Shown one piece after another: positions 1-64,000 of a stretch of 64,000 bases of DNA (the first letter of the stretch is position 1; every line of letters begins with the position of its first letter). A program made the translations under genes and the position numbers. The stretch comes from Nonomuraea coxensis DSM 45129 (GTDB taxonomy: Bacteria > Actinomycetota > Actinomycetes > Streptosporangiales > Streptosporangiaceae), in assembly GCF_019397265.1 (NCBI RefSeq), contig NZ_CP068985.1, positions 2,894,501 through 2,958,500 of the forward strand. Reading direction: 5' to 3'. Under the pieces are notes generated by a model. The model worked only from the letters and a program-made list of their open reading frames with translations, was not told the DNA's origin and did no database searches.

Positions 1-146
1 CGCTCTACATCACGCGGAGCACCGTCGAACAGCACCTCACCAGGATCTATCGGAAGCTGAACATACAGACTCGCGGTGACCTGAGCGACCTCTTCGCCGC
101 CTACATCGCGGAGGAGGCGACGACCACAGCCGGCCGCACGGCGTGA
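1..146 (+). CDS. LuxR-family regulator, C-terminal fragment (cut by window edge)
   Basis: The frame from base 3 gives 47 residues and a TGA stop at 144-146. The visible part reads YITRSTVEQHLTRIYRKLNI, which is the recognition helix and scaffold of a LuxR/GerE winged helix (xxTVExHLxxIYRKL). A short Ala/Thr-rich tail follows. The N-terminal sensor or ATPase part lies outside the window, so the class (NarL-type or LAL-type) cannot be told. The next gene is convergent. Confidence 0.85.
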   Translation, partial: LYITRSTVEQHLTRIYRKLNIQTRGDLSDLFAAYIAEEATTTAGRTA

Positions 147-191
147 GGCGGTGGTCCCATGACGCGACCACGTCCGGCGGGGCCGGCTCGG

Positions 192-1373
192 TCAGTGGCC
201 TTGTCTCTTCAGGACCGGGCGCAGGACCTTCTCGTACGCGTCGGCGTACGTCGCCATGCCGAGGTCGCTCGGGTGCGAGCCGTCCACCAGTTCCTCAGGC
301 CCGGGGAGCTCGGCGGCCGAGAGGTAGGAGAGACCTCTGACGCCGGAGCGGCGCAGGTTCGTGCAGGCCGTGCGCAGGGCGGCTGCGTTCTGGGCGTTGC
401 GGGTGCGGCGGAACTCGACGAACTGGCCGTCCCCGTACCGGCGGTCCTCGACGAGCACGATGGGCGTGTCAGGGCGGGCCGCGCGCAGGATGCGGACGAA
501 GGGTTCGGCGCGTTCCGCGATCTGCTGCGGGTTCATGTTGGGGGAGCTGTCGACCACGTAGACGGACGCGTCGAGCTCGGTGAGCAGCTCGGCGATCTCG
601 GGCTCCATCCGCGCGTTGCCGGAGAAGCCCAGGTTGACGGTGGGGACGTCGAAGCGGCGGCCCAGGAGCGCGGTGATGGACATGCCGGGCCTGGACGCCA
701 CGCCGCCCTGCATGATCGAGCTGCCGTAGAAGACGGCGGGCGGGGTGGTGCGCGGTGCGACCCCGAGGAACTTGGCGCCGGCCTGGACGCCGATCTCCAG
801 CCGCTGCGGGCTGTTGTACAGCGGCAGGTAGGCGGTGTAGAGGCGCTCTCCCGGGTCGACCGCGATGCCCATCTGCTGGTCGACGTTCTGCGCCGCAGGG
901 TGCGTGTTGGCGAGCCAGGCGTCGTGTCCTGCCGGGGTGCGCGCGTACAGGTCCACGCCGCTGTGGCCGATGGCCGGCATGTGGTACATCGCGACGGTGG
1001 CCAGGCTGAGCCGGTAGCGGGCCCGGAAGATGGTCGAGTCGGTGACGAACCGGGTCAGGAGCCCCGAGGAGTTGCGGCTGCGCACCCAGACCTCGGGGGT
1101 CACGACGCCTTCGGCCTTGGCCGGGAGCCGGTCGTAGGAGGCCGCCGTGTCGGACCAGCCCTTGCCCTCGACGCCCCAGTGCGAGACGTCGTACCAGGCG
1201 ATGTCGCCCTCGATGCTGGGCGTCACCTCGACGAACTCGGTGGGCCACGCGGCGGGCGGGTGCGGGGCGGCGGCGTGCGCCGGCGTCGGTGACAGGCCGG
1301 AGATCGTGAGGGCGGCGCCGCCGGCGCCCGCGAGCCCGAAGAGATGACGTCGATTGACCATGTGGTTGCCCAT
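192..1373 (-). CDS. Secreted SGNH/GDSL-family hydrolase (Tat-like signal)
   Basis: 393 residues. The N-terminus has a twin-arginine-like signal (NRRHLFGLAG, then a hydrophobic stretch ending in AHA), so export is likely. A GxDLY-type N-terminal domain is suggested by GVDLYAR. The SGNH fold follows: GSSIMQGG holds the likely nucleophile serine, NLGFSGNA the Gly/Asn blocks, and DGSHPSDLG the C-terminal Asp/His pair. The family includes carbohydrate esterases and lipases; the substrate is unknown. The start is supported by GGGAG six bases upstream of the ATG. It stands alone, convergent with the LuxR fragment and divergent from the GntR gene. Confidence 0.85.
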   Translation of the reverse strand: MGNHMVNRRHLFGLAGAGGAALTISGLSPTPAHAAAPHPPAAWPTEFVEVTPSIEGDIAWYDVSHWGVEGKGWSDTAASYDRLPAKAEGVVTPEVWVRSRNSSGLLTRFVTDSTIFRARYRLSLATVAMYHMPAIGHSGVDLYARTPAGHDAWLANTHPAAQNVDQQMGIAVDPGERLYTAYLPLYNSPQRLEIGVQAGAKFLGVAPRTTPPAVFYGSSIMQGGVASRPGMSITALLGRRFDVPTVNLGFSGNARMEPEIAELLTELDASVYVVDSSPNMNPQQIAERAEPFVRILRAARPDTPIVLVEDRRYGDGQFVEFRRTRNAQNAAALRTACTNLRRSGVRGLSYLSAAELPGPEELVDGSHPSDLGMATYADAYEKVLRPVLKRQGH

Positions 1374-1588
1374 CGGTGCTCCCTTGTCGGAACGATGCTG
1401 TTCAGGGATGAGGCCGGTCGGGGGACGGCGCGGGCCGGGGCAGGGTGGTCAAGCGTCGGCCCTGATGCGACGATGATCGGACCCGGCCTGACGGTCGCGG
1501 CCGGCCGTGGGACGGAGGAGTGGCGGTGGCGTCATCGCGCCCCGCCCTGGTTCACCGGAAGGTCATGATTCTTCGGTGACTGTATGAG

Positions 1589-1613
1589 TTGGTATACAAG
1601 TCGTCAATACCAA
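1589..1613. promoter_or_regulatory. Putative GntR operator upstream of the GntR gene
   Basis: TTGGTAT at 1589-1595 and ATACCAA at 1607-1613 are perfect inverted arms, and the left arm continues as TTGGTATACAAG. A close copy, TTGGTCTACAAG, lies at 2479-2490 in front of the transport operon. HutC/GntR-type regulators bind GT-N-TA-N-AC-like palindromes, so autoregulation is a reasonable inference. Confidence 0.6.
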
Positions 1614-1681
1614 TCCACGGCCGTGGCGTAAAATGCGGGAGAAGCGCGGGTGCCGCCATGAAGGGGTTGGAGGGGGTGGAC

Positions 1682-2467
1682 GTGAGCGACGCGGACGCTC
1701 GTCGCGGGCGCAAGCACAACATGGTCCGCGAGCGGATCATGAGCCTGCTCGAAGACCTCAACGTGGGAGATCCGATCCCGCCCGAGCGCGTGCTCGAAGA
1801 GGACTGCGGCGTCTCCCGGCTCACGGTGCGGCGCGCCGTCGACGACCTGGTCAGGGACGGTCATCTCATCCGCAGGCAGGGCAGCGGCACCTACGTCGCG
1901 CGGCCCACGATCACCCAGTCGCCGACGGCGTCGTCGTTCTCGATGGGGCTGCGCCGGCGCGGCATCACGCCCTCGACCCGCGTCGTCGGCGTGGAGCGCT
2001 CCGACGCGGGCGTCCGCATGAGCTGGCGGCTGCAGATCGCGCCGTCCGACACGACCGTGACGATTCGCCGGCTGCGGCTGGCCGACGGCGACCCGATCGC
2101 GCTCGCCACCACGACGCTCCCCGACGCGCTGGTGCCCGGCCTGCCCGCCGAGGAGCTGGAGGAGAAGTCCCTCTACCAGGTGCTCTCCGACCTCTACGGC
2201 CTGAAGGTGGCGGCGGGCACGCAGACCATCGAGCCGACGGTGCTCAGTCAGGAGGAGTCGGCCGTGCTGGACGCGCCGCCGTACTCTCCCGCGTTCCTCT
2301 TCAGGACCGCGACCCGCACGTCGGACGGCGTTCCGATCGAGTTCACCCAGACGTTGTTCCGCGGCGACCGCTACATGATCACATCGGAGCTGGACCTCAC
2401 GTCGACCCTGGAGGAGGACCTCGGGCACCCCCGCGGAGTGACCCACAAGGCGACGTCCTTGGGATGA
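1682..2467 (+). CDS. GntR-family regulator with UTRA effector domain (HutC subfamily)
   Basis: 261 residues from the GTG at 1682, chosen because GGAGGGGG lies just upstream; ATG 1658 is an alternative in the same frame. The N-terminus is a GntR winged helix (PPERVLEEDCGVSRLTVRRA, then the wing RRQGSGTYV). The rest is a UTRA ligand domain ending in RGDRYMITSELD. UTRA regulators commonly bind phosphorylated sugars or other small acids and release DNA. That fits the downstream operon for a phosphodiester or sugar-phosphate. Shared operator-like sequences flank the gene, which suggests control of itself and of the operon. Confidence 0.88.
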   Translation: MSDADARRGRKHNMVRERIMSLLEDLNVGDPIPPERVLEEDCGVSRLTVRRAVDDLVRDGHLIRRQGSGTYVARPTITQSPTASSFSMGLRRRGITPSTRVVGVERSDAGVRMSWRLQIAPSDTTVTIRRLRLADGDPIALATTTLPDALVPGLPAEELEEKSLYQVLSDLYGLKVAAGTQTIEPTVLSQEESAVLDAPPYSPAFLFRTATRTSDGVPIEFTQTLFRGDRYMITSELDLTSTLEEDLGHPRGVTHKATSLG

Positions 2468-2478
2468 CGACCGGCCAA

Positions 2479-2501
2479 TTGGTCTACAAGAGGTATTGAC
2501 A
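2479..2501 (+). promoter_or_regulatory. Putative operator and -35 box of the transport operon
   Basis: TTGGTCTACAAG (2479-2490) differs by one base from the site in front of the GntR gene. It is followed at once by a consensus TTGACA (2496-2501), so a bound repressor would cover the promoter. I see no convincing -10 hexamer. Confidence 0.55.
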
Positions 2502-2584
2502 CCTCGCATCACAGATAACACCATTTCGTGCATCGTGACCTTGCGTCCCTTCCTGCGGGCGCATCGATCCGAAGGCGGTCACTC

Positions 2585-3616
2585 ATGCACACGTCCCTGT
2601 TACGAGTCGCCGCGGGCGCGCTCTCCCTCGCACTCCTCATGTTCGGGTCGGCCTGCGGATCCGGCGGCGACGACGCCGCATCCGCGTCCGGCGGCACGCT
2701 GACCTGGTACACGCCGATGCCCGAGGAACCCGCCCGGCGGCTGGCCGAGGCGTTCAAGGCCGAGTCGGGCATCGAGGTCGAGGTGCTGCGCCAGAGCGCC
2801 GGCGAGCTCCTGGCGCGGCTGAAGGCCGAGGCCGGCCGCCCCGCGGCCGACGTGATCGGCCTGGCCAGCGGGGACGCCGGGCCGCTCGCCAAGGAGAAGC
2901 TGATCCGGTCGTTCAAGCCCACGGCCGAGGGCATCGACAAGCGGTTCGTCGACCCCGAGGGCTACTGGCACGCCAACGAGCTCATCCTGATGACCGTCGG
3001 CGTCAACGCCGACCGGTGGAAGGAGGAGACCGGCGGAGCCCCGCTCCCGACGACGTGGGACGAGCTGCTGCGCCCCGACCTGAAGGGCCAGCTCGTCATG
3101 CCGAACCCGACGCTGTCCGGCACCGGGTACACGTTCGTGGCGACGCAGATCTTCCGCCACGGCGACGAGGCGGGCGCGTGGAAGTTCCTCGACGAGTTCC
3201 ACAAGCTGATCGGCCAGTACACCGACAGCGGGGGAGCGCCGTCGCAGCTGGTCGCCACCGGCGAGTACGCCGCCGGCGTCTCCTTCGCCCACGACCTGCT
3301 CAACGTGCGCGGGGCCGGGTTCCCCATCGAGCTCGTCTACCCCAAGCCCACCGGCGTCGTCATCTCCGGCAACGCGCTCGTCCAGGGGTCGCCGAACCCC
3401 CAGGGCGGCGCGACGTTCGTCCAGTGGCTCCAGGGCAAGAAGGCGTCCCAGATGATCGTCGACCTCGTCCACTCCTACCCCGTGCGGAGCGACGTGGACC
3501 TGCCCGACGGCGCACAGGGTCTCGCCGAGCTCGACCTGGTGGACTACGACCCGGTGCGCGCGGGCCAGATGCGCGACGCGGTGTCCAAGGAGTTCGCCAA
3601 GCGGTACGGGGTCTGA
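2585..3616 (+). CDS. ABC transporter substrate-binding lipoprotein (Fbp/PhnS-like)
   Basis: 343 residues from ATG 2585, preceded by GAAGGCGG. The signal peptide ends in a lipobox (FGSAC), so it is a membrane-anchored lipoprotein. The mature part begins TLTWYTPMPEEPARRLAEAF, the usual opening of family-1 extracellular binding proteins related to iron(III), spermidine and 2-aminoethylphosphonate carriers. The stop overlaps the permease start (TGATG). The companion enzymes are a phosphatase and a phosphodiester glycosidase. I therefore favour a phosphate-bearing organic ligand over ferric iron, but the ligand pocket cannot be read from sequence. Confidence 0.85.
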   Translation: MHTSLLRVAAGALSLALLMFGSACGSGGDDAASASGGTLTWYTPMPEEPARRLAEAFKAESGIEVEVLRQSAGELLARLKAEAGRPAADVIGLASGDAGPLAKEKLIRSFKPTAEGIDKRFVDPEGYWHANELILMTVGVNADRWKEETGGAPLPTTWDELLRPDLKGQLVMPNPTLSGTGYTFVATQIFRHGDEAGAWKFLDEFHKLIGQYTDSGGAPSQLVATGEYAAGVSFAHDLLNVRGAGFPIELVYPKPTGVVISGNALVQGSPNPQGGATFVQWLQGKKASQMIVDLVHSYPVRSDVDLPDGAQGLAELDLVDYDPVRAGQMRDAVSKEFAKRYGV

Positions 3617-5319
3617 TGCCCGTGCCCTCGACGACCCGCCAGGCCGCCGTGCCGGAAGAGCGGACGGAGCGGGCCCCCGGGACCCGGCCGGACTGGCAGC
3701 GGCGCAGCCGCAGACGCCTGCTGGCCGACCGGATCACGGTGGGCACGCTCGTCGCCTACGTCGCCGGCCTGCTCCTCCTCCTCGTCCTCGTGCCGACGGT
3801 CGCCATGCTGTTCGAGCCCGACGGCGAGGCATGGAGCCGGCTCGCCGAGCCGCGCGTGGCGACGGCCGCGAAGAACACCGTCGTCATCGGCGTGGCCTCG
3901 ACGCTGAGCGCCACCGTGGTCGGCTTCCTGTTCGCCTATGCCCTCAGCCGGCCCGACATCAGGGGCCGGGCCGTGCTGCGGGTGATGGCCCTGCTCCCGC
4001 TGATCTCGCCGCCGTTCGTCGTCGGCCTGGCGGTGCTGCTGCTGTTCGGGCGGCGCGGTCTGATCACGCACGAGCTGCTCGGCCTGGACATCAGCCTCCT
4101 CGGCCTCGGCGGGCTCTGGCTCGTCCAGACGCTCGCCTTCTTCCCCATGGCCACGCTGACCCTGCTGCCGACGCTGAAGAACATCGGCTCCACCCTGGAG
4201 TGGGCCGGCCGGGACCTCGGCTGGACGTGGTTCCAGACCTTCCGCCGGGTCACGCTGCCGCTGGCGTTCCCCACGATCCTGAACGCGCTGCTGCTCGTCG
4301 GCATGTTCGTCATCACCGACTTCGGCAACCCCGTCCTCATCGGCGCCGGGTACCAGGTGCTCTCGGTCGAGGCGTACGTGCAGGCGGTGGGCCGGCAGGA
4401 CTTCGGGATGGCGGCGGTGCTGTGCGTGCTGTTGTTCGTACCGACGCTGATCCTCTTCCTGATCCAGCGCCGCGTCCTCGCGCGGCGCTCGGCCGTCACC
4501 GTGTCGGGGAAGACGGGGAGCCTGCCGCCCGCGCCGCTGCCCGCGGCGGCGCGGCGCGGGCTCCTCACCGTCCTCGGCCTGGTCAGCGTCCTGATGATCC
4601 TCATCTACGGGAGCATCCTGGCCGGCTCGTTCACCCGGGCGTGGGGCGCCGACTGGAGCCTCACGCTGGACCACTGGCAGACGGCACTCCTGCGCGGTGA
4701 CGACATCCGCAACTCCGCGCTGTTCTCCGCCACGGCGGCGATCATCACGACGATCAGCACGCTGGTCGCCGCGTACGTCGTGCACCGCACGCGGGTCTTC
4801 GGCCGAGGCGTGATGGACGGGCTCGCGGTGCTGCCGTCGGCGATCCCCGGGACGATGATCGGCATCTCGTGGCTGCTCACGTTCAACGAGCCGCCGATCG
4901 CTCTGACCGGCACCGCGCTGATCCTGGTGCTGGTCATGGTCGTGCGGGCCATCCCGGTCGGCTACCGCACCGCGGTGACCACCATCAACCAGATCAGCCC
5001 GTCGATCGACGAGGCCGCCACCGACCTCGGCGCCTCGCGCGCCCGGGTCATCGTCCAGATCATGTTCCCCCTGCTGGGCGGCGCGTTCACCACGTCGCTC
5101 GTGTTCGGGTTCCTGCACGCGATCAACACGCTGAGTGCCGTGATCTTCCTGACCTCGCCGGGCATCGGCCTGGGCGCGCCCACCATCGTCAACCTCGCCG
5201 AGTTCGGCCAGTGGGGCGCCGCGACCGGCGTCGCGGCCGGCCTGATGGTGGTCAGCTTCGCCGGGCTCGCCGTCGCGAAGCTCGCCCTCGGCTCCCGGCT
5301 GCGGCTCTACGACCTGTGA
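3616..5319 (+). CDS. ABC transporter permease, fused double-domain (FbpB-like)
   Basis: 567 residues, starting inside the stop of the binding-protein gene. It has two BPD_transp_1 halves in one chain, each with about six membrane segments. The EAA loops are WAGRDLGWTWFQTFRRVTLP in the first half and EAATDLGASRARVIVQIMFP in the second. This double-length layout is typical of the FbpB/ThiP/PhnU-V group. It should form the whole membrane pore with two copies of the ATPase encoded next. Confidence 0.9.
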   Translation: MPVPSTTRQAAVPEERTERAPGTRPDWQRRSRRRLLADRITVGTLVAYVAGLLLLLVLVPTVAMLFEPDGEAWSRLAEPRVATAAKNTVVIGVASTLSATVVGFLFAYALSRPDIRGRAVLRVMALLPLISPPFVVGLAVLLLFGRRGLITHELLGLDISLLGLGGLWLVQTLAFFPMATLTLLPTLKNIGSTLEWAGRDLGWTWFQTFRRVTLPLAFPTILNALLLVGMFVITDFGNPVLIGAGYQVLSVEAYVQAVGRQDFGMAAVLCVLLFVPTLILFLIQRRVLARRSAVTVSGKTGSLPPAPLPAAARRGLLTVLGLVSVLMILIYGSILAGSFTRAWGADWSLTLDHWQTALLRGDDIRNSALFSATAAIITTISTLVAAYVVHRTRVFGRGVMDGLAVLPSAIPGTMIGISWLLTFNEPPIALTGTALILVLVMVVRAIPVGYRTAVTTINQISPSIDEAATDLGASRARVIVQIMFPLLGGAFTTSLVFGFLHAINTLSAVIFLTSPGIGLGAPTIVNLAEFGQWGAATGVAAGLMVVSFAGLAVAKLALGSRLRLYDL

Positions 5320-5339
5320 CACCTGCTGAGGGAGATTCC

Positions 5340-6461
5340 ATGATCGAACTGAAGTCGTTGTGCAAGTCGTTCGACGGGGTGCCGGCCGTTCGCGACCTCG
5401 ACCTCGTCGTCGGCCGCGGCGAGTTCCTCTGCCTCCTCGGCTCCAGCGGGTGCGGCAAGAGCACCACGTTGCGGATGATCGCCGGGTTCATCCAGCCGGA
5501 CAGCGGGAGCGTGCTCATCGACGGCGTGGACGTGTCCGGCTACGGGCCCGACGCGCGGCCGACGTCCATGGTGTTCCAGGACTACGCGATCTTCCCGCAC
5601 CTCACCGTCGCGGAGAACATCGAGTTCGGGCTGAAGGCGCAGAAACTGGCCAAGGACGAGCGAGCCCGCCGTACCGGGGAGGCGCTGGACCTGGTCGGCC
5701 TCACGGGACTCGGCGGCCGGCGGCCGAACGAGCTCTCTGGCGGGCAGCAGCAGCGCGTCGCCGTCGCCCGGTCGCTGGCGATCCGGCCGTCGGTGCTGCT
5801 CATGGACGAGCCGCTGTCCAACCTCGACGCGAAGACCCGCATCCAGCTGCGCACCCAGCTGCGCGAGATCCAGCGCGACACCGGGACGACGATCGTCTAC
5901 GTCACCCACGACCAGGAGGAGGCGCTGGCCCTGGGCGACCGGATCGCCGTCATGAAGGACGGCTCGCTCGAACAGCTCGGCAGCGGGCACGAGATCTACC
6001 TGGCCCCGTCCAACGGGTACGTCGCCGACTTCGTCGGCATCACGAACTGGCTGGCGGGGGAGTACGCCGGCGGGCCGGACGAGTCGTGGGAGGTGAACGT
6101 CGCCGGAGCGGTGCTCCGCGCGACGCCCGCGGCCACGTCGTCCTCGGTCTCTCCCGGCTCGCCCGTCGATGTGTCCGTACGCCCTGAGGACGTGTCGCTC
6201 AGTGAGGAGGACGCCCCCGGTGAGGGGGTGCTGAGCGGCGTCGTCCGCGACGTGCAGTTCCTCGGCCCGGTCGTCCGCACCTACGTCGAGGCCGGCGGCT
6301 CGGTGCTGATCGTGCACTCGGCGCAGAGCGGCTGGTCGCCAGGAGCGAACGTCCGGCTGAGCATCGGCAAGGGCGCGGCGCGGGCGTTCCCCAGGGTCGA
6401 GGGCGCGTGGCGCCCACCGGAAGCCGCCGCCCGGCCCGTCGTCGCGGCCGCGGCGAGCTGA
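5340..6461 (+). CDS. ABC transporter ATP-binding protein with TOBE-type C-terminus
   Basis: 373 residues from ATG 5340 (GAGGGAG upstream). Walker A is GSSGCGKST, the Q-loop FQDYAIFPH, the signature LSGGQQQR, Walker B LLMDEPLSNLD and the switch histidine VTHDQEEA. The C-terminal 130 residues are a TOBE/OB-fold of the MalK/FbpC/PotA class (VDVSVRPEDVSLSEEDA). It energises the double permease. The phosphatase gene follows after four bases, so co-transcription is likely. Confidence 0.92.
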   Translation: MIELKSLCKSFDGVPAVRDLDLVVGRGEFLCLLGSSGCGKSTTLRMIAGFIQPDSGSVLIDGVDVSGYGPDARPTSMVFQDYAIFPHLTVAENIEFGLKAQKLAKDERARRTGEALDLVGLTGLGGRRPNELSGGQQQRVAVARSLAIRPSVLLMDEPLSNLDAKTRIQLRTQLREIQRDTGTTIVYVTHDQEEALALGDRIAVMKDGSLEQLGSGHEIYLAPSNGYVADFVGITNWLAGEYAGGPDESWEVNVAGAVLRATPAATSSSVSPGSPVDVSVRPEDVSLSEEDAPGEGVLSGVVRDVQFLGPVVRTYVEAGGSVLIVHSAQSGWSPGANVRLSIGKGAARAFPRVEGAWRPPEAAARPVVAAAAS

Positions 6462-6465
6462 CGGC

Positions 6466-7272
6466 ATGGGCATCGCACAGGAAGAGGCGGACCTGCGTGA
6501 CCTGCTCGTCGAGCGGAGCCTGTCCGGCGGCATCAGGACCGTCCGCCGGCAGTCCCTGGCGTACGCGCACAAGATGCTCGAAGGAGACCCCGACAACACC
6601 TTCGGCCTGGAGGACTGGCGTACCGCGTCCATCGACGAGGTCGTGACCGCCGTCGAGGCCGGCATCGGCGACCGCATCACGGACGGCGACCCCGGGCTCG
6701 GGTACATCGCGCCCGAGCACACGCTGGCCGGCATCAGGGCGCACGCCGACGCCCTCGCACCCTTCCTGCGGGACGGCGGCGGCACGGTGCTGCTGGCGAC
6801 CGGGCACCCGACCGGGCTGCTCGACCACTACGCCGACCTGGCGCGCGCGCTGCGGAACGCGGGCAACAGGATCGTCCGCGTTCTCGACGACCATCGGCTC
6901 GACCGCGCCGTCGGGGCCCACGCCGCCGGCGAGACGGGAATCCGGTTCTTCGGCGGGGTCGCATGCGCCTTCCACGACGAGGCGATCCTGCACACCCACC
7001 GGCCCGACTACATGGAGGCCATGATCGCCGCGGTGGCCGCCGGCGGCGTGCGGATCGATCTCGTCATCGCCGACCACGGCATGGCGGGCGCGGCGATCGC
7101 GGCCGGCCTGCACACGCTGTCGATCGCCGACGCCAACGACGTCGCCCTGTTCCTGGCGCGCGCCAGGGGACGGCACGAGTACGTCCTGCCGATCGAGGAC
7201 AACTTCACGCCCGCCGAGTTCGCGCCGGTGGCCGCGTACATGCTCCGGCGCGCGACCGGTATCGCTGTTTGA
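6466..7272 (+). CDS. Cytoplasmic phosphatase of the PF15698 type
   Basis: 268 residues with no signal peptide. The pattern matches the actinobacterial phosphatase family I know as PF15698: SLAYAHKMLEGDPDNTFGLE near the start, then LLATGHPTGLLDHY, HTHRPDYMEAM, DLVIADHGMAGAA and IADANDVALFLA. The conserved Asp/His pairs suggest a metal-dependent hydrolase. It lies four bases after the ATPase and twelve before the secreted glycosidase. A plausible job is to remove phosphate from the imported compound. The family is poorly characterised, so this role is an inference. Confidence 0.7.
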   Translation: MGIAQEEADLRDLLVERSLSGGIRTVRRQSLAYAHKMLEGDPDNTFGLEDWRTASIDEVVTAVEAGIGDRITDGDPGLGYIAPEHTLAGIRAHADALAPFLRDGGGTVLLATGHPTGLLDHYADLARALRNAGNRIVRVLDDHRLDRAVGAHAAGETGIRFFGGVACAFHDEAILHTHRPDYMEAMIAAVAAGGVRIDLVIADHGMAGAAIAAGLHTLSIADANDVALFLARARGRHEYVLPIEDNFTPAEFAPVAAYMLRRATGIAV

Positions 7273-7283
7273 GGAGGATGGTC

Positions 7284-9569
7284 ATGTCCCGTCACGGTTT
7301 GATGCGATGGAAAGTCCCCTCTGCCCTGTTATCTGCGGCTCTCGCCCTGGTCCTGGCCGGGCCGTCGTACGCGGGGACGCCGGCGCCCGCCGCCGCCGCG
7401 GTCGCCGTCGTGGGCGTCCTCGACGGCCGCACCGAGACCTACCGCGAGACCCAGCCGGTCGCTCCTGGCGTCGAGCTGAGCACGGTCGAGCTGTACGGGC
7501 CCGACGGCGCCACCGGGGAGCCCGGCTGGCTGCAGACGTACCAGATGTCCGTCGACCTCAAGGCCGGCGTGCAGATCGGGCGGCTGTTCCCCGGCCAGGT
7601 CGCCGCGCGGCGGCCGCTGCTCGACATGGCGCGCGAAGCGGGCGCCATCGCGGCGGCGAACGCCGACTACTTCGACATCGCCGCCTCCGGCGCGCCTTGG
7701 GGCGTGGCCGTCCAGGACGGCGAGCTGCTGCAGTCGCCGCTGCCCAACACCAAGGCGACCCAGACGAACCAGACCGCGGTGATGTTCTCCGAGGACCAGG
7801 TCGGCGCCATCGGCGAGATCGTCTTCGAGGGCACCGTCAAGCTGCCCGGCGGGACCGTCCCGCTGGACGCGCTCAACAAGGCCGAGCTGCTCAAGGACCA
7901 GATCGGGATGTTCACCCCGGTCTGGGGCACGTACTGCCGCTGCCATCCGGTCAGGGGCGTCGCGCGGACCATCGAGGTGGTCGTGCGCGACGGCGTCGTG
8001 GCCGAGGTGGTGGACGTTCCCCGCGAGGGCGCGATCGCCGAAGGCGCGTTCGTGCTGGTGGGACGCGAGGCCGGCGCCGACGCGCTGTCCTCGCTGCGGG
8101 TCGGCGACCCGGTCTCCATGGACTATGCCCTGCGGGCCCCCGACGACATGAAGGTCAAGGCGGCCGTGAGCGGACGTCAGCTCATCGTCGCGGACGGCAA
8201 GCCGCTCGAACTCCCGCCGGAGAACAACACGCCGGAGCCCAGGACCGCCGTCGGATTCTCCGCCGACGGGACCAGGATGTGGCTGGTCGCGGTGGACGGC
8301 CGGCAGCCCGAGTTCTCCCGCGGTATCGGGCTGAACGAGCTGGCCAGGATGATGGCCGACCTGGGCGCCCACAGCGCGCTCAACCTCGACGGCGGCGGCT
8401 CGACGACGCTCGTCGTGCGCGAACCCGGTCAGAAGCAGGCCGACCTCGTCAACCGGCCGTCCGACGCGGCGGGCACCCGTCCCGTGCCGACCGGGCTGGC
8501 CATGTTCCTGCCCAAGGGCAGCGGCAAGGCCAAGGGCTTCTGGGTGAGCACGGCGACGGAACGTGACCGGTTCCCCGGGCCTGAGGCCGCCGCGTCGTGG
8601 CGTACCGAACGGGTCTTCCCCGGGCTGACCCGCCGGCTGGCGGCGGCCGCGTACGACGAGACGTACGGTCCCGCCGGCGTGCCGCGCGAGATCAAGCCGC
8701 AGTGGCGGGTCAAGGACAGCCGGATCGGCCAGGTCGACCGCGACGGCGTCTTCCGCGCGCTGTCGTCCGGCGAGACGACCGTGACGGCCAGGCACGGCAA
8801 GGCCGCCGGAGACATCGACCTCACCGTGCTGGGCCGGCTGGCCCGACTGGAGACCGGCACCCGCCGCGTCAACCTGCCGAACACGGGCGCCCAGGGAACC
8901 TTCGAGGTCAACGGCTCGGACTCCGCCGGGTACGCGGCCCCCATCGACCCCGCCGACGTCCACCTCACCTACGACAAGGCGGCGCTGGACGTGACCGCGA
9001 CCGGCACCGGCGCGTTCACCGTCACCGCGCGGGCCGCCGAGGGCGAGCACGTCGTCACGGTGTCCGCCGGCGGCGTGCGGACCGAGCTGGTCGTCGGCAT
9101 CGGGACGTCCCAGGACGTCGTGGACACCTTTGACGACACCTCGAACTGGAACTTCTGGAGCCTGCGCGCCACGGGCACCGCCTCCTCCACCCCTGACGGT
9201 CACGTCGGCAACGGGCTGAAGCTGGACTACGACTTCACCCAGAGCACCGAGACGCGCGGCGTCGGCATCTGGCCGTCCGCCAACCTCCTCCCGGTGGCCG
9301 GCCGGCCGACGGCGTTCAAGCTGTGGGTGAAGTCGGAAGGCCACGACCAGCGGACCCGCCTGGAGGTCGTCGACCGCAACGGCACCCTGCACACGATCGA
9401 ACCCGCCTTCATCACCGAACCCGGGTGGCAGCAGATCATGTACGACCTGCCGGACACCATGGCGTACCCGGTGAGCCTGCGCCGCATCTTCTTCAACGAG
9501 ATCAACCCTGACGCCCGCTACACCGGAACCCTGATCCTGGACGAACTGACCGCCGTAGCCGCCGGCTGA
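7284..9569 (+). CDS. Secreted phosphodiester glycosidase (NAGPA domain) with Ig-like and beta-sandwich modules
   Basis: 761 residues from ATG 7284, set by GGAGG six bases upstream; the ATG at 7278 sits too close to it. A signal peptide ends near GPSYA. The NAGPA-type domain (PF09992) spans roughly residues 60-420 and ends in the hallmark ALNLDGGGSTTLVV. This family includes the human uncovering enzyme that cleaves GlcNAc-1-phosphodiesters. A Big_2-like Ig segment follows (WRVKDSRIGQVDRDGVFRAL), then a C-terminal carbohydrate-binding-like sandwich (FDDTSNWNFWS). It is the last gene of the operon. It probably works outside the cell on wall-polymer or glycolipid phosphodiesters, making the product the ABC system imports. 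Confidence 0.85.
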   Translation: MSRHGLMRWKVPSALLSAALALVLAGPSYAGTPAPAAAAVAVVGVLDGRTETYRETQPVAPGVELSTVELYGPDGATGEPGWLQTYQMSVDLKAGVQIGRLFPGQVAARRPLLDMAREAGAIAAANADYFDIAASGAPWGVAVQDGELLQSPLPNTKATQTNQTAVMFSEDQVGAIGEIVFEGTVKLPGGTVPLDALNKAELLKDQIGMFTPVWGTYCRCHPVRGVARTIEVVVRDGVVAEVVDVPREGAIAEGAFVLVGREAGADALSSLRVGDPVSMDYALRAPDDMKVKAAVSGRQLIVADGKPLELPPENNTPEPRTAVGFSADGTRMWLVAVDGRQPEFSRGIGLNELARMMADLGAHSALNLDGGGSTTLVVREPGQKQADLVNRPSDAAGTRPVPTGLAMFLPKGSGKAKGFWVSTATERDRFPGPEAAASWRTERVFPGLTRRLAAAAYDETYGPAGVPREIKPQWRVKDSRIGQVDRDGVFRALSSGETTVTARHGKAAGDIDLTVLGRLARLETGTRRVNLPNTGAQGTFEVNGSDSAGYAAPIDPADVHLTYDKAALDVTATGTGAFTVTARAAEGEHVVTVSAGGVRTELVVGIGTSQDVVDTFDDTSNWNFWSLRATGTASSTPDGHVGNGLKLDYDFTQSTETRGVGIWPSANLLPVAGRPTAFKLWVKSEGHDQRTRLEVVDRNGTLHTIEPAFITEPGWQQIMYDLPDTMAYPVSLRRIFFNEINPDARYTGTLILDELTAVAAG

Positions 9570-10022
9570 CCGTCCGGACGCGGCACGGACCCCATTGATC
9601 AGCGGCCCTGCGAAGGTCTTCATCACCATGATGCGCCGTTCGCACACTTCTCGACGCGGCTATGCGTCGCGACAGGGCCTTGCCCCTCACGCCAGCCGGA
9701 TGCGGATGAGCAACCGCCGAGCAGTCGTGGGTAGGCGATGGGCGCGCTCTTGACAGGGATGCCTTGTAGTCACCTCGGAAGCTGTGCAATGCCTGCTTGA
9801 CGTGCATGGACGCAGTTTCCGGGGTTCGTGGCAGACGTGGACAGCCTGCAGCCCTGATTCGGCGGCCTCACGTGTCAAAGGCAGCGTTGAGGTGGCCGCA
9901 TCGACGTCACCATCTGCCGGGTCTTCGTTCGAGTTCTTTCAGCTGGTTCACGCCGAAATCTCACGACGACGACCATGCGGTCATGGAGCGGCCGGGTCGG
10001 ATTGCCGTGGTCGCGTCGGCCC
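9570..10022. other. Intergenic stretch without a supported gene
   Basis: About 450 bases between the glycosidase stop and the MarR terminator. Short frames exist on both strands, but none has a recognisable motif, a good ribosome site or the expected third-position G/C bias. No tRNA, repeat or promoter stands out. Confidence 0.5.
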
Positions 10023-10044
10023 GGGCGGGGGCGGACCCCCGCCC
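10023..10044 (-). terminator. GC hairpin after the MarR gene
   Basis: GGGCGGGGG (10023-10031), loop CGGA and CCCCCGCCC (10036-10044) form a perfect 9-bp stem 24 bases past the MarR stop. There is no strong U-run, as is common in actinomycetes. Confidence 0.6.
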
Positions 10045-10067
10045 GTCGGCGAACTCGGTTCCGCTCG

Positions 10068-10520
10068 TCAGTCGCCGGCGTCCGACGCCTGGTCGCCGCT
10101 GAGAGTCCGCAAGATGTCGACCAGTGTCGACATCTGCTCGAAGGTGAGTGGCCTGAACAGCTCTTCCGCCGCTAGTTCGTAGCCGGCCGTCCAGTCCTGA
10201 GCCAGTGCGGCCCCTTGCTCCGTCACATGAAGGAGTACGGACCGGCGGTCGTCCGCGCTGGTCTGGCGTTCGAGCAGTCCGTCGCGGACGAGCGCGTCGA
10301 CCAGGGTGGAGGCGGTCCCCTGGGCGATGCCGACCGCGAGAGCGAGTTCGGTGAGACGAACAGGCTGCGAACGCGCCACCTCCACCACCAGGCGGGATCT
10401 CGGCGTCGACACCCCGTGCTCGCCCAGCCGCTCGTTGAAGTGACGTACGAGAACCTTCGCCGTACGACTGAACTCGTCGGCGACCTGTGCTGCGGTCACG
10501 CTCTTCCTCGCGTGTGGCAT
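10068..10520 (-). CDS. MarR-family transcriptional regulator
   Basis: 150 residues. The helix-turn-helix reads LTELALAVGIAQGTASTLVDALVRDGLLERQ and the wing is TSADDRRSVLLHVTEQG, with the signature DxRS. The flanking helices that form the dimer are present and the length is normal. It is transcribed away from the epimerase gene at 10698. The 178-bp gap holds a 33-bp near-perfect palindrome that is its likely operator. Confidence 0.92.
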   Translation of the reverse strand: MPHARKSVTAAQVADEFSRTAKVLVRHFNERLGEHGVSTPRSRLVVEVARSQPVRLTELALAVGIAQGTASTLVDALVRDGLLERQTSADDRRSVLLHVTEQGAALAQDWTAGYELAAEELFRPLTFEQMSTLVDILRTLSGDQASDAGD

Positions 10521-10577
10521 CGCCCACCTACCTCCTGCTTGACGTACCCATCGTACGGGGAGTTACATAGACGTAGA

Positions 10578-10610
10578 TGCATTGACGTCAAATTATTTGA
10601 TGGCAATGCA
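10578..10610. promoter_or_regulatory. 33-bp palindrome, likely MarR operator
   Basis: The arms are TGCATTGACGTCAAAT (10578-10593) and ATTTGATGGCAATGCA (10595-10610) around a single central T. They match at 14 of 16 positions. The site lies between the divergent MarR and epimerase genes, about 58 and 88 bases from their starts, so it could control both. Confidence 0.7.
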
Positions 10611-10697
10611 CCTGGGGGGGCGGCCGGGGTCGCGTGCCGAGCGGCCCCGAACCAGGAGCCCGCGAAGAGTGCGTGCCCAACCACAAGGAGTGGAAGT

Positions 10698-11684
10698 ATG
10701 AAGATCTTCGTCACCGGCGGCAGCGGTTTCGTCGGCAGCGCTCTCGTCCATCGCCTCCTCGCCGAAGGACATGAGGTCATGGCACTCGCCAGATCGGGTT
10801 CGAGCGTCCAGCGCGTACGTGCGGCCGGAGCCGAGCCCGTTCCCGGCGATCTCGCCGACCTCCGCCAGGCCGGCTCCCCAGCGCCGAGGTGGATCGCCAA
10901 GCTGCAAGAGGCCGACGCGGTCGTGCACGTCGCGGCTCACATGGAGTTCTGGGGGCCCGACTCGCTCTTCGAACGGGCCAATCACATGCCGACGGTCGCC
11001 CTGCACGCCGCGAGCGTCGCGGCCGGGGTGCGACGCTTCGTGCTCGTCAGCGCCGCATCCGTCTCCACGGGCAGCCAACGTCGTCCTGTCATCGACGAGT
11101 CGACCCCTGAAGGCCGGCCGAACATCGCCTACAGCCGTGTCAAGCTGGCCACCGAGCGCGCACTCCTGGAAGCCCGCAGCGGGAACACCGAGCTGGTGGT
11201 GCTCCGCCCGCCGTTCATCTGGGGCCGGGGAATGACGACGATCAGCGAAATGGCCGAGGTCGCCGAGGCCGGACGGTTCGCCTGGATCGACAACGGCACG
11301 CACATCGTCGACTTCGTGCACGTCGGCAACCTGGTCGGCGCCGTGCTCCTCGCGCTCACCCGGGGCCGCCACAAGGGGGTCTACTACGTAACGGACGGCA
11401 CGCCGATGCCCATTCGCGACTTCCTCACTCCCTTGCTGGCGACCCGCGGCGTGGATCTGTCCAAGAGCCGCAGCGTCCCTCTGGCGATCGCGGCGCCCAT
11501 GGCGGCGATGATGGACCGCACGGCACGCCTGCTTCGCCGGAAGTCGGCGCCCCCGCTGACGAACTGGCTCGTGAGCTTCACCGGCCGGGACCGTTCCTAC
11601 GACATCACCGCCGCGCGGACGGAGCTGGGCTACTCGCCCGACGTGACCCTGGAGAAGGGCCTGGCGGAGATGAGCTTCTCCTGA
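10698..11684 (+). CDS. NAD-dependent epimerase/dehydratase family protein
   Basis: 328 residues from ATG 10698 (AAGGAGTGG upstream). The N-terminal Rossmann motif is TGGSGFVGSALV. The catalytic pair appears as the serine in VSAASVS and YSRVKLATE (YxxxK). It belongs to the extended short-chain dehydrogenases, close to 3-beta-HSD/dihydroflavonol-reductase-like members (PPFIWGRG, DFVHVGNLV). The substrate is unknown. Its divergent MarR neighbour suggests induction by a small aromatic or xenobiotic ligand. Confidence 0.87.
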   Translation: MKIFVTGGSGFVGSALVHRLLAEGHEVMALARSGSSVQRVRAAGAEPVPGDLADLRQAGSPAPRWIAKLQEADAVVHVAAHMEFWGPDSLFERANHMPTVALHAASVAAGVRRFVLVSAASVSTGSQRRPVIDESTPEGRPNIAYSRVKLATERALLEARSGNTELVVLRPPFIWGRGMTTISEMAEVAEAGRFAWIDNGTHIVDFVHVGNLVGAVLLALTRGRHKGVYYVTDGTPMPIRDFLTPLLATRGVDLSKSRSVPLAIAAPMAAMMDRTARLLRRKSAPPLTNWLVSFTGRDRSYDITAARTELGYSPDVTLEKGLAEMSFS

Positions 11685-11702
11685 GCCGGGCGACGGCGTG
11701 AT

Positions 11703-11975
11703 GACGCCCGGGTCCGGCGCACCGGCGGCGACGTGGTACGCGGTCGTCAGGCCGATGACGTCGAGGATCTGGAAGGGACCGAACGGCGAGCGTGAGGCGA
11801 TGCGCCAGGCGACATCGACGGTCACCGGGGTGGCGACGCCGCCCACCCGGAGCTTGCCCGCCGCGAACAGGAGCGGCACCAGGAGAGAGTTCAGGATGTA
11901 ACCCGCCTGCCAGATCAGGTTGGCGCGGTGGATGGCCAGGAAGCGGTCCGGCCGGCGGGTGGAGTCCTTGAGGTC
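11703..11975 (-). pseudogene. 3-hydroxyacyl-CoA dehydrogenase remnant with internal deletion
   Basis: On the minus strand the frame reads RRPDRFLAIHRANLIW directly followed by AGYILNSLLVPLLFAAGKL and then ASRSPFGPFQILDVIGLTTAY. These are separate conserved blocks of 3-hydroxybutyryl-CoA dehydrogenases. Roughly 40-50 residues that normally lie between HxANxIW and GYILNSLL are missing. The N-terminal NAD-binding start is also missing, replaced by IS30-like sequence. Confidence 0.7.
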
Positions 11976-11976
11976 G

Positions 11977-12136
11977 CTGGGAGGCTCGACCAGTGTGCCG
12001 ATTGCCGAGCCCTGTGCACCTCCGATGATGTTCCAGGTCGCCCTCCCAGTGGCCGACGGTGTTACGTTCGTTGACCTCCAGCGGCTGCTCCGTGAGCAGC
12101 TTCATGTTCTTGATCTTGCCAGGGTTCGGAACGCCG
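11977..12136 (-). pseudogene. IS30-family transposase fragment
   Basis: The minus strand reads GVPNPGKIKNMKLL, then EVNERNTVGHWEGDLE, the well-conserved IS30 stretch (VGHWEGDL). After a frame change it reads SAIGTLVE, the next conserved IS30 block. Both ends of the gene are lost and the fragment abuts the dehydrogenase remnant. Confidence 0.75.
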
Positions 12137-12596
12137 CGGCGTTGCCGTCTGCGCCGCACGCGGCCAGTGCGGGGACTGTACGAAGAACGGCTCTGGCCCG
12201 TAATCGGTGGTGGCGTTAAGTGATCATGTGCAGATGGGTAGATCAGCAGCTCGGACGGTGGTGATCCAGGCGGTGGCCTTGGCGCCGTTGCCTTCGGCCG
12301 GGGTGAGGAGCTTGGGCCACGGTCAACCCAGCCCGGCCCGCCGGCGTCCGCGAACAGACCACCCGCGAGCGCTGGCAGCAGATCCACGACCTACGCAGAT
12401 CGCGTCGCGGGCCAGGACCTGGTCGAACTCGATCCCGACGCCGTGAACGCCGCCCTCACCCTTCCCCACCACAACGGCCGGCGCAGCCTGCTGGCAAACG
12501 CACAGCCCGGGAGACGACGTGACTCACGCGTGGCTCACCGTGACCCACGATCAGATGACGCGACTACAGTTCCGCGTAAAGCCGCAGGTCGGCGTG
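12137..12596. other. Degenerate intergenic DNA
   Basis: About 460 bases between the IS30 fragment and the first tRNA 3' half. I see no intact gene. Given the remnants on both sides it is probably the residue of old insertions. Confidence 0.45.
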
Positions 12597-12639
12597 GTAG
12601 GGCGGGTGGGACTTGAACCCACGACCCATGGATTATGAG
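12597..12639 (-). repeat. tRNA(CAU) 3'-half fragment, attachment-site scar copy 1
   Basis: Read on the minus strand this is the anticodon loop CTCATAA, the variable region, the T-arm GTGGGTTCAAGTCCCAC and the 3' acceptor strand CCGCCCTA. The D-arm and 5' acceptor are absent: the 5' side is an amidase fragment instead. An almost identical copy (one mismatch in 43) lies at 15764-15806. Integrase-driven elements use tRNA 3' ends as attB, so this is best read as an att core. Confidence 0.75.
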
Positions 12640-12798
12640 CCCGTGACCCTGCCGTTCGGGATCACGGGCGGCGGTCTGCCGGTCGGCGTGCAGCTCGTCT
12701 CCCGCTGGTACGACGAAGCGACCGTTTTACGCCTGGGTCGTGCCCTTGAGCAGGTCAGCCCCGTGCACGGTCGCGGCCCTGACCTCACTTGGCCGTGA
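12640..12798 (+). pseudogene. Amidase C-terminal fragment
   Basis: The frame gives PVTLPFGITGGGLPVGVQLV, then DEATVLRLGRALEQV and a stop. This is the C-terminal end of the amidase-signature family (GLPVGVQLVxxxxDEATLL). The rest of the gene is missing; homology begins exactly at the end of the tRNA-like repeat, so it was probably cut by integration there. Confidence 0.7.
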
Positions 12799-13075
12799 GG
12801 ATACGACGTGTTGGTCTCACCACGCCCGACGAACTCGATCCAGAGGCTTCACGCCGTGCCGGAAACCGTGCGCAGGGTGGTGATGTCCTGGCAGCGGACG
12901 GCGGTGACGTCGGCGCCGAGCCGGAAGCGGTTCAGGGCGGCGGACGTCCGCGTCGGCGAACTGGAGCGCGCGGCCGCCGCGCTGCCGGCAGCTCAGGAAC
13001 CTGCGCCTCCCCTGACCTCCGTCCGCCGCACATCATGACCGGGAGGCCGGCACGGCCCGGGAAGCTCGCGCCGGG
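12799..13075. other. Short stretch with no supported gene
   Basis: 277 bases downstream of the P450. A minus-strand frame ends in the tail VRCQDITTLRTVSGTA and may be the end of a lost gene. I do not recognise it. Confidence 0.4.
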
Positions 13076-14317
13076 TCAGGGGGCGAGCCTGACGGGCAGG
13101 GCGCGGTACCCGTTGGAGACGAAGGACTCCAGAGGGAGCAACTCGCCAGGTTCGGCGGCCAGGGTCAGATCCGGGTAACGCTCGAAGAGCGCGGGGAGCG
13201 CGATCGCGGCCTCCAGCCTGGCCAGCGGCGCGCCCAGGCAATGATGCACGCCGTGACCGAATGCCAGGTGGTCCTTGACCGAGCGGGCGACGTCGAACCG
13301 GTCGGCGTCCGGCCCGTGGACGAGCGGGTCACGTCCGGCGGCCCCGTAGCAGGCGAGGATGGCATCGCCCGCGCGCAGCGTGACGCCGTCGCCGATGCCG
13401 ATGTCCTCGACGGCGAAACGCAGCGGCAGGTTCGGCACCGGCGGCTGGTGGCGGAGCGTCTCCTCGATCACGTCCTCCCAGGTGACGTCCCCGGCGTGGA
13501 CCCGGCCGAGTTGGCCGGGGTGGGTGAGCAGCGCGACGATCGCGTTGCCGAGCAGGTTGACGGTGGTTTCGTGGCCCGCGCTCACGAACAACGCCAGCGT
13601 GTCGACCAGCTCGTCCTCCGACAGCGGCGGCGCCTCGTCGTCGCGGGCGGCGATCAGGGCCGAGGAGAGGTCGTCGCCGGGGCGCTCGCGCTTTTCCGCG
13701 ACCAGTTCCCGGAGGATCCGCTGCAGGCGCGGGAAGGCGGCGGCGGTCTCTTCGGGTGACTTGCCGATGTTGAACAAGGCGTCCACGCAACGGGACACTT
13801 CCTCACGGGTGCCCTTGTCGCTGATGCCGAACAGCTCGCAGATCACTCTGATCGGTAGCTGGTAGGCGTAGCGCTCACGCAGATCCACAGGCCTGCCCGG
13901 AGGGAGGCCGGCCAGCTCGTTCAGCAGGTCTGCGGTGATGACCTCGATGCGCGGACGCAGGTCTGCGATGCGTCGTACGGTGAAGGCGCCGGCGATCAGC
14001 CCGCGCAGCCGGCGGTGGTCGGGACCGTAGGCGGTGAGCATGTTGCGCACGGCGACCCATGCGAACAGTGGCCAGTCCGGCGGTATCTCACCGTTGATCC
14101 ACGCCGGCCAGTGCCGGTAGGCGTCCTTGGACACCCGCGGATCGACGAGCAGGCGCCTGAGCAGCCTCTGGTCGCTCACCGCCCAAGCCTGCACCCCGCC
14201 GGGCATCTCCACGAGGGCGACCGGGCCGATGGCGCGGATGAGCGCGGCCTCGCCGAGGACGTCGCGGCCACGGGGATCAATGACGAAGGGGGCGACGTCG
14301 GCATGGCTGTCCATCAT
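13076..14317 (-). CDS. Cytochrome P450 (bacterial class I)
   Basis: 413 residues, full length. The I-helix motif is SAGHETT, the K-helix EETLR (ExxR) and the heme loop FGHGVHHCLGAPLAR with the thiolate cysteine. The AYGPDHRRLR block is also normal. No ferredoxin gene is next to it. The SDR gene lies 43 bases upstream on the same strand, so the two are probably one operon. They sit between two tRNA 3'-half repeats, which suggests they arrived together. The substrate is unknown. Confidence 0.92.
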   Translation of the reverse strand: MMDSHADVAPFVIDPRGRDVLGEAALIRAIGPVALVEMPGGVQAWAVSDQRLLRRLLVDPRVSKDAYRHWPAWINGEIPPDWPLFAWVAVRNMLTAYGPDHRRLRGLIAGAFTVRRIADLRPRIEVITADLLNELAGLPPGRPVDLRERYAYQLPIRVICELFGISDKGTREEVSRCVDALFNIGKSPEETAAAFPRLQRILRELVAEKRERPGDDLSSALIAARDDEAPPLSEDELVDTLALFVSAGHETTVNLLGNAIVALLTHPGQLGRVHAGDVTWEDVIEETLRHQPPVPNLPLRFAVEDIGIGDGVTLRAGDAILACYGAAGRDPLVHGPDADRFDVARSVKDHLAFGHGVHHCLGAPLARLEAAIALPALFERYPDLTLAAEPGELLPLESFVSNGYRALPVRLAP

Positions 14318-14360
14318 CTACTCCAGAGTCACGGTCGGTTATGCGCAGTGTCGATGACGC

Positions 14361-15161
14361 TCAGGCCATGCCGCCGTTGGCGAAGATGACCTGGCCGTTG
14401 ATCCAGCGGGCGGGGCCGGCCAGGAAGGCCACGATCTCGGCGGCGTCTTCGGGCTCCCCGAGACGTTCGAGCGGGTTGGCGCGGGCGAGGCCGGCGATGA
14501 GTTCTTCGCTCTTGCCGTCGAGAAAGAGCGGTGTCGCGGTCGGCCCTGGGGCGACGACGTTGACGGTGATGTCCTTTCCCCGCAGCTCACGGGCCAGGAT
14601 CAGAGTCATGCCCTCCACCGCGGCCTTGCTGGCGGCGTACGCGCCGTAGGTGGGCAATTGGGTACGCGTGATGCTGGTCGAGAAGTTGATCAGCGCGCCG
14701 CCACTGCGCAGCCGGTTGGCCGAGAGCTGGGAGACGACGAACGTGCCACGGATGTTGGTGCGATGCATACGGTCGAGGTCGGCCAGGCTGAAGGTGGCGA
14801 TCGGGGCCAGCACCATGATGCCCGCGGTGTTCACCACGACGTCGATCCCGCCGAACGCGGCCTGCGTCGCATCGAACGCAGCGGCCATGTCGGTCTCGTC
14901 CGCCACGTCCCCGCCCACGGCGATGGCTTGCCCGCCCGCGTGCTGCACCTCGGCGACGATCGACTTGGCCCTGCCCTCGTTCCCGGCGTAGTGCACCGCG
15001 ACGGCGAGGCCCTCGGCGGCGAGCCGCTCGACGACGGCGCGGCCGATGCCACCCGAGCCGCCGGTGACCAGAGCGACCCTGCGTGTGGTGTCGGGGTTCG
15101 TGTACTGGAAGGCCGGGTTTAGCGCCGGAGGGTGCTCAGCGGAGCCATCAACGAGTACCAC
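14361..15161 (-). CDS. Short-chain dehydrogenase/reductase (SDR)
   Basis: 266 residues from the GTG at 15161. The NAD(P) motif is TGGSGGIGRAV, then NTAG, the catalytic serine in FSTSITR and YAASK (YxxxK). The end INGQVIFANGGMA is typical of 3-oxoacyl-ACP-reductase-like SDRs. The HYAGN segment after beta-2 suggests NADPH. The first 28 residues precede the Rossmann fold and may not all be translated, although no better start is visible. It is the first gene of the SDR-P450 pair. Confidence 0.9.
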   Translation of the reverse strand: MVLVDGSAEHPPALNPAFQYTNPDTTRRVALVTGGSGGIGRAVVERLAAEGLAVAVHYAGNEGRAKSIVAEVQHAGGQAIAVGGDVADETDMAAAFDATQAAFGGIDVVVNTAGIMVLAPIATFSLADLDRMHRTNIRGTFVVSQLSANRLRSGGALINFSTSITRTQLPTYGAYAASKAAVEGMTLILARELRGKDITVNVVAPGPTATPLFLDGKSEELIAGLARANPLERLGEPEDAAEIVAFLAGPARWINGQVIFANGGMA

Positions 15162-15352
15162 CGAGCCGCCTAGCTGTTCCGAAGAAACACCAGCTCAGAC
15201 CACATGCACGAGTTTTGAAGCGGTATAGGCCCGCGCCGCCGCAGAATCCACCGCCGCCCTCGTCAACACCGCAGCCACAGGCGCCCAGACCGCCCGGCTG
15301 ATCACCCTGCCGACCCACCCCTGAGGTAGCACCACCTGAACCATCGAACCTA

Positions 15353-15385
15353 GGCAGGCCCGCCGATCTTTTGGGTGGGCCTGTC
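15353..15385 (+). terminator. Hairpin with T-rich tail
   Basis: GGCAGGCCCGCC (15353-15364) pairs, with two G-U wobbles, with GGTGGGCCTGTC across a TTTT-containing loop. A T-rich run follows. It probably terminated a plus-strand gene of which only the tail ending in LITLPTHP (stop near 15324) remains. Confidence 0.55.
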
Positions 15386-15388
15386 TCT

Positions 15389-15663
15389 TTGTCTTCACAG
15401 GTTGTCGCACAGGTAGTGCAGCCGATCGATCTTCAGGCTGCTTGGAACGGGCCGAGAAGAGCGCTGCGAGGAGCAGCGGATCTTTTATCTGCTGGTCACG
15501 AGCGGTGTGATGGCAAGACGAGCCGACTTGGACAGGGCTTGACCGTCCATCAAAGTGCTGCTGATCAGCGACGCCGTACAGGCCTTCTGGCTTGATCTTC
15601 CGTTGGTCGTCATGAGGTCTGAGCTGACGATGGCGTTCTAAATGATCTACCGCGCTACACGGC
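15389..15663. other. Region without a recognisable gene
   Basis: Short frames on both strands lack motifs and ribosome sites. The base composition is less G/C-rich than the neighbouring genes, as expected for the residue of mobile DNA. Confidence 0.4.
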
Positions 15664-15664
15664 C

Positions 15665-15693
15665 CGTACACAAGAGCAACCACCGAGCAACCA
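15665..15693 (-). repeat. Integrase arm-type repeat, copy 1
   Basis: A tandem of GAGCAACC(A) units (GAGCAACCACCGAGCAACCA, 15674-15693) preceded by CGTACAC. The same 29-base arrangement recurs at 15917-15945. In minus orientation it reads as two GGTTGCTC units, the sort of repeat found beside attP sites. Confidence 0.5.
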
Positions 15694-15763
15694 GCCATGA
15701 TCAACAACGTGATCCGAGGCCGGCGAGAACCGAGAAAGCCCAGGTCGAACGCGGTATTAGTGA

Positions 15764-15806
15764 GTAGGGCGGGTGGGACTTGAACCCACGACCCACGGAT
15801 TATGAG
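15764..15806 (-). repeat. tRNA(CAU) 3'-half fragment, attachment-site scar copy 2
   Basis: Same structure as the copy at 12597-12639, with a single base difference. The T-arm, variable loop and anticodon loop CTCATAA are intact, but there is no 5' half: the bases above 15806 do not fold as a D-arm. It is flanked on the high-coordinate side by direct repeats of TGTATCGC and GAGCAACC, as expected for the integrase side of an integrated element. Confidence 0.75.
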
Positions 15807-15847
15807 TCGGTTCCTTTGATGTCGCCCAGCGCCGCGGAGTGTTGTTT

Positions 15848-15945
15848 TGTATCGCTGTGAGCGGGATCCTCCCGGCCGGTGTGTCGGCCTGTGCCTATGT
15901 GTATCGCGCTGTATCGCGTACACGCGAGCAACCACCGAGCAACCA
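15848..15945 (-). repeat. Putative integrase arm sites next to tRNA fragment 2
   Basis: TGTATCGC occurs at 15848, 15900 and 15910, followed by the GAGCAACC tandem at 15926-15944. The set lies 42-140 bases from the tRNA fragment, a spacing typical of tyrosine-integrase arm sites. No integrase gene remains nearby. Confidence 0.5.
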
Positions 15946-16172
15946 TGCGTTCTTGACCGTCGATATTATGTCTAATTCATCCCTTTGGGCTTGGTCGTAA
16001 AAAGGGTGGCTGTCCGGTGACGATCAGGATGTGCGAGCAGCCATGGAGCAGCCGGGCGACCCGGCACAGGATGTCGAGGAACGTTCTCAACGGCACATGA
16101 ATGGAGCCTCTCAACTGCAGTTCGACATCAGACTAAGTGGCGTGAGCCCCCGACTGTGAGTATTTGCTTTAC
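15946..16172. other. Spacer between arm repeats and the defence gene
   Basis: 227 bases with more A/T than the surroundings. A minus-strand frame contains PLRTFLDILCRVARLLHGC and could be a gene relic, but I do not recognise it. Confidence 0.35.
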
Positions 16173-18206
16173 CTACGCTGGCTCAAGCGGTATGTCTCTA
16201 GGCAAGTTCCAGGAAGTCTCGTTTGAGCTGTCTCCAGCAACGTGCAGGGTGCGCACGTTGGCGTCAAGCAGTCGAATGCTGGTTCCGTCAAAAAGATATG
16301 ACGCCGAGTAGCTGCGAGAGAACGGCTCCCCATCGGGGGGCCGTTGATATTCGGACACGGTAGTCTCCTTCTCCGCCAGAACTGTCCACAGCAGGCACTG
16401 CCCGCTCGCAGCGAGCGCCGCGCTAAGTGCTTCAGCGGTGACATGTACGGTGTCGGGACCCACTCCGCGGGCCGCGAAGCTCTCCACCACCAACGTGCCC
16501 GCTCTTCCCCACTGGAAGTCGCCGATACGCTCTAGGCCCAACGCTGAGCAGAACGCCGTCGACGGCAGAAATGTGTAGAGGTGTTTGCTTGCCGACTGGT
16601 CCCAGTCGTTGACGCCGCCGTATCGGGTCGTCGCGACAATGAGGCCCCCCGGTAAGGACATTTCCCCGTAGCGGGTGCCGTTTCGATCTTCCAGGTCAGG
16701 CCAGTCGGACTTGTACGGGTGATCGGCGAGCAGCAGACCGGACGGGCTCCCTGACTCGGGCATCCATCGGCCATAGAAGTCTTTACCTTCGGCCCATTGC
16801 GCCCATACGTCGGCGTCCGCCGCGTCGATGAGGTATGAGCGGATTTGGGCCCAAATGGTGTGGTGAGGTATGCCCGCGGCCGCGTCGTCTGGGTTCTGTG
16901 GCTGCGACCACTGATAATGGCCCTCCAGCACCAGCCAGGTTATGCCTGCCGCGTTCGTGCAGATGAGTAGACGGTCGACCGGCGGGCTGTGCTCGTCGTT
17001 GGTCACCCACTCGGGATCGAGGTGCTCTGGGAAGGTTGCGGCGACGGATGCGTACCAGGTGGCCGGAGTGTCCGCGTAGACCCGATTCTCGGCTCGGCGT
17101 TGCAGCATCGTCGGGTCGATGTCGTGGCCGTGGATGTCAAGGGGCGTCTCGTAGCGCGTTCGCCGGTCGTCGCGGCGGCTCGGGTTGAGTCCATAACGGT
17201 CGGTCATTCGACCGACGAGTTGGTTGAAGGCTATCCAGAGGTACTTCTGTGCGTATCCATCGTGCTTCTTGCCATCCGGCGACGAGGCTCGCGGAAGGTT
17301 CCGGTCGATGATGCCGAAGCGCTCCGGTGTCCATCCGAGTTTAAGAGCCTGCTCGAATAGGATTGTGCCGAGGTAATCGGCATCGATCTCTTCATCGAGC
17401 TTGAAGCTGCGGACCAGGGAGCCGACAACGTATTTGCGGAAATCGTCGAAGTCGGACATCGCGGGATGGTGGATAGCGCTATACCTATAGTTCGGTGGCC
17501 CGGCTAGCTCTTCGACCTCGGCCGGTGACCGTTGCGGCGCGATCCAGTCCGAGGCATACGGCGGGTGGACGCGCGTGGCGAGGCCCTCAATACTGGGCTG
17601 CCAGCCGTGGTCCAATGCAGCGTCCATCGCGCGACGTGCATAGTCTCGGCTGAGGTAATTCTGTGGCCAGTATCGTCGGCCAAGGGTGAAGTTGAGTACC
17701 GCTTTGGCGATGCCGATTGCGGTATTCGGGCTCAAGGTACGTTGGGCGATACCGCAGCCAGCCGCCAGCAATCGCTCCTCGATGTAGTCGTCGCCGCCGT
17801 TGACAAAGCCTTGCAGAATCGAGTCGTAGAGATGCGGCGCCGGCTCCAGCAGTGCGATGATTGCTTTTGTGGCGTCGTCTCGCGTAGGGCGATGAGAGGA
17901 TGACAACGTCCAGCAGAGAGCGAGTGCCGCGAGATAGCGGGTCTCGTCGTTGGCATCGGTGCTGGCCTCCGACCACGCCCAATCAATCAAACCGGGGAGA
18001 TGACCGGCGAGCTCGTCCTGTCGGTCACAAAAGTATGACCAGGTTACGTCCCGTTCAGGCAGGGTGAGCTCGGCGAGTTGACGGTGCAGCCACTCGGCGT
18101 TGAGCGGATGGCCCGGTACGGTGGCAACCTGCAGCACGGCGGCGTTGGCGTCATCGGTGAAGTCCGGGTTGCATTGGAGCTCCATGACGATCTCCGCAGT
18201 GCGATC
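16173..18206 (-). pseudogene. Avs-like STAND defence protein, C-terminal part (separated by IS)
   Basis: 677 codons that continue the gene at 19210-21423 in frame once the IS at 18210-19209 and one ACT repeat are removed. This half is the all-helical, repeat-rich sensor region. It includes a block typical of Avs-type STAND proteins, QKYLWIAFNQLVGRMTDRY, just after ERFGIIDRNLPR. An open frame extends up to 18263 into the IS end, so a free C-terminal piece might be made, but it would lack both nuclease and NTPase. Codon use is visibly less G/C-biased than in the flanking metabolic genes, in line with transfer. Confidence 0.75.
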
Positions 18207-18209
18207 ACT

Positions 18210-19209
18210 GAGCCGTTGTCGGTAACGAACAGTTGCTGTGCGTGATCTCCTTGGACCCGGCAAGCCAACCTAGTGATCAGCAAGCGTAAAGCCCCTGGTA
18301 GAAGTGGTCTTGACTAGAGATCAACTTCAGAACCAGAGGCTTCACGTGCCCACTAGTGTCACATACACCGCGACCCTCGACGTACGTCGCGAGACTGTGC
18401 TGTTCCTGGCCGCCCTGCTGCACACTGAACGCCGCCGTCGCGGCACCCGCAAAGGACGCCGGGCGCTGGGCTGCTTCGCCCAGGCAGTCTTGATCCTTCG
18501 CTGGTTCCTCGACAACACCCGGATCAAGCAACTGGCCACCGACCACCACATCAGCCGCAAGACCGCCTACCGCTACCTGCACGAAGGCATCGACGTCCTG
18601 GCAGCCCACGCCCCCGGCCTGCGGCAGGTGCTCGACAGCGCAGCCGACACGGGCCTGACTCACGTCAACCTCGACGGCATCGTCATCGCCACCGACCGCG
18701 TCGCCACGCCCGGCCCGAACGGCGCCGACCTGTGGTGGTCGGGCAAACACAAGCACCACGGCGGCAACATCCAGGTGATCTCCGCCCCGGACGGCTGGCC
18801 GTTGTGGGTCTCCGACGTACGCCCCGGCCGCGAACATGACATGACCTGCGCCCGCACCCACGGCATCATCGCCACCCTGGCCACCGCGCGGGACACGGTG
18901 CCGGCCCTGGCCGACCTGGGATATGAAGGCGCCGCCGACGTCATCCGGGTGCCGGTGAAGAAGAAGCGCGGCCAGGCCATACTCAGCGACGACCAGCACA
19001 CCTACAACAAGCTGCTGCGGGGCCTGCGCGGCGTCGGCGAACGCGCGAACGCCCTGCTCACCGTCACCTTCAAGGCTCTGCGCCGAGTCAGCCTCGACCC
19101 CTGGCGCATCGGGCAGATCGTCCGAGCCGCACTCGTGCTACTGCACCGCGAGCACGATTGGACCATATCGGCATCACACAACGCGATCTTCGGTTACTGA
19201 GAACGACTC
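18210..19209 (+). mobile_element. 1000-bp insertion sequence, IS5-like (DDE_Tnp_4), intact
   Basis: The ends are imperfect inverted repeats: GAGCCGTTGTCGGTAAC at 18210 and, on the other strand, GAGTCGTTCTCAGTAACC at 19209. They are flanked by a 3-bp ACT duplication (18207-18209 and 19210-19212). It carries one transposase gene and lies opposite to the disrupted defence gene. Removing the element and one ACT restores GTC-AGT-GAT-CGC in frame, which fixes the boundaries independently of the repeats. Confidence 0.9.
18346..19200 (+). CDS. IS5-like transposase (DDE_Tnp_4)
   Basis: 284 residues from GTG 18346; the same frame is open to 18304. An N-terminal HTH (IKQLATDHHISRKTAYRYLHEG) precedes the DDE domain, with VNLDGIVIATDR (first Asp), GREHDMT (second Asp), LADLGYEGA and GERANALL (last acidic region). 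The length and order match HTH_Tnp_4 plus DDE_Tnp_4 enzymes. The gene fills the element, stopping nine bases before its right end. Confidence 0.9.
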   Translation: MPTSVTYTATLDVRRETVLFLAALLHTERRRRGTRKGRRALGCFAQAVLILRWFLDNTRIKQLATDHHISRKTAYRYLHEGIDVLAAHAPGLRQVLDSAADTGLTHVNLDGIVIATDRVATPGPNGADLWWSGKHKHHGGNIQVISAPDGWPLWVSDVRPGREHDMTCARTHGIIATLATARDTVPALADLGYEGAADVIRVPVKKKRGQAILSDDQHTYNKLLRGLRGVGERANALLTVTFKALRRVSLDPWRIGQIVRAALVLLHREHDWTISASHNAIFGY

Positions 19210-21423
19210 ACTGACCGCTTCGAGCTTCCGCCAACCGAGGCTGAGCAGAAAGTCGGCATGAGCATCCGGATGATACTCAGCGGTCGAGATCTGCAGTATG
19301 TCGATCAATTCGACGCCGAACACCTCGGGAAGAACCGCGGCTAGGGCCTGCAACACCCCCGCATTGGTGAACCATCGCTCGGCCAGCCGGCTCACTTCAG
19401 CCTTCGCCCCATCAAGGCCGTCCGCCGCGATCAGCTTCGCCAGAGCGATGTCACCGAGCCGCTCGTATCCGAATCTGATGTACTCGGTCCCGTCGATCGA
19501 GAGGTTTGCTAGGACGGCCTCCTTCAGCAGGCCGTTGAGCAGACTCTGGCTCCATTTACGGTCCGGAAGTAGCGCTGACGTGATGCGGTCGACGTCCGCC
19601 CTGAGCAGCCTGCGACCTTGGGCGTGCATGGCAGCGGCGATTTGCTCGACGGCGCGACGGACGAGCTCGCTGGTGCGGTCATAGTCGCAGCGTTCCTCGG
19701 CTGAGAGTCGAATGTCCATCGCGTCGAGAAAGCTGTCGTAGATCCACGATGTTCCGATGCCTGTGCGAGGGAAGCGGCGCTTTCCGCTGGTCATCAGTGC
19801 CGTGCAGAGGAGTTTGAGGAACAGCGGATTGGTGAATTCGGGGTCCATCATCGGGAATGAGGGCCGCTCGATGCCGTACCAATCGAGGAACTGCCGAATT
19901 GCGTCGCGAGGAACCTCCTCGAATCCAGTGTGTTGAAACACAGGGAGCCGAGCCTGCAATATATCCGACAACGTGTCGGCGAGAAATTCGGTGCGACAGG
20001 AGAGGACAAGTCTGATGTGACGGTACTTGGCGACGTCGTTGAGGAAGCTGGACAAGTATTTGTTCCACAGCTGCCGGTCGGCCGATTCATTCAACCCGTC
20101 GATGACGATTAGGCCGATTTCGCCGACGGCCTGGCAGGCCGCGTCAAAGGTGGTCAGTAGCTGGCTTGCCGGGTTTTGAAATCCGATGATCCTACCCAGG
20201 TCGGCTTCGATGGGACCGTGTTCGAACTGCTCACCGAGCGCAATGATCGTTGGTAAGGCGTTCGCGGCACGCGTTTTGGCGAGGTCGCACAGTAGGTGAG
20301 TCTTTCCCGCGCCGCCCGTGCCGGTGACGAGGATGGCTGCTGCCTCGAAGCCACGCCATGCACGACCGGCGCGCAGCTCGTTCAGCTCGGCAACCGCTGA
20401 TCGAATCGCCGCGAGCTGGCCGTAGAGGCTGCCCGCGTTGTCGGTGTAATAGCGATCCTTGAGGCAATGCTGCCGGAGCAGGTCCGAGACGCTCGCTGAG
20501 GGAGCCTCCATGGCCTCGATCGCTGGGGTGAAGTCGGGCAGCACCCCATGTGGTTGCCGGGCCTGCCTTGCGGCTTCGGTTACTAGCTCTTCGAGGCCAT
20601 CGAGGCGCTCGTTTAGCATCGCGATCGCGGGCTCGAACAAGTCTGGGCGTTCTCTGGGCACCGACAGGCCATAGATGCCGCGGGCCTTGCGGAGGGTAGC
20701 CAGTGCGTTCCGAATGTCGTGTTCGAACGCAGGGGTGTGGGCCAGGCCGTCGAAGACGGCGCGGATGGGTAGTTCCACGTTCAGTGCGGGGCTGTATCGG
20801 CCGCCTGCGTCGGCTTCGGCCCGAGCCGCAATCTGTCGGAGTCGATCTTCCGAGAAGACGTCCAGATCGAACCAGTAGCGCAGTCGCCCCGCTTGCGACG
20901 GCTGGAGCAAGCACTCGTTGAGTTGGGTCTCGCCGATGTATTCGAACGTCACCGCCCTACCTGCCGATACGGCGGCGGTTTCCCATCTCCTGACGTGCTC
21001 GTTCCATTTCGTCCACGCACTCTTCGTCTTGGCGGTATCACCGCCGGGCCGGTTGTACGGCATGAGCACGTAGTATCGCTCAAGAGTGGGCTCGGTCGTC
21101 AGGACGCGGCGAATCGACTTGTCGATCTGCGCGAGAGCGTCGTCGTCAAGCGTGAACAGGTACTTCGCCTGCCATCCCCAGACCGCGCCGCCAGGCAGTT
21201 CGCCTCGTCCTTCCCGTCCCCCGTCGGGGTTGCCAAACGTGGTAAACGTCGTGCTGGACGGCCACGTGACCAGACAGCCGTAAATCATTAGCTGGTTACC
21301 GAGCTCCTCGAACCCGTCACGACGCGACCCTGACGGCGCCTTGCCGCGGATCTGATGCCAGTTGATCTCAGGGAGTTGAGTCACGGAGTCTCGCATTTCG
21401 GCGGCAGAAACAACGCTAGGCAC
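19210..21423 (-). pseudogene. Avs-like defence protein, nuclease-NTPase N-terminal part (interrupted by IS)
   Basis: 738 codons from GTG 21423 (ATG 21396 is an alternative; neither has a clear ribosome site). Residues 20-190 look like a PD-(D/E)XK nuclease of Mrr/Cap4 type: SRRDGFEELGNQL, then NPDGGREGRGE (Asp67) and WGWQAKY (Gln85, Lys87). The STAND ATPase has Walker A GTGGAGKT at 368-375, Walker B LIVIDGLNES at 438-447 and the sensor LVLSCRTEF. The IS enters after the serine of SLGWRKLEAVS. The disrupted frame runs on for 11 codons (to 19174) in IS sequence. STAND NTPases of this kind sense phage proteins and trigger DNA cleavage; here the sensor half is disconnected, so function is probably lost. 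Confidence 0.8.
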
Positions 21424-21457
21424 GGTCCAAGGTGGTCACTTTAGTGGCCGTTCCGCC

Positions 21458-22135
21458 TCATTTGCCACATCCCGATCGACCTGAAAGCTCGGCAACTGCG
21501 AGGATCGAGGCGAGGTCGAGTTCCCCGTGACCCTGCTGCAAGTGGTCGTACGTGGCAAAGGCGTAGCGCGATGGCTGGCGTGGAAGAGAAACCTCGCCCG
21601 CCCAGTCGTCGATCCACCTAGCCGGAGTGGAGCGCAGCGGGCGAGCCCGGAGCGGGCCGCCCCCTTGCCTCTCCACGTTGATCCACAGGAAGAAGTTCGG
21701 GCTGTCGAGCTTGTCGAGCGACGCGTAAGGGTGTTGACCCTCGCGTCCGCGCCCACTGCGACGTTGCTGGACGACGCTGATCGAGTTTCGACGTAGACCG
21801 CGCCGCCGTCCTTCTCTGCGCGGAAGTCCGCGCGGTGATTGATCCCGTCGACTTCCGGATGGCAAGTCACGGTGTAGCCCATCCGGAGAAGGCACTCATG
21901 CAGGTACAACTCGAAGAAGGCTCCCTGGAATGCCGGTTGTCCCTGGAGTGCAGCCGTCCCCTGACGTCCGCATGGGCGTCCGAGCAGAGCCGAACGAACC
22001 AGTCCTCGATCAGGTCCCCACCTGGCCCCAGAATGGGCCTGCCAGACAGTCGATGAACTGAAAGTGGCTGTCCCCGTGTTCGGCCAGGGACGGGTCGGTT
22101 CGCTCGACCGCCGAGAAAATGTTCACGCCGATCAT
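21458..22135 (-). pseudogene. Frameshifted conserved actinobacterial hypothetical gene
   Basis: Three frames carry successive parts of one protein. MIGVNIFSAVERTDPSLAEH to FIDCLAGPFWGQV begins at 22135. FFELYLHECLLRMGYTVTCH with RADFRAEKDGGAVYVET follows at about 21925-21760. SLDKLDSPNFFLWINVERQG then runs to 21458. I know this arrangement from uncharacterised actinobacterial proteins. The ADF...VYVE pattern recalls a PD-(D/E)XK-type fold, but that is only a hint. At least two frameshifts make it non-functional. Confidence 0.65.
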
Positions 22136-22437
22136 CACACCCGGTCCACCGGCGCCGGGGGCAAGGCGGGTTTCCCGCCTGGTGAGGCCTTGCGAACCCC
22201 AACCAGGGCCGCGCCGACCACGAGCTTGATCAATCCGACCCGAAAATGCAACGTCCGAGAGGTCTGTGCGCAGATCTTGCGTCCAGCTCGCGATCACTGT
22301 CACAGGAGTGCAGTCGACGTCATACCACGGCCAGCGTAGAGGGGGCCGGGCGCGTCAGTGCCCGGCCGCGAATTCCGCGGCAGACCGGTAGCGTTTCTTC
22401 CCGACCCCGGCCGGCAGCATTCTGAAGGACACCCCCC
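22136..22437. other. Intergenic region between divergent gene remnants
   Basis: About 300 bases between the frameshifted gene and the nuclease-start remnant. It should hold promoters for both directions, but I see no clear -35/-10 pair and no repeat. Confidence 0.4.
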
Positions 22438-22571
22438 GTGAACATCCCCGATATCGAATTCACGCGGATTCGGTCACTTCGCCCTGGTGGGCAACGCGAC
22501 GGGTACGAGCAGTTCATCTGCGAACAGGTTGCACAGGAGTCACCCGCGGCCGACGCCAAGTTCGTCTCACT
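22438..22571 (+). pseudogene. N-terminal remnant of a second Avs/Cap4-like nuclease gene
   Basis: From GTG 22438 (GAAGGA upstream) the frame reads IPDIEFTRIRSLRPGGQRDG, then YEQFICEQVAQESPAADAKF. It parallels the start of the larger defence protein (LPEINWHQIRG...SRRDGFEELGNQL). In such nucleases a GGDGGVE-like catalytic block should follow, but here the sequence is cut by the IS at 22572. Only about 44 codons remain. Confidence 0.65.
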
Positions 22572-23471
22572 GAGTGCTTTTCATCCCGCCTCGCGGCGCT
22601 GAAGGACGAGGATCGCTTTGACGAGCTGACCTGCGAGGAGTGGGCAGCACCGGAGTTTGCGCAGAATACGCCAGGTCTTCAGTTGTGCATTGGCCCGTTC
22701 TCCCGGTCCGCGGAGCTTGGCGTGAGCGGCGTTGGCGGCCTTCTGGGAGGCGGGCTTGTTGCGGCCCTTGTAGGGCACGCGTACGTGCTCGCCGGCTCCG
22801 ACGTAGCCCTTGTCGGCGAGGGTGATCAGGTCGGCGGCCTTGAGGCGGCGCAGGATGCCCCAGATCCGGGCGGCTTTGAGGTCGTGGACGGAGCCGGGCA
22901 GGGAGCCGGAGGTCCACAAGGGTGTGCCGTCGGGGGTGGCCAGGATTTGGATGTTCATGCCGTGCTTCTTGTGTTTGCCGGAGTAGTAGGGCCGGTCGGC
23001 GGCGACGCGGTCGATGGGGATGAGGGTGCCGTCCAGGACCAGGTAGGGGTAGCCGGCCCGCTTGGCCGCGCGTAACACCTGCTCCAGGCGGGGCGAGCGG
23101 CGGGCGAGCAGGGCGATGGCCTCATGGATGTAGCGCCAGGCGGTCGCGATGCCGACGCCGAAGCCTGCGGCGACCTCTGCCAGGGTCTCGCCTTTGCGCA
23201 GGTGGACGAGGACGAGCAGGGCTTGTTGGCCGGGGTTGAGGCGACGCCAGGGCGAGTTGATCGTCTTGCGGTGCCGGCGCAGGATGCCGGACAGATAGGA
23301 CAGGGTCTGAGGTGACAACGGCAGCGCGGCGCGGTAGAACAGCAACTCGGAGCCTCTGGTCTAACGGTTGATCTTGGTCGACAACCCTTCTACCAGGGGC
23401 TCTTCTACTTGTCGATCAGACCCACTCGCGCAGCATGCCCGCGACCTGCGGCTTCAGGATGGAAAACACTC
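22572..23471 (-). mobile_element. 900-bp insertion sequence, IS5-like, intact ends
   Basis: The inverted repeats are GAGTGCTTTTCATCCCG (plus strand, from 22572) and GAGTGTTTTCCATCCTG (minus strand, from 23471), 14 of 17 identical. ACT lies immediately outside both ends (22569-22571 and 23472-23474). It is related to the 1000-bp element: both begin with GAG, are flanked by ACT and share the stretch CCCCTGGTAGAAG upstream of the transposase. Confidence 0.87.
22581..23345 (-). CDS. IS5-like transposase (DDE_Tnp_4)
   Basis: 254 residues. The HTH is TLAEVAAGFGVGIATAWRYI. The DDE blocks are LVLDGTLIPIDRV, GSVHDLKAARI, LADKGYVGAGEHV and GPGERANAQLKTW. It is full length for this group and appears intact. 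It is similar to, but clearly distinct from, the transposase at 18346-19200. Confidence 0.9.
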   Translation of the reverse strand: MLFYRAALPLSPQTLSYLSGILRRHRKTINSPWRRLNPGQQALLVLVHLRKGETLAEVAAGFGVGIATAWRYIHEAIALLARRSPRLEQVLRAAKRAGYPYLVLDGTLIPIDRVAADRPYYSGKHKKHGMNIQILATPDGTPLWTSGSLPGSVHDLKAARIWGILRRLKAADLITLADKGYVGAGEHVRVPYKGRNKPASQKAANAAHAKLRGPGERANAQLKTWRILRKLRCCPLLAGQLVKAILVLQRREAG

Positions 23472-23814
23472 ACTGGATGAAGGAGTCCTGACCCGACCGA
23501 CCGGCAGTGAGGCGGTGATGGCCGAGCAGATGGCTCACTTGGCCGCCCTGGATGAGCACCCCCGCATCAACATCCGCGTGCTCCCGCACAACTCCTGGCT
23601 GACCACCGGCTTGCAAGGAGCTTTCATTCTCGCTGGCGGGCCAGGGATGCCAGATATGGTCTACCTCGAGTCCATCATCACAGGCCAGATCACGGCCGAC
23701 AGCGAACGCGTCCGCGAGGTCAGGCTGAAGTACGAGATGCTGCACAACGAAGCCCTGCCCCGTCGAGCTTCGCTGCAGCTCATAAGGGAGATGGCAGAGA
23801 AATGGACGAACTGA
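23472..23814 (+). pseudogene. XRE-family regulator (DUF5753), C-terminal fragment
   Basis: The frame LDEGVLTRPTGSEAVMAEQM and onward through NIRVLPHNSW, MVYLESIITGQI and a TGA stop is the DUF5753 domain of actinobacterial XRE regulators. The N-terminal helix-turn-helix (about 150 residues) is missing; the IS lies directly at the break. Its stop overlaps the DUF397 start, the normal arrangement of this pair. Confidence 0.8.
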
Positions 23815-24017
23815 CCGAAGAACTTCTCAAGAACGCTGCATGGCGGAAGGCCACCCGCTCTGGCGATAGCGGTGACTGCTTGGAAGTGGCGCCCCTGCCT
23901 GACGGCCGGGTGGGCTTGCGCGACACGGAGCGCCTCGATCTCGCTCCGTATGTGGTCTCACCGTCGGTCTGGGCAGCGTTCGTCGATGGTGCGAAGAAGG
24001 GTGAGTTCGACTTCTAG
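23802..24017 (+). CDS. DUF397-family small protein
   Basis: 71 residues. It has the family pattern WRKATRSGDSGDCLEVAPLPDGRVGLRDT followed by WAAFVDGAKKGEF. DUF397 proteins are encoded beside XRE/DUF5753 regulators in actinomycetes and are thought to act with them in developmental or toxin-antitoxin-like control. Its partner here has lost its DNA-binding domain, so the protein is probably an orphan. Confidence 0.9.
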   Translation: MDELTEELLKNAAWRKATRSGDSGDCLEVAPLPDGRVGLRDTERLDLAPYVVSPSVWAAFVDGAKKGEFDF

Positions 24018-24037
24018 TACATGCCGTCACGGGAGAC

Positions 24038-24077
24038 GGCCGGAGGCTCTTCGGTACTAGCCGAAGACCCTCCGGCC
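24038..24077 (+). terminator. Long hairpin after DUF397
   Basis: GGCCGGAGG (24038-24046) pairs with CCTCCGGCC (24069-24077). Inside it, TCTTCGG and CCGAAGA form a second stem around a short loop. It lies 21 bases past the stop. Confidence 0.75.
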
Positions 24078-24294
24078 TTCCACGCGATCGTGGCCATCTT
24101 GCGGGCGGCCTGCCGCCGACGACGACCGTGTGATCCGCATCCCCTCCACCTGACACGGCACGTGCCACCGCCGACGTCGTCCCTGGACGCGGCCTCGCCG
24201 ATACGCCGTCCCGCCGATCATCACGTCTTCTCTTAACGCCTGCTCACAGCCCGTTGATTCAGACGCGAAAAGAGTTCCTCCCGCGCCTGCCTCG

Positions 24295-25497
24295 TCACCA
24301 GGTGAGCATCAGTGACTTCAGGCCGAAGATGGCGTTGAAGGTGCGGTACTCGATCTCCTCGAACGGGTCGGCCAGGGCGAGGCGGGGGAAGCGCCGGAAC
24401 AGGGCGGGGAAGGCGATGCGCATCTCCGCGCGGGCCAGCGGCGCGCCCAGGCAGTGGTGCACGCCGTGGCCGAAGGCGAGGTGGCCGAGGTCTCCCCGGG
24501 TGATGTCGAGGCGGTCGGGGTCGTCGATGAAGGCGCGGTCGCGGTTGGCGGCAGGCAGGGAGGCGGTCACGAGTGAGCCCGCGGGGATGGTCTGTCCGGC
24601 GATCTCCACGTCGGTCGTGGTGATGCGGGGCGGCATCGTGTGCAGGATGGACAGCCAGCGCAGCAGCTCCTCCACGGCCGGTTCGATCCGGGCGGGATCG
24701 TCGCGGACCATGGCGAGCTGGTCGGGGTGGCGTAGCAGGGCCAGGACGCCCAGGCCGAGCATGTTGGCGGTGGTCTCGTGCCCGGCGATCAGCAGCAGCC
24801 CCGAGATGCCGACGAGCTCGTCGGTGCTGAGGTCGTCGCCGTGCTCGCGGACCAGCATGCCCAACATGTCCTCGCCGGGTCGCGCCTGCGCCTCGGCGAC
24901 CAGGCCGGCCATGTACGCGCGATTCTCCTGCGATGCCGCGAGCCGCTCCTCCATCGGTGACGACATGTCCAGCATGCGGGCCGAGCGGGCCTGGAACTCG
25001 CCGCGGTCGGAGTAGGGCACGCCCAGCAGTTCGCAGATCACCAGGGACGGCACCGGCAGCGCGAAGTGCGCGACCAGGTCGGCGGGCTTTCCCGCGTGCT
25101 CCAGGTCGTCCAGGGCGGCTTCGACGATCTCGGTGATACGTGGTTCGAGCCGGCGCATTCTGCGCATGGTGAACTCGGCGGTGAGCATCTTGCGTAGCCG
25201 CGTGTGCTCCGGCGGGTCGAACCCGATCAGGTTGCCGGCCCGCAGCCGGGCCTGCTCCTCCTGGCTGATCTCGCTGCCGGCGCGCAGGGTGAACGGGGCG
25301 GGCCTGTTGCTGCTGAACCGGATCGGGTCCGACAGCATCTGGCGGACGTCGTCGAAGCGGCACAGCAGGTAGGCGGGCACGCCGAACGGTGTCATCGTCT
25401 GCACGACGCCTTCGCTGTCGCGGATCCGGGTCAGCTCCTCGACGGGGTCGAACCCGTCGCGTCGCATCTGGATCGGCAGTTGTGGAGCTTCGGTCAT
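24295..25497 (-). CDS. Cytochrome P450
   Basis: 400 residues, from ATG 25497 (AAGGAG upstream). The I-helix is IAGHETT, the K-helix EELLRW and the heme loop FGHGVHHCLGAPLAR. The FDPPEHTRLRKML motif is typical of the CYP105/CYP107-like group. No ferredoxin gene is adjacent. The TetR gene upstream on the same strand (31 bases away) may control it and the divergent hydroxylase operon. The substrate is unknown. Confidence 0.92.
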   Translation of the reverse strand: MTEAPQLPIQMRRDGFDPVEELTRIRDSEGVVQTMTPFGVPAYLLCRFDDVRQMLSDPIRFSSNRPAPFTLRAGSEISQEEQARLRAGNLIGFDPPEHTRLRKMLTAEFTMRRMRRLEPRITEIVEAALDDLEHAGKPADLVAHFALPVPSLVICELLGVPYSDRGEFQARSARMLDMSSPMEERLAASQENRAYMAGLVAEAQARPGEDMLGMLVREHGDDLSTDELVGISGLLLIAGHETTANMLGLGVLALLRHPDQLAMVRDDPARIEPAVEELLRWLSILHTMPPRITTTDVEIAGQTIPAGSLVTASLPAANRDRAFIDDPDRLDITRGDLGHLAFGHGVHHCLGAPLARAEMRIAFPALFRRFPRLALADPFEEIEYRTFNAIFGLKSLMLTW

Positions 25498-25528
25498 GGT
25501 CTGCTCCTTGCGAGGTGGTGGGTGGGGC

Positions 25529-26356
25529 CTACGTATGCTCGATCCCGGCTGCGGGGGTGGCGACGGCGCGTAGGAACGCCTCGGAGAAGACCGCGCAGGT
25601 CTCCTCCACGCTGGGCAGGTCGAAGCCGGGGACCTGGTCGATGGCAGGGCGCAGCACGAAGTGCATCACGGCCGGGGCGATCAGTTGCTGGATGAGCAGC
25701 GGCAGCGGTAACGGGCGGATGCGTCCGGCGGCCATTTCGCTGGCCAGCCATCCGCCGAGGCCGAGGCCGGTGAGCTTGCGGGGGGTGAAGTGCTCCAGCA
25801 GGCGGCGCAGGGCGGGCTCGCCCGGGCGGGCCAGCGCTTCGGCGAGCATGGCCGGCATCACCCTGGGCTCGCGGGTGAGCGCTTCGGCCAGCAGCAGGTA
25901 GATCCGGTTCACGGTCTCGCTCAGGTCGGCGGGCGTGCCGGTGATCACGTCGTCGATGTTGAGGAGCGGCATGTGGCGTTCGAAGATGGCCCGCAGCAGC
26001 TCGTCCCGGCCGCCGAAGGTGACGTACAGGCTGGGCAGCGAGCAGCGGGCGGCGGTGGCGACCGCGTCGAGGGTGAGCGCGGCCAGGCCGTGCTCGCCGA
26101 TCAGGCGGGCACCCGCCTCGATCGCGCGTTCGCGCACCGGGCGCTGCCCGCCGGGGTCCACCCCGGCGGCGCGCACCGCCGCGTCCAGGGCCTGGCGGGA
26201 GCCGCCGACGCGGCGCAGCAGAGTGCTGCGGGAGACGCCGGCCTCCTGGGCGATCGCCAGGACGGGCACGTCGGCCACGTCCTTTCCCAGCCGTTCGGCG
26301 GCCCGCAGGGCGGCCTCCACGACGTCGACGGGAACGCGGCCCTCGGTGTCCGGCAT
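25529..26356 (-). CDS. TetR-family regulator with an extra N-terminal helix-turn-helix
   Basis: 275 residues, longer than the usual 190-220. Residues 30-65 carry a first HTH-like segment (VLAIAQEAGVSRSTLLRRVGG). A complete TetR_N domain follows at about 75-125 (IGEHGLAALTLDAVATAARC, SLYVTFGGRDELLRAIFERH). The C-terminal ligand domain is normal. GAGGAGG lies in front of the ATG. It is divergent from the molybdenum hydroxylase operon across an A/T-rich 137-bp gap that probably holds its operator. Confidence 0.88.
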   Translation of the reverse strand: MPDTEGRVPVDVVEAALRAAERLGKDVADVPVLAIAQEAGVSRSTLLRRVGGSRQALDAAVRAAGVDPGGQRPVRERAIEAGARLIGEHGLAALTLDAVATAARCSLPSLYVTFGGRDELLRAIFERHMPLLNIDDVITGTPADLSETVNRIYLLLAEALTREPRVMPAMLAEALARPGEPALRRLLEHFTPRKLTGLGLGGWLASEMAAGRIRPLPLPLLIQQLIAPAVMHFVLRPAIDQVPGFDLPSVEETCAVFSEAFLRAVATPAAGIEHT

Positions 26357-26493
26357 CCGCGCCTCCTCTGGACCTCTATAACCTCAACATGACACACTGA
26401 TAATCATAACATCAAGTGAAGTATCATAGCTTGGTGAAGGTCGCGAAGGACTGAGCAAGGACCGCGATTGACAAGGATCGGCAGGAGAAGCGC
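26357..26493. promoter_or_regulatory. Divergent promoter region of TetR/P450 and hydroxylase operons
   Basis: A strongly A/T-rich block at about 26377-26431 contrasts with the G/C-rich genes. It contains TGATAATCATAACATCA and GTATCATAG, with only partial dyad symmetry. I cannot assign an exact operator. Confidence 0.5.
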
Positions 26494-26967
26494 GTGGCCG
26501 AGATACGGATGAAGGTGAACGGCTCCGTCGCCTCACTCGAGGTGGAGCCGTGGGTCAGCCTGCTGGACGCGCTGCGCGAGCGGCTCGGCGTGACAGGGCC
26601 GAAGAAGGGCTGCGACCAGGGCGCCTGCGGCGCGTGCACGGTGCTGGCCGACGGCGTGCGGATCAACTCCTGCCTGGCGCTGGCCATCCAGTACGACGGC
26701 CGCGAGATCACCACGATCGAGGGGGTGGCGCATCCGCTGAAGGAGGCGTTCATCCGCCATGACGGCTTCCAGTGCGGCTACTGCACCTCGGGCCAGATCT
26801 GCTCGGCGATCGGCATGCTGGCCGAGCACGCCGCGGGGATGCCCAGCGCCGTGGCCGACTCCGGCGCCTTGAGCGAGGCCGAGGTCAGGGAGCGGATGAG
26901 CGGCAACCTGTGCCGCTGCGGCGCCTACAACGGCATCGTGGACGCGATCATGGAGGTCTCGGGATGA
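26494..26967 (+). CDS. Molybdenum hydroxylase, 2Fe-2S small subunit (CoxS/PaoA-like)
   Basis: 157 residues from GTG 26494 (GGAG upstream). The plant-type cluster is [15 protein letters not shown] with a fourth cysteine in NSCLAL. The second 2Fe-2S cluster uses [11 protein letters not shown] and GNLCRCGAY. It passes electrons between the molybdenum cofactor and FAD. The stop overlaps the FAD-subunit start (ATGA). Confidence 0.94.
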
Positions 26968-27953
26968 GACCGTTCGCCTACATCAAGGCCGCCGACGTCG
27001 AGTCGGCGGTCCAGGCCGCCGCCGAGCCCGGCACGAAGTTCCTCGGCGGCGGCACCAACCTGGTCGACCTGATGCGCGAGGGCGTCGAGCGGCCCGACAC
27101 CCTCGTGGACGTCACCGGCCTGCCCTACGACACGGTGGAGGAGCTGCCCGGCGGCGGGCTGCGGATCGGCGCGCTGGTGCGCAACAGCACCCTCGCCGCC
27201 GACCGGCGGGTGCGCACCCGCTACCCGGTGCTGTCGCAGGCGCTGCTGTCGGGAGCCTCCGGCCAGCTGCGGAACATGGCCACCGTGGGCGGCAACCTGC
27301 TGCAACGCACCTGCTGCCCCTACTTCTACGACACCGCCTCGGCCTGCAACAAGCGCGAGCCCGGCAGCGGCTGCGACGCGCTGGAGGGGTTCAACCGCGG
27401 CTGCGCGATCCTGGGCGTGAGCGAGCACTGCATCGCCACCCACCCGTCCGACATGTGCGTGGCGCTGGCCGCGCTGGACGCCGTGGTGGAGGTGCGCGGC
27501 GTGGGCGGCACGCGGCGCGTCCCGCTGGCGGACCTGCACCGGCTGCCCGGCGACACCCCGCAGGTCGAGACCACGCTGGAAGCCGGCGACCTGATCACGG
27601 CGGTCGAACTGCCGCCCGTTCCCGCCGCGGCCCGCTCCCGCTACCGCAAGGTTCGCGACCGCGCCTCCTACGCCTTCGCCCTGGTCTCGGTGGCGGCGGC
27701 GCTGGAAGTGCGCGACGGCACGGTTACGGACGTCCGGCTGGCGCTGGGCGGCGTCGCCCCCAAACCCTGGCGGGCCCGCGAGGCGGAGCGGATCCTGCTC
27801 GGCGGCCTCGCCGACGAGGCGGCCTTCCGGCGGGCGGCCGAGGCCGAGCTGGCCGCTGCTGCCGTACGGCAGGGAAACGCGTTCAAGACCACCCTGGCCG
27901 TCTCCACCATCGTGGCCACGCTGCGCGAGCTGAACGAGGAGGCAGCTCGATGA
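26964..27953 (+). CDS. Molybdenum hydroxylase, FAD-binding subunit (PaoB/YagS-like)
   Basis: 329 residues. The FAD motifs are [13 protein letters not shown] and [13 protein letters not shown]. The following CCPYFY...[13 protein letters not shown] segment holds the extra cysteines that bind a 4Fe-4S cluster in the PaoB branch, which separates it from CO dehydrogenase CoxM. The CO_deh_flav_C domain ends the chain. It starts inside the small-subunit stop and ends overlapping the large-subunit start. Confidence 0.92.
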
Positions 27954-30220
27954 GCATCAAGTACGCCGAGACAGAGCCCGCGACCGGTACATCCAAGTAC
28001 GTCGGCCAGGGTGTCGACCGGCGCGACGGCCCGGCCAAGACGACCGGCCAGGCCCGCTTCGCCGCCGAGTTCCCCTACCCGGACCTGGCCTACGCGGCGC
28101 TCGTGCACGCCACGATCGCGCGCGGCCGCATCATCGCCCTCGACACGGCGGCGGCACGGGCGGTGCGCGGCGTGATCGACGTGCTCACCCACGAGAACGC
28201 CCCGGCCATGAAGCCTGCGCCCAAGATGAGCTTCCTCGACCTCAGCTCGATCGCCTCGGGCACGTCGGTCAACTACCTGGCCACCGATGAGGTGCACTGG
28301 AACGGCCAGCCGATCGTGGTCGTGGTCGCCGAGACGCCCGAGACGGCACGGTACGCGGCGTCGCTGGTGCGGCCGTCCTACCAGGAGCTGCCCGCCACGG
28401 TGGACTTCGCGGCCGGAGAGCCGAACGCCGTCCCGGAAAAGGGCATCCCGATCATGGAGAGCGGGGCCGACAAGGGAGACGCGCGCGCCGCGCTGGCCGC
28501 CGCGCCCGTCTCGGTGGACCTGCGCTTCAGCACGCCGCCGTACAACCACAACGCGATCGAGCCGCACGCCACGACCGCAGTGTGGGACGGCGACCACCTG
28601 ACGCTGCACGAGGGCGCGCAGAACATCCCCTGGCTGCGCAAACACCTGGCGCAGCGGTTCGGGGTGCCGGAGACGTCGGTCCGGATCCTGTCCCCGTACG
28701 TCGGCGGCGCGTTCGGCGGCAAGTCGCGCGCCTGGGCCGGCACCCTGCTGGCCGCGCTGGCGGCACGGGCGACCGGCCGCGCGGTGCGGCTCGCGCTCAC
28801 CCGAGCGGGCGTCTACCACACCGTCGGCGGCCGCACCCCCAGCACCCAGCGGGTCGCGCTCGGCGCCGACGCCCAGGGACGTCTGACCGCGCTCATCCAC
28901 ACCAGCGTCTCCAGAACCGGCCGGATCGGCGGCATGCCCGAGCCGATCACCGCGGCCTCCCACCACCTGTACGCCGCCCCCAACATCCACCTGGCCCAGA
29001 ACGTCGTCCAGCTCGACCTGCTGCCCAACACCTTCATGCGCGCCCCCGGCGAGTCCATCGGCACCTTCGCCGTGGAATCGGCCATGGACGAACTCGCCTG
29101 GCAACTGGGCATGGACCCGATCGAACTGCGCATGCGCAACGAGCCCGAGCGCGGCCCGGTGGGCGGCCAGCGGTTCACCCACCGCATGCTCAAGGAGGCG
29201 TACGCGCTGGGGGCCGAGCGGTTCGGCTGGCGCGAGCGCGACCCCCGGCCGGGCGTCATGCGCGACGGCCGCTGGCTGGTCGGCATGGGCGTGGCCACCG
29301 CCTTCCACCCCTCCATGCGCATGCCCGCGCAGGTCACCGTCCGGCTGGGCGCCGATGGCACGCTCGTGGTGCGCAGCGGCATGCACGAGATGGGCATGGG
29401 CACCGCGACCGTGCAGGCCCAGATCGCCGCCGACGAGATGGGCGTCCCGCTGGAGTCCGTCCATGTGGAGTACGGCGACTCCGACTTGCCGCCCGGCCCC
29501 GGTGCGATCGGCTCGGTGCAGACCGCCAGCGCGGCGGCGGGCGTGATCGACGCCTGCGCCAAGCTGAAGAAGTCCGCCCTCGCCCTGGCCCGCCGCGCGC
29601 CCGGCTCACCCCTGCGCGGCCACAAGCTGGAGGACTTGGTGGCCCGCGACGGCGGCCTCCACCACGCCGGCGGCGGCCAGACCTACGGCGAGATCCTGAC
29701 CGCGGCCGGCCGCGACCATCTGGAAGCCGAGTCCAAGGCGGGCATGCTCGGCTTCGTCGCCCGCACCGTGCTCGAACGCCGCCGGAAGGTGCGGGCGGCC
29801 ACCGGCGCGCAGTTCTGCGAGGTCCGGGTGGACCCCGACACCATGGAGGTACGCGTCTCGCGCTGGCTCGGCGTCTTCGACGTCGGCACCGTGATCAACG
29901 CCAAGACGGCGACCAGCCAGCTGCGCGGCGGCATCGTGATGGGCATCGGCATGGCCCTGTCGGAGCAGACCCTCGTCGACGGCCGCGACGGCCGGATCGT
30001 GAACCCGAGCCTGTCAGAGTACCACGTGCCCGTGCACGCCGACATCCCCCACATCGACGTGCACTACCTGAACGAGCCCGACCCCACCACACCGCTCGGC
30101 CTGCTCGGCATCGGCGAGGTCGGCATCACCGGCGTCGCCGCCGCCGTGGCCAACGCCGTACGGCACGCCACCGGCAAACGCGTCCTCGACCTGCCCATCA
30201 CCCTCGACAAACTGCTGTGA
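27950..30220 (+). CDS. Molybdenum hydroxylase, molybdopterin-binding large subunit (PaoC/YagR-like)
   Basis: 756 residues. The N-terminal Ald_Xan_dh_C domain is followed by the cofactor-binding blocks [33 protein letters not shown] and [38 protein letters not shown] near the C-terminus contains the expected catalytic glutamate. Together the three subunits probably oxidise an aldehyde or N-heterocycle. No cofactor-maturation (XdhC-like) gene is present here. Confidence 0.92.
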
Positions 30221-30915
30221 ATCGCGACAGCCCGGGGGCACATCCCCGGGCCGGACGCCGCCCCGGCAACCCCGGCACTCGGGAGGCGATCCTCGCCGCC
30301 GCCCGCCATCTGTTCGCCGACAAGGGTTACGACAGCGCCTCCATCCGTGCCGTCGCCACCCGCGCCGAGGTCGACCCGGCGCTGGTTCACCACTATTTCG
30401 GCACCAAGGACAAGCTCTTCCTGGCCTGCGTCAGCGCCCCGTTCGACCCGGCGGACCTGATGCCGAAGGTCCTGGCGGCACCCCGCGCCGAGCTCGGCGA
30501 CGCCTTGGTGCGGGCCGTCCTGGACATCTGGGACTCTCCCGCCGGCAGCGCCGCCGCAGCGTTGCTGGGCTCCAGCTTGAACAACGAGTGGATCGCACGG
30601 CTCCTGCGCGAGTTCCTCACCACTCAGGTCCTGCGGCCGGCGATCGAGCACCTCGGCATCGACGAACAGGAGGCCCCCGCTCGGGCCGCCCTGGCCGCCA
30701 CCCAGCTCATCGGCCTGGCCGTGATCCGTCACGTCCTCAAGCTCGAACCCGTCGCCTCCGCCCCGCCCGACCACCTGGTGGCCGCCACCGGCCCCACCGT
30801 GCAGCGCTACCTGACCGAAGACCTGCCCGCCGCACAGCTGAACGGGCCGGGACCGACGAAAGCGGGGAGCGCACTACCGCGCGCTCCCCGTTCCATCTCT
30901 CAAGGAACTACTTGA
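30217..30915 (+). CDS. TetR-family transcriptional regulator
   Basis: 232 residues from a GTG overlapping the hydroxylase stop, so it is the fourth gene of that operon. The HTH is ASIRAVATRAEVDPALVHHYFGTKDKLFLA. The C-terminal domain resembles TetR_C_33-type members with LNNEWIARLLREFL. The last 20 residues lie over a hairpin and overlap the convergent amylase gene by eight bases. Confidence 0.88.
   Translation: MNRDSPGAHPRAGRRPGNPGTREAILAAARHLFADKGYDSASIRAVATRAEVDPALVHHYFGTKDKLFLACVSAPFDPADLMPKVLAAPRAELGDALVRAVLDIWDSPAGSAAAALLGSSLNNEWIARLLREFLTTQVLRPAIEHLGIDEQEAPARAALAATQLIGLAVIRHVLKLEPVASAPPDHLVAATGPTVQRYLTEDLPAAQLNGPGPTKAGSALPRAPRSISQGTT
30863..30890. terminator. Bidirectional terminator hairpin between TetR and amylase genes
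   Basis: CGGGGAGCGC (30863-30872) and GCGCTCCCCG (30881-30890) form a perfect 10-bp stem with an 8-base loop. It lies inside the TetR tail and 18 bases past the convergent amylase stop, so it can serve the minus strand. Confidence 0.65.
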
Positions 30916-33862
30916 GGTACGGCCCGTCCGCTCCGACCTTGCCCGGAGCCGGGCTGCCGGCCTGGTCGAGCACATAGGCGCGGACGTTGCCCTTGCCGCT
31001 GGCGGCGATCGACAGGGTCTGGTCGGTGACGGTCTTGACGTCCCCGGTGACCGCGTCGACGTACTTCCCGTTGGGGATGCCGGTGAACGTGGCGCCGGAG
31101 GAGACGGTGACCAGGACGAAGCTGTCGGTGGATCCGCTGGTGTAGCGGCGCTTGTAGGCCATCTGCCCGGTCACGCCTTCGGTCGAGTACTGCCCCATCT
31201 GCAGGGCCGGGATCGACCGGCGGATCTGGTTGAGCCGCTGCAGGTGCTTGACCAGCGGCTGGCTCAAGGTGGTCGCGACGGGTCCCGACGCGCTGGAGAC
31301 CACCCCGAAGTCACTCGCGTTGACGGAGCCCTCGATCTTGTCGCCGTAGTAGGCGCGGCCCGTCGTGGCGAGCGGGCAGGTGGGCCCGCAGTCGATCTGC
31401 TTGCCCTTCTGGAACTCGATCTCCGATCCGTAGTAGAGCGTGGGGATGCCGCGGAAGGTCCACATCAGGCTCATGTTCTCGGCCCAGGCGTCGGTGCCGC
31501 CGGCGTAGCGGTTGGACGACTTGTTGGGTCCGTAGTCGTGGGAGTCGACGTAGACGGTGTTGTAGGTGGCGTCGTTGGTGCTGTCGTCGGAGTCCTTGCC
31601 GTTGTTGAAGGCGTTCTGCGCGTCGGAGAAGTTCATGTGCATGCGCATGTCGATGATGTTCATGCCGGAGAACTTCGAGTGGTCCGGCGCGTGGTAATCG
31701 TTGCCGTTCAGGCGGGCGTTGGTGCTGGTGGGCTGGTTGCCCGTACCGAGCTGCTCCTCGTAGTTGTACTGCTCGATCGCGGCCTTCTCGTCGTCGGCGC
31801 TGTACTCCTTGCGCTCCTTCCAGGTGTAGAACTGCGCGGAGTGGTTGACAGAACCGCGGTTCCACTTGTCGTTGACGAAGGCGGCCACCTCGCCGAACAC
31901 ATAGAAGTTCTTGGCCTTCTCCTCGCCGAACTTCTCCTTCACCCGGTCATAGATCGCCGGCAGGAAGCGGCGGTTCCAGGTGACGCGGGGGATGTGAATG
32001 GCGGTGTCGATGCGGAAACCGTCGACGCCCATGTCGATGTACCGGTTGTAGGCGTCGATGAGGTACTTCTGCACTTCGGCGTTCTCGGTGTTGAAGTCGG
32101 CCAGGTCATCGTGCAGCCAGCAACTGCGCGAGTCCTCGCCCTCCCAGTTGCCGATCCAGCACTGGTGGTAGTACTTCGCCGGGAACATGCCCGAGGTCGG
32201 GCTCGGCCACTGGCAGTTGTAGATGGTGTAGCCCTCGGGGCTGAACCACTGCGTCGGGGTCCCCCAGTTCTTGCAGGTGTTGCCCGCGGGCTCCTCGGTC
32301 GACCACAGGTCGCCGTTGTACGGCCGTCCCTTGGCCATCTCGTTCTGGGCGGCCGTCATGTCGGGGTCGTCGCCCTGGTGCTCGACCATCGGGTCGTACT
32401 CCTGGCCCGGAACCTTCTTGCTGTACAGCCACTTCCACTGCTCGTCACGGATGCCGTAGACGGGCGGGACGAACAGGCCCTTGGCGCCCCAACGGGAGCT
32501 GTGGTTGTAGACCACGTCCTGGTAGATCTTCAGGCCCTTGGCGTGCGCCTTGTTGATCAGGTCCTGGTAGGTGTTCCCGGGCGTCTCCAGCCGCGTGTCC
32601 ACCCGGTAGAAGTCCCAGCCGTGGTAGCCGTGGTAGTCGTAGTCGGAGCGGTTCAGCACGACCGGGGTGATCCAGATCGCGGAGAAGCCGAGGGCCTTGA
32701 TGTAGTCGAGCTTGTCGACGAGGCCCTTGAAGTCGCCGCGGAACATCGGGTCGTTGTTCGTCGCGTTACCGGACCTGATGTTCTGGCTTCCGCCCCTGTC
32801 GTTCGAGGTGTCGCCGTCATAGAACCGTGCCGTCATGACGAAGTAGATGGAGTCCTTGCGAGGATCGCCGCCGAGCGGAGTCCCCGGGGACGCCGGCGGC
32901 GGCCCGTCGCCCGTCTTCACCGAGACGGCACCGGTGTACGCGGACTTGTTGCCCGCGGCGTCCAGTGCTCGCACCTTGTACGTGTAGGACGTCTGGGGGT
33001 CCAGCCCGGAGTCCTTGTACGTCGTGCCGGACGTGGATCGGACGACCGGCGTCTCGTCGCCCTTGGCCCGGCTGATCTCGTAGCCGGTGACGCCCACCTT
33101 GTCGGTCGACGCCGTCCAGGTCAGCGTGACGTTCGTGCCCGACGCGGTCGCCGCCAGGCCCGTGGGCACGGTCGGCGGAGTCGTGTCCGGCGGCGGCTCG
33201 GCCCCACAGGGATCCGACGCCCCCGCGCTCACGACGCCGTTCTTCACGGTGGTGGTGCCGGTGCCGAGGGTGTAGTTGTTGCCGTGGTTGTTGTCCCAGG
33301 TTCCGCTGTTGTTGTTGAAGGTGACCTGGAAGGTGGTTGCGGTGGCGAGGTCGACGGTCTTCTTTTTCCAGCCGGTGCAGGCGGTGTCCATGGCGATGCC
33401 GGGGACGGTGGTCCAGGTGCCGCCGATGCCGTAGTGGATGTTGGCGGTGCTCCAGGTGGTGGAGTAGTAGACGGTGGCGGTGTTCTGGGGGTTGGTGCCC
33501 TGGCAGGGGTCGGTGGCGTTGGCGGTGGCGACGCCGTCCTTGACGATGGTGGTGCCGGTGCCGAGGGTGTAGTTGTTGCCGTGGTTGTTGTCCCAGGTTC
33601 CGCTGTTGTTGTTGAAGGTGACCTGGAAGGTGGTTGCGGTGGCGAGGTCGACGGTCTTCTTTTTCCAGCCGGTGCAGGCGGTGTCCATGGCGATGCCGGG
33701 GACGGTGGTCCAGGTGCCGCCGATGCCGTAGTGGATGTTGGCGGTGCTCCAGCTCGTCTTGTAGAAGACGGTGGCGCTGTTCGCGGCACGGGCTGCGGTC
33801 ACCGGTATCAGGGTTGATAACACGATGATCGCCGCGGCCGCGGCTGAGTACAGGCGCTTCAT
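30908..33862 (-). CDS. Secreted GH13 alpha-amylase with N-terminal CBM25 pair and FN3
   Basis: 984 residues. A signal peptide ends at ARA. Two CBM25 starch-binding modules (about residues 30-120 and 127-220) share blocks such as STANIHYGIGGTWTTVPGI. An FN3 domain follows (PPTVPTGLAATAS...SYTYKVRALD), then the GH13 barrel. The nucleophile Asp is in DGFRIDTA, the acid/base Glu in VFGEVA and the third Asp in VDSHDYGP. It should cut extracellular starch or glycogen to maltodextrins. Its CBM pair is encoded by DNA matching that of the next gene. Confidence 0.93.
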   Translation of the reverse strand: MKRLYSAAAAAIIVLSTLIPVTAARAANSATVFYKTSWSTANIHYGIGGTWTTVPGIAMDTACTGWKKKTVDLATATTFQVTFNNNSGTWDNNHGNNYTLGTGTTIVKDGVATANATDPCQGTNPQNTATVYYSTTWSTANIHYGIGGTWTTVPGIAMDTACTGWKKKTVDLATATTFQVTFNNNSGTWDNNHGNNYTLGTGTTTVKNGVVSAGASDPCGAEPPPDTTPPTVPTGLAATASGTNVTLTWTASTDKVGVTGYEISRAKGDETPVVRSTSGTTYKDSGLDPQTSYTYKVRALDAAGNKSAYTGAVSVKTGDGPPPASPGTPLGGDPRKDSIYFVMTARFYDGDTSNDRGGSQNIRSGNATNNDPMFRGDFKGLVDKLDYIKALGFSAIWITPVVLNRSDYDYHGYHGWDFYRVDTRLETPGNTYQDLINKAHAKGLKIYQDVVYNHSSRWGAKGLFVPPVYGIRDEQWKWLYSKKVPGQEYDPMVEHQGDDPDMTAAQNEMAKGRPYNGDLWSTEEPAGNTCKNWGTPTQWFSPEGYTIYNCQWPSPTSGMFPAKYYHQCWIGNWEGEDSRSCWLHDDLADFNTENAEVQKYLIDAYNRYIDMGVDGFRIDTAIHIPRVTWNRRFLPAIYDRVKEKFGEEKAKNFYVFGEVAAFVNDKWNRGSVNHSAQFYTWKERKEYSADDEKAAIEQYNYEEQLGTGNQPTSTNARLNGNDYHAPDHSKFSGMNIIDMRMHMNFSDAQNAFNNGKDSDDSTNDATYNTVYVDSHDYGPNKSSNRYAGGTDAWAENMSLMWTFRGIPTLYYGSEIEFQKGKQIDCGPTCPLATTGRAYYGDKIEGSVNASDFGVVSSASGPVATTLSQPLVKHLQRLNQIRRSIPALQMGQYSTEGVTGQMAYKRRYTSGSTDSFVLVTVSSGATFTGIPNGKYVDAVTGDVKTVTDQTLSIAASGKGNVRAYVLDQAGSPAPGKVGADGPYLK
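33233..33772 (-). repeat. 540-bp CBM25-pair repeat, copy A
   Basis: Read side by side with 33967-34506 the two 540-bp blocks appear identical. Each holds two CBM25 units whose matching bases recur at a 297-bp spacing. This copy encodes the N-terminal modules of the larger amylase. Confidence 0.9.
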
Positions 33863-33930
33863 TGCCGTTCTTTCTGTTGGGGGATGAGAGTCGTCCCGGC
33901 CCGGACAAGTCCGAGACGCCCCGGCGTCGT

Positions 33931-35964
33931 CTAGCTGCCGCAGGGGTCGGTGGCGTTGGCGGTGGCGACGCCGTTCTTCACGGTGGTGGTGCCGGTGCCG
34001 AGGGTGTAGTTGTTGCCGTGGTTGTTGTCCCAGGTTCCGCTGTTGTTGTTGAAGGTGACCTGGAAGGTGGTTGCGGTGGCGAGGTCGACGGTCTTCTTTT
34101 TCCAGCCGGTGCAGGCGGTGTCCATGGCGATGCCGGGGACGGTGGTCCAGGTGCCGCCGATGCCGTAGTGGATGTTGGCGGTGCTCCAGGTGGTGGAGTA
34201 GTAGACGGTGGCGGTGTTCTGGGGGTTGGTGCCCTGGCAGGGGTCGGTGGCGTTGGCGGTGGCGACGCCGTCCTTGACGATGGTGGTGCCGGTGCCGAGG
34301 GTGTAGTTGTTGCCGTGGTTGTTGTCCCAGGTTCCGCTGTTGTTGTTGAAGGTGACCTGGAAGGTGGTTGCGGTGGCGAGGTCGACGGTCTTCTTTTTCC
34401 AGCCGGTGCAGGCGGTGTCCATGGCGATGCCGGGGACGGTGGTCCAGGTGCCGCCGATGCCGTAGTGGATGTTGGCGGTGCTCCAGCTCGTCTTGTAGAA
34501 GACGGTCGCGGTGCTGTCGCCCGTCGGGGTCGGCGTCGGGGTTGGGGTCGCGGTCGGCGAGGGCGAGGTGCCGACTCGGATGGCGACGGCGCTCTTGGCA
34601 GGCACGGTGACCGTCGCCGTGCCGCCGGCGTTCACGGTGACCGAGCCGCTGCCTGCGACGTTGGGGTACGTCCCGGCGGGCAGGCCGGTGGTGAAGGTGC
34701 GGGTGACGCCGCTGTTCTCGTTGTTGATGGCCACCCAGCCCCTGTCGCCGCGGCTGAAGGCGATCAGGTTGCTCCCGTTGTCGGTCCAGTTGCCGACGGA
34801 GGTGCCGCTGACGGCGTTGTAGAAGCCCACCATGCCGGACATCTCGCGGTCGAAGCAGGTCCAGCGGCCGTTGGAGCAGTCGGTGTCGGTGACGAACCCG
34901 CCGTTGGCCGACGGAGGTCCGCCCTCCCTGTCGTTCCAGGTGAAGGAGGAGTAGACGTTGGGCTTGCCGAACGGCCAGGCCAGCATGAACGTGTTGGCCA
35001 GCTTGTAGGTGGCGCCGTACTTGTACGTGAGCGTGGAGTCGCCCCGTTCGGTGTCGTGGTTGTCCACGAAGACCATGGCCTTGTCGCTGCCCACCGACAG
35101 GCCCCAGCTCTGGCCGAAGGTCTGCAGCGACTTGATCTGGCCGGTGAACTGCTCCTTGAGCTTGCGGCCGTAGACGAACTCGTCCACGTCGCCGACGCCG
35201 GTGTACTGGCTCGGCTGGACCGCCTCGTTCTGGCCGTAGATGACTTCCTGGTGGATGTAGGGCGACCCCTTGAGCCTGGACTTGATCGCCGCGAGGTCGT
35301 CGGGGCTCATGTGCTTGGCGGCGTCGATACGGAAGCCGTCGACGCCCAGGTCGATCAGCTTGTTCAGGTACGCGGCGATCTGGTCGCGCACGTGGTCGGA
35401 ACCGGTGTTGAGGTCCGACAGGCCGACGAGCTCGCAGTTCTGCACCCGCCAGGCGTTGTTGCCGTAGTCGGCGTCGTTGATGCCGCAGGCCGGCTGGTGG
35501 AAGTCCTGGGAGGAGTACAGGCCGGGGTAGTCGTACTTGCTGAAGCCGTAGCCGCCGTAGCTCGTCGAGCCTTGCCCGGTCATGTGGTTGATGACCGTGT
35601 CCACCTGGACCTTCACGCCCGCGGCGTGGCAGGCGTCGATCATCTTCCTGAACGCGTCCTGGTCACCGAACTTGCTGGTCAGGTCGTACCGGGCGGGCTG
35701 GTAGATGTCCCACCAGACCGAGCCTCCCTTGGACATGGAATCGGACGGCGGGGACACCTGCACCGATCCGTAGCCGGCCGGTCCCAGGACGTCGGCGCAC
35801 TCCTTGGCCACCGACTTCCAGTTCCAGTTCCACAGGTTGACGGTGACGCCGGGGCCGGAGGCGGCGTTGGCGGGCTCCTCGGTGAGAACCGGCAGCGCCA
35901 CGGCGGTGGCCGCCACCGCGGCCGCGCTTAACGCGCCCGCAACGATTGCTTTGTACAGTCTCAT
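33931..35964 (-). CDS. Secreted GH13 alpha-amylase with C-terminal CBM25 pair
   Basis: 677 residues from ATG 35964 (GGAG upstream). A signal peptide ends near PANA. The catalytic barrel resembles streptomycete/animal-type amylases: NHMTGQG, GFRIDAAKHM (nucleophile Asp), HQEVIYG (acid Glu) and FVDNHDTERG. An all-beta C domain follows, then a Pro/Thr linker (SPTATPTPTPTPTG) and two CBM25 modules at the C-terminus. The same modules sit at the N-terminus of the neighbouring amylase. The pair are probably secreted together to attack raw starch. Confidence 0.94.
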   Translation of the reverse strand: MRLYKAIVAGALSAAAVAATAVALPVLTEEPANAASGPGVTVNLWNWNWKSVAKECADVLGPAGYGSVQVSPPSDSMSKGGSVWWDIYQPARYDLTSKFGDQDAFRKMIDACHAAGVKVQVDTVINHMTGQGSTSYGGYGFSKYDYPGLYSSQDFHQPACGINDADYGNNAWRVQNCELVGLSDLNTGSDHVRDQIAAYLNKLIDLGVDGFRIDAAKHMSPDDLAAIKSRLKGSPYIHQEVIYGQNEAVQPSQYTGVGDVDEFVYGRKLKEQFTGQIKSLQTFGQSWGLSVGSDKAMVFVDNHDTERGDSTLTYKYGATYKLANTFMLAWPFGKPNVYSSFTWNDREGGPPSANGGFVTDTDCSNGRWTCFDREMSGMVGFYNAVSGTSVGNWTDNGSNLIAFSRGDRGWVAINNENSGVTRTFTTGLPAGTYPNVAGSGSVTVNAGGTATVTVPAKSAVAIRVGTSPSPTATPTPTPTPTGDSTATVFYKTSWSTANIHYGIGGTWTTVPGIAMDTACTGWKKKTVDLATATTFQVTFNNNSGTWDNNHGNNYTLGTGTTIVKDGVATANATDPCQGTNPQNTATVYYSTTWSTANIHYGIGGTWTTVPGIAMDTACTGWKKKTVDLATATTFQVTFNNNSGTWDNNHGNNYTLGTGTTTVKNGVATANATDPCGS
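33967..34506 (-). repeat. 540-bp CBM25-pair repeat, copy B
   Basis: Same length and apparent sequence as copy A, 734 bases away in the same orientation. It encodes the C-terminal modules of the smaller amylase. The flanking sequences diverge at once outside the block. Confidence 0.9.
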
Positions 35965-36557
35965 GGTGGGGGTCTCCAGATTGAGGACGGGATCCCGTGA
36001 GGGCGGGCCGGGTGGGCGAACACCTGGCCCGCTTCCATGCGAAACGCCTGCCGAGAGGCGTACGGGTTGTTTCGGCTCGACGACACGAGCCGCCGTGACG
36101 ATGTGGTGTCGTCCTCGTTCCGCGCCGCTGCGGAGTGCTTGAGAACGGAACACGGAGACGGAACTGGCCGCCCGGCCCCGTACATCGTGGGCGTTGGGGG
36201 AGGGGGGCGGCGCCCTCGGAGGGGTGGGGGACGGGCACACCGTAGGGGCCTCCATGTTCAGGTTTCCTAGGTGTTGCCTGGAAGTTACTCAGTGGCCATC
36301 CGGATTGCAATACTTTGCAGAGAATTCCAGAATGTCTCTCGGTCTATCTCGCCACTCTTGCTATCAAGTGTCCGCTTTTTCGCGGACATCCGCGCGCGTC
36401 GATGACTAAAAGTAACGGGAAAGAAGCGGTCCGCGTGAAGCCAAAGAGGTAATTGTGGATCATTGCAAAGAGCGTGGAAAGCTCTTGCGGTGACCGCAGA
36501 GGGGTCCGCAACGTTGCTGTCGCAAGTCCTTGCTATGGCTCTGTTCGGGGGAGAGGT
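35965..36557. other. Regulatory region upstream of the amylase; no gene
   Basis: About 590 bases between the amylase start and the end of the glycan operon. It contains TTGCAATACTTTGCAG (about 36305-36320), similar to the TGCAAG repeats at the maltose genes, and A/T-rich DNA around 36300-36480 that could hold the promoter. Short frames here show no motifs. Confidence 0.5.
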
Positions 36558-37808
36558 TCACCTGTCCGAGACGACGGGGCGCAAGGCGGCCTTGTACACC
36601 GCGTGCGTCTCGTCGGCGGCGCGGGCCCAGCTCAGCCGCTCGCGGACGAGCCGCTCGCCGCGCTCGGCCAGTGCCCGGCGCAGGTCCGGATCGGTCATGA
36701 CCTCGATCACCGTACGGGAGATGTCGCCAGGCTCATCGGCGCGTACGAACCGGACGGCGGGCCGATCCGGGTCGCCGAGGAAGACCTTGGAGAAGCCATG
36801 GCCGAGGATCGTCGGTCTGGCCATCGCCATGGCCTCGGTAGCCACCAGGCCGAACGGTTCGAAGAGGGAGGGAAAGACACAGACGTCGGCCATCTCGTAG
36901 TACTCCAGCAACTCCTGGCGGTCCACCCAGCCGCCGGAGTCGAGCACCCGCCCGTCCAGCCCGCTCTGAGCGACGATCCGCCGGACCCCGGAGTGGTCAC
37001 CCTCCCCGACGATCACCAGCCGCAGCCCCGGGACGGCGGCGGCGATCGGCCGCATGGCCTCCAGCAGCTGGTAGATGCCCTTCTGCCGTTCGAGGCGGCC
37101 CACGAACAGCAGCACGGGGTCCCCGGCGGGGATCCCGAGCCTGGCGCGCAGGGCCTTGCCGCCTGCACGAAGCCCGTCCCGGGCGCCGCCGGTGGCCAGA
37201 AGCCGTTCGAAGGTGCCACCCAGGCACACGACGTCGATCGACGCCCGATCCCAGCCGGAGGCGGCCAGTTGCTCCCGGACCTCGGGCGTGGGGACGATCA
37301 CGCGCCGGGCGACGCGCGCCAGCCACCGCTCGATCGCCGCGAACACCGCGCCCGCGAGGTCGCTCCGCCCGCGGTGCACCCCGTACTCCGTGGTGTGGAC
37401 GTGGAGCACCACAGGGAGCCGCAGGACATGGTGGCAGAGCAGGCCGGCGAGGAAGTTCGTCGAGTCGTGGACGGCGACCAGGTCGGGCCGCCCGTCCCGC
37501 CCCGCGCGCCACAGCCGCAGGAAGTACCGCCAGTTGCTCGTCACGACCGTCAGCACGAGCAGGACGACGTCCGTGCCGCGCGTGCGGTTGAGGCGTCGGC
37601 GGCGGCCGAGCGCGCCGAGGACGCGGCTCATGGGCCGATACACGGTGACCCCGCCGTTCCGCTCGTGCACCGGGAGGCGGCCGTCGTTGAGCGTGAACAC
37701 GGCAAGCCGGTGACGGGCCGCCAGATGAGGGGTGATCTCCTCGATGTAGCGGCCGAGTCCGGCCGTGATGTTGGGCGGGAACTGGGTGATGATCTGGGCG
37801 ATCCTCAT
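36558..37808 (-). CDS. GT4-family glycosyltransferase
   Basis: 416 residues from ATG 37808, overlapping the exporter stop. It starts MRIAQIITQFPPNITAGLGR, the glycine-rich acceptor loop of GT4 enzymes. The donor half has FVGRLERQKGIYQLLEAM, GEGDHSGVRRI and the nucleotide-sugar motif VFPSLFEPFGLVATEAMAMA (Ex7E). It probably acts on the cytoplasmic face on a lipid-linked acceptor. It is the last gene of the minus-strand glycan operon. Donor and linkage are unknown. Confidence 0.9.
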   Translation of the reverse strand: MRIAQIITQFPPNITAGLGRYIEEITPHLAARHRLAVFTLNDGRLPVHERNGGVTVYRPMSRVLGALGRRRRLNRTRGTDVVLLVLTVVTSNWRYFLRLWRAGRDGRPDLVAVHDSTNFLAGLLCHHVLRLPVVLHVHTTEYGVHRGRSDLAGAVFAAIERWLARVARRVIVPTPEVREQLAASGWDRASIDVVCLGGTFERLLATGGARDGLRAGGKALRARLGIPAGDPVLLFVGRLERQKGIYQLLEAMRPIAAAVPGLRLVIVGEGDHSGVRRIVAQSGLDGRVLDSGGWVDRQELLEYYEMADVCVFPSLFEPFGLVATEAMAMARPTILGHGFSKVFLGDPDRPAVRFVRADEPGDISRTVIEVMTDPDLRRALAERGERLVRERLSWARAADETHAVYKAALRPVVSDR

Positions 37809-39109
37809 GGTGACGTCTCCGGGGCGGGGCAGGCGTCCACGGTCTCCGCCCGGCTGTACGTCAGCCGGCAGACGGCGACGATGAGGGCGACCAGGACGAG
37901 GTTGGACAGCGCGAACGCCCACAGCCCGCCGGCCAGGCCCTGCCAGGCGATGAGCGCCGCCTGGCAGCCGAGCACGAGGGGAGCGCCCGCGACCTGGGCG
38001 ACGATGAGGGCCCTGGCCCCTCGCACCCCGTCCATGAGCAGAGCGAGCGAGTACAGATTGAAGACGGTGTGGACGCCGATCCCCACGGCCGAGAGCGCCA
38101 TCAGCCCCGGCGAGTAGGGGTAGTCGGCACGCAGCAGCAGGAAGAACACCGCGCTGGCCGCGAACGAGACGAGCGCGGTCACGGCGAAGACGGCCGGGGA
38201 CAGGCGGCCGATGCGCCGCAAGGCCGTCGGCTTGTGCATGGTCGCCAGCGTGGGGAGCAGCACCAGGCCGACGCCGTCGGTGAACAGCACCCCCAGCAGC
38301 CGCTTGGGGAAGTTGTTGTAGATCGAGTAGACGCCGACGTCCGCCTGGGCCGCCCAGTGGTTCAGGAAGATCACGTCGACGCCGAACAGCACGGTGGTGA
38401 GGGCGGTGAGTGCGGTCAGATAGGCGCCGTGACGGTACAGCGTGCGCGCCAGCGCCGCCGACCAGAGGCGCGGCACGACCCGGAAACCCGCCGTGGCGGC
38501 GACGGCGAAGAGCACGTTCGACGCGATGAGGCAGGTGAGGTAGAGGTAGGCGTCCCCGATTCCGGGGACGAGCAGGCAGTACGCCGACGTGCCGAGGTAG
38601 GCGACGGCCACGACGAGCTTCAGGCCGGCGGTGAGCGCGTACCTTCCGAGCCCGCGCAGGAAGCTCTCGGTCAGGTACGCGGCCGTCAGGGACAGCGCCA
38701 GGGCGAGCCCGAAGCAGAGCGTGGGGACGTCGACGCCGAACACGGCGGTCAGGACGGGAGCGGCCGTCAGCCCCGCGACGCACAGGACGATCCCCAGCAC
38801 CAGCGTGGAGAGCAGAGCCGTGGTCACGAGGGCGGGGCGGTCGGCGGGCTCGGCCCGCGGCAGTTCCTGGTACATCACGAAGTGCAGGCCCATCACCATG
38901 GGGACGACCACGATCAACCCGATCGACAGGACCACCGTGAACCGGCCGAAGGCGGCGGCGCCGAGCCCCCAGGCCACGGCCAGTGTGGTCGCCGCCGAGA
39001 TCCCGCTGGCGAAGGCGTTCACCAGAGCCGGTCCCACCGGCCGGCCCTGGGCGGCGAGGAGCCTGGCGACCCGCGCGGGCGCGCTGGTCGCCGTCCGCGC
39101 CGGGGTCAC
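37805..39109 (-). CDS. Wzx-like polysaccharide exporter (MOP superfamily)
   Basis: 434 residues from a GTG overlapping the upstream GT stop. It has about twelve hydrophobic segments and no soluble domain. The start ALVNAFASGISAATTLAVAW and the internal GVYSIYNNFPKRLLGVLF resemble flippases for lipid-linked oligosaccharides. Placed between two GT4 genes, it suggests that the product is moved across the membrane. No Wzy polymerase is evident, so a single repeat unit or glycolipid may be the product. Confidence 0.82.
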   Translation of the reverse strand: MTPARTATSAPARVARLLAAQGRPVGPALVNAFASGISAATTLAVAWGLGAAAFGRFTVVLSIGLIVVVPMVMGLHFVMYQELPRAEPADRPALVTTALLSTLVLGIVLCVAGLTAAPVLTAVFGVDVPTLCFGLALALSLTAAYLTESFLRGLGRYALTAGLKLVVAVAYLGTSAYCLLVPGIGDAYLYLTCLIASNVLFAVAATAGFRVVPRLWSAALARTLYRHGAYLTALTALTTVLFGVDVIFLNHWAAQADVGVYSIYNNFPKRLLGVLFTDGVGLVLLPTLATMHKPTALRRIGRLSPAVFAVTALVSFAASAVFFLLLRADYPYSPGLMALSAVGIGVHTVFNLYSLALLMDGVRGARALIVAQVAGAPLVLGCQAALIAWQGLAGGLWAFALSNLVLVALIVAVCRLTYSRAETVDACPAPETSP

Positions 39110-40371
39110 CGCGTCGCCTCGCCGTACGCCGCCAGGGTGCGCTCGGCCGTCCGGGCCCAGCTGTAGTGCTCCCGCACGTACGCCGCGCCGCGCCGGGCGA
39201 GCCGGTCCGAGCCCTGTGGGTCGCCGAGGCAGCCCAGCAGGAGCGCGGCCAGCTCGTCCGGATCGTCGTGGCCGCAGCGCAGCGCCCCGTCGCCGACGAC
39301 CTCCGGCGAGTAGCCGGGACCGACGACGACAGGCCGGGCCAGTGCCATGGCCTCGACGGCGACCAGGCCGAACGGCTCGTACACGGAGGGGAAGACGCAC
39401 ACGTCGGCGGCGAGGAAGTGCGCGAACACCTCGGTGGACGGCAGGAACCGGTTCCCCGCGACCACGTGGGCGGCGGTGCCGGTCTCCTCGATCACCCGGG
39501 CCAGCACGGCGGCGTCGTCGGTCTGCGGGAGCTCGGCGCCGACGAGCACGACCCGGGTGCCGGCGTGCTCCTCGACGAGCCGGGGTACGGCACGTACCAG
39601 GGTGTGGACGCCCTTGTGGGACGACAGGCGGCCGGCGAAGACGACGAGCCGGCCCTCGCCGCCGGGCAGGTAGCGGCGCCGGACCTCCGAGCGGATCCGG
39701 TCGCGCTCCTCCTCGGGCAGGGCCGCCAGCCGCAGGAGCTCGGGATCCTCGAAACCGTGCGGCACGACGCGCACCCGGTCGGCCGGCCAGCCCCTGGCCG
39801 TCAGCTCGTCGCGCATCGCGGCGCTCGGCACCACGATGAGGCGCGCCAGCCGGGCCTGGGCCGTCTCCAGCGCGTCGAGGACGAGGGCGTGCCGGGGGCG
39901 ACGCCGTCCCGGAGCCGCGTTGAGTTCGCGGGTGTGCACGTGGAACACGACCGGCAGGCGGCCGAGCACCCGGCACAGGATCCCGGCCGGGCAGCTCATC
40001 CAGTCGTGCACCGCGACGACCGCTCCGGCTCGTCCTGGCCCGGAGCGGCCCGCCTCGGAGCGCAGGATGCGTGCGGCGGCGCGCAGGTTGAACACGAGCA
40101 GCCCGGCCGTCCTGCCCAGCAGCCGCAGGGGCCGAGGAAGACGGGGATTCCCGACGAGGCCCAGGCCGGCCGAGGTCAGCCTGTGCAGCGTGAGGTCGCC
40201 GGAGCGTTCCGTCCGGGGGGTCCGGCGCCGCCCGGCGGCCCCCAGCACCTCGATGGGGATTCCGGATTCGCCGAGAGGGGCCGTCATCCTCTCGGCGTAC
40301 CGCCCGAGACCTCCCACGATCTCCGGGGGAACCTCTGAGCAGACGGCGTAGATCCGGCTCGGACGGTCCAT
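39106..40371 (-). CDS. GT4-family glycosyltransferase
   Basis: 421 residues from ATG 40371 (TGATG overlap). The N-terminal half has VPPEIVGGLGRYAERM and the donor half VFAGRLSSHKGVHTLVRAVP and VFPSVYEPFGLVAVEAMALA (Ex7E). It is a paralogue of the enzyme at 36558-37808, with shared VVFHVHTRE-like segments. Two GT4s and a GT2 in one operon imply a glycan of at least three residues. Confidence 0.9.
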   Translation of the reverse strand: MDRPSRIYAVCSEVPPEIVGGLGRYAERMTAPLGESGIPIEVLGAAGRRRTPRTERSGDLTLHRLTSAGLGLVGNPRLPRPLRLLGRTAGLLVFNLRAAARILRSEAGRSGPGRAGAVVAVHDWMSCPAGILCRVLGRLPVVFHVHTRELNAAPGRRRPRHALVLDALETAQARLARLIVVPSAAMRDELTARGWPADRVRVVPHGFEDPELLRLAALPEEERDRIRSEVRRRYLPGGEGRLVVFAGRLSSHKGVHTLVRAVPRLVEEHAGTRVVLVGAELPQTDDAAVLARVIEETGTAAHVVAGNRFLPSTEVFAHFLAADVCVFPSVYEPFGLVAVEAMALARPVVVGPGYSPEVVGDGALRCGHDDPDELAALLLGCLGDPQGSDRLARRGAAYVREHYSWARTAERTLAAYGEATR

Positions 40372-41147
40372 CAGTCCGCCCGCCGCAGGTAGGCCGTCCG
40401 GGCGAACTCGAGGTCGGCCGGAGTGTTGATGCCGCGCGCCTCGTCCGGGTCGCCGACCGGCACCGCGGTCACCGGCCGGCCCTGCCGGGACAGACAGGTG
40501 AGGAACGGCAGGAAGTTGATCTCGCCGGTGACCGCCCCGGGAACGGCGTCTGCCAGGAACCGGTTCCATGCCTCCGTGAGCTCGCGGGTGCCGAGACAGA
40601 AGACGCCGACGTCGCCGAGCCCGCCCGGACGGCACCGGTCGCCCTCGCGGGACATCCGTACGCGCAGCAGCCTGGAGGTCGCGGCGTCGTACTCGTACTC
40701 GACGTACGGGTCGGGCAGCGGGACCAGGGGGAGGACGAGTCCCGGCCGGTCCGGCGAGGCCGTCCGCGCATGAGCGCGCACGACCCGTCCGAGCGTCGCG
40801 GTCGACACGTTCGCCTGGTCGCCCCAGACCACCAGGATGGCGTCGTACCCTAGCCAGTACGGGGCCGCGCCGAAGACGGCGTCGCCCATGCCGGTGGGCG
40901 TGGCCTGGACGCTCACGGTGACCTGCCCGCGGGCGATCTCCTCGGCCGCGAGCCGCCGGAACGGGCCCTCTCCGCTGGGGGAGAGCACGACGTGGATGTG
41001 CTCGACCCATGGCCGCAGGCGGCGCAGGAGCAGGGACCAGACGGTCACACCGTCGGCGATCTCCAGCATGATCTTGGGGATTCCCGTGCCGAGGCGGCTG
41101 CCCTGCCCGGCCGCCGGAATCACCGCACAGGTACGCAGGTCACTCAC
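40371..41147 (-). CDS. MobA-like nucleotidyltransferase
   Basis: 258 residues. The N-terminus VIPAAGQGSRLGTGIPKIML is the NTP-binding loop of nucleotidyltransferases (GxGxRLG...PK). VVWGDQANVSTATL and INFLPFL are typical later blocks. The fold is shared by sugar-1-phosphate nucleotidyltransferases, MobA and CofC. A CofD/YvcK-like gene occurs two genes upstream, so a CofC-like activating role is possible, as is ordinary NDP-sugar synthesis. It overlaps the HAD gene by eight bases. Confidence 0.82.
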   Translation of the reverse strand: MSDLRTCAVIPAAGQGSRLGTGIPKIMLEIADGVTVWSLLLRRLRPWVEHIHVVLSPSGEGPFRRLAAEEIARGQVTVSVQATPTGMGDAVFGAAPYWLGYDAILVVWGDQANVSTATLGRVVRAHARTASPDRPGLVLPLVPLPDPYVEYEYDAATSRLLRVRMSREGDRCRPGGLGDVGVFCLGTRELTEAWNRFLADAVPGAVTGEINFLPFLTCLSRQGRPVTAVPVGDPDEARGINTPADLEFARTAYLRRAD

Positions 41148-41841
41148 GGTCGTCCGTCTCCGCGTCGATGAGGTGGATGAGCTGGTCCAGATGCCGTACC
41201 GGCAGGGCCCCCTGAGCGGGCAGGGCCGCGTGGACCTGGAGGGTCACCAGCCCGGCGCCGAGGGCGGAGGCCACCCCGTGGGCGGAGTCCTCCAGCACGA
41301 GGCAGTCGGCCGGGTCGAGGGACCACAGCCGGCAGGCGTGCAGGTAGAACCGAGGGTCGGGCTTGGCGCAAGCGACCTCGTCGGAGGTCAGCACCGCTCG
41401 GAAACAGCCGGTCAGGGCGCCGGCCGACAACACCCGCCGCACCGACTCACGGCTGCCGCTGGTGACCAGGTAGAGCGTGCGGCCGGTGCGGGTCAGGCGC
41501 TCCAGGAGTTGGCGGGCGCCGGGAAGGAGGGTCACCATGCCGGCCTCGACGCGTTCGCGGTACAGCTCCTGCTTGCGCCGGATCAGGCGCTCGGCGTCCG
41601 CGGGGGCCGCGCCCAGCGTGGTCACCACCTCGCGTGTGCCGGCCCCCGCGTGGTCGCCGTAGCTGAAGGAGGTAAGCAGTTCCGGTGCGATCTCGGCGAG
41701 GGCCTCGCGGAAGGCCGCCTCGTGGACGGGAGAGGAGTCCACCAGCGTGCCGTCCAGGTCGCACAGCCAGACTCGCCTGGTGGAGACCAGCCTCGCCACG
41801 TCGGTGGACAGGACGTCCGTCCGGACGCGGACCACGCTCAT
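41140..41841 (-). CDS. HAD-superfamily phosphatase
   Basis: 233 residues from ATG 41841 (ATGA overlap). The four HAD motifs are visible: CDLDGTLVDSS, LVTSGSRES, a lysine in CAKPDP, and LVLEDSAHGVASALGAG. The helical cap places it with beta-phosphoglucomutase-like and sugar-phosphatase enzymes. In this operon it may remove a phosphate from a sugar or phospho-acid precursor. Confidence 0.9.
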   Translation of the reverse strand: MSVVRVRTDVLSTDVARLVSTRRVWLCDLDGTLVDSSPVHEAAFREALAEIAPELLTSFSYGDHAGAGTREVVTTLGAAPADAERLIRRKQELYRERVEAGMVTLLPGARQLLERLTRTGRTLYLVTSGSRESVRRVLSAGALTGCFRAVLTSDEVACAKPDPRFYLHACRLWSLDPADCLVLEDSAHGVASALGAGLVTLQVHAALPAQGALPVRHLDQLIHLIDAETDDRE

Positions 41842-43103
41842 ACGGTCCTCACCAGGGCCGTCTCGCCGGCGGTCGTGCCCACGACGCCCGCGAGGGCGGA
41901 GAGGGTGCGCCGGCCGCAGTGCACGCCTGGGCGCTCGGGATCCTCCAGGTCCGTCACGATCCAGCGCGCCCTTTCCCAGCCGCCGCCGTCCACGGCGCCG
42001 GCGAACGTGGCCCGATGGCACAGGACGTGGGTCACCGTGCGCCGCTCGTTGTACGGATCGCCCAAGTAGGACAGGGTGCGCCGCACGAGCGCACGCGGGC
42101 CCAGCCCCTGGACGTCGTGGTCGTCGTGGATGTTGACGACGAAGACCTTGGCGGCGGCCCGGCTGTCGGAGACGGCGTCCGCGACGCCGGGAGTGAGATA
42201 CGTGGGCAGCAGCGAGGAGTGCGGTGTCCCGGGACCGTACACGATGAGGTCCGCGTCGCGGATCGCGTGGTCCGCCTCGGGGTTCAGCGTCACCTCGGCC
42301 GCCGCGCCGGCCAGAACCGGCCGGACGAGTTCGGCGGGAAGTGCCTGGAGTTCGGCGCGGCGCTCCGGGCTGACCGGCTCGCGCAGCAGGTACAGGTCGG
42401 TGATGGCGGTGTCGCACTGAGGGGCGACGATGTCGGCCTCGTCGGTGAGGATGCGGCCGTCCTGCTTGAGGGCGGTCAGGTAGGCGTTCTCGCCGTTCGT
42501 CACGTTGAGCAGACGGGCGGGTGACCGGAAGGTCGCGGCGCACGCGCGGACCGCGGCGTTGAAGTCCTCGCCCAATCGCAGGTAGGCCCCGGCGAACAGC
42601 AGGTTGCCCAGCGCGCAGCCGGCGAGGGCGAGCTCCTCGGGGTCACGGCCGAGCCGGCCCGTCATGAACGACAGGTCCCGTACCGCTTCGGCACGCGTCC
42701 GGGCCGGCAGCGCGGCGAACATCCGCCGGTCCTGATGACCGCCGATGCCGTCGCTCGGGGAACCCTCCGCCGATTCCCGGGCCGCCAGCGCGCGGACGAT
42801 GGCGGCGAGGTCGTGGTAGGTCGCCCCCGGCGGTAGCCGGTGCTCCAGCAGGGCGATCATGGCCGCCTGCGCCGGGATGCCGGCGTCGAGGTGAAGCAGG
42901 AGGTTCTTGCGGAAGTCCGACGGCCCCAGCATGCCGGGGAGGTAGCGCCGGAGCATCCCGGTGGACGACCCGTTGTCGTACCCGTTGATCACCACCGACA
43001 GGGTGGTCCCGGGCGTTCGTACGAGTCCACGAGCGATGCTGGACCCGCCGCGGCCGCCGCTGAACAGCACCGCGGCTGCTCCTTCGAGGTGTTCCACGGT
43101 CAT
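41838..43103 (-). CDS. CofD/YvcK-family protein
   Basis: 421 residues from ATG 43103 (ATGA overlap). The opening LFSGGRGGSSIARGL and the block NGYDNGSSTGMLRRYLPGML, then SDFRKNL, match the CofD/YvcK superfamily (PF01933). Further support is LNVTNGENAYLTALKQ and DLIVYGPGTPHSSLLPTYL. CofD transfers phospholactate to the F420 precursor; YvcK binds UDP-sugars and affects wall synthesis. The setting here, between a GT2 and a HAD/nucleotidyltransferase pair, is neither. It may transfer a phospho-group to a glycan or regulate the pathway. Confidence 0.82.
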   Translation of the reverse strand: MTVEHLEGAAAVLFSGGRGGSSIARGLVRTPGTTLSVVINGYDNGSSTGMLRRYLPGMLGPSDFRKNLLLHLDAGIPAQAAMIALLEHRLPPGATYHDLAAIVRALAARESAEGSPSDGIGGHQDRRMFAALPARTRAEAVRDLSFMTGRLGRDPEELALAGCALGNLLFAGAYLRLGEDFNAAVRACAATFRSPARLLNVTNGENAYLTALKQDGRILTDEADIVAPQCDTAITDLYLLREPVSPERRAELQALPAELVRPVLAGAAAEVTLNPEADHAIRDADLIVYGPGTPHSSLLPTYLTPGVADAVSDSRAAAKVFVVNIHDDHDVQGLGPRALVRRTLSYLGDPYNERRTVTHVLCHRATFAGAVDGGGWERARWIVTDLEDPERPGVHCGRRTLSALAGVVGTTAGETALVRTV

Positions 43104-43888
43104 CCCGCCTCCTCGGGGCCAGAGGCAGTGCGTAGGACGCCTCGGCGCAGCAACCAATGGCGGTAGCCGAGATAGGCGACGAACAGGGCGCGGTCGCACG
43201 CGCCGCGCCAGAACCGCCAGCCGCGTCGGCCGCTGCCGCGCTCCCGATGTTCGATGGGCACCTCGACCCACTGGTGGCCGATCTCGGCGACCCGCGCGGT
43301 GATCTCGGTCGAACAGTTCATCCCGCCCGCCTCCAGCGGCAGCGCCCGGAACAGCGGGCCGTGCACCACCTTGAAGACCGAGTTGAAGTCGCGGTAGCGC
43401 GTGCGGTGCAGCAGGTTGCTGATCGCGCCGCTGGCTGCCGACCCCCACCGGTACGCCAGGCCGTCGGCCTTCCTGATCCGGGCACCGGAGAACGCCATGG
43501 CCTCCCCTGCCTGGACCCTCGGCAGGACGCGGTCGAGGTTCGCGATGGGAAACTGCCCGTCGGAGTCGAGCAGTACGACCCAGTCGAACCGGGTGCGGGC
43601 GATGGCGGCGGCGATCGCGGCGCCCGCCCCGCGGTTGTGCTCGAACGTGACGACCACCAGCTGAGGGCAGTCGTACGACAACCCGGCCAGGACGGCGCTC
43701 GTGGCGTCAACGCTGCCGTCGTCGCAGACGACGATCTCCCACTCGCCGACCGACGGATGCCGCTCCAAGTACTCCCGCCACTCGGTGACCACGGCCGCGA
43801 TGGTGTCCGCCTCGTTGTAGGCGGGCGCCGCCACGGAGACATCGACGGTGCGGGTAGAGGTCGGGAGGCCGCGGGGAAAGGTCAGCAT
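43100..43888 (-). CDS. GT2-family glycosyltransferase (DPM-like)
   Basis: 262 residues. The motifs are VAAPAYNEADTIAAVV, VCDDGSVDATSAVL and the DxD-type LLDSDGQFPIANL, followed by DFNSVFKVV. It resembles polyprenyl-phosphate hexosyltransferases. A short hydrophobic C-terminal segment (FVAYLGYRHWLL) may tether it to the membrane. It likely makes the lipid-linked sugar that starts or feeds the glycan. Confidence 0.9.
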   Translation of the reverse strand: MLTFPRGLPTSTRTVDVSVAAPAYNEADTIAAVVTEWREYLERHPSVGEWEIVVCDDGSVDATSAVLAGLSYDCPQLVVVTFEHNRGAGAAIAAAIARTRFDWVVLLDSDGQFPIANLDRVLPRVQAGEAMAFSGARIRKADGLAYRWGSAASGAISNLLHRTRYRDFNSVFKVVHGPLFRALPLEAGGMNCSTEITARVAEIGHQWVEVPIEHRERGSGRRGWRFWRGACDRALFVAYLGYRHWLLRRGVLRTASGPEEAG

Positions 43889-43946
43889 GGTTCCACCTCC
43901 TCTGGCTTCGGGTGAACGGGTGGGCTGGTTCCGACGACGAGGCCGG

Positions 43947-44666
43947 TCATCGCACCCGGGCGGAGGACGCGAGTCCCAGCAGGCGATCGATCCACCGGTC
44001 CAGCGGGAGCAGCGCGACCCCGACGACGATCGGGACGTGCGCCAGCGCGAACAGGATCGTCGCGCCGAAAGAGATGGGGCCGCCGGTGAACACCGCGATG
44101 TGGGGGGCGTCGATACGTTCGGGGATCGGGATGGGGTTCACCAGCTGCCACATGATGTCGAGGAAGCCGGAGAACACGATGAGGACGCCGTTCACCGCGA
44201 TCTTGAGGCAGTTTCCGGGGCTTCCGCCCCCCAGCCGGTAGGCCGCGGCCACGCTCAGCACGATCCCGGGATAAAGCAGCAGGTAGAGGTGCGTGTAGAA
44301 GCCGTCACCCTGCACGCGGGCGGTGTCGCCGTAGTAGAAGTAGCTGATTCTGGGGAGCACGTAGCCGGTGAAGAAGACGAGCGGGACGTACAGCAGCCAG
44401 TACAGGCGCCGCGATGCCCATGGGAAGAACGCGATCCCGCAGCACAGACAGGCGAACGCCAACAGCTTGAGGCCGAGTTGCCACGCCGCCTGGATCTCCC
44501 GGCCGTGCGGCGTGGCCAGCCAGACGAACGCGGCTCCGCCCCCGCCTCCGAGCAGGGCGATCCACCAAAGGTGAGGAGCCCAGGCGCGCGGTGACCTGAG
44601 AACGATGTCGCCGGGCAAGGGATTCTTCTCACTCACTAAATGCGGGGCGTCACTGTCCGCCGTCAT
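43947..44666 (-). CDS. Integral membrane protein, unknown function
   Basis: 239 residues from ATG 44666, chosen for GGAGG upstream. About six hydrophobic segments are visible (for example WWIALLGGGGGAAFVWLA and LLYVPLVFFTGYVLP), with no catalytic motif I recognise. It is the first gene of the minus-strand glycan operon, 58 bases before the GT2. The YFYYGDTARVQGDGFYTHLY loop might face the active site of a partner enzyme. Confidence 0.75.
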   Translation of the reverse strand: MTADSDAPHLVSEKNPLPGDIVLRSPRAWAPHLWWIALLGGGGGAAFVWLATPHGREIQAAWQLGLKLLAFACLCCGIAFFPWASRRLYWLLYVPLVFFTGYVLPRISYFYYGDTARVQGDGFYTHLYLLLYPGIVLSVAAAYRLGGGSPGNCLKIAVNGVLIVFSGFLDIMWQLVNPIPIPERIDAPHIAVFTGGPISFGATILFALAHVPIVVGVALLPLDRWIDRLLGLASSARVR

Positions 44667-45024
44667 CGACCGGCCTCCGGGGAAGATAAAGGAAAGGCGC
44701 ACGTGCTGCGCGCAAGGGAGTTCTACGGGCAAAAGACTGTGGCCAACTTCGCCTTACTGTCAACACCCTTGCAATAATTCCCGCAGGTCAGAAAGGGAGA
44801 TCACGCTGACGAGCTGAAATGAGTTTCCCTTGGTGCCGCATCTTGCAATGGGCGGAAGGACGATTGAACTTTGGTCGACGAAAGGTGGCGAAGGGAAGAG
44901 GTCGCCAGCAGCGGGGACAGAAGTAAGGGTGGCGCCTGCGATTCCGAAAAGGCGCAGAGTGAATCGCAGGATGTTGTCGCACTTCTTGCCTGCCGAAGCC
45001 CCGTTCCATGGAACGAGGTCACGT
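44667..45024. other. Promoter region of the glycan operon; no gene
   Basis: About 360 bases. The part near 44667-44840 is A/T-rich and should contain the operon promoter on the minus strand. CTTGCAATAATT at about 44770 and ATCTTGCAATGG at about 44846 resemble the TTGCAA elements at the amylase genes. No open frame here looks real. Confidence 0.45.
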
Positions 45025-45057
45025 CCACGGGCTGGGCGGTCGACGCCCAGCCCGTGG
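45025..45057 (-). terminator. Strong hairpin after the large amylase gene
   Basis: CCACGGGCTGGGC (45025-45037) and GCCCAGCCCGTGG (45045-45057) make a perfect 13-bp stem with a 7-base loop, 14 bases past the stop at 45071. Confidence 0.85.
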
Positions 45058-45070
45058 CGATGGGTCCGGG

Positions 45071-48000
45071 CTAGCCGGCGAGGCTGACGCCTCGGGCGGT
45101 CAGCAGCGCCCCCTGCGCGTCGCGCTCCACGGCCACGACCTGGCCGCGGCGCGCCTGGTCGATCAGGTCCTCGTCACGCGGATCCACGCGGAGAGCGGCG
45201 TAGGAGGCCCACTCGGGCCAGGCGGCCCGCTGCTCGTCGGTGAGCGCGCCCGGCACCAGGCGGATGATGCGGTAGTCGCCGGTCAGCTCGCCCTTGTCGT
45301 GGCCGATGCCGTCCGGGGCGAACGCCAGGGTGTACTGGCGCGCGGATCCGGGCCGGACGTTCCACGCGATGGTGGAGCGGTCGATCCAGTGTGCCTCCGC
45401 CTTGTCGAGGTCCACGTCGGCGACGCGGGCCGGCGGCTGGGGCAGGACGTCGCCCGGCGAAGCGGCCAAGCGCCACACTTCGTGACCGGTGGTCGCCACA
45501 TCCAGCGACTGGTTGTCGGGAAGGTCCTTCTCGTCGCCCTTGTGCAGGATGTAGCTCACGTTCTTGCCACCCTCGGTGAGCGGCACCTCGAAGACCGCGC
45601 CGAACGCGTCGTACCGGGCCGGTCGCAGCGGCGCCGACCATTCGGTGGGCTGCCGGACGTCACCCCACAGGTGCAGCCCCCAGCCGTCGTAGTCGCCGCC
45701 GGGTCGCCGGTAGTGCAGGACCATGGTGTTACGAGCCGCGGCCTCCGAAGGATGCACCTGCTCGGAACCCGAGTTCACGTACGCCTCCGCCTGACGGCCG
45801 GGCGTCACCGACTGGTCGCCCCCGGGGTCCTTGGCGTCGCCGCGGTGGATCACGAAGTTCACCGGCACATCCGCGTCACGCACCGGGACCCGCCAGTACA
45901 GCCCGAACGCGTCGGTTCCGTCGGGCACGCGCGGCTCGCTCCACTGCGTGGCCGCGCCGTCGGCCAGGCCCTCGCCCCACAGATGCAGGCCCCAGCCGGT
46001 GTAGGCCGCGTCCGGCCGGTTGTAGCGGATGGTCACGAACCCTTGGGCGGCGGCCCGGGAGACGTGCACGTCCTGTTTGCCCTGGACGAGCCAGATCTCA
46101 CCGTTCCGCGCCGGATTGACGGTGCGTGGAGCCCCGTCGGCTCCGTCGGCGCCGCGAACGGTCAGGGTGACGTTCGCGGCGTTCTCCCGGAGCTTGATCC
46201 AGGCGAAGCGGCCGAACGCGTCCTGGCCGGTGAGCGGCGCGGCGCCCGGCTGCGCGACGTCGCCTGAGACCTCCAGGTCCCAGCCGTCGTAGTCGCCTCC
46301 CGGCCGCGCGTAGTGCACCACCAGCCAATCGCGCCGCGCCGCCCCGGGCTCCGGCGCCTGCGGCTCGGGGCCGACCACGGCGGAGGCCCTGGCCGAGGCC
46401 AGCCGTCCCGCGGAGTCCTCGACGACCGCCTTGTAGATGACGGGGGTCCCCGCCCGCAGCCCTGTCAGATCGTGGAAGACGCGGAAGGTGCGCCCGTTGG
46501 GCGCCGTGTCGGTGCCGAGCACCCGCCACGGTCCCGAGCCGGCCTTCGCGGCGAAGGTGACGCGGTCGAAGCCGGTGCCGGGAACGGTCGCCTTGATCTC
46601 GACGCGACCGTCGCCGTCGGCGCCGCGGATCTCGGCGCCCGGCAGTTCGAGGGCGATGGACGGGCGCGCGGCGGGCGCGTCGAGCGGACGCGCCGCCTTG
46701 TAGACAACGGCCGACAGCGGCGGGACGGTGGTGGTGAGGACGCGCCCGGCGTCGGCGCGCAGAACGTCGGGACCGGTGCCGTACAGCCTGGTGAAGCTCA
46801 TGCCCGCCGTGTAGGTGGGGATGGCGGCCTTGGCCGGCTGCTCGGCGTTGTTCACCGCGACGACGTACTCGACGCGCCGCCCGGCGTCGATGCGGGAGAA
46901 GGCGTACACGCCGCCCTGCGCGAGGCGCTCGATCTGCGCGCCGTCGGCCAGGGTCGGGTGGGTGTCGCGGAGCCGGGCCAGGGCGGCGATCCCCTTGTAG
47001 AGCGGGTGGCCGGTGTCGTAGTTGTCCGTCGCGTGCGTGGACGTGGTGCCGATCAGGTCGTCCGACAGATAGGACGCCGCCTTCGAGGCGAACATCGGCT
47101 GCCGCGCGTCCCTGTCGCCGCCCTTGCCGGTGAAGCCCTGCTCGTCACCGTAGTAGACGACCGGCTGACCGCGCGTCAGGTACATCAGCTCGTGCGTGAG
47201 CAGGTCCCGGCGCAGCAGCTCCTCGTCGCTCGCGCCCGGATTGTCCTGCGCCAGGAAGCGGCCGATGCGGCCCATGTCGTGGTTGCCGAGGAACGTGGGC
47301 AGGCTGGAGGCGTCGGAGTCGGCGTCCGTGTAGGAGTCGTCGGCGGCGTACAGGCGTGACAGGCGGCTCGCGTCAGCGGTGCCGCCGCCGTACGACCGCG
47401 CGGCCTCCTGGAACGGGAAGTCCAGAGTGGCGTCCATGCCACCGCGGGTGGAGTAGCGGCTGGTCTCGGACGGGTCGCTGGAGTACACCTCGCCGAACAT
47501 GAAGAACCGCTCGTTGCCGAGCTTGGCGGCGTAGCCGTGCAGCGCGGGGGAGAAGCGCTCCCAGAACTCCATGTTGACGTGCTTGGCGGTGTCGATGCGG
47601 AAGCCGTCGATGTCGGTCTCCCGCACCCACGTGCGGTAAATGTCGATCATCCCTTGGACGACTTCGGGCCGCTCGGTCCACAGGTCGTCGAGCTGGGAGA
47701 AGTCACCGTGCTGCGAGCTCTCCCCGGCGAAGGTGGAGTCGCCCCTGTTGTGGTACATGGTGACGTCGTTCAACCACGCGGGCTTCTTGACGACGCCGTC
47801 CACGGGCACGGGCGTGTACGGGAACGCCCCTTCGTCCACCTTCGGGAACGGCTTCGAGCCGTCGGTGTGGTCGCCGTCGTCGAAGGGCTTGCCCGTCGCG
47901 TCGACGTACGGATAGGCGGCCTTGGACCGGTAGCCGTACTGCTTCTCCTTGTAGTCGATGCCGTCGGCGGTGTGGTTGGTGATGATGTCGAAGAAGACTT

Positions 48001-48562
48001 TCATCCCGCGCCGGTGCGCCTCTTTGACCAGCTTCTTCATGTCGGCGTTGGTGCCGAGATGGGGGTCGATGGAGGTGAAGTCGGTGATCCAGTAGCCGTG
48101 GTAGCCGGCCGTCGTCCCCTGCACGGGACGGTTGCGGAACGCCGGTGTGATCCACAGCGCCGTGGTGCCCAGGCCCTTGATGTAGTCGAGCCTGGCCATC
48201 AGCCCCGCGAGGTCTCCACCCTGGTAGAAACCGGTGTCGGTGGGGTCGAAACCGGTGGCGAGTCGGTCGCCGGACAGCCCGCCACGGTCGTTGCCAGGAG
48301 TGCCGTTGGCGAAGCGGTCCGTCATGGCGAAGTAGAACCGCTCGCGGCTCAGCGGGAGGTCGCGGCGCTGTCTGGCCAGCTGCCGGTCGCTCGGCTCGCG
48401 GTCGCCCATCCCTTGAAGGGCGGACGGCGCCGTGCCGGCCTGGTGGTGAGCGGCTGCCTGGGCGGGAACGGGTGGCGTGAGGGGGAGGAGCAAGGGGAGC
48501 GCGAGGAAGGCGGACGCCAGCCCGAGCTTGCGTAACCGATGAGAAGGGGTGTTCAGGGGCAC
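45071..48562 (-). CDS. Secreted GH13 amylase with pullulanase-type CBM41 modules; pullulanase half absent
   Basis: 1163 residues from GTG 48562 (GGAGG upstream). A signal peptide ends at PAQA. The GH13 barrel has DGFRIDTAKHV (nucleophile Asp), FMFGEVYS (acid Glu) and FLGNHDMGRIG. An Ig-like domain is followed by three PUD/CBM41-like modules: VVHYARPGGDYDGWDL, TIRYNRPDAAYTGWGLHLWG and VLHYRRPGGDYDGWGLHLWG. The chain then enters the segment that precedes the second catalytic domain of actinobacterial amylopullulanases (DLDKAEAHWIDRSTIAWNV) and stops at ARGVSLAG. It should bind and cut branched alpha-glucans but lacks the debranching half. Confidence 0.87.
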   Translation of the reverse strand: MPLNTPSHRLRKLGLASAFLALPLLLPLTPPVPAQAAAHHQAGTAPSALQGMGDREPSDRQLARQRRDLPLSRERFYFAMTDRFANGTPGNDRGGLSGDRLATGFDPTDTGFYQGGDLAGLMARLDYIKGLGTTALWITPAFRNRPVQGTTAGYHGYWITDFTSIDPHLGTNADMKKLVKEAHRRGMKVFFDIITNHTADGIDYKEKQYGYRSKAAYPYVDATGKPFDDGDHTDGSKPFPKVDEGAFPYTPVPVDGVVKKPAWLNDVTMYHNRGDSTFAGESSQHGDFSQLDDLWTERPEVVQGMIDIYRTWVRETDIDGFRIDTAKHVNMEFWERFSPALHGYAAKLGNERFFMFGEVYSSDPSETSRYSTRGGMDATLDFPFQEAARSYGGGTADASRLSRLYAADDSYTDADSDASSLPTFLGNHDMGRIGRFLAQDNPGASDEELLRRDLLTHELMYLTRGQPVVYYGDEQGFTGKGGDRDARQPMFASKAASYLSDDLIGTTSTHATDNYDTGHPLYKGIAALARLRDTHPTLADGAQIERLAQGGVYAFSRIDAGRRVEYVVAVNNAEQPAKAAIPTYTAGMSFTRLYGTGPDVLRADAGRVLTTTVPPLSAVVYKAARPLDAPAARPSIALELPGAEIRGADGDGRVEIKATVPGTGFDRVTFAAKAGSGPWRVLGTDTAPNGRTFRVFHDLTGLRAGTPVIYKAVVEDSAGRLASARASAVVGPEPQAPEPGAARRDWLVVHYARPGGDYDGWDLEVSGDVAQPGAAPLTGQDAFGRFAWIKLRENAANVTLTVRGADGADGAPRTVNPARNGEIWLVQGKQDVHVSRAAAQGFVTIRYNRPDAAYTGWGLHLWGEGLADGAATQWSEPRVPDGTDAFGLYWRVPVRDADVPVNFVIHRGDAKDPGGDQSVTPGRQAEAYVNSGSEQVHPSEAAARNTMVLHYRRPGGDYDGWGLHLWGDVRQPTEWSAPLRPARYDAFGAVFEVPLTEGGKNVSYILHKGDEKDLPDNQSLDVATTGHEVWRLAASPGDVLPQPPARVADVDLDKAEAHWIDRSTIAWNVRPGSARQYTLAFAPDGIGHDKGELTGDYRIIRLVPGALTDEQRAAWPEWASYAALRVDPRDEDLIDQARRGQVVAVERDAQGALLTARGVSLAG

Positions 48563-48629
48563 GGCGGCCTCCAGAGGGCGATCAGGGTGCGCAACTAGTT
48601 CCCGGAAACTACCTAGGAGATGAAGCTTC

Positions 48630-48655
48630 TGCAAGAGTTTGCAAGACAGTTGCAG
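48630..48655. promoter_or_regulatory. Triple TGCAAG-type repeat between divergent amylase and LacI genes
   Basis: TGCAAG at 48630 and 48640 and TTGCAG at 48650 are spaced about one helical turn apart. Streptomyces MalR-type LacI regulators act at similar TGCAAG/CTTGCA sequences in amylase and malE promoters, so this is a likely operator set. Confidence 0.55.
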
Positions 48656-48799
48656 GGACGGAACTGGACGACGGACGCCCTGGAGGGCGTCATGTCAGGC
48701 GTTCGGCTCCTCTCGGCAGGCCACCGAGTGCTGCTTCCGCTTGTAAAGCGGGCAAAGGCGCGGGTCATGGTGGGAAGGGAAGACGGTAAAATCACCGGC

Positions 48800-49825
48800 A
48801 TGACCATGCGCCTCGCCGACATCGCCGCCCAAGCGGGCGTGAGTGAGGCGACTGTGAGCCGGGTGCTCAACGGCAGACCCGGTGTGGCGGCCGACACCAG
48901 GCAGGCCGTCCTCACCGCCCTTGACGTGCTGGGCTACGAGCGTCCGTTGAAGCTGCGGCAGAACCAGACCGGGCTGATCGGCCTGATCCTGCCCGAGCTC
49001 AACAACCCCATCTTCCCGGCGTTCGCGCAGGTCATAGAGAGCGCTCTGGTGTTGTCGGGCTACACGGCCGTGCTGTGCACGCAGACTCCTGGCGGCGTCA
49101 CGGAAGACGACTACACCACCCTGCTGCTGGAGCGCGGCGTCGCCGGAATCATCTTCGTCAACGGGCTGCACGCCGACTCGCGCTCCGACCGCACCCGCTA
49201 CGTGCGGCTGGCCGAGCTGGGCCTGCCAATGGTGCTCATCAACGGCTTCCGTCCCGACATCCCCGCGCACTTCATCTCCAACGACGACGTCGCCGCGCTC
49301 GACATGGGGGTCAACCACCTGGTGTCTCTGGGCCACCGGCGGATCGGGCTCGCGGTCGGGCAGGAGCGTTTCGTTCCGACCATCCGAAAGACGCAGGGAT
49401 TCGAGCGCGGCATGGCCGCCTACGCCGGCGTCACCGACGTCTCCGAGCTGGTCGTCAACACCCTCTACACCGTCGAGGGCGGCCAGTCCGCGGCGCAGCA
49501 GCTGCTGGAGCGCGGCTGCACGGCCATCTGCTGCGGCAGCGACATCATGGCCATCGGCGCGATCAGGGGCGCCCGCAACCTCGGGCTTCGCGTCCCGGAG
49601 GACGTCTCGGTCGTGGGCTTCGACGACACGCCGATGACGGCCTACCTCGACCCGCCACTGACCACCATCAGGCAACCGGTCCGCGACATGGCCCTGGCGG
49701 CCGTCGCGAGCCTGCTGGACGAGATCCAGGGCCTGCCCGCGCCTCGCGCGGAGCTGTTGCACCGCCCTGAGCTGGTGGTCCGCCGCTCGACGGCTCCGGT
49801 CCGCGCCGCCGTTCCCACCAGCTGA
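48800..49825 (+). CDS. LacI-family maltose-type regulator (MalR-like)
   Basis: 341 residues from ATG 48800; the frame is open further upstream (ATG 48767 is possible) and no ribosome site decides. The HTH is MRLADIAAQAGVSEATVSRV with hinge helix LNGRPGV. The periplasmic-binding-like core has FVNGLHADSRSDRTRY and VVGFDDTPMTAYLDPPLTT. It is divergent from the large amylase and precedes malE-like genes, so it probably represses both until maltodextrin is present. A paralogue lies at 54932. Confidence 0.9.
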   Translation: MTMRLADIAAQAGVSEATVSRVLNGRPGVAADTRQAVLTALDVLGYERPLKLRQNQTGLIGLILPELNNPIFPAFAQVIESALVLSGYTAVLCTQTPGGVTEDDYTTLLLERGVAGIIFVNGLHADSRSDRTRYVRLAELGLPMVLINGFRPDIPAHFISNDDVAALDMGVNHLVSLGHRRIGLAVGQERFVPTIRKTQGFERGMAAYAGVTDVSELVVNTLYTVEGGQSAAQQLLERGCTAICCGSDIMAIGAIRGARNLGLRVPEDVSVVGFDDTPMTAYLDPPLTTIRQPVRDMALAAVASLLDEIQGLPAPRAELLHRPELVVRRSTAPVRAAVPTS

Positions 49826-50163
49826 CCCCTGCCGGATCCCGCGAGGTCCCGGCTTTCGCCGTGCCCTCTTGCGGGCGGAAGCCGGCGCGAACAACCGTCC
49901 CGTAACGGCGCCCCTCCACTGGGTTGGGCGGCCGCAAGCGGAATGTTCCCGATGCGCGTCCTATGTCCGAAAAGCTGCATCACTCGACTACATAGAGTGA
50001 TGATCTGACGCCTTGCTGCAAAGATAACGAAAAGAGTGTCTCTGTATGAAAGGTCTTTCAATCTTTCTTGCAGCCGCGTAACGTCCTCCTCACTTCCCAG
50101 GACCCCGGCGGCGAGGTACCGCAGGGCGTGTCCTCAACCCCGGCCTGAAACGAGGAGACAGAG
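49826..50163 (+). promoter_or_regulatory. Upstream region of the maltose transport operon
   Basis: No gene. CATCACTC (49978-49985) and GAGTGATG (49995-50002) form a hairpin. GCTGCAA (50015-50021) and TTGCAGC (50068-50074) are inverted copies of the LacI-type element, bracketing an A/T-rich promoter segment. The malE-like start follows with GAGGAG upstream. Confidence 0.55.
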
Positions 50164-51459
50164 ATGCGGCAAGCCCTTTCAGCCGTGACGATGGTCGCGG
50201 CACTCGCGCTCGCGGTCAGTGCGTGCGGCGGTGGCGGCGGCACCACGTCCTCGGCGGCGCCGTCCAGCGCGGCCCCCGCGGACCCGACCCAGATCAGCGG
50301 TGAGATCACCTGGTGGGACACCGTCCGTCCCGACAGTGAGGGCCCGACCTTCCAGAAGCTGATCAAGGAGTTCGAGGCCAAGTACCCGAAGATCAAGGTC
50401 AAGTACGTCAACGTCCCCTCCGACCAGGCGCAGAACCAGTTCCAGACCGCGGCCCAGGCTGGCACGGGCGCTCCTGACGTGATCCGCTCCGAGGTCGCTT
50501 GGACGTCGCAGTTCGCCGAGCTGGGCTACCTGCAACCGCTGGACGGCACCCGCGCGGTCGACAACGAGGCCGACTACCTGCCGGGCCCGCTGAGCAGCAC
50601 CAAGTACAACGGCAAGACGTGGGCGGTGCCGCAGGTCACCGACACGCTCGCGCTGCTGTACAACAAGCGGCTGCTGAAGGAGGCCGGCCACGACGAGGCC
50701 CCCAAGACGATGGCGGAGCTCAAGCAGACCGCCTTGGACGTCAAGGCCAAGGCCGGCGCCAACGGCCTGGCGCTGAACGTGGACGGCTACTTCCTCCTGC
50801 CGTTCATCTACGGCGAGGGCGGCGACCTCCTGGACGTCCAGAACAAGAAGGTCGTGGTCAACTCGCCGCAGAACGTCAAGGCGATGACCGAGCTGCAGGA
50901 CCTCATCACGTCGGGCGCGGCGGCCAAGCCGGCGCTGCAGGACAGCTACGCCAACGCGATGACCGCGCTCAAGGACGGCAAGACCGCGATGATCTACAAC
51001 GGCCCGTGGTCGCTGTCGGAGGTCTACCAGGGCAAGGAGTTCAAGGACAAGGAGAACCTCGGCATCGCCCCCGTGCCCGCCGGCTCCGCCAAGGCCGGCG
51101 CCCCCACCGGCGGCTGGAACCTGGCCGTCTACGCCGGTTCGAAGAACATCGAGGCGTCGTACGAGTTCCTGCGCTTCATGAGCTCCTCCACCTCGCTGGC
51201 CACCGTCTCCAGTGAGCTGGGCCTGCTGCCGACCCGTTCGTCGAGCTTCGACGACCCGAGGGTCAAGGCCAACCGGGACGTCGCGGTCTTCAAGCCGATC
51301 CTGGACACGGCGGTGCCGCGCCCCTGGATCCCCGAGGGCGGCCAGCTCTTCCAGCCTCTGCTCGAAGCCTTCCAGGGGCTCGTCGGCGGAGCCAAGCCAG
51401 AGGAGACGCTGAGCAAGACCGAGCAGCAGTTCCAGCAGGTCATGAAGGCCTGGAGCTGA
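50164..51459 (+). CDS. malE: Maltose/maltodextrin-binding lipoprotein (MalE-like)
   Basis: 431 residues. Lipobox AVSAC followed by a Gly/Ser/Pro linker. The mature fold is a family-1 binding protein: EITWWDTVRPDSEGPTFQKL, APDVIRSEVAWTSQFAELGY and MIYNGPWSLSEVY. It is the first gene of a malEFG-aglA-like operon with operator-like repeats upstream. No ATPase gene is present; actinomycete sugar importers usually share MsiK encoded elsewhere. Confidence 0.88.
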   Translation: MRQALSAVTMVAALALAVSACGGGGGTTSSAAPSSAAPADPTQISGEITWWDTVRPDSEGPTFQKLIKEFEAKYPKIKVKYVNVPSDQAQNQFQTAAQAGTGAPDVIRSEVAWTSQFAELGYLQPLDGTRAVDNEADYLPGPLSSTKYNGKTWAVPQVTDTLALLYNKRLLKEAGHDEAPKTMAELKQTALDVKAKAGANGLALNVDGYFLLPFIYGEGGDLLDVQNKKVVVNSPQNVKAMTELQDLITSGAAAKPALQDSYANAMTALKDGKTAMIYNGPWSLSEVYQGKEFKDKENLGIAPVPAGSAKAGAPTGGWNLAVYAGSKNIEASYEFLRFMSSSTSLATVSSELGLLPTRSSSFDDPRVKANRDVAVFKPILDTAVPRPWIPEGGQLFQPLLEAFQGLVGGAKPEETLSKTEQQFQQVMKAWS

Positions 51460-51461
51460 GC

Positions 51462-52463
51462 GTGGCGGTCTCGACCGGACGTGTGAGAAGCACGCCCAGC
51501 GCCGGCGCCCATCACGGCCGGCGCCGGGGCGGCCGCGCCCCGGGCCCGCTGCGGCGGGCCCTGGGGCGGCACTGGTACGCCTGGGCCATGGTCGCGCCGG
51601 TGCTGGTCGTCATCGGCGTACTGATCGGCTGGCCACTCCTGCGCGGCGTCTACCTGTCCCTGACCGACGCCACCGAGGCCAACGTCGGCCGGACGATCGG
51701 CGTCAACGTCATCCCGGCCAGCTACGAGTTCGTCGGACTGGACAACTACCTCGACATCCTGACCAGCAGCCTGTTCTGGGACAAGCTCACCTGGACGGTG
51801 ATCTGGACGGTGTCCTGCGTCGGCCTGCACTACGGCCTGGGCCTCGGCCTGGCCATGCTGCTGCACCGCCGGATGCGCTTCCGCTCGGTCTACCGCATGT
51901 TGCTGATCCTGCCGTGGGCGATCCCCGGCTTCGTGGCCGCCTTCATCTGGCGCTACCTGTTCAACAGCGACTTCGGCGTCATCAACGCGATGCTGAAGGC
52001 CGCCGGCCTCGGCGCGGTCGGCTGGCTGGACGACCCGACCACCGCCAAGCTGGCCGTCATCGCGGTCAACGTGTGGGTCGGCGTGCCGTTCATGATGGTG
52101 GCCCTGCTGGGCGGCCTGCAGGCGATCCCGGCCGATCTCTACGAAGCCGCGGCGGTCGACGGCGCGACCCCCTGGCAGCGCTTCCGGCACATCACGCTGC
52201 CGATGCTGCGGCCGGTGTCGGCGACGGTCGTCCTGCTCGGCACGATCTGGACGTTCAACATGTTCCCCGTGATCTTCCTCATCACGAGAGGAGGCCCTGG
52301 CAGTGACACGGAGATCCTCGTCACCTACGCCTTCAGGGAGGCGTTCACGGGGGTCCGCAACTACTCCGGCTCGGCCGCGTGGGGCGTGATCATCCTGGCT
52401 CTGCTCATCGTGCTGGCCAGCGTCTACCGGCGCGCGCTGCGCAAGCAAGGGGAGGTCTGGTGA
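51462..52463 (+). CDS. malF: Maltose ABC transporter permease (MalF-like)
   Basis: 333 residues from GTG 51462, two bases after the malE stop. Six hydrophobic segments follow a basic cytoplasmic N-terminus. The EAA loop is YEAAAVDGATPWQRFRHITLPML. The extracytoplasmic insert after the first segment is short, as in actinobacterial MalF. Its stop overlaps the malG start (GTGA). Confidence 0.9.
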   Translation: MAVSTGRVRSTPSAGAHHGRRRGGRAPGPLRRALGRHWYAWAMVAPVLVVIGVLIGWPLLRGVYLSLTDATEANVGRTIGVNVIPASYEFVGLDNYLDILTSSLFWDKLTWTVIWTVSCVGLHYGLGLGLAMLLHRRMRFRSVYRMLLILPWAIPGFVAAFIWRYLFNSDFGVINAMLKAAGLGAVGWLDDPTTAKLAVIAVNVWVGVPFMMVALLGGLQAIPADLYEAAAVDGATPWQRFRHITLPMLRPVSATVVLLGTIWTFNMFPVIFLITRGGPGSDTEILVTYAFREAFTGVRNYSGSAAWGVIILALLIVLASVYRRALRKQGEVW

Positions 52464-53326
52464 GCACCGTGAACACCCGCCCGGTCGCCGGCCAAGGCGA
52501 CAGGCGCGGCCCTCTCGCGTCCGTGCTGTTGCACGCCACCCTGATCGCGGCCAGCGTCATCTCGCTGTTCCCGGTCGTCTGGCTGGTGCTGACGTCGCTG
52601 AAGCCGCGCGACGGGTGGCTGTCGGCCGAGCTGGAGCTGTTCAACCAGCCGTCGCTGACGAACTACTCCCGGGTGTTCAGCGAGACCGAGTTCCCCGTCT
52701 GGCTGCTCAACTCGGTGGTGGCCGCGGGCCTGACCACCGTGCTCGGCGTCTTCCTCGCCTCGACCACCGGGTACGCGCTCAGCCGGTTCTCCTTCCCGGG
52801 GCGGCGCGGGATCATGTGGCTGCTGCTGATCACCCAGATGTTCCCCGTCGCCATCCTCATCGTCCCGCTGTACAACCTGATGGCGGCGCTCGGGCTGCTC
52901 AACCAGATTCCGGGGCTGATCGTCGCGTACATGACGATCGCGGTGCCGTTCTGCGCCTGGATGATGAAGAGCTACTTCGACTCCATCCCGCGGGAGATCG
53001 ACCAGGCCGGGCTGATCGATGGCCTGACGCCGTTCGGCACGTTCTGGCGGGTGATCCTGCCGCTGGCCCGGCCGAGCCTGGCCGTCACCGCGTTCTACTG
53101 CTTCATGACCGCGTGGGGCGAGGTGGCGTACGCGACGGTCTTCATGTCGCAGGAGGACAAGCGCACCCTCGGCGTCGGCCTGCAGCAGTTCGTCGGCCAG
53201 CACTGGTCCGACTGGGGACTGCTGACCGCCTCCGCCGTGCTCATCGCGGTCCCCGCCGCGGCGGTCTTCCTGGTCGTCCAGCGCCATCTGGTGGCCGGCC
53301 TGACCAGCGGCGCCACCAAGTCATGA
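52460..53326 (+). CDS. malG: Maltose ABC transporter permease (MalG-like)
   Basis: 288 residues. Six hydrophobic segments; the EAA loop is IDQAGLIDGLTPFGTFWRVI, where the glutamate of EAA is replaced by Asp-Gln, as in many MalG homologues. The start LHATLIAASVISLFPVVWLV is the first membrane helix. It pairs with MalF to form the channel. Confidence 0.9.
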   Translation: MSTVNTRPVAGQGDRRGPLASVLLHATLIAASVISLFPVVWLVLTSLKPRDGWLSAELELFNQPSLTNYSRVFSETEFPVWLLNSVVAAGLTTVLGVFLASTTGYALSRFSFPGRRGIMWLLLITQMFPVAILIVPLYNLMAALGLLNQIPGLIVAYMTIAVPFCAWMMKSYFDSIPREIDQAGLIDGLTPFGTFWRVILPLARPSLAVTAFYCFMTAWGEVAYATVFMSQEDKRTLGVGLQQFVGQHWSDWGLLTASAVLIAVPAAAVFLVVQRHLVAGLTSGATKS

Positions 53327-53381
53327 GGCGGGCCGCGACCCTTCCCTCCAGCCATCCGCATCCGACCGATCGGGGAGACAC

Positions 53382-54953
53382 ATGACCGAACTGGCCGAGG
53401 ACGCCGCGCGGGCGGCCGCCGCCACCCGCTGGTGGCGGGACGCGGTGATCTACCAGGTGTACGTACGCAGCTTCGCCGACAGCGACGGTGACGGCGTCGG
53501 CGACCTGCCGGGCGTGCGCAGCCGGCTGCCCTACCTGGCGGACCTGGGCGTGGACGCCCTCTGGCTGACCCCGTTCTACCCCTCGCCCATGGCCGACTTC
53601 GGCTACGACGTCGCCGACTACCGGGACGTCGACCCGCTGTTCGGCACGCTCGCCGACGCCCGCGAGCTGATCGCCGACGCGCACGCGCACGGCCTGCGCG
53701 TCATCGTCGACGTGGTGCCGAACCACACCTCCGACCGGCATCCCTGGTTCGCCCGGGCCCTCGGGGGCGGCCCCGACCGCGACCGCTACATCTTCAGGGA
53801 CGGCCGGGGGGCGAACGGCGAGCTGCCGCCCAACGACTGGGAGTCCGTCTTCGGCGGTCCCGCCTGGACCCGGGTGGAGGACGGCCAGTGGTACCTTCAC
53901 CTGTTCGCCCCCGAGCAGCCGGACCTGAACTGGGAGCACCCGGAGGTGCACGCCGAGTTCGAGGGCGTGCTCCGCTTCTGGCTCGACCTGGGGGTCGACG
54001 GCTTCCGCGTCGACGTCGCCCACGGCATGGTCAAGGCGCCGGGGCTGCCGGACGTCGGCCGTACCGGCCAGGTCGAGATGATCGGCACCGCCGTCGTGCC
54101 GTTCTTCGACCAGGACGGCGTGCACGACATCCACCGCGCCTGGCGGCGCGTCCTCGACTCCTACCCGGGAGAGCGGATCGGCGTGGCCGAGGCGTGGGCC
54201 CCCACCGCCGAGCGGCTGGCCGACTACGTCCGCCCGGACGAGCTGCACCAGGCGTTCAACTTCCACTTCCTGAAGACCCCCTGGGACGCCGCGCAGCTGC
54301 GCGCGGTCATCGACGAATCGCTGCACACCGCCGCGCTCGTCGGCGCGCCCTCGACCTGGGTGCTGTCCAACCACGACGTCAAGCGGCACGTCACCCGCTA
54401 CGGCGGCGGCGAGCGGGGGCTGCGCCGGGCCCGCGCCGCGGCCCTGCTCGCGCTGGCGCTCCCTGGCTCCGTCTACGTCTACCAGGGGGAGGAGCTGGGC
54501 CTGCCCGAGGTGCTCGACCTGCCGGAGGAGTGCCTGCGCGACCCCCAGCGGCTGCGCGACCCCGACAGCGGCCGGGACGGTTGCCGCGTGCCCGTTCCCT
54601 GGACGCGCGAGTCCGGCTGGAACGACCCGTGGCTGCCCATCCCGGAGGAGTGGGCGGGGCTGAGCGTCGAGGCCCAGCGGGACGACCCCGGCTCGACCCT
54701 GGAGCTGTACCGGACGGCGCTGCGGCTGCGTCGCGAGTGCGCCGAGCTCGGTGACGGCGACCTCACCTGGCTCGACGCGCCGTTCGGGACGCTCGCCTTC
54801 ACCCGCGGCGACGGATTCACCTGCGTCGTCAACCTCAACGACCACGAGGTGGAGCCACGCGTCGAGGGCGAGCTGCTGCTGGCCAGCGCCCCGCTGATCG
54901 ACGGCGCGCTCCCGCCCGACTCGGCCGCCTGGTGGAGGCGGCCCTCGTGGTAG
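53382..54953 (+). CDS. aglA: GH13 alpha-glucosidase / oligo-1,6-glucosidase (AglA-like)
   Basis: 523 residues, no signal peptide, GGGGAGA before the ATG. It opens WWRDAVIYQVYVRSFADSDG, typical of GH13 glucosidases. Catalytic blocks are VVPNHTSD, DGFRVDVAHG (nucleophile Asp), IGVAEAW (acid Glu) and LSNHDVKRH. It hydrolyses imported maltodextrins to glucose in the cytoplasm. It follows malG and overlaps the next LacI gene, completing the malEFG-aglA order seen in streptomycetes. Confidence 0.9.
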   Translation: MTELAEDAARAAAATRWWRDAVIYQVYVRSFADSDGDGVGDLPGVRSRLPYLADLGVDALWLTPFYPSPMADFGYDVADYRDVDPLFGTLADARELIADAHAHGLRVIVDVVPNHTSDRHPWFARALGGGPDRDRYIFRDGRGANGELPPNDWESVFGGPAWTRVEDGQWYLHLFAPEQPDLNWEHPEVHAEFEGVLRFWLDLGVDGFRVDVAHGMVKAPGLPDVGRTGQVEMIGTAVVPFFDQDGVHDIHRAWRRVLDSYPGERIGVAEAWAPTAERLADYVRPDELHQAFNFHFLKTPWDAAQLRAVIDESLHTAALVGAPSTWVLSNHDVKRHVTRYGGGERGLRRARAAALLALALPGSVYVYQGEELGLPEVLDLPEECLRDPQRLRDPDSGRDGCRVPVPWTRESGWNDPWLPIPEEWAGLSVEAQRDDPGSTLELYRTALRLRRECAELGDGDLTWLDAPFGTLAFTRGDGFTCVVNLNDHEVEPRVEGELLLASAPLIDGALPPDSAAWWRRPSW

Positions 54954-55987
54954 CCGCGGCCGGGAACGGGACGCCCCGGCTCATCGACATCGCCGCGCTC
55001 GCGGGGGTGAGCGAGGCGACGGTCAGCCGGGTGCTGAACGGCCGGCCAGGAGTGTCGGACCAGACCCGGCGGTCCGTGCTGACCGCGCTCGACCTCGCGG
55101 GGTACGAGCGGCCGGCGCGGATCAAGCAGCGCAGCCGCGGGCTCGTGGGCCTGGTGACGCCCGAGCTGGACAACCCGATCTTCCCGGCCTTCGGGCAGGC
55201 GATCGAGAAGGCGCTCACCCAGCACGGTTACACGCCGGTGCTGTGCACGCAGCTGCCCGGCGGCGCCCCCGAGGACGAGTTCACCGAATTGCTCCTCGAA
55301 TGCGGCGTCAACGGAATGATCTTCGTGTCGGGGCTGCACGCGGACACGACCGCGCGTGCCGACCGCTACACCAGGCTGGTGGCGCAGAGCGTGCCGATCG
55401 TCCTGCTGAACGGGTACGCCGCCGACGTCGAGGCGACATTCCTGTCCACCGACGACCGATTAGCGGCCCGGCTCGCCGTCCAGCACCTGCACGACCTCGG
55501 GCACGTGCGGATCGGGCTGGCCGTCGGCCAGGCCAGGTTCGTGCCCGTGGTCAGGAAGGTCGAGGGCTACCGGCAGGCCATGGCGACACTCGGACTCGGC
55601 GGGGCCGACGAGTCGCTGATCGCCCACTCGCTCTTCTCCGTCGAAGGCGGGCAGGCGGCCGCGTCCCAGCTCCTGGACCGCGGCTGCACAGGACTGGTCT
55701 GCGCGAGCGACCTCATGGCGATCGGTGCGATCAGGGCCTGCAAGGAGCGCGGGCTCGACGTGCCGCGCGACGTGTCGGTGGTCGGCTACGACGACTCCAC
55801 GCTCATCGCCTACACCGACCCGCCCCTGACGACGATGCGCCAGCCGGTGCAGGTCATGGCGACCGCGGCGGTCGACGCGCTCCTGGAACTGGTCGCCGGT
55901 GGACCCTACCGGCACCAGGAACTGATGTTCCGGCCGGAGCTCATCGTCCGCTCCTCGACCGGCTCAGGGCCCAACATCATCCGTTGA
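54932..55987 (+). CDS. LacI-family regulator, second MalR-like paralogue
   Basis: 351 residues from GTG 54932, inside the end of aglA; GTG 54947 is possible. The HTH is PRLIDIAALAGVSEATVSRV with LNGRPGV. The core runs closely parallel to the protein at 48800 (ELDNPIFPAFGQAIEKAL, FVSGLHADTTARADRY, VVGYDDSTLIAYTDPPLTT). Two near-identical reading heads probably recognise the same operators, so the pair may give dual control of the maltose locus. Confidence 0.9.
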   Translation: MEAALVVAAAGNGTPRLIDIAALAGVSEATVSRVLNGRPGVSDQTRRSVLTALDLAGYERPARIKQRSRGLVGLVTPELDNPIFPAFGQAIEKALTQHGYTPVLCTQLPGGAPEDEFTELLLECGVNGMIFVSGLHADTTARADRYTRLVAQSVPIVLLNGYAADVEATFLSTDDRLAARLAVQHLHDLGHVRIGLAVGQARFVPVVRKVEGYRQAMATLGLGGADESLIAHSLFSVEGGQAAASQLLDRGCTGLVCASDLMAIGAIRACKERGLDVPRDVSVVGYDDSTLIAYTDPPLTTMRQPVQVMATAAVDALLELVAGGPYRHQELMFRPELIVRSSTGSGPNIIR

Positions 55988-56012
55988 CCGAAGGAAGAAG
56001 GGAGGCGAGGGT

Positions 56013-58526
56013 GTGGAGGCCGAGCTGACCATCCCCGGCCTGTTACAGGCCCGCGCCGAGGCCGAGCCGGACAGAGCGGCCATCGTCGTGGACGGCCGGG
56101 GCGAGCTGACCTTCGGCGCATGGGCGTCGCGCTCCAACGCGGTGGCGCACGGCCTGCTGGACCGGGGGCTGCGGCCCGGCGATCGGGTGGGGCTGCGCTT
56201 CGGGGGAGCACGGTGGATCGACTACGCCGTGGCCTACTGCGGGGTTCAGAAGGCGGGCGGAGTCGCCGTCCCCCTGGCCGCGGCGCAACCCGTACGCGTC
56301 ACGGACGACATCCTCGACCGGTGCGACGCCGTCGGCGTGCTGCAGGAGGACACCGGCTGTGCGGCCGGGCCGGGCCGATGGGCGGCCACCATCGAGGAGG
56401 TCGAGTCCGCCGACGACACGCCGCCCGGCATCGAGGTCAGTCCCTCCCGGCTCGCGCAGATCGTCTACACGTCGGGGACGACCGGAGACCCCAAGGGCGT
56501 GGCCGCCAGCCACGCCAACCTCACGTACGGGCGCCACCCGATGCCGCGCCGCCGCGCGTACGCGCACTCCCGGCACTTCCTGCACGCCTTCCCCATCGGC
56601 ACGAACGCGGCCCAGATGATGCTGATGGACGCCCTCACCGCGTACCCGGCGGCGCTGGCGCTGCCGCGGTTCGACGCCGCGGAGTTCTGCCGGCTCGTCG
56701 AGGCGTACCGGGTGGGGACCGTGTTCCTGGTGCCGTCCATGGCGATCGAGCTGCTCGGCTCGGCCGCCAGGCGACGCCAGGACCTGTCGAGCGTCGTGCT
56801 CGTCGGCTCCTCGGCCGCCGCCCTGCCGCCCGCTCTGGCGCAGGACCTGGCCGCGGCCTTCCCCGGCGCCGTCCTGGTCAACACCTACACCTCCACCGAG
56901 GCGATGCCGGCCGGGACCACGATGGTCCTGGACCCCGAGCGGCCGGGGTCGCTGGGCAGGGCGAGCGACCCGGGCGACCTCGTGATCCGCGACTCCGGCG
57001 GGCGTGTCCTGCCGCCGGGCGAGGTGGGCGAGGTCTGGCTGCGCTGCCCGGCGCCGCCGCGCTCGTACTTCGCAGACCCCGGCGGCAGCGCCGCCGTGTT
57101 CAGGGACGGCTGGGTGCGCATGGGGGACGTCGGCCACCTGGACGACGCCGGATACCTCTATCTCGCCGACCGCGCGGGCGACGTCATCAAGTCGGGCGCG
57201 CTCAAGGTCTCGACGCTGCGTGTCGAGGCCGCTCTGCACGAGCACCCGCTCGTGGCGGAGGCGGCGGCCGTCGGGGTTCCCCATCCCGTGATGGGCGAGG
57301 TCCCGTCGGCGGCCGTACGGCTTCGGGGGCACGTACGGCTGGAGGAGCTGCGCGACTTCCTCACCACGCGCCTGGCCAGGCACGAGCTGCCGACCAGGAT
57401 CGCGGTGGTGGACGACTTCGCGCGCAACGAGGCGGGCAAGGTGCTCAAACCAGCCGTGCGCGCCCTGTTCACCGGCGCTTCCACGCGGGTGCCGTTGACG
57501 GCGGCGCAACTCGCCGACCTGGCCGGCGACCCTTCGCCGCACGAGTCGGCGCTGCGCGTGCACGATCCCCTCGACCTGGCCGCGCTCCGCCGCGCGCTGG
57601 CCGATCTCGCCGCCCGGCACGACGCCTTGCGCATGACGTTCCCCGGCGGGGGCGTCGCCGAGATCGCCGACGGTCTCGCCCCTGACCTGGAACGGGTGGA
57701 GGGAGGGACGGCGGCCCTCACCGGAGCGCTCCGAGCCGCCTTCGACGCCAGGCGCGGGCCGCTGCTGCGCGCCGTGGTCGCCGAGACGCCGGACGGCGGG
57801 CGCCTGCTCGGGCTCGCCGCGTATCCCCTGGTGTGCGACGCCTGGTCACTCGACCTGCTCGTCCAGGAGCTCGGCATCCTGTACGGCGCCGCGTACCACG
57901 GCAGGCCGGCCGGCCTGCCGCCGGTGGAGACGACGTACGCCGGCTTCGTCACCGCCGCCCACGCCGGGTCAGGTGCTCCGACGCCCGTCACCCGGCCGGG
58001 CCCGGTCTTCGACACCGGGCCGGCGGAATGGGTTCCCGTGGTGATCGCCGCCGGGACGGTCGGCAGGCTGCGTCGCGCCGCACGGGCCAGGGGCACTGCT
58101 CCGGGCAGCCTGGCGCTCGTGGCGTGGGCGTCCGCGCTCGCCGAAGAGCATGGCTCCGCGTGCGTGCTCGTCCGCTCGCCGGGGCGTACCACCCCGGGCG
58201 CCGCCGGATTGGTCGGTCCCTTGGGCGTGGACATCCCCGGCCTTCCTGAGCAGGTCGTCGAAGCGGCCGACGCCGAGGCTCATCGGTTCCGGCCCGTGCC
58301 CCCGCACGCCGGACGGTTCACCTTCGAAGGACTGCGGCCCGAGCCTGACCTGCCCGGACTGCGGACCGAGCCGCTGCCGCTCCCCGCGCCCACGCCTCCG
58401 CACGGGCCCCCCCGGCTCACCTTGACCGCGCAGCCCGACGGCAGCCTGTCCGGCCACTGCGAAGGGCGTTCGGCGGCGCGGGCGGCCGAGTCCTTCACCC
58501 ACCACCTGGGCCTGCTCCTCTCGTGA
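56013..58526 (+). CDS. Adenylation protein fused to a degenerate condensation domain (no carrier domain)
   Basis: 837 residues from GTG 56013 (GGAGG upstream). Residues 1-490 are an AMP-forming enzyme: YTSGTTGDPKG, NTYTSTEA in place of YGPTE, DGWVRMGDVG, and the catalytic lysine in NEAGKVLKPA. The region around core A4 (FPIGTNAAQMML) has no Asp235 equivalent, so the substrate is probably not an alpha-amino acid. Residues 495-837 resemble a condensation domain (DLAALRRALADLAARHDALR), but HHxxxDG is YPLVCDAWS, lacking both histidines. No PCP follows. It may activate a carboxylic-acid starter and load it in trans. Confidence 0.82.
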   Translation: MEAELTIPGLLQARAEAEPDRAAIVVDGRGELTFGAWASRSNAVAHGLLDRGLRPGDRVGLRFGGARWIDYAVAYCGVQKAGGVAVPLAAAQPVRVTDDILDRCDAVGVLQEDTGCAAGPGRWAATIEEVESADDTPPGIEVSPSRLAQIVYTSGTTGDPKGVAASHANLTYGRHPMPRRRAYAHSRHFLHAFPIGTNAAQMMLMDALTAYPAALALPRFDAAEFCRLVEAYRVGTVFLVPSMAIELLGSAARRRQDLSSVVLVGSSAAALPPALAQDLAAAFPGAVLVNTYTSTEAMPAGTTMVLDPERPGSLGRASDPGDLVIRDSGGRVLPPGEVGEVWLRCPAPPRSYFADPGGSAAVFRDGWVRMGDVGHLDDAGYLYLADRAGDVIKSGALKVSTLRVEAALHEHPLVAEAAAVGVPHPVMGEVPSAAVRLRGHVRLEELRDFLTTRLARHELPTRIAVVDDFARNEAGKVLKPAVRALFTGASTRVPLTAAQLADLAGDPSPHESALRVHDPLDLAALRRALADLAARHDALRMTFPGGGVAEIADGLAPDLERVEGGTAALTGALRAAFDARRGPLLRAVVAETPDGGRLLGLAAYPLVCDAWSLDLLVQELGILYGAAYHGRPAGLPPVETTYAGFVTAAHAGSGAPTPVTRPGPVFDTGPAEWVPVVIAAGTVGRLRRAARARGTAPGSLALVAWASALAEEHGSACVLVRSPGRTTPGAAGLVGPLGVDIPGLPEQVVEAADAEAHRFRPVPPHAGRFTFEGLRPEPDLPGLRTEPLPLPAPTPPHGPPRLTLTAQPDGSLSGHCEGRSAARAAESFTHHLGLLLS

Positions 58527-58550
58527 GCACCCCCTGAAACACCGCACCTC

Positions 58551-61500
58551 GTGATCGGAAGTGAAACCTCAGCGATGGCCATTCCCACGATGACCGATCA
58601 TCCGCGCATCCGGGCCTCCCTCGCCCAGCAGGGCATCTGGTTCAACGAACGCCTCGGCGGCCTCGGAACCGTCTACTCCATGCCGTTCTCGGTCCTCTTC
58701 ACCGGGCCGCTCGACGTGGCGGCGCTCGATGCCGCCTGCACGGCGCTGGTCCGCAGGCATCCCTTACTGGCCGCCGTCGTCGCCGAGGACAGAGGGGAAC
58801 CGTACCTCGTCGAGTCGGCACGGCCGCCCCGGCTCGCGGTCGTGGAGGTCGCCGGGCGCGAGCCGGACGAACTGGTCCGCGCCGAGCTCCTGCGCCCGTT
58901 CGACCTGCGCACCGGCCCACTGGTACGGCTCACGCTCCTCGTCGAAGGGCCGGAACGGGCCCTGCTCCTCGTCGTGGCCCACCACCTGGTCTTCGACGGG
59001 GAGTCCACCTCGGTCTTCCTCGACGACCTGGCCGAGCTCTACCGCGCCGAGGTCACCGGCCGGGCGGCGGACCTGCCCGAGGTCCCGTACGACGGGCTGG
59101 CGGAGAGGGAGGACACCCGCGTCACGGCCACACTGGCGCAGGCCCGCGACTTCTGGGCGGCGCGCCACCGGGAGCGGACGGAAGTGGTGCTGCCCGGCCT
59201 CACCGGGGAAGCGGCGACGGCGGCGAGCGGCGAGTCGGTGGAGTTCACGCTGACCGGCGAGCTGTCGTCGGCGCTCGACCGCCTGGGCCTGGACACCGGC
59301 GCGAGCCGGTTCGAGATCCTGCTCGCCACGCTGCACGCCCTGCTTCACCGGTACGGCAACGCGGAGCCGACCGTCGCCGTCGACCTAGGCACCCGCACCG
59401 CTGACACCCGCCAACACATTGGCGCCTTCGTCAACGAGTTACCGGTGACCGCCCGGCTCGACGGCTCGTGGAGCTTCCGCAGGTTCCTGCAGGACCAGCG
59501 GTTCGCCCACGGGCTGCGCTCCGATCTGCCGGGCCTGTTCCGCGTCCGTGAGGTGCCGCTGTCACGCGCGGTGCGCGACGTGCGGCCCGGGGTGGCGCTC
59601 GCCCCCGTGTCGCTCGGCTACCGCAGGCGGGGGGCTGCGCCCTCCTTCGAAGGGGTGCGCGCCGACGTCACGTGGGCGCTGTTCAACCACACCGTGCGCG
59701 GCGCCCTGCGGGTACACGTCGTGGACGGGCCCGACAAGTGCGGCGTCATCCTCCAGTACGACCCCGCCACGATGCGCCGCGAGAGCGCGCAGCGGGTCGC
59801 CGCCCACTGGCTGCGCCTGCTCGCCGACGTGACCGCCGACCCCGACACGCGGCTGTCGGAGGTGGAGCTGCTCGGCGCCGACGAGACCGAGCCGCTACTC
59901 GGCGCCTGGATCGACACGTCCGTCGCCTATCCGTCGGCCACGCTGCCCGAGCTGGTCGTCCGGCAGGCGCGGCACGCCCCCGAGGCGGTGGCGGTCCGCC
60001 ACGGACCCGGCGCGACGACGTACGCGGAACTGGCCGCCGAGGTGGAGGGGCTGGCCGTACGGCTGCGCGAGGCCGGAGTAGGACCGGGCACGCTCGTGGC
60101 CGTCCTCGCCGAGCGGTCGCGGCGTACCCTGGCCGTCCTGCTCGCCGTGCTCAGGGCAGGGGGCGCATATCTGCCGCTCGATCCCGAGCACCCGGCGGAC
60201 CGGCTCGCCTTCATCCTGGACGACTCCGGCGCCAAGGTCGTCGTGGTCTCCGAAGCTCTGCGCGAGCGGCTGCCCTGCGGCAGTGCCACGACGGTCCTCC
60301 TCTCCGACACCCTGGAGCCCGCCGCGGGAGACGCGGGGCCGTGGCCGGAGCCCGACAGCCTCGCCTACGTCATGTACACCTCGGGCTCCACCGGCCGCCC
60401 GAAGGGGGTCGAGATCCCGCATCGGGCGCTGGCCAACCTGCTGTGGGCGATGCGCGACCGCCTCGGCTCAAGGAGCGGCGACGTCTGGCTCGCCGCCACG
60501 TCCCTGGCCTTCGACATCTCCGCCCTGGAGCTGTACCTGCCGCTGATCACCGGAGGGAGCGTCGTCCTGGCGCCCGACGCCCTGACGAGGGACGGGCGCG
60601 CGCTCGCCGCACTGGCCGACACGTACGGCGTCACCCACGTCCAGGCCACGCCCTCAGGGTGGCGGATGCTGCTCGACGGCGGGTTCGACCGCCCGGCGGT
60701 GACCGCGCTCGCGGGCGGCGAGCGGCTGACCGCCCCGCTGGCCGCCGAACTGCTGGCCAGGACCGGCCGGCTGATCAACGTGTACGGGCCGACGGAGACC
60801 ACGATCTGGTCCACCAGCGCCGAGGTGACTCAGGCGGGAGCGGGCGTGCCCATCGGGACGCCCCTGGCCAACACGCGGGTGTACGTCCTGGACGACCGGC
60901 TCCGGCTGCGGTCGGTCGGCGTGCCCGGCGAGCTGTGCGTCGCCGGTGACGGCGTCGCGGACGGCTACCGCGGCAGGCCGGAGCTGACCGCAGAACGGTT
61001 CGTCGCCGACCCCTTCGGCAAGGGCCTCATGTACCGCACCGGGGACCTCGCGCGTTGGCGCGAGGACGGCGTGCTGGAATTCCTCGGACGCCTCGACGAC
61101 CAGGTCAAGCTGCGCGGCCACCGTATCGAGCCAGGAGAGATCGAGGCCAGGCTGGCCGAGCACCCGTCGATCGCGCACGTGGCGGTGGCGGTGCGCGGCG
61201 ACAGGCTCGTCGCCTACGCCGTGCCTGCCGCCGGCGCGCCCGGCCTTCCCGCCGGGCTGCGGGAGCACTGCGCGAGGACGCTCCCGCCGTACATGGTGCC
61301 GGCCGAGTTCGTGGAGCTGGACGCGCTGCCGCTCACCCCCAACGGCAAGATGGACCGTGGCGCGCTCCCCGCGCCACCGGCCAGGGACGCGCCGCCGCCC
61401 GAGCCGGACGCGCCCGCCGCCGCGCTCACCGGCGCCGCGGCCGTGGTGCACGAGATCTGGTGCGACGTGCTCGGCGTGGACCGGGTCGGCCCGCACGACG

Positions 61501-61658
61501 ACCTGTTCGACCTGGGCGGCCACTCGCTGACGATCACGCAGATCGCCGCGCGAGTACGCTCCCGGCTCGGCGCCGACCTGCCGCTGCACCTCTACTACGA
61601 CGACCCCACGATCGCGGGCATCGCCGCCGCCGTCGAGCGGTCGCGCGGGGAGGGCTGA
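58551..61658 (+). CDS. NRPS module C-A-PCP, glycine-like specificity
   Basis: 1035 residues from GTG 58551 (ATG 58575 is an alternative). The condensation domain has an intact HHLVFDG. The adenylation domain has YTSGSTGRPKG, AFDISALELY, NVYGPTETTIW, RTGDLARW and NGKMDRG. Lining up the pocket by eye with GrsA gives D-I-L-Q-L-G-V-I-W-K, nine of ten positions as in the published glycine code. The carrier domain is DLFDLGGHSLTITQIAARV. No epimerase or thioesterase is attached. It follows the adenylation protein by 24 bases and precedes the DUF6734-like gene by three. Confidence 0.92.
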   Translation: MIGSETSAMAIPTMTDHPRIRASLAQQGIWFNERLGGLGTVYSMPFSVLFTGPLDVAALDAACTALVRRHPLLAAVVAEDRGEPYLVESARPPRLAVVEVAGREPDELVRAELLRPFDLRTGPLVRLTLLVEGPERALLLVVAHHLVFDGESTSVFLDDLAELYRAEVTGRAADLPEVPYDGLAEREDTRVTATLAQARDFWAARHRERTEVVLPGLTGEAATAASGESVEFTLTGELSSALDRLGLDTGASRFEILLATLHALLHRYGNAEPTVAVDLGTRTADTRQHIGAFVNELPVTARLDGSWSFRRFLQDQRFAHGLRSDLPGLFRVREVPLSRAVRDVRPGVALAPVSLGYRRRGAAPSFEGVRADVTWALFNHTVRGALRVHVVDGPDKCGVILQYDPATMRRESAQRVAAHWLRLLADVTADPDTRLSEVELLGADETEPLLGAWIDTSVAYPSATLPELVVRQARHAPEAVAVRHGPGATTYAELAAEVEGLAVRLREAGVGPGTLVAVLAERSRRTLAVLLAVLRAGGAYLPLDPEHPADRLAFILDDSGAKVVVVSEALRERLPCGSATTVLLSDTLEPAAGDAGPWPEPDSLAYVMYTSGSTGRPKGVEIPHRALANLLWAMRDRLGSRSGDVWLAATSLAFDISALELYLPLITGGSVVLAPDALTRDGRALAALADTYGVTHVQATPSGWRMLLDGGFDRPAVTALAGGERLTAPLAAELLARTGRLINVYGPTETTIWSTSAEVTQAGAGVPIGTPLANTRVYVLDDRLRLRSVGVPGELCVAGDGVADGYRGRPELTAERFVADPFGKGLMYRTGDLARWREDGVLEFLGRLDDQVKLRGHRIEPGEIEARLAEHPSIAHVAVAVRGDRLVAYAVPAAGAPGLPAGLREHCARTLPPYMVPAEFVELDALPLTPNGKMDRGALPAPPARDAPPPEPDAPAAALTGAAAVVHEIWCDVLGVDRVGPHDDLFDLGGHSLTITQIAARVRSRLGADLPLHLYYDDPTIAGIAAAVERSRGEG

Positions 61659-61661
61659 CCG

Positions 61662-62636
61662 ATGGCGTTGACCGCGGCGCACGTCGCCTGGACGGGCCCC
61701 CACCGGGCGGGGCTGCGCAGGCACCGCGACAGGGCGCTGGAGAACGGGCCCTACGCGATGCCCGTCGAGGAGATCCTCACCTGCGTGCACGGGATCCGGG
61801 CGTGGCGGGCCTTCCACGGCGGCGTCGAGCTGGTGACCGACACACTGGGCGCCAAGTACGCCGCCGAGCAGGGCCTGGACGTGCTCTACGACCGCGTCAA
61901 CACCGCCCTCGACGCCCTGGACGAGCTCGACATCGACCCGCTGTTCTACTTCGCCGCGGGCAAGAGCCATCTGGCGACGCTCCGCCGGGCCCCGTTCGCC
62001 GTCATCGACACCGATCTCTACCTGCGCAGTCCCATCGAAGGGCTGGACCGCGGGGGCTTCGTCTTCGCCCACTGGGAGTCGACCGGCAACGCCGTCTACC
62101 CGCCGGTTGCCGAGGTGCCCAACCAGGGCGGCGCCGACCTGTCGCGCTGGGTCTTCGACACTCCCGCCGCGAACATGGCGATCTCGGTGTTCCTGGACGA
62201 CGAGCACCGGGCCGCGTACGCGGCCGCGTCGATGGAGTTCATGACGGGCAACGCCGCGCCGTCGGCGACCGACCCGCTCGTCCGGCAGACGTTCGCCGAG
62301 CAGCGCCTCGCCCCGGCGGTGGCGCGGGCGCTCGGTATCGACCTGCGCCCCGTGACCGGCAGGTTCTGGATCGTCGAGGCGGAACGGTGGGACGGCCCCC
62401 CGCACGCCGGGCTCTTCCACCACACCTGGCACCACAAGCGGATCCTGCGCGACCACCCCGAACTGCGGCCCGCCTACTGGCGCTACCTGCTGGAAGACCT
62501 GCTGTGGACGTTCCCCGACACCTACGACCTGCTGATGTCCGCGCCTGGGCTGGGGGAGTGCGCGGAGCTGATCCGCCGGACCCGGCGCGATCTGGAGGCC
62601 GACGGCCCCAGCCTGCTCGACTGGAGGAAGCGATGA
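61662..62636 (+). CDS. DUF6734-like protein, possible GT-A-fold glycosyltransferase
   Basis: 324 residues, no signal or membrane segment. The layout VELVTDTLGAKYAAEQGLDV, DELDIDPLFYFAAGKSHLA and then FAVIDTDLYLRSPI (DxD) looks like the DUF6734 group, whose shape recalls GT-A glycosyltransferases. Later aromatic/His-rich blocks (AGLFHHTWHHKRIL) may form the acceptor site. It starts three bases after the NRPS stop and overlaps the next NRPS gene (ATGA), so it belongs to the pathway. It might glycosylate the peptide or carrier-bound intermediate. Confidence 0.6.
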   Translation: MALTAAHVAWTGPHRAGLRRHRDRALENGPYAMPVEEILTCVHGIRAWRAFHGGVELVTDTLGAKYAAEQGLDVLYDRVNTALDALDELDIDPLFYFAAGKSHLATLRRAPFAVIDTDLYLRSPIEGLDRGGFVFAHWESTGNAVYPPVAEVPNQGGADLSRWVFDTPAANMAISVFLDDEHRAAYAAASMEFMTGNAAPSATDPLVRQTFAEQRLAPAVARALGIDLRPVTGRFWIVEAERWDGPPHAGLFHHTWHHKRILRDHPELRPAYWRYLLEDLLWTFPDTYDLLMSAPGLGECAELIRRTRRDLEADGPSLLDWRKR

Positions 62637-64000
62637 CCGCACCGGCCACGCCGCTCGGTTGGGGAAGCGAAGACCGTACCGGCGACGGCGCTCGACTGGG
62701 GGAAGCGATGACCGCACCGGTCGCGTCGCCGACGCTCGACGCGCTCGGGGGGATCTGGCGCGAGGTGTTGCGCCTTTCGCGCGTCTCCCCTGAGGACAAC
62801 TTCTTCGCCCTGGGCGGCGACTCCTTCCGCGCCACCAGGCTCGCCGCGCTGGTCGGCGAGCGGTTCGGCGTGGCCGCCACCGCCGCGCTCGCCTTCGACC
62901 GGCCCGAACTCGCCGGGCAGGCCCGCTGGATCGACGGCGCGCGGGCCGGCGACGCACCTCTCACCCCGCTGCCGCAGGCCCCGCCGTCGGCCGTCCCGCT
63001 CAGCACCCAGCAGGAGGACTTCCTGTACTGGATGTTCGAGCCCCGGCTTCACGGCTCCCAGGACGTGCGCGACATCGGCTCCTGCTGCACCGCGATCAGG
63101 ATCAGGGACGAGCTGGACGTGCCGCTGCTCACCCGTGCGCTGAACGCGCTCGTGGCCCGCCACGAGGCGCTGCGCACCGTGGTCCGGCCCGACGGGACGG
63201 TGGAGATCGTCGCCGATCGTCCGCCGCAGGTCGCCGAGGAACGGGCGGCGGACGAGGCCGAGGCCGGCCGCATCGTGTGGCACGAGCGCATGCGCCTCGA
63301 CGACGTCATCGCCGGCCCGCTGGTGCGAGCCCTCGTCGTCCACATCGGCCAGGACGACGACGCGGACGACCACGTCCTCGTCTTGGCCGTGCACCACTTC
63401 GCGTTCGACGGGTTCTCCTTCGGCGTGCTGCTGAGGGAGCTCGCCCTCCTCTACTCCGCGCTGTCGACGGGACACCCCGACCCGCTGCGGCCCCTGCCGA
63501 TCACCTACACCGACTACTGCCGCTTCGCCCGCGAGCAGTGGCCGGTGAACCAGCCGTACTGGGACCGCGTGCTGGAGGGCGCTCCCACGGACCTGAGCCC
63601 GTTCCCGGGGCGCAGGGAGACGAGCCGGTTCTCCCGGCGGCGGCACGCCTTCGAGGTCGAACCCGCGCTGCGCGACCGGCTGGCCGAGATCGCGCGCGAG
63701 CGCGGCGCCACCACGTTCATGGCGGTCGCCGCCTGCTGGACGTGGCTGCTGGCCGAGTGGACCGGCCGTACTGACATCGTCGTGATGTCGCCCGTGCCAG
63801 GCAGGACGCTGCCCGAGCACGAGACCCTGGTCGGCTGCCTGGTGCAGTCGCTGATCCTGCGCTTCGACGTCTCCGGCCGCCCCGGCTACGCCGAACTGCT
63901 CGACCGGGTGCGGGACGTCGCCGTGGGCGCCGTGGCCCACCAGCTCCACGCGTACCAGGACGCCCGGCTGCGCGTGCCGTTCCCGTCGCGCATCCACTAC
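62633..64000 (+). CDS. NRPS protein starting PCP-C (runs off the window)
   Basis: 456 visible codons, no stop before the window end. The frame begins at ATG 62633 (ATGA overlap); ATG 62708 is equally placed because the start region is duplicated. A carrier domain comes first (FFALGGDSFRATRLAAL), then a condensation domain with VHHFAFDG intact and VVMSPVPGRTLPEH later. A leading PCP with no A domain must be charged in trans, for example by the free-standing adenylation protein at 56013. Confidence 0.88.
   Translation, partial: MTAPATPLGWGSEDRTGDGARLGEAMTAPVASPTLDALGGIWREVLRLSRVSPEDNFFALGGDSFRATRLAALVGERFGVAATAALAFDRPELAGQARWIDGARAGDAPLTPLPQAPPSAVPLSTQQEDFLYWMFEPRLHGSQDVRDIGSCCTAIRIRDELDVPLLTRALNALVARHEALRTVVRPDGTVEIVADRPPQVAEERAADEAEAGRIVWHERMRLDDVIAGPLVRALVVHIGQDDDADDHVLVLAVHHFAFDGFSFGVLLRELALLYSALSTGHPDPLRPLPITYTDYCRFAREQWPVNQPYWDRVLEGAPTDLSPFPGRRETSRFSRRRHAFEVEPALRDRLAEIARERGATTFMAVAACWTWLLAEWTGRTDIVVMSPVPGRTLPEHETLVGCLVQSLILRFDVSGRPGYAELLDRVRDVAVGAVAHQLHAYQDARLRVPFPSRIHY

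Follow-up and report, generated by a model that had tools for sequence, protein, structure and literature searches.

Avs1 to Avs4 are described as sensors that kill through a nuclease upon recognition of a phage protein, which may be the (large) terminase, the portal or another protein (PMC12931631). Insertion sequences (IS) are also reported to break defence genes. IS112 disrupts SalI and another restriction-modification gene in Streptomyces albus (PMC3937824), and Sheng 2023 (PMC10359306) reports 12 clusters of defence genes with insertions of IS1 and IS10. Restriction-deficient strains of Staphylococcus aureus are presented as gateways for gene transfer (PMC13216270). The locus described here resembles the IS112 case in that an IS has naturally broken an actinomycete defence gene, but the genes reported for S. 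albus are restriction-modification genes whereas the gene in Nonomuraea encodes a STAND sensor. It is also the same kind of event as those of Sheng 2023, namely IS transposition into defence genes of natural genomes. However, the IS elements are others than those of this locus, and the defence genes cited from that report are RM, Dnd and CRISPR-Cas, not Avs. A literature search of titles and abstract openings, with incomplete journal coverage, returned no report of this locus or of an IS in an Avs2 gene. Since the inactivation of defence genes by IS is already documented, the locus adds one more example to a known kind and is ordinary as an event.

In this study, we analysed a window of 64,000 nucleotides (the whole stretch of DNA under study) from Nonomuraea coxensis DSM 45129, whose genome is a single contig of 9.07 Mb (NZ_CP068985.1; window at 2,894,501-2,958,500). 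Positions 16173-21423 of the window are occupied by a single Avs2-like gene that a 1000-bp IS interrupts. On the minus strand, the ORFs 19174-21423 (749 aa) and 16173-18263 (696 aa) lie on either side of a plus-strand transposase ORF (18304-19200). Because both of these ORFs include ends encoded by the IS, the native parts of the gene were taken as 19210-21423 and 16173-18206 on the minus strand. The N-terminal part comprises 738 codons, with a nuclease-like N-terminus and a STAND NTPase, and the C-terminal sensor part 677 codons and a stop. The last 11 residues of the 749-aa ORF are IS-encoded and follow 738 native residues. The 696-aa ORF starts inside the IS, so that the first codons of its frame are IS-derived and the native start is lost. 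Besides the IS, neither part contains a stop or a frameshift. A second copy of the gene was not found elsewhere in the genome among the scored candidates.

The boundaries of the 1000-bp element (IS1 of this locus; 18210-19209, plus strand) were set by comparison of seven full copies in the genome. This comparison fixed the borders that an earlier note on this DNA had proposed, with two minus-strand frames around a 1000-bp IS with GAG/CTC ends and an ACT duplication. The element begins with GAG and ends with CTC, and its inverted ends are imperfect, with 15 of the first 22 bases in agreement. As the comparison of copies indicates, it lies between the two copies of an ACT target-site duplication, at 18207-18209 and at 19210-19212, the latter being also the last codon of the N-terminal part (AGT on the minus strand). 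The span that the note had removed in silico, 18207-19209, was right, as it equals the IS plus one copy of the duplication. The seven copies are identical and each is flanked by a matching 3-bp ANT duplication (ACT at two, AGT at three, AAT and ATT at one each). The genome also retains a piece of the element, 111-114 bp long and 98% identical. When the other IS copies were checked for a frame spanning the element, one other site (L025) showed a 512-codon frame of coding-like composition.

The transposase of the 1000-bp element contains a DDE_Tnp_4 domain (E 5.7e-27), as does that of a second, 900-bp element at the locus (IS2, discussed below; E 1.6e-27). Both fell below the 140-bit cutoff of the NCBIfam IS5 transposase family NF033581 (89.2 and 101.2 bits, respectively), and are therefore named IS5-like only. 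A 3-bp ANT duplication is a trait of the ISL2 group, and it was seen at all seven copies of the 1000-bp element and at all six copies of IS2.

The uninterrupted state of the gene is preserved in relatives. In N. pusilla DSM 43357, 1415 codons run uninterrupted on the minus strand (L015:1854-6101), the junction has only one AGT, and identity to the window is 99% in the N-terminal part and 98% in the C-terminal part. The junction predicted by the note for the 1415-codon frame, GTC AGT GAT CGC, is present in N. pusilla as codons 737-740. The gene is likewise unbroken in Streptosporangium canum (93%) and in Actinomadura chibensis (76%). A coincidental alignment of two frames is ruled out, since the same frame is unbroken in a relative. 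The possibility that the two parts are naturally separate genes is also ruled out, by the uninterrupted relatives and by homologues that align over the junction and not to one half only; all three close relatives found encode a single gene. The number of such relatives counts against the strength of this support, as the sensor half was matched in only 2 of the 54 genus genomes, the window's own and N. pusilla. The fourth matching locus in the scan for relatives was in Porphyromonas endodontalis (21% over residues 340-1243). Among 297 genomes of the family, with two candidates scored in each, the intact protein had any match in 13. These include the window genome, N. pusilla and one uninterrupted gene at 93% (in genome G233, perhaps S. 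canum itself); the remaining matches were at 27-42% identity, and several of them were partial.

The note had read the two frames as one Avs-like STAND gene, and profile and structure comparisons agree with it. The PADLOC Avs2 profile PDLC02164 (1504 positions) is the best match of each half, and the two halves are collinear on it: the N-terminal part covers positions 2-737 and the C-terminal part 728-1004 and 1110-1485. Each half also matches the Avs2 structure PDB 9o4e. The intact N. pusilla protein scores 954 bits on PDLC02164, and it aligns across the junction to both the profile and 9o4e. It contains the Walker A and B motifs (GTGGAGKT at 368 and LIVIDGLNE at 438), both of which are present in the window ORF, and its NTPase region aligns to the NTPase of 9o4e; Pfam NACHT and AAA families matched only below their cutoffs. 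A Pfam search with the sensor half found no family. The protein thus shares with Avs2 its domain order and a collinear alignment over the NTPase and sensor, but its first ~190 residues have no sequence alignment to 9o4e. It further differs from known Avs2 in that the gene is interrupted here and in that its intact relatives are under the NCBI cutoff. The NCBIfam Avs2 equivalog NF041813 gave 682 bits for N. pusilla and 687.8 bits for S. canum against a cutoff of 1000 bits, and 315.6 and 349.6 bits for the window halves. As the intact relatives miss this cutoff, we call the gene Avs2-like and not an Avs2 equivalog.

The N-terminal domain is likely to be a nuclease, as judged from conserved residues and a structure model of modest confidence. 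Residues D55, E59, Q73 and K75 (alignment A1) are invariant in all nine aligned sequences, and a D, an E and a QxK are compatible with the PD-(D/E)xK site motif. The model of 214 residues has a pLDDT of 68, with low confidence at residues 161-182 and 196-214. By fold it comes nearest to the N-terminal part of Avs4 (8dgf), the best Foldseek match (E 7e-4, rmsd 14.5), for which the VIA comparison gave Z 9.3 with an rmsd of 4.4 over 134 residues; the next rows, of other kinds, stood at Z 8.7 and 8.6. The match list includes the restriction-type nucleases EcoT38I, Shedu and MspJI together with other kinds of protein at similar Z. By analogy with Avs1-4, the intact protein would be a sensor of a phage protein.

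The insertion was described in the note as recent, and three observations uphold this: the IS copies are identical, dN/dS is undisturbed, and no comparable full-length copy of the 1000-bp element was found among the scored candidates (eight per genome) of the 53 other genus genomes. Among the matches listed for those genomes, the best long ones were at 82% over 168-1000, 77% over 64-995 and 84% over 1-650, and a match at 94% spans only 734-1000. Compared with N. pusilla, the N-terminal part in the window (738 codons) differs by 15 synonymous and 7 non-synonymous changes, and the C-terminal part (678 codons) by 17 and 15, respectively. The corresponding dN/dS values are 0.15 and 0.27; a comparison of two intact genes, that of N. 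pusilla with that of S. canum, gave 0.13 and 0.28. The data fit an insertion after nearly all of the divergence between the window and N. pusilla. In three comparisons, the dN of the sensor part (16173-18206) was 2.3 to 2.6 times that of the effector-NTPase part (19210-21423), which would fit a faster change of the sensor.

The gene lies at the edge of a region bounded by tRNA-Met sequences. A partial tRNA-Met repeat at 15764-15819 (plus strand), a putative att site, bounds the region with the gene, and repeat comparison revealed a second partial repeat at 12597-12643 (plus strand). The whole tRNA-Met is located at the opposite end (chromosome 2,981,596-2,981,670; L041:6597-6671), beside a 677-codon ORF (L041:4141-6174) in which tyrosine-recombinase-like motifs were read by eye. 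The bounded stretch is 71 kb here and 15.4 kb in N. pusilla, where the repeat (L015, 1446) and the tRNA (16841-16915) are accompanied by an integrase-like remnant; a LysR-like frame, also read by eye, follows the tRNA in both genomes. In the examined stretches of S. canum and A. chibensis, no tRNA was found. From window position 15764 to chromosome position 2,981,670, the 71-kb stretch contains very long frames of high GC3 and the integrase-like frame next to the tRNA. The gene probably belongs to a tRNA-Met-integrated island, which may take up part or all of this stretch. The locus is ~98-99% identical between the window genome and N. pusilla, whereas on the far side of the tRNA, where the chromosomes match, identity is 76-88%. 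Since the identity of the locus is far above that of the chromosome and the first Avs2-like gene of S. canum, a member of another genus, is 93% identical at the protein level, horizontal transfer is the simple explanation, and we infer that the locus arrived by this route. The two IS elements have 13 copies in total, five of which fall within 250 kb (2.77-3.02 Mb) of the 9.07-Mb chromosome.

In N. pusilla and S. canum, the intact gene adjoins a second Avs2-like gene (L015:7116-11291 and L046:1768-6129, respectively). This second gene shares 25-28% identity with the first, and its copies in the two species are 87% identical. In the window, only a remnant of this divergently transcribed gene is left at 22438-22571 (plus strand), ~44-45 codons of a protein that has 1391 aa in N. 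pusilla. Identity between the window and N. pusilla spans the intergenic region and the first 134 bases of the second gene, and stops at the left end of IS2 (22572-23471, minus strand; transposase 22581-23345). The remainder of the gene had no match among the candidates scored in this genome. Right at the other end of IS2, a DUF5753 fragment (23472-23814, plus strand) begins at profile position 73 of 178. A simple insertion of IS2 into the second gene is ruled out, because that gene does not continue in the DUF5753 fragment. Of the six genomic copies of IS2, five are identical and one has one mismatch, and all six have matching ANT duplications; at this locus ACT stands on both sides, a pattern also expected if IS2 had simply inserted into a site that was altered before. 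The partner gene was most likely removed by a deletion or recombination involving IS2, as far as the arrangement of the sequences indicates. No DNA-level match to the window was found beyond the first gene in the examined flanks of A. chibensis, and the pair may therefore not be universal. Two further observations concern this neighbourhood. The interval between the two Avs2-like genes (21424-22437) contains a remnant of another minus-strand frame, which is longer in one frame in N. pusilla. Beside the pair in N. pusilla, and in the same tRNA-Met-bounded stretch, is a type IIG restriction-methyltransferase (L015:11423-14737; PADLOC PDLC03631, 1096 bits).

Taken as a whole, we regard it as very likely that an intact Avs2-like gene was inactivated by a recent insertion of the 1000-bp IS and that its partner was also lost at IS2. 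The 1415-codon gene, with its nuclease-like N-terminus, NTPase and C-terminal sensor, would probably have been brought in with the tRNA-Met-integrated island. A recent insertion of the 1000-bp IS5-like element between the NTPase and the sensor would then have inactivated it in this Nonomuraea lineage, leaving an N-terminal fragment of 738 native and 11 IS-encoded residues without the sensor and a C-terminal fragment without its native start. The divergent paralogue would have disappeared at the second IS, with a deletion or rearrangement associated with IS2 as the probable cause. Both the loss of function and the order of the two IS events are our inferences from this arrangement, and the strain could still produce the 749-aa effector-NTPase fragment. 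For the event itself, an insertion into a mobile region that collects IS elements is a sufficient account, and no special selection is needed.

It is conceivable, but we consider it unlikely, that the loss was selected, as the note had suggested, either because the sensor or the pair was self-harmful or because its loss eased the uptake of a phage, plasmid or island. Two different IS elements within 4.4 kb affect both members of the pair, and for a 9-kb locus named beforehand the probability of receiving two of the 13 copies is 7.6e-5. Gene gain is also reported for immune-deficient S. aureus strains (PMC13216270). However, the locus was picked afterwards, and any two of 13 randomly placed copies fell within 4.4 kb of each other in 7.5% of simulations; the clustering is striking only for this particular locus, chosen after the fact. 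The region itself collects IS elements, as the five copies in 250 kb indicate, neutral decay there would look the same as selection, and the case comes from one genome only.

The IS might also act as a reversible switch that, by precise excision, gives some cells of a population the whole gene again; the note, too, had held the knock-out to be possibly reversible. The duplication that flanks the IS, and the empty site with its uninterrupted frame in N. pusilla, would allow this. However, the partner gene cannot return by excision, so that at best the first gene would be restored, and the evidence base is one assembly, which is unable to show an excised copy. Precise excision of such IS elements is rare, and we give this explanation very little credence. 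Expression of both fragments as a split sensor-effector pair appears just as improbable. Both frames are open and dN/dS is unchanged, but the protein is one chain in relatives, the C-terminal part lacks its native start and has its first frame codons in the IS, and an unchanged dN/dS is equally expected of a young insertion. An assembly artefact, of which IS elements are a common cause, is practically excluded because the seven copies, all on a single contig, differ in their flanks and are each bordered by their own matching duplication.

The inactivation of the Avs2-like gene by a recent IS insertion provides a clean natural case in which an IS has broken an NLR-like sensor gene of a bacterium, with empty sites in relatives and a measure of recency, and N. 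pusilla offers an intact allele of 98-99% identity for comparison. The part most worth following is the divergent Avs2-like pair on the tRNA-Met island, whose cooperation is testable. The two different Avs2-like genes might form an interdependent functional unit, in which either gene, once its partner had gone, brought no benefit or did damage, so that selection favoured the second IS event; we regard this as quite improbable. Paired NLRs in plants are a comparable arrangement of receptors. If the two genes do depend on each other, the divergent Avs2-like pair would represent paired receptors in the STAND immunity of bacteria.

Follow-up and report, generated by a model that had tools for sequence, protein, structure and literature searches.

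A putative glycan assembly operon with a YvcK/GlmR-branch protein and CelR- or MalR-like operator sites in Nonomuraea coxensis and related actinomycetes

Gene content and distribution of the operon

In the window, a stretch of 64,000 nucleotides from Nonomuraea coxensis DSM 45129, eight genes lie on the minus strand from position 44666 to 36558, and all of them have the place and strand given in the original prediction of an eight-gene glycan operon. The first gene, mem (43947..44666), encodes an integral membrane protein of unknown family with about six helices predicted from its AF2 model. It is followed by GT2 (43100..43888), a glycosyltransferase resembling polyprenyl-phosphate-sugar synthases (PF00535, E 3e-23); CofDL (41838..43103), a protein of 421 aa assigned by HMM, profile and predicted fold to the YvcK/GlmR branch of PF01933; HAD (41140..41841), an HAD-IA hydrolase of the beta-phosphoglucomutase/sugar-phosphatase group; NT (40371..41147), a stand-alone GlmU-type uridylyltransferase domain of 258 aa; the glycosyltransferase GT4a (39106..40371); MOP (37805..39109), a Wzx-like polysaccharide flippase; and a second glycosyltransferase, GT4b (36558..37808). 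Every junction from GT2 downstream overlaps by 1–8 bases, and NT and MOP start with GTG. Pfam matches support GT2, CofDL (CofD), HAD, NT (NTP_transf_3), GT4a and GT4b.

The order mem-GT2-CofDL-HAD-NT-(GT4a)-MOP-GT4b is repeated in about 27 loci, only in Streptosporangiaceae and Thermomonosporaceae; an arrangement that recurs so often is far beyond chance. The presence of the cluster is patchy, with 7 of the 37 Nonomuraea genomes carrying it. There are two variants, between which the GT4a and GT2b genes are swapped; GT4a is found in variant A only, while GT4b is present in all clusters. A single exchange of GT4a and GT2b was rejected, since about three changes along the CofDL tree are required to explain the variant labels, and swaps or losses therefore happened more than once. 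Elsewhere in the phylum, the search for distant relatives yielded two weak matches (genomes G581 and G685), both in yvcK-type surroundings, so that no wider spread of the cluster was found; 72,556 plasmids gave zero matches. GH6 cellulases are near universal in Nonomuraea with or without the cluster, which therefore is not needed for cellulose breakdown, and the genus offers no contrast for an association with cellulolysis.

The mem protein has 23 orthologues with a mean column identity of 73%, no Pfam (beyond noise), NCBIfam, PDB or fold match, and a poor AF2 model (pLDDT 62). For GT2, the best NCBIfam model is AglJ; ArnC, dolichyl-P hexose transferase and PpgS are further models listed, and GT2 stays far below the cut-off of each of the four. 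The Wzx-like exporter of the original prediction is weakly supported by the window protein, which has zero Pfam matches, but its orthologues match Polysacc_synt (PF01943), that of locus L062 above the cut-off (E 8e-9) and two others more weakly. In HAD, H40 and K90 correspond to the catalytic His and cap Lys of Lactococcus lactis beta-phosphoglucomutase, but the Arg that the mutase carries in its SR motif is apparently missing. The structures closest to HAD are labelled both as beta-phosphoglucomutase and as phosphatase; a true beta-phosphoglucomutase is disfavoured and a phosphatase is likelier, because that Arg apparently has no counterpart.

Like Wzx-dependent glycan clusters, the operon has GT2, GT4 and MOP exporter genes. 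Unlike them, it has neither a recognised Wzy nor an initiating phosphoglycosyl transferase (no such transferase, polymerase or ligase was identified for the operon), and it adds the CofDL–HAD–NT trio and operators of the CelR or MalR type. No described counterpart of the gene set was found in the literature searched, in agreement with the original prediction, whose authors knew of no such pathway.

Family placement of CofDL and NT

CofDL scores 104.7 bits against PF01933, for which the Pfam cut-off is 30, and thus belongs to the superfamily. Judged by its sequence and predicted fold, it is nearest to YvcK/GlmR, together with the unstudied GAK CofD-like family, and F420 CofD is far weaker. In a profile search, CofDL matched YvcK/GlmR structures (E 7e-17) and no CofD. 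The closest solved structures are likewise YvcK proteins: Foldseek gave E 1e-14 and TMt 0.75–0.77 for YvcK, and E 1e-8 to 1e-7 and TMt 0.58–0.64 for FbiA/CofD. Ordinary CofC, CofD and YvcK genes sit elsewhere in the N. coxensis genome; of their products, YvcK aligns with CofDL over 298 columns and CofD over only 42. All three NCBIfam scores are below cut-off, namely 88.6 bits for the YvcK/GlmR model TIGR01826 (cut-off 196), 19.3 for the F420 CofD equivalog TIGR01819 (cut-off 257) and 97.8, the top score, for the GAK model TIGR04357 (cut-off 340, far above it). Unlike the GAK system, the operon has no ATP-grasp or XXXCH partners, which define that system, annotated among its eight genes.

CofDL shares with YvcK/GlmR (UPF0052) the fold, the Asp of the YDNG/ADDG motif, the LGN motif and the GPGT/GPGS loop. 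It differs in length (about 420 aa vs 320–340 aa) and in setting, a glycan operon as against the rapZ-yvcK-whiA locus. The residues described for UDP-sugar binding in Bacillus subtilis YvcK are T14, N218, Y265 and R301 (PMC5482804), and those for catalysis in GlmR are D40, D41 and N198 (PMC10128056). The D37/D40 position is kept as D43 in CofDL and N217 (N218 in B. subtilis) as N324, whereas T13/T14 is replaced by R18, D38/D41 by N44 and N195/N198 by S or T (S/T301). Besides N195/N198, 2 of the 4 confidently mapped positions are thus kept and 2 changed, and of the GlmR catalytic set only D40 is retained (2HZB alignment and cluster alignment). Y265 and R301 fall outside the confident alignment, and a tentative hhalign placement puts the variable V394 at R301. 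The missing D41, N198 and T13 count against the GlmR-type enzyme that we favour below.

The motifs YDNG, SDFRK and LGN are invariant in cluster-borne copies, and the invariant D43 sits in a strand-loop motif common to the CofD superfamily. Two stand-alone CofDL genes have changed at residues that never vary in the clusters (D43G, T48A, D63A, K66R and N167D in locus L017; C163S, N167D and S296F in locus L059). One reading of CofDL is a non-enzymatic UDP-sugar sensor that would tune glycosyltransferases or nucleotide-sugar supply, by analogy with GlmR and GlmS in B. subtilis. YvcK binds UDP-sugars (PMC5482804), and YvcK/GlmR also regulates GlmS (PMC7525490); moreover, both orphans retain an open reading frame downstream of CelR sites despite their lost motif residues. 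However, loss of YDNG, SDFRK and LGN residues in orphans only is expected for catalysis, and uridyltransferase activity has been measured for GlmR (PMC10128056). A protein with YvcK residues and many unrelated contexts had originally been proposed to be a regulator; the residues turned out mixed and the contexts did not bear this out, the gene lying almost always in one operon, which favours a pathway enzyme over a general regulator. We consider the sensor unlikely.

NT had been described as MobA-like. Instead, it matches the GlmU uridylyltransferase domain over the full length (E 9e-18), although below the GlmU equivalog cut-off, and, unlike GlmU, has no acetyltransferase domain. Its K25, Q81, D110 and N241 are invariant in 15 sequences, and N241 is the counterpart of the Mg-binding Asn in the GVN motif of GlmU. 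The other three align with GlmU K25, Q76 and D105, which bind UTP (PMC10128056).

The original prediction also read NT and CofDL as analogues of the F420 pair CofC/FbiD and CofD/FbiA, in which NT would make a nucleotide-diphosphate adduct of a phospho-acid or sugar phosphate and CofDL would move the phospho-group onto a hydroxyl, giving a glycan phosphodiester. The two genes are indeed near neighbours in every cluster, CofDL shares the fold of the CofD superfamily (FbiA E 2e-8), and D43 of the strand-loop motif is invariant. A phosphodiester-forming transfer by CofDL is at most conceivable. However, the sole PF01983 (CofC) match in the genome is at 7.49 Mb and is not NT, for which hhalign aligns 17 columns with CofC at a probability of 4%; CofDL is much nearer YvcK than CofD; and the phosphoester product is conjecture. 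The pairing was rejected on sequence, and we regard such chemistry as distinctly improbable.

Operator-like sites in the two variants

The window copy belongs to variant A and lies inside a maltose/amylase locus. Upstream of mem are a large alpha-amylase/pullulanase-type gene (45071..48559, minus strand) and, adjoining malE/malF homologues, a LacI-family regulator gene on the plus strand (48797..49825), presumed to be malR; another alpha-amylase gene (33931..36120, minus strand), with TTGCAA boxes at 36305 and 36463, lies on the other side. Two MalR-like boxes, TTGCAA(G), were found at 44843..44848 (distal) and 44769..44774 (proximal), the latter directly 5' of a -35-like TTGACA. Both read CTTGCAA, each one mismatch from the published MalR core of direct or inverted CTTGC(A/T)G repeats (PMC5526262), in a pattern picked after viewing the sequence. 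By contrast, malE and the amylase at 48.6 kb are preceded by exact cores. Five of the six TTGCAA in the window are spread over three promoter regions belonging to the mal/amylase locus, and 0 of 2000 shuffles reach five, again for a pattern picked after viewing the sequence. Four further variant-A loci (L058, L060, L061 and L062) have MalR-like boxes: in L058, L060 and L062, mem is preceded by a shared AGAAAGTTGC[TC]GCAAA.GATC, and in L061 by CTTGCTG and CTTGCAG. A malR homologue, 69% identical to the LacI-family regulator of the window, is divergent from the L062 cluster. In variant-A loci L006, L007, L008 and L010, neither CelR nor MalR operators were found.

The CelR/CebR box is absent from the window copy. 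In variant B, the cellulase operator core GGGAGCGCTCCC stands at the 5' end in 15 of 15 loci, counting those with a readable 5' region and accepting the 14-bp box TGGGAGCGCTCCCA or one mismatch; the L064 site is about 600 bp upstream. This is the published CelR/CebR box, of which the Streptomyces scabies txt genes have a form with one changed end base (PMC3377646, PMC5332605). The core occurs 38 times in 533 kb of loci, against 0 for the reversed control and 0–2 for other palindromes. A pattern search of the N. coxensis genome gave 13 perfect CelR sites vs 0 for the control, several of them before genes for GH6 and CBM2 cellulases, an LPMO-like protein, GH3 and a LacI regulator. Variant-B loci resemble the actinobacterial CelR/CebR cellulose regulon in their box, but the regulon members in the main texts of these two papers comprise hydrolases, transporters, regulators and thaxtomin genes, with no glycan assembly operon.

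These sites bear on whether we are dealing with an ordinary variable exopolysaccharide cluster, whose operator-like sites are coincidental or belong to its neighbours. Its patchy presence, the swapped GT4a and GT2b genes, and the amylase genes around the window copy, which need MalR sites of their own, fit this explanation. However, CelR sites stand 5' of mem even where the neighbours differ, control palindromes stay at 0–2, and both window boxes stand no more than 190 bp from the start codon of mem. We hold this explanation to be very unlikely; the operon appears, from its candidate operators, to belong to polysaccharide-degradation regulons.

Proposed pathway and its significance

The gene content, order, family placement, residue conservation and positions of the operator-like sites are seen in the sequence and support the originally proposed operon for assembly and export of a lipid-linked glycan with an enigmatic PF01933 protein. 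From them we infer each catalytic step, repressor binding and the lipid-linked glycan as product. We give about even chances to an operon of this kind that uses a GlmR-type enzyme, is fed with UDP-sugar and is co-induced with polysaccharide-degrading enzymes. NT would convert a sugar 1-phosphate into a UDP-linked sugar, on which CofDL may act by uridylyl transfer, sugar-phosphate transfer or a gated hand-over, and HAD would dephosphorylate a sugar phosphate, either in that step or in its supply route. GT2 would charge polyprenyl phosphate, GT4a and GT4b would lengthen the chain, the MOP protein would flip it in lipid-linked form, and mem would work at the membrane. MalR-type repression of the window copy may couple expression to starch breakdown products, and CelR/CebR repression of the sister clusters to those of cellulose. 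The further idea that a CofD-superfamily/GlmR enzyme and its GlmU-type partner perform a new UDP-sugar transfer, for an exported glycan made only during cellulose or starch digestion, perhaps as a coating of the cell or of the secreted hydrolases where they meet the substrate, is tentative and rather doubtful.

The operon would also offer a genetic setting for the disputed role of YvcK/GlmR as sensor or uridyltransferase, because CofDL there belongs to a single, defined pathway equipped with its own uridylyltransferase and an exporter, and because CofDL, given its patchy presence in the genus, is non-essential. If the proposal is true, polysaccharide digestion in soil actinomycetes would be linked to a dedicated glycan-building pathway, a link that we did not find in the literature searched.

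Occurrence of the operon and its stand-alone CofD-like copies

The window lies in a Nonomuraea genome of 9.07 Mb in one contig, whose nearest named relative is N. ceibae (CofD-like proteins 99% identical). The eight genes of the original prediction are present on the minus strand from 44666 to 36558, with overlapping junctions from the glycosyltransferase gene GT2 onward. With the CofD-like protein (CofDL) as bait for related clusters, we found that the order membrane protein (mem)-GT2-CofDL-HAD-nucleotidyltransferase (NT)-(GT4a)-flippase (MOP)-GT4b recurs in Nonomuraea, Sphaerisporangium, Sphaerimonospora, Actinomadura and other members of the same GTDB family. In the class-wide sample, 11 of 395 genomes match (own genome counted), every one within this family, and the phylum-wide sample of 396 genomes added just two weak matches (G581 and G685), whose neighbours are yvcK-type. 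Presence is patchy, with a strong match in 7 of 37 Nonomuraea genomes.

These clusters can be divided into two variants. Variant A, to which the window copy belongs, contains GT4a; in variant B GT4a is missing, and a second GT2 (GT2b) adjoins the cluster. The window's genome carries a second copy, of variant B, at about 6.06 Mb (L032), and G347 and G408 likewise have two copies each. The variant labels are clustered on the CofDL tree, yet about three changes are required. At L011:14858-20563, treY- and treZ-like genes (maltooligosyl trehalose pathway) directly follow a variant-B cluster.

CofDL also occurs without its partners. In Actinomadura sp. WMMA1423 (L017) no other cluster gene accompanies CofDL; in the related K4S16 (L018) the same flanking genes enclose the complete cluster. 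Among 114 positions invariant in 27 cluster-borne copies, L017 has changed nine, including D43G, T48A, D63A, K66R and N167D; a second orphan, L059, shows C163S, N167D and S296F. In the same test, done by leaving one out, the most divergent cluster-borne protein was that of N. ceibae, which stood in for the window copy; it had 8 changes, only A50M falling within the motifs lost in orphans. As these residues are lost in orphans and kept in clusters, the comparison suggests that they serve a function relevant only alongside the other operon genes. Both orphans carry N167D and V226A without being sister branches on the tree. CelR-type boxes still stand in front of the orphan genes (L017:9923-11164 and L059:9292-10503), the other cluster genes being gone.

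Relationships of the encoded proteins

CofDL matches PF01933 with 104.7 bits, and its NCBIfam scores (GAK CofD-like 97.8, YvcK 88.6, F420 CofD 19.3) are all below the models' own cut-offs. Against structures, the family profile matched only YvcK (2hzb, E 7e-17). The AlphaFold model (pLDDT 80, pTM 0.84) has a predicted fold closest to YvcK (TMt 0.75-0.77), with FbiA/CofD lower (0.58-0.64). By hhalign, CofDL aligns with the genome's own YvcK over 298 columns (E 2e-9) and with its own CofD over 42 (E 4e-4). Residues were mapped from the 2HZB alignment, their functional roles being known from GlmR/YvcK (PMC10128056, PMC5482804). YvcK D37 (Listeria GlmR D40) and N217 are kept as D43 and N324, whereas D38 (GlmR D41), N195 (GlmR N198) and T13 are changed to N44, S/T301 and R18. 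Since the GlmR site is kept partly, not wholly, the name GlmR is unwarranted.

NT had been regarded as a CofC relative, which was not borne out: it has no CofC match, and the genome's PF01983 gene lies elsewhere. Its profile instead aligns along the full GlmU uridylyltransferase domain (E 9e-18); the invariant K25, Q81 and D110 correspond to K25, Q76 and D105 of H. influenzae GlmU, which bind UTP (PMC10128056). HAD belongs to group IA, with beta-phosphoglucomutase and sugar-phosphatase as relatives; GT2 has polyprenyl-phosphate sugar synthases, AglJ and ArnC among them, as its closest matches; MOP orthologues match PF01943; and mem gave neither a family nor a fold match.

Boxes upstream of the clusters

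Upstream of mem, variant B carries GGGAGCGCTCCC, the core of the box TGGGAGCGCTCCCA of the cellulase-gene repressor CelR/CebR, known at cellulase genes of Thermobifida and Streptomyces (PMC3377646, PMC5332605). Of the 15 variant-B loci whose 5' region is readable, every one has the core, 14 of them upstream of mem and L056 upstream of the adjoining GT2b. In 533 kb of loci it has 38 copies; the reversed sequence has 0, and seven other palindromes have 0-2 each. The perfect box has 13 copies in the window's genome (control 0), beside genes including GH6 and CBM2-bearing cellulases, an LPMO-like protein, a GH3 enzyme and a LacI gene. The box is absent from the window copy, and is found in three variant-A loci between mem and GT2 or at the 3' end of mem: L058:11560 and 11655; L060:8071, 8166 and 8261, with exact 95-bp spacing; and L062:11710. 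Such boxes could point to a second, internal promoter in variant-A clusters.

The window operon is surrounded by alpha-amylase genes, a LacI gene and malE/malF homologues, and two TTGCAAG boxes precede mem, one mismatch from the published core CTTGC(A/T)G of the maltose/amylase repressor MalR (PMC5526262). Of the six TTGCAA copies in the window, five fall in promoter regions of the glycan operon and the two amylase units; 0 of 2000 shuffles of these regions reached five. L058, L060 and L062 share AGAAAGTTGC[TC]GCAAA.GATC upstream of mem; in L061 the corresponding region contains CTTGCTG and CTTGCAG. Divergent from the L062 cluster is a LacI gene with 69% identity to that of the window. Neither CelR- nor MalR-type boxes were found in L006, L007, L008 and L010; L006, L008 and L010 share a sequence around CATCTATGCA..GGAAC.TATAGGGTCCC upstream of mem, possibly a different operator or promoter. 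An inverted repeat, GCAAGTCCTTGC, at 36522-36533, between GT4b and the 36.1-kb amylase, is possibly another LacI-family site. The two adjoining amylases at 30908-36120 share tandem modules of about 100 aa (SATVFYKTSWSTANIHYGIGG...) that are nearly identical, which hints at a recent duplication or at gene conversion.

Proposed pathway

With catalytic roles inferred from family membership, the operon most likely encodes a lipid-linked glycan pathway whose assembly would be fed by a UDP-sugar and whose genes would be induced by products of polysaccharide breakdown. The phosphodiester idea of the original prediction, in which CofC/CofD-like chemistry may place a phospho-acid, or a sugar via a phosphodiester, on a lipid-linked glycan before its export, is a live but unsupported option for the putative CofDL/phosphatase step. 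Among the papers searched, none ties a glycan operon to a gene of the CofD-like/UPF0052 kind, and glycosyltransferases go unmentioned in the main text of a survey of CelR across actinobacteria (PMC3377646). Judged from sequence, the operon would be a new combination on a known pattern: a glycan gene set of the Wzx type, joined by an unusual UDP-sugar trio and probably controlled along with polysaccharide utilisation.
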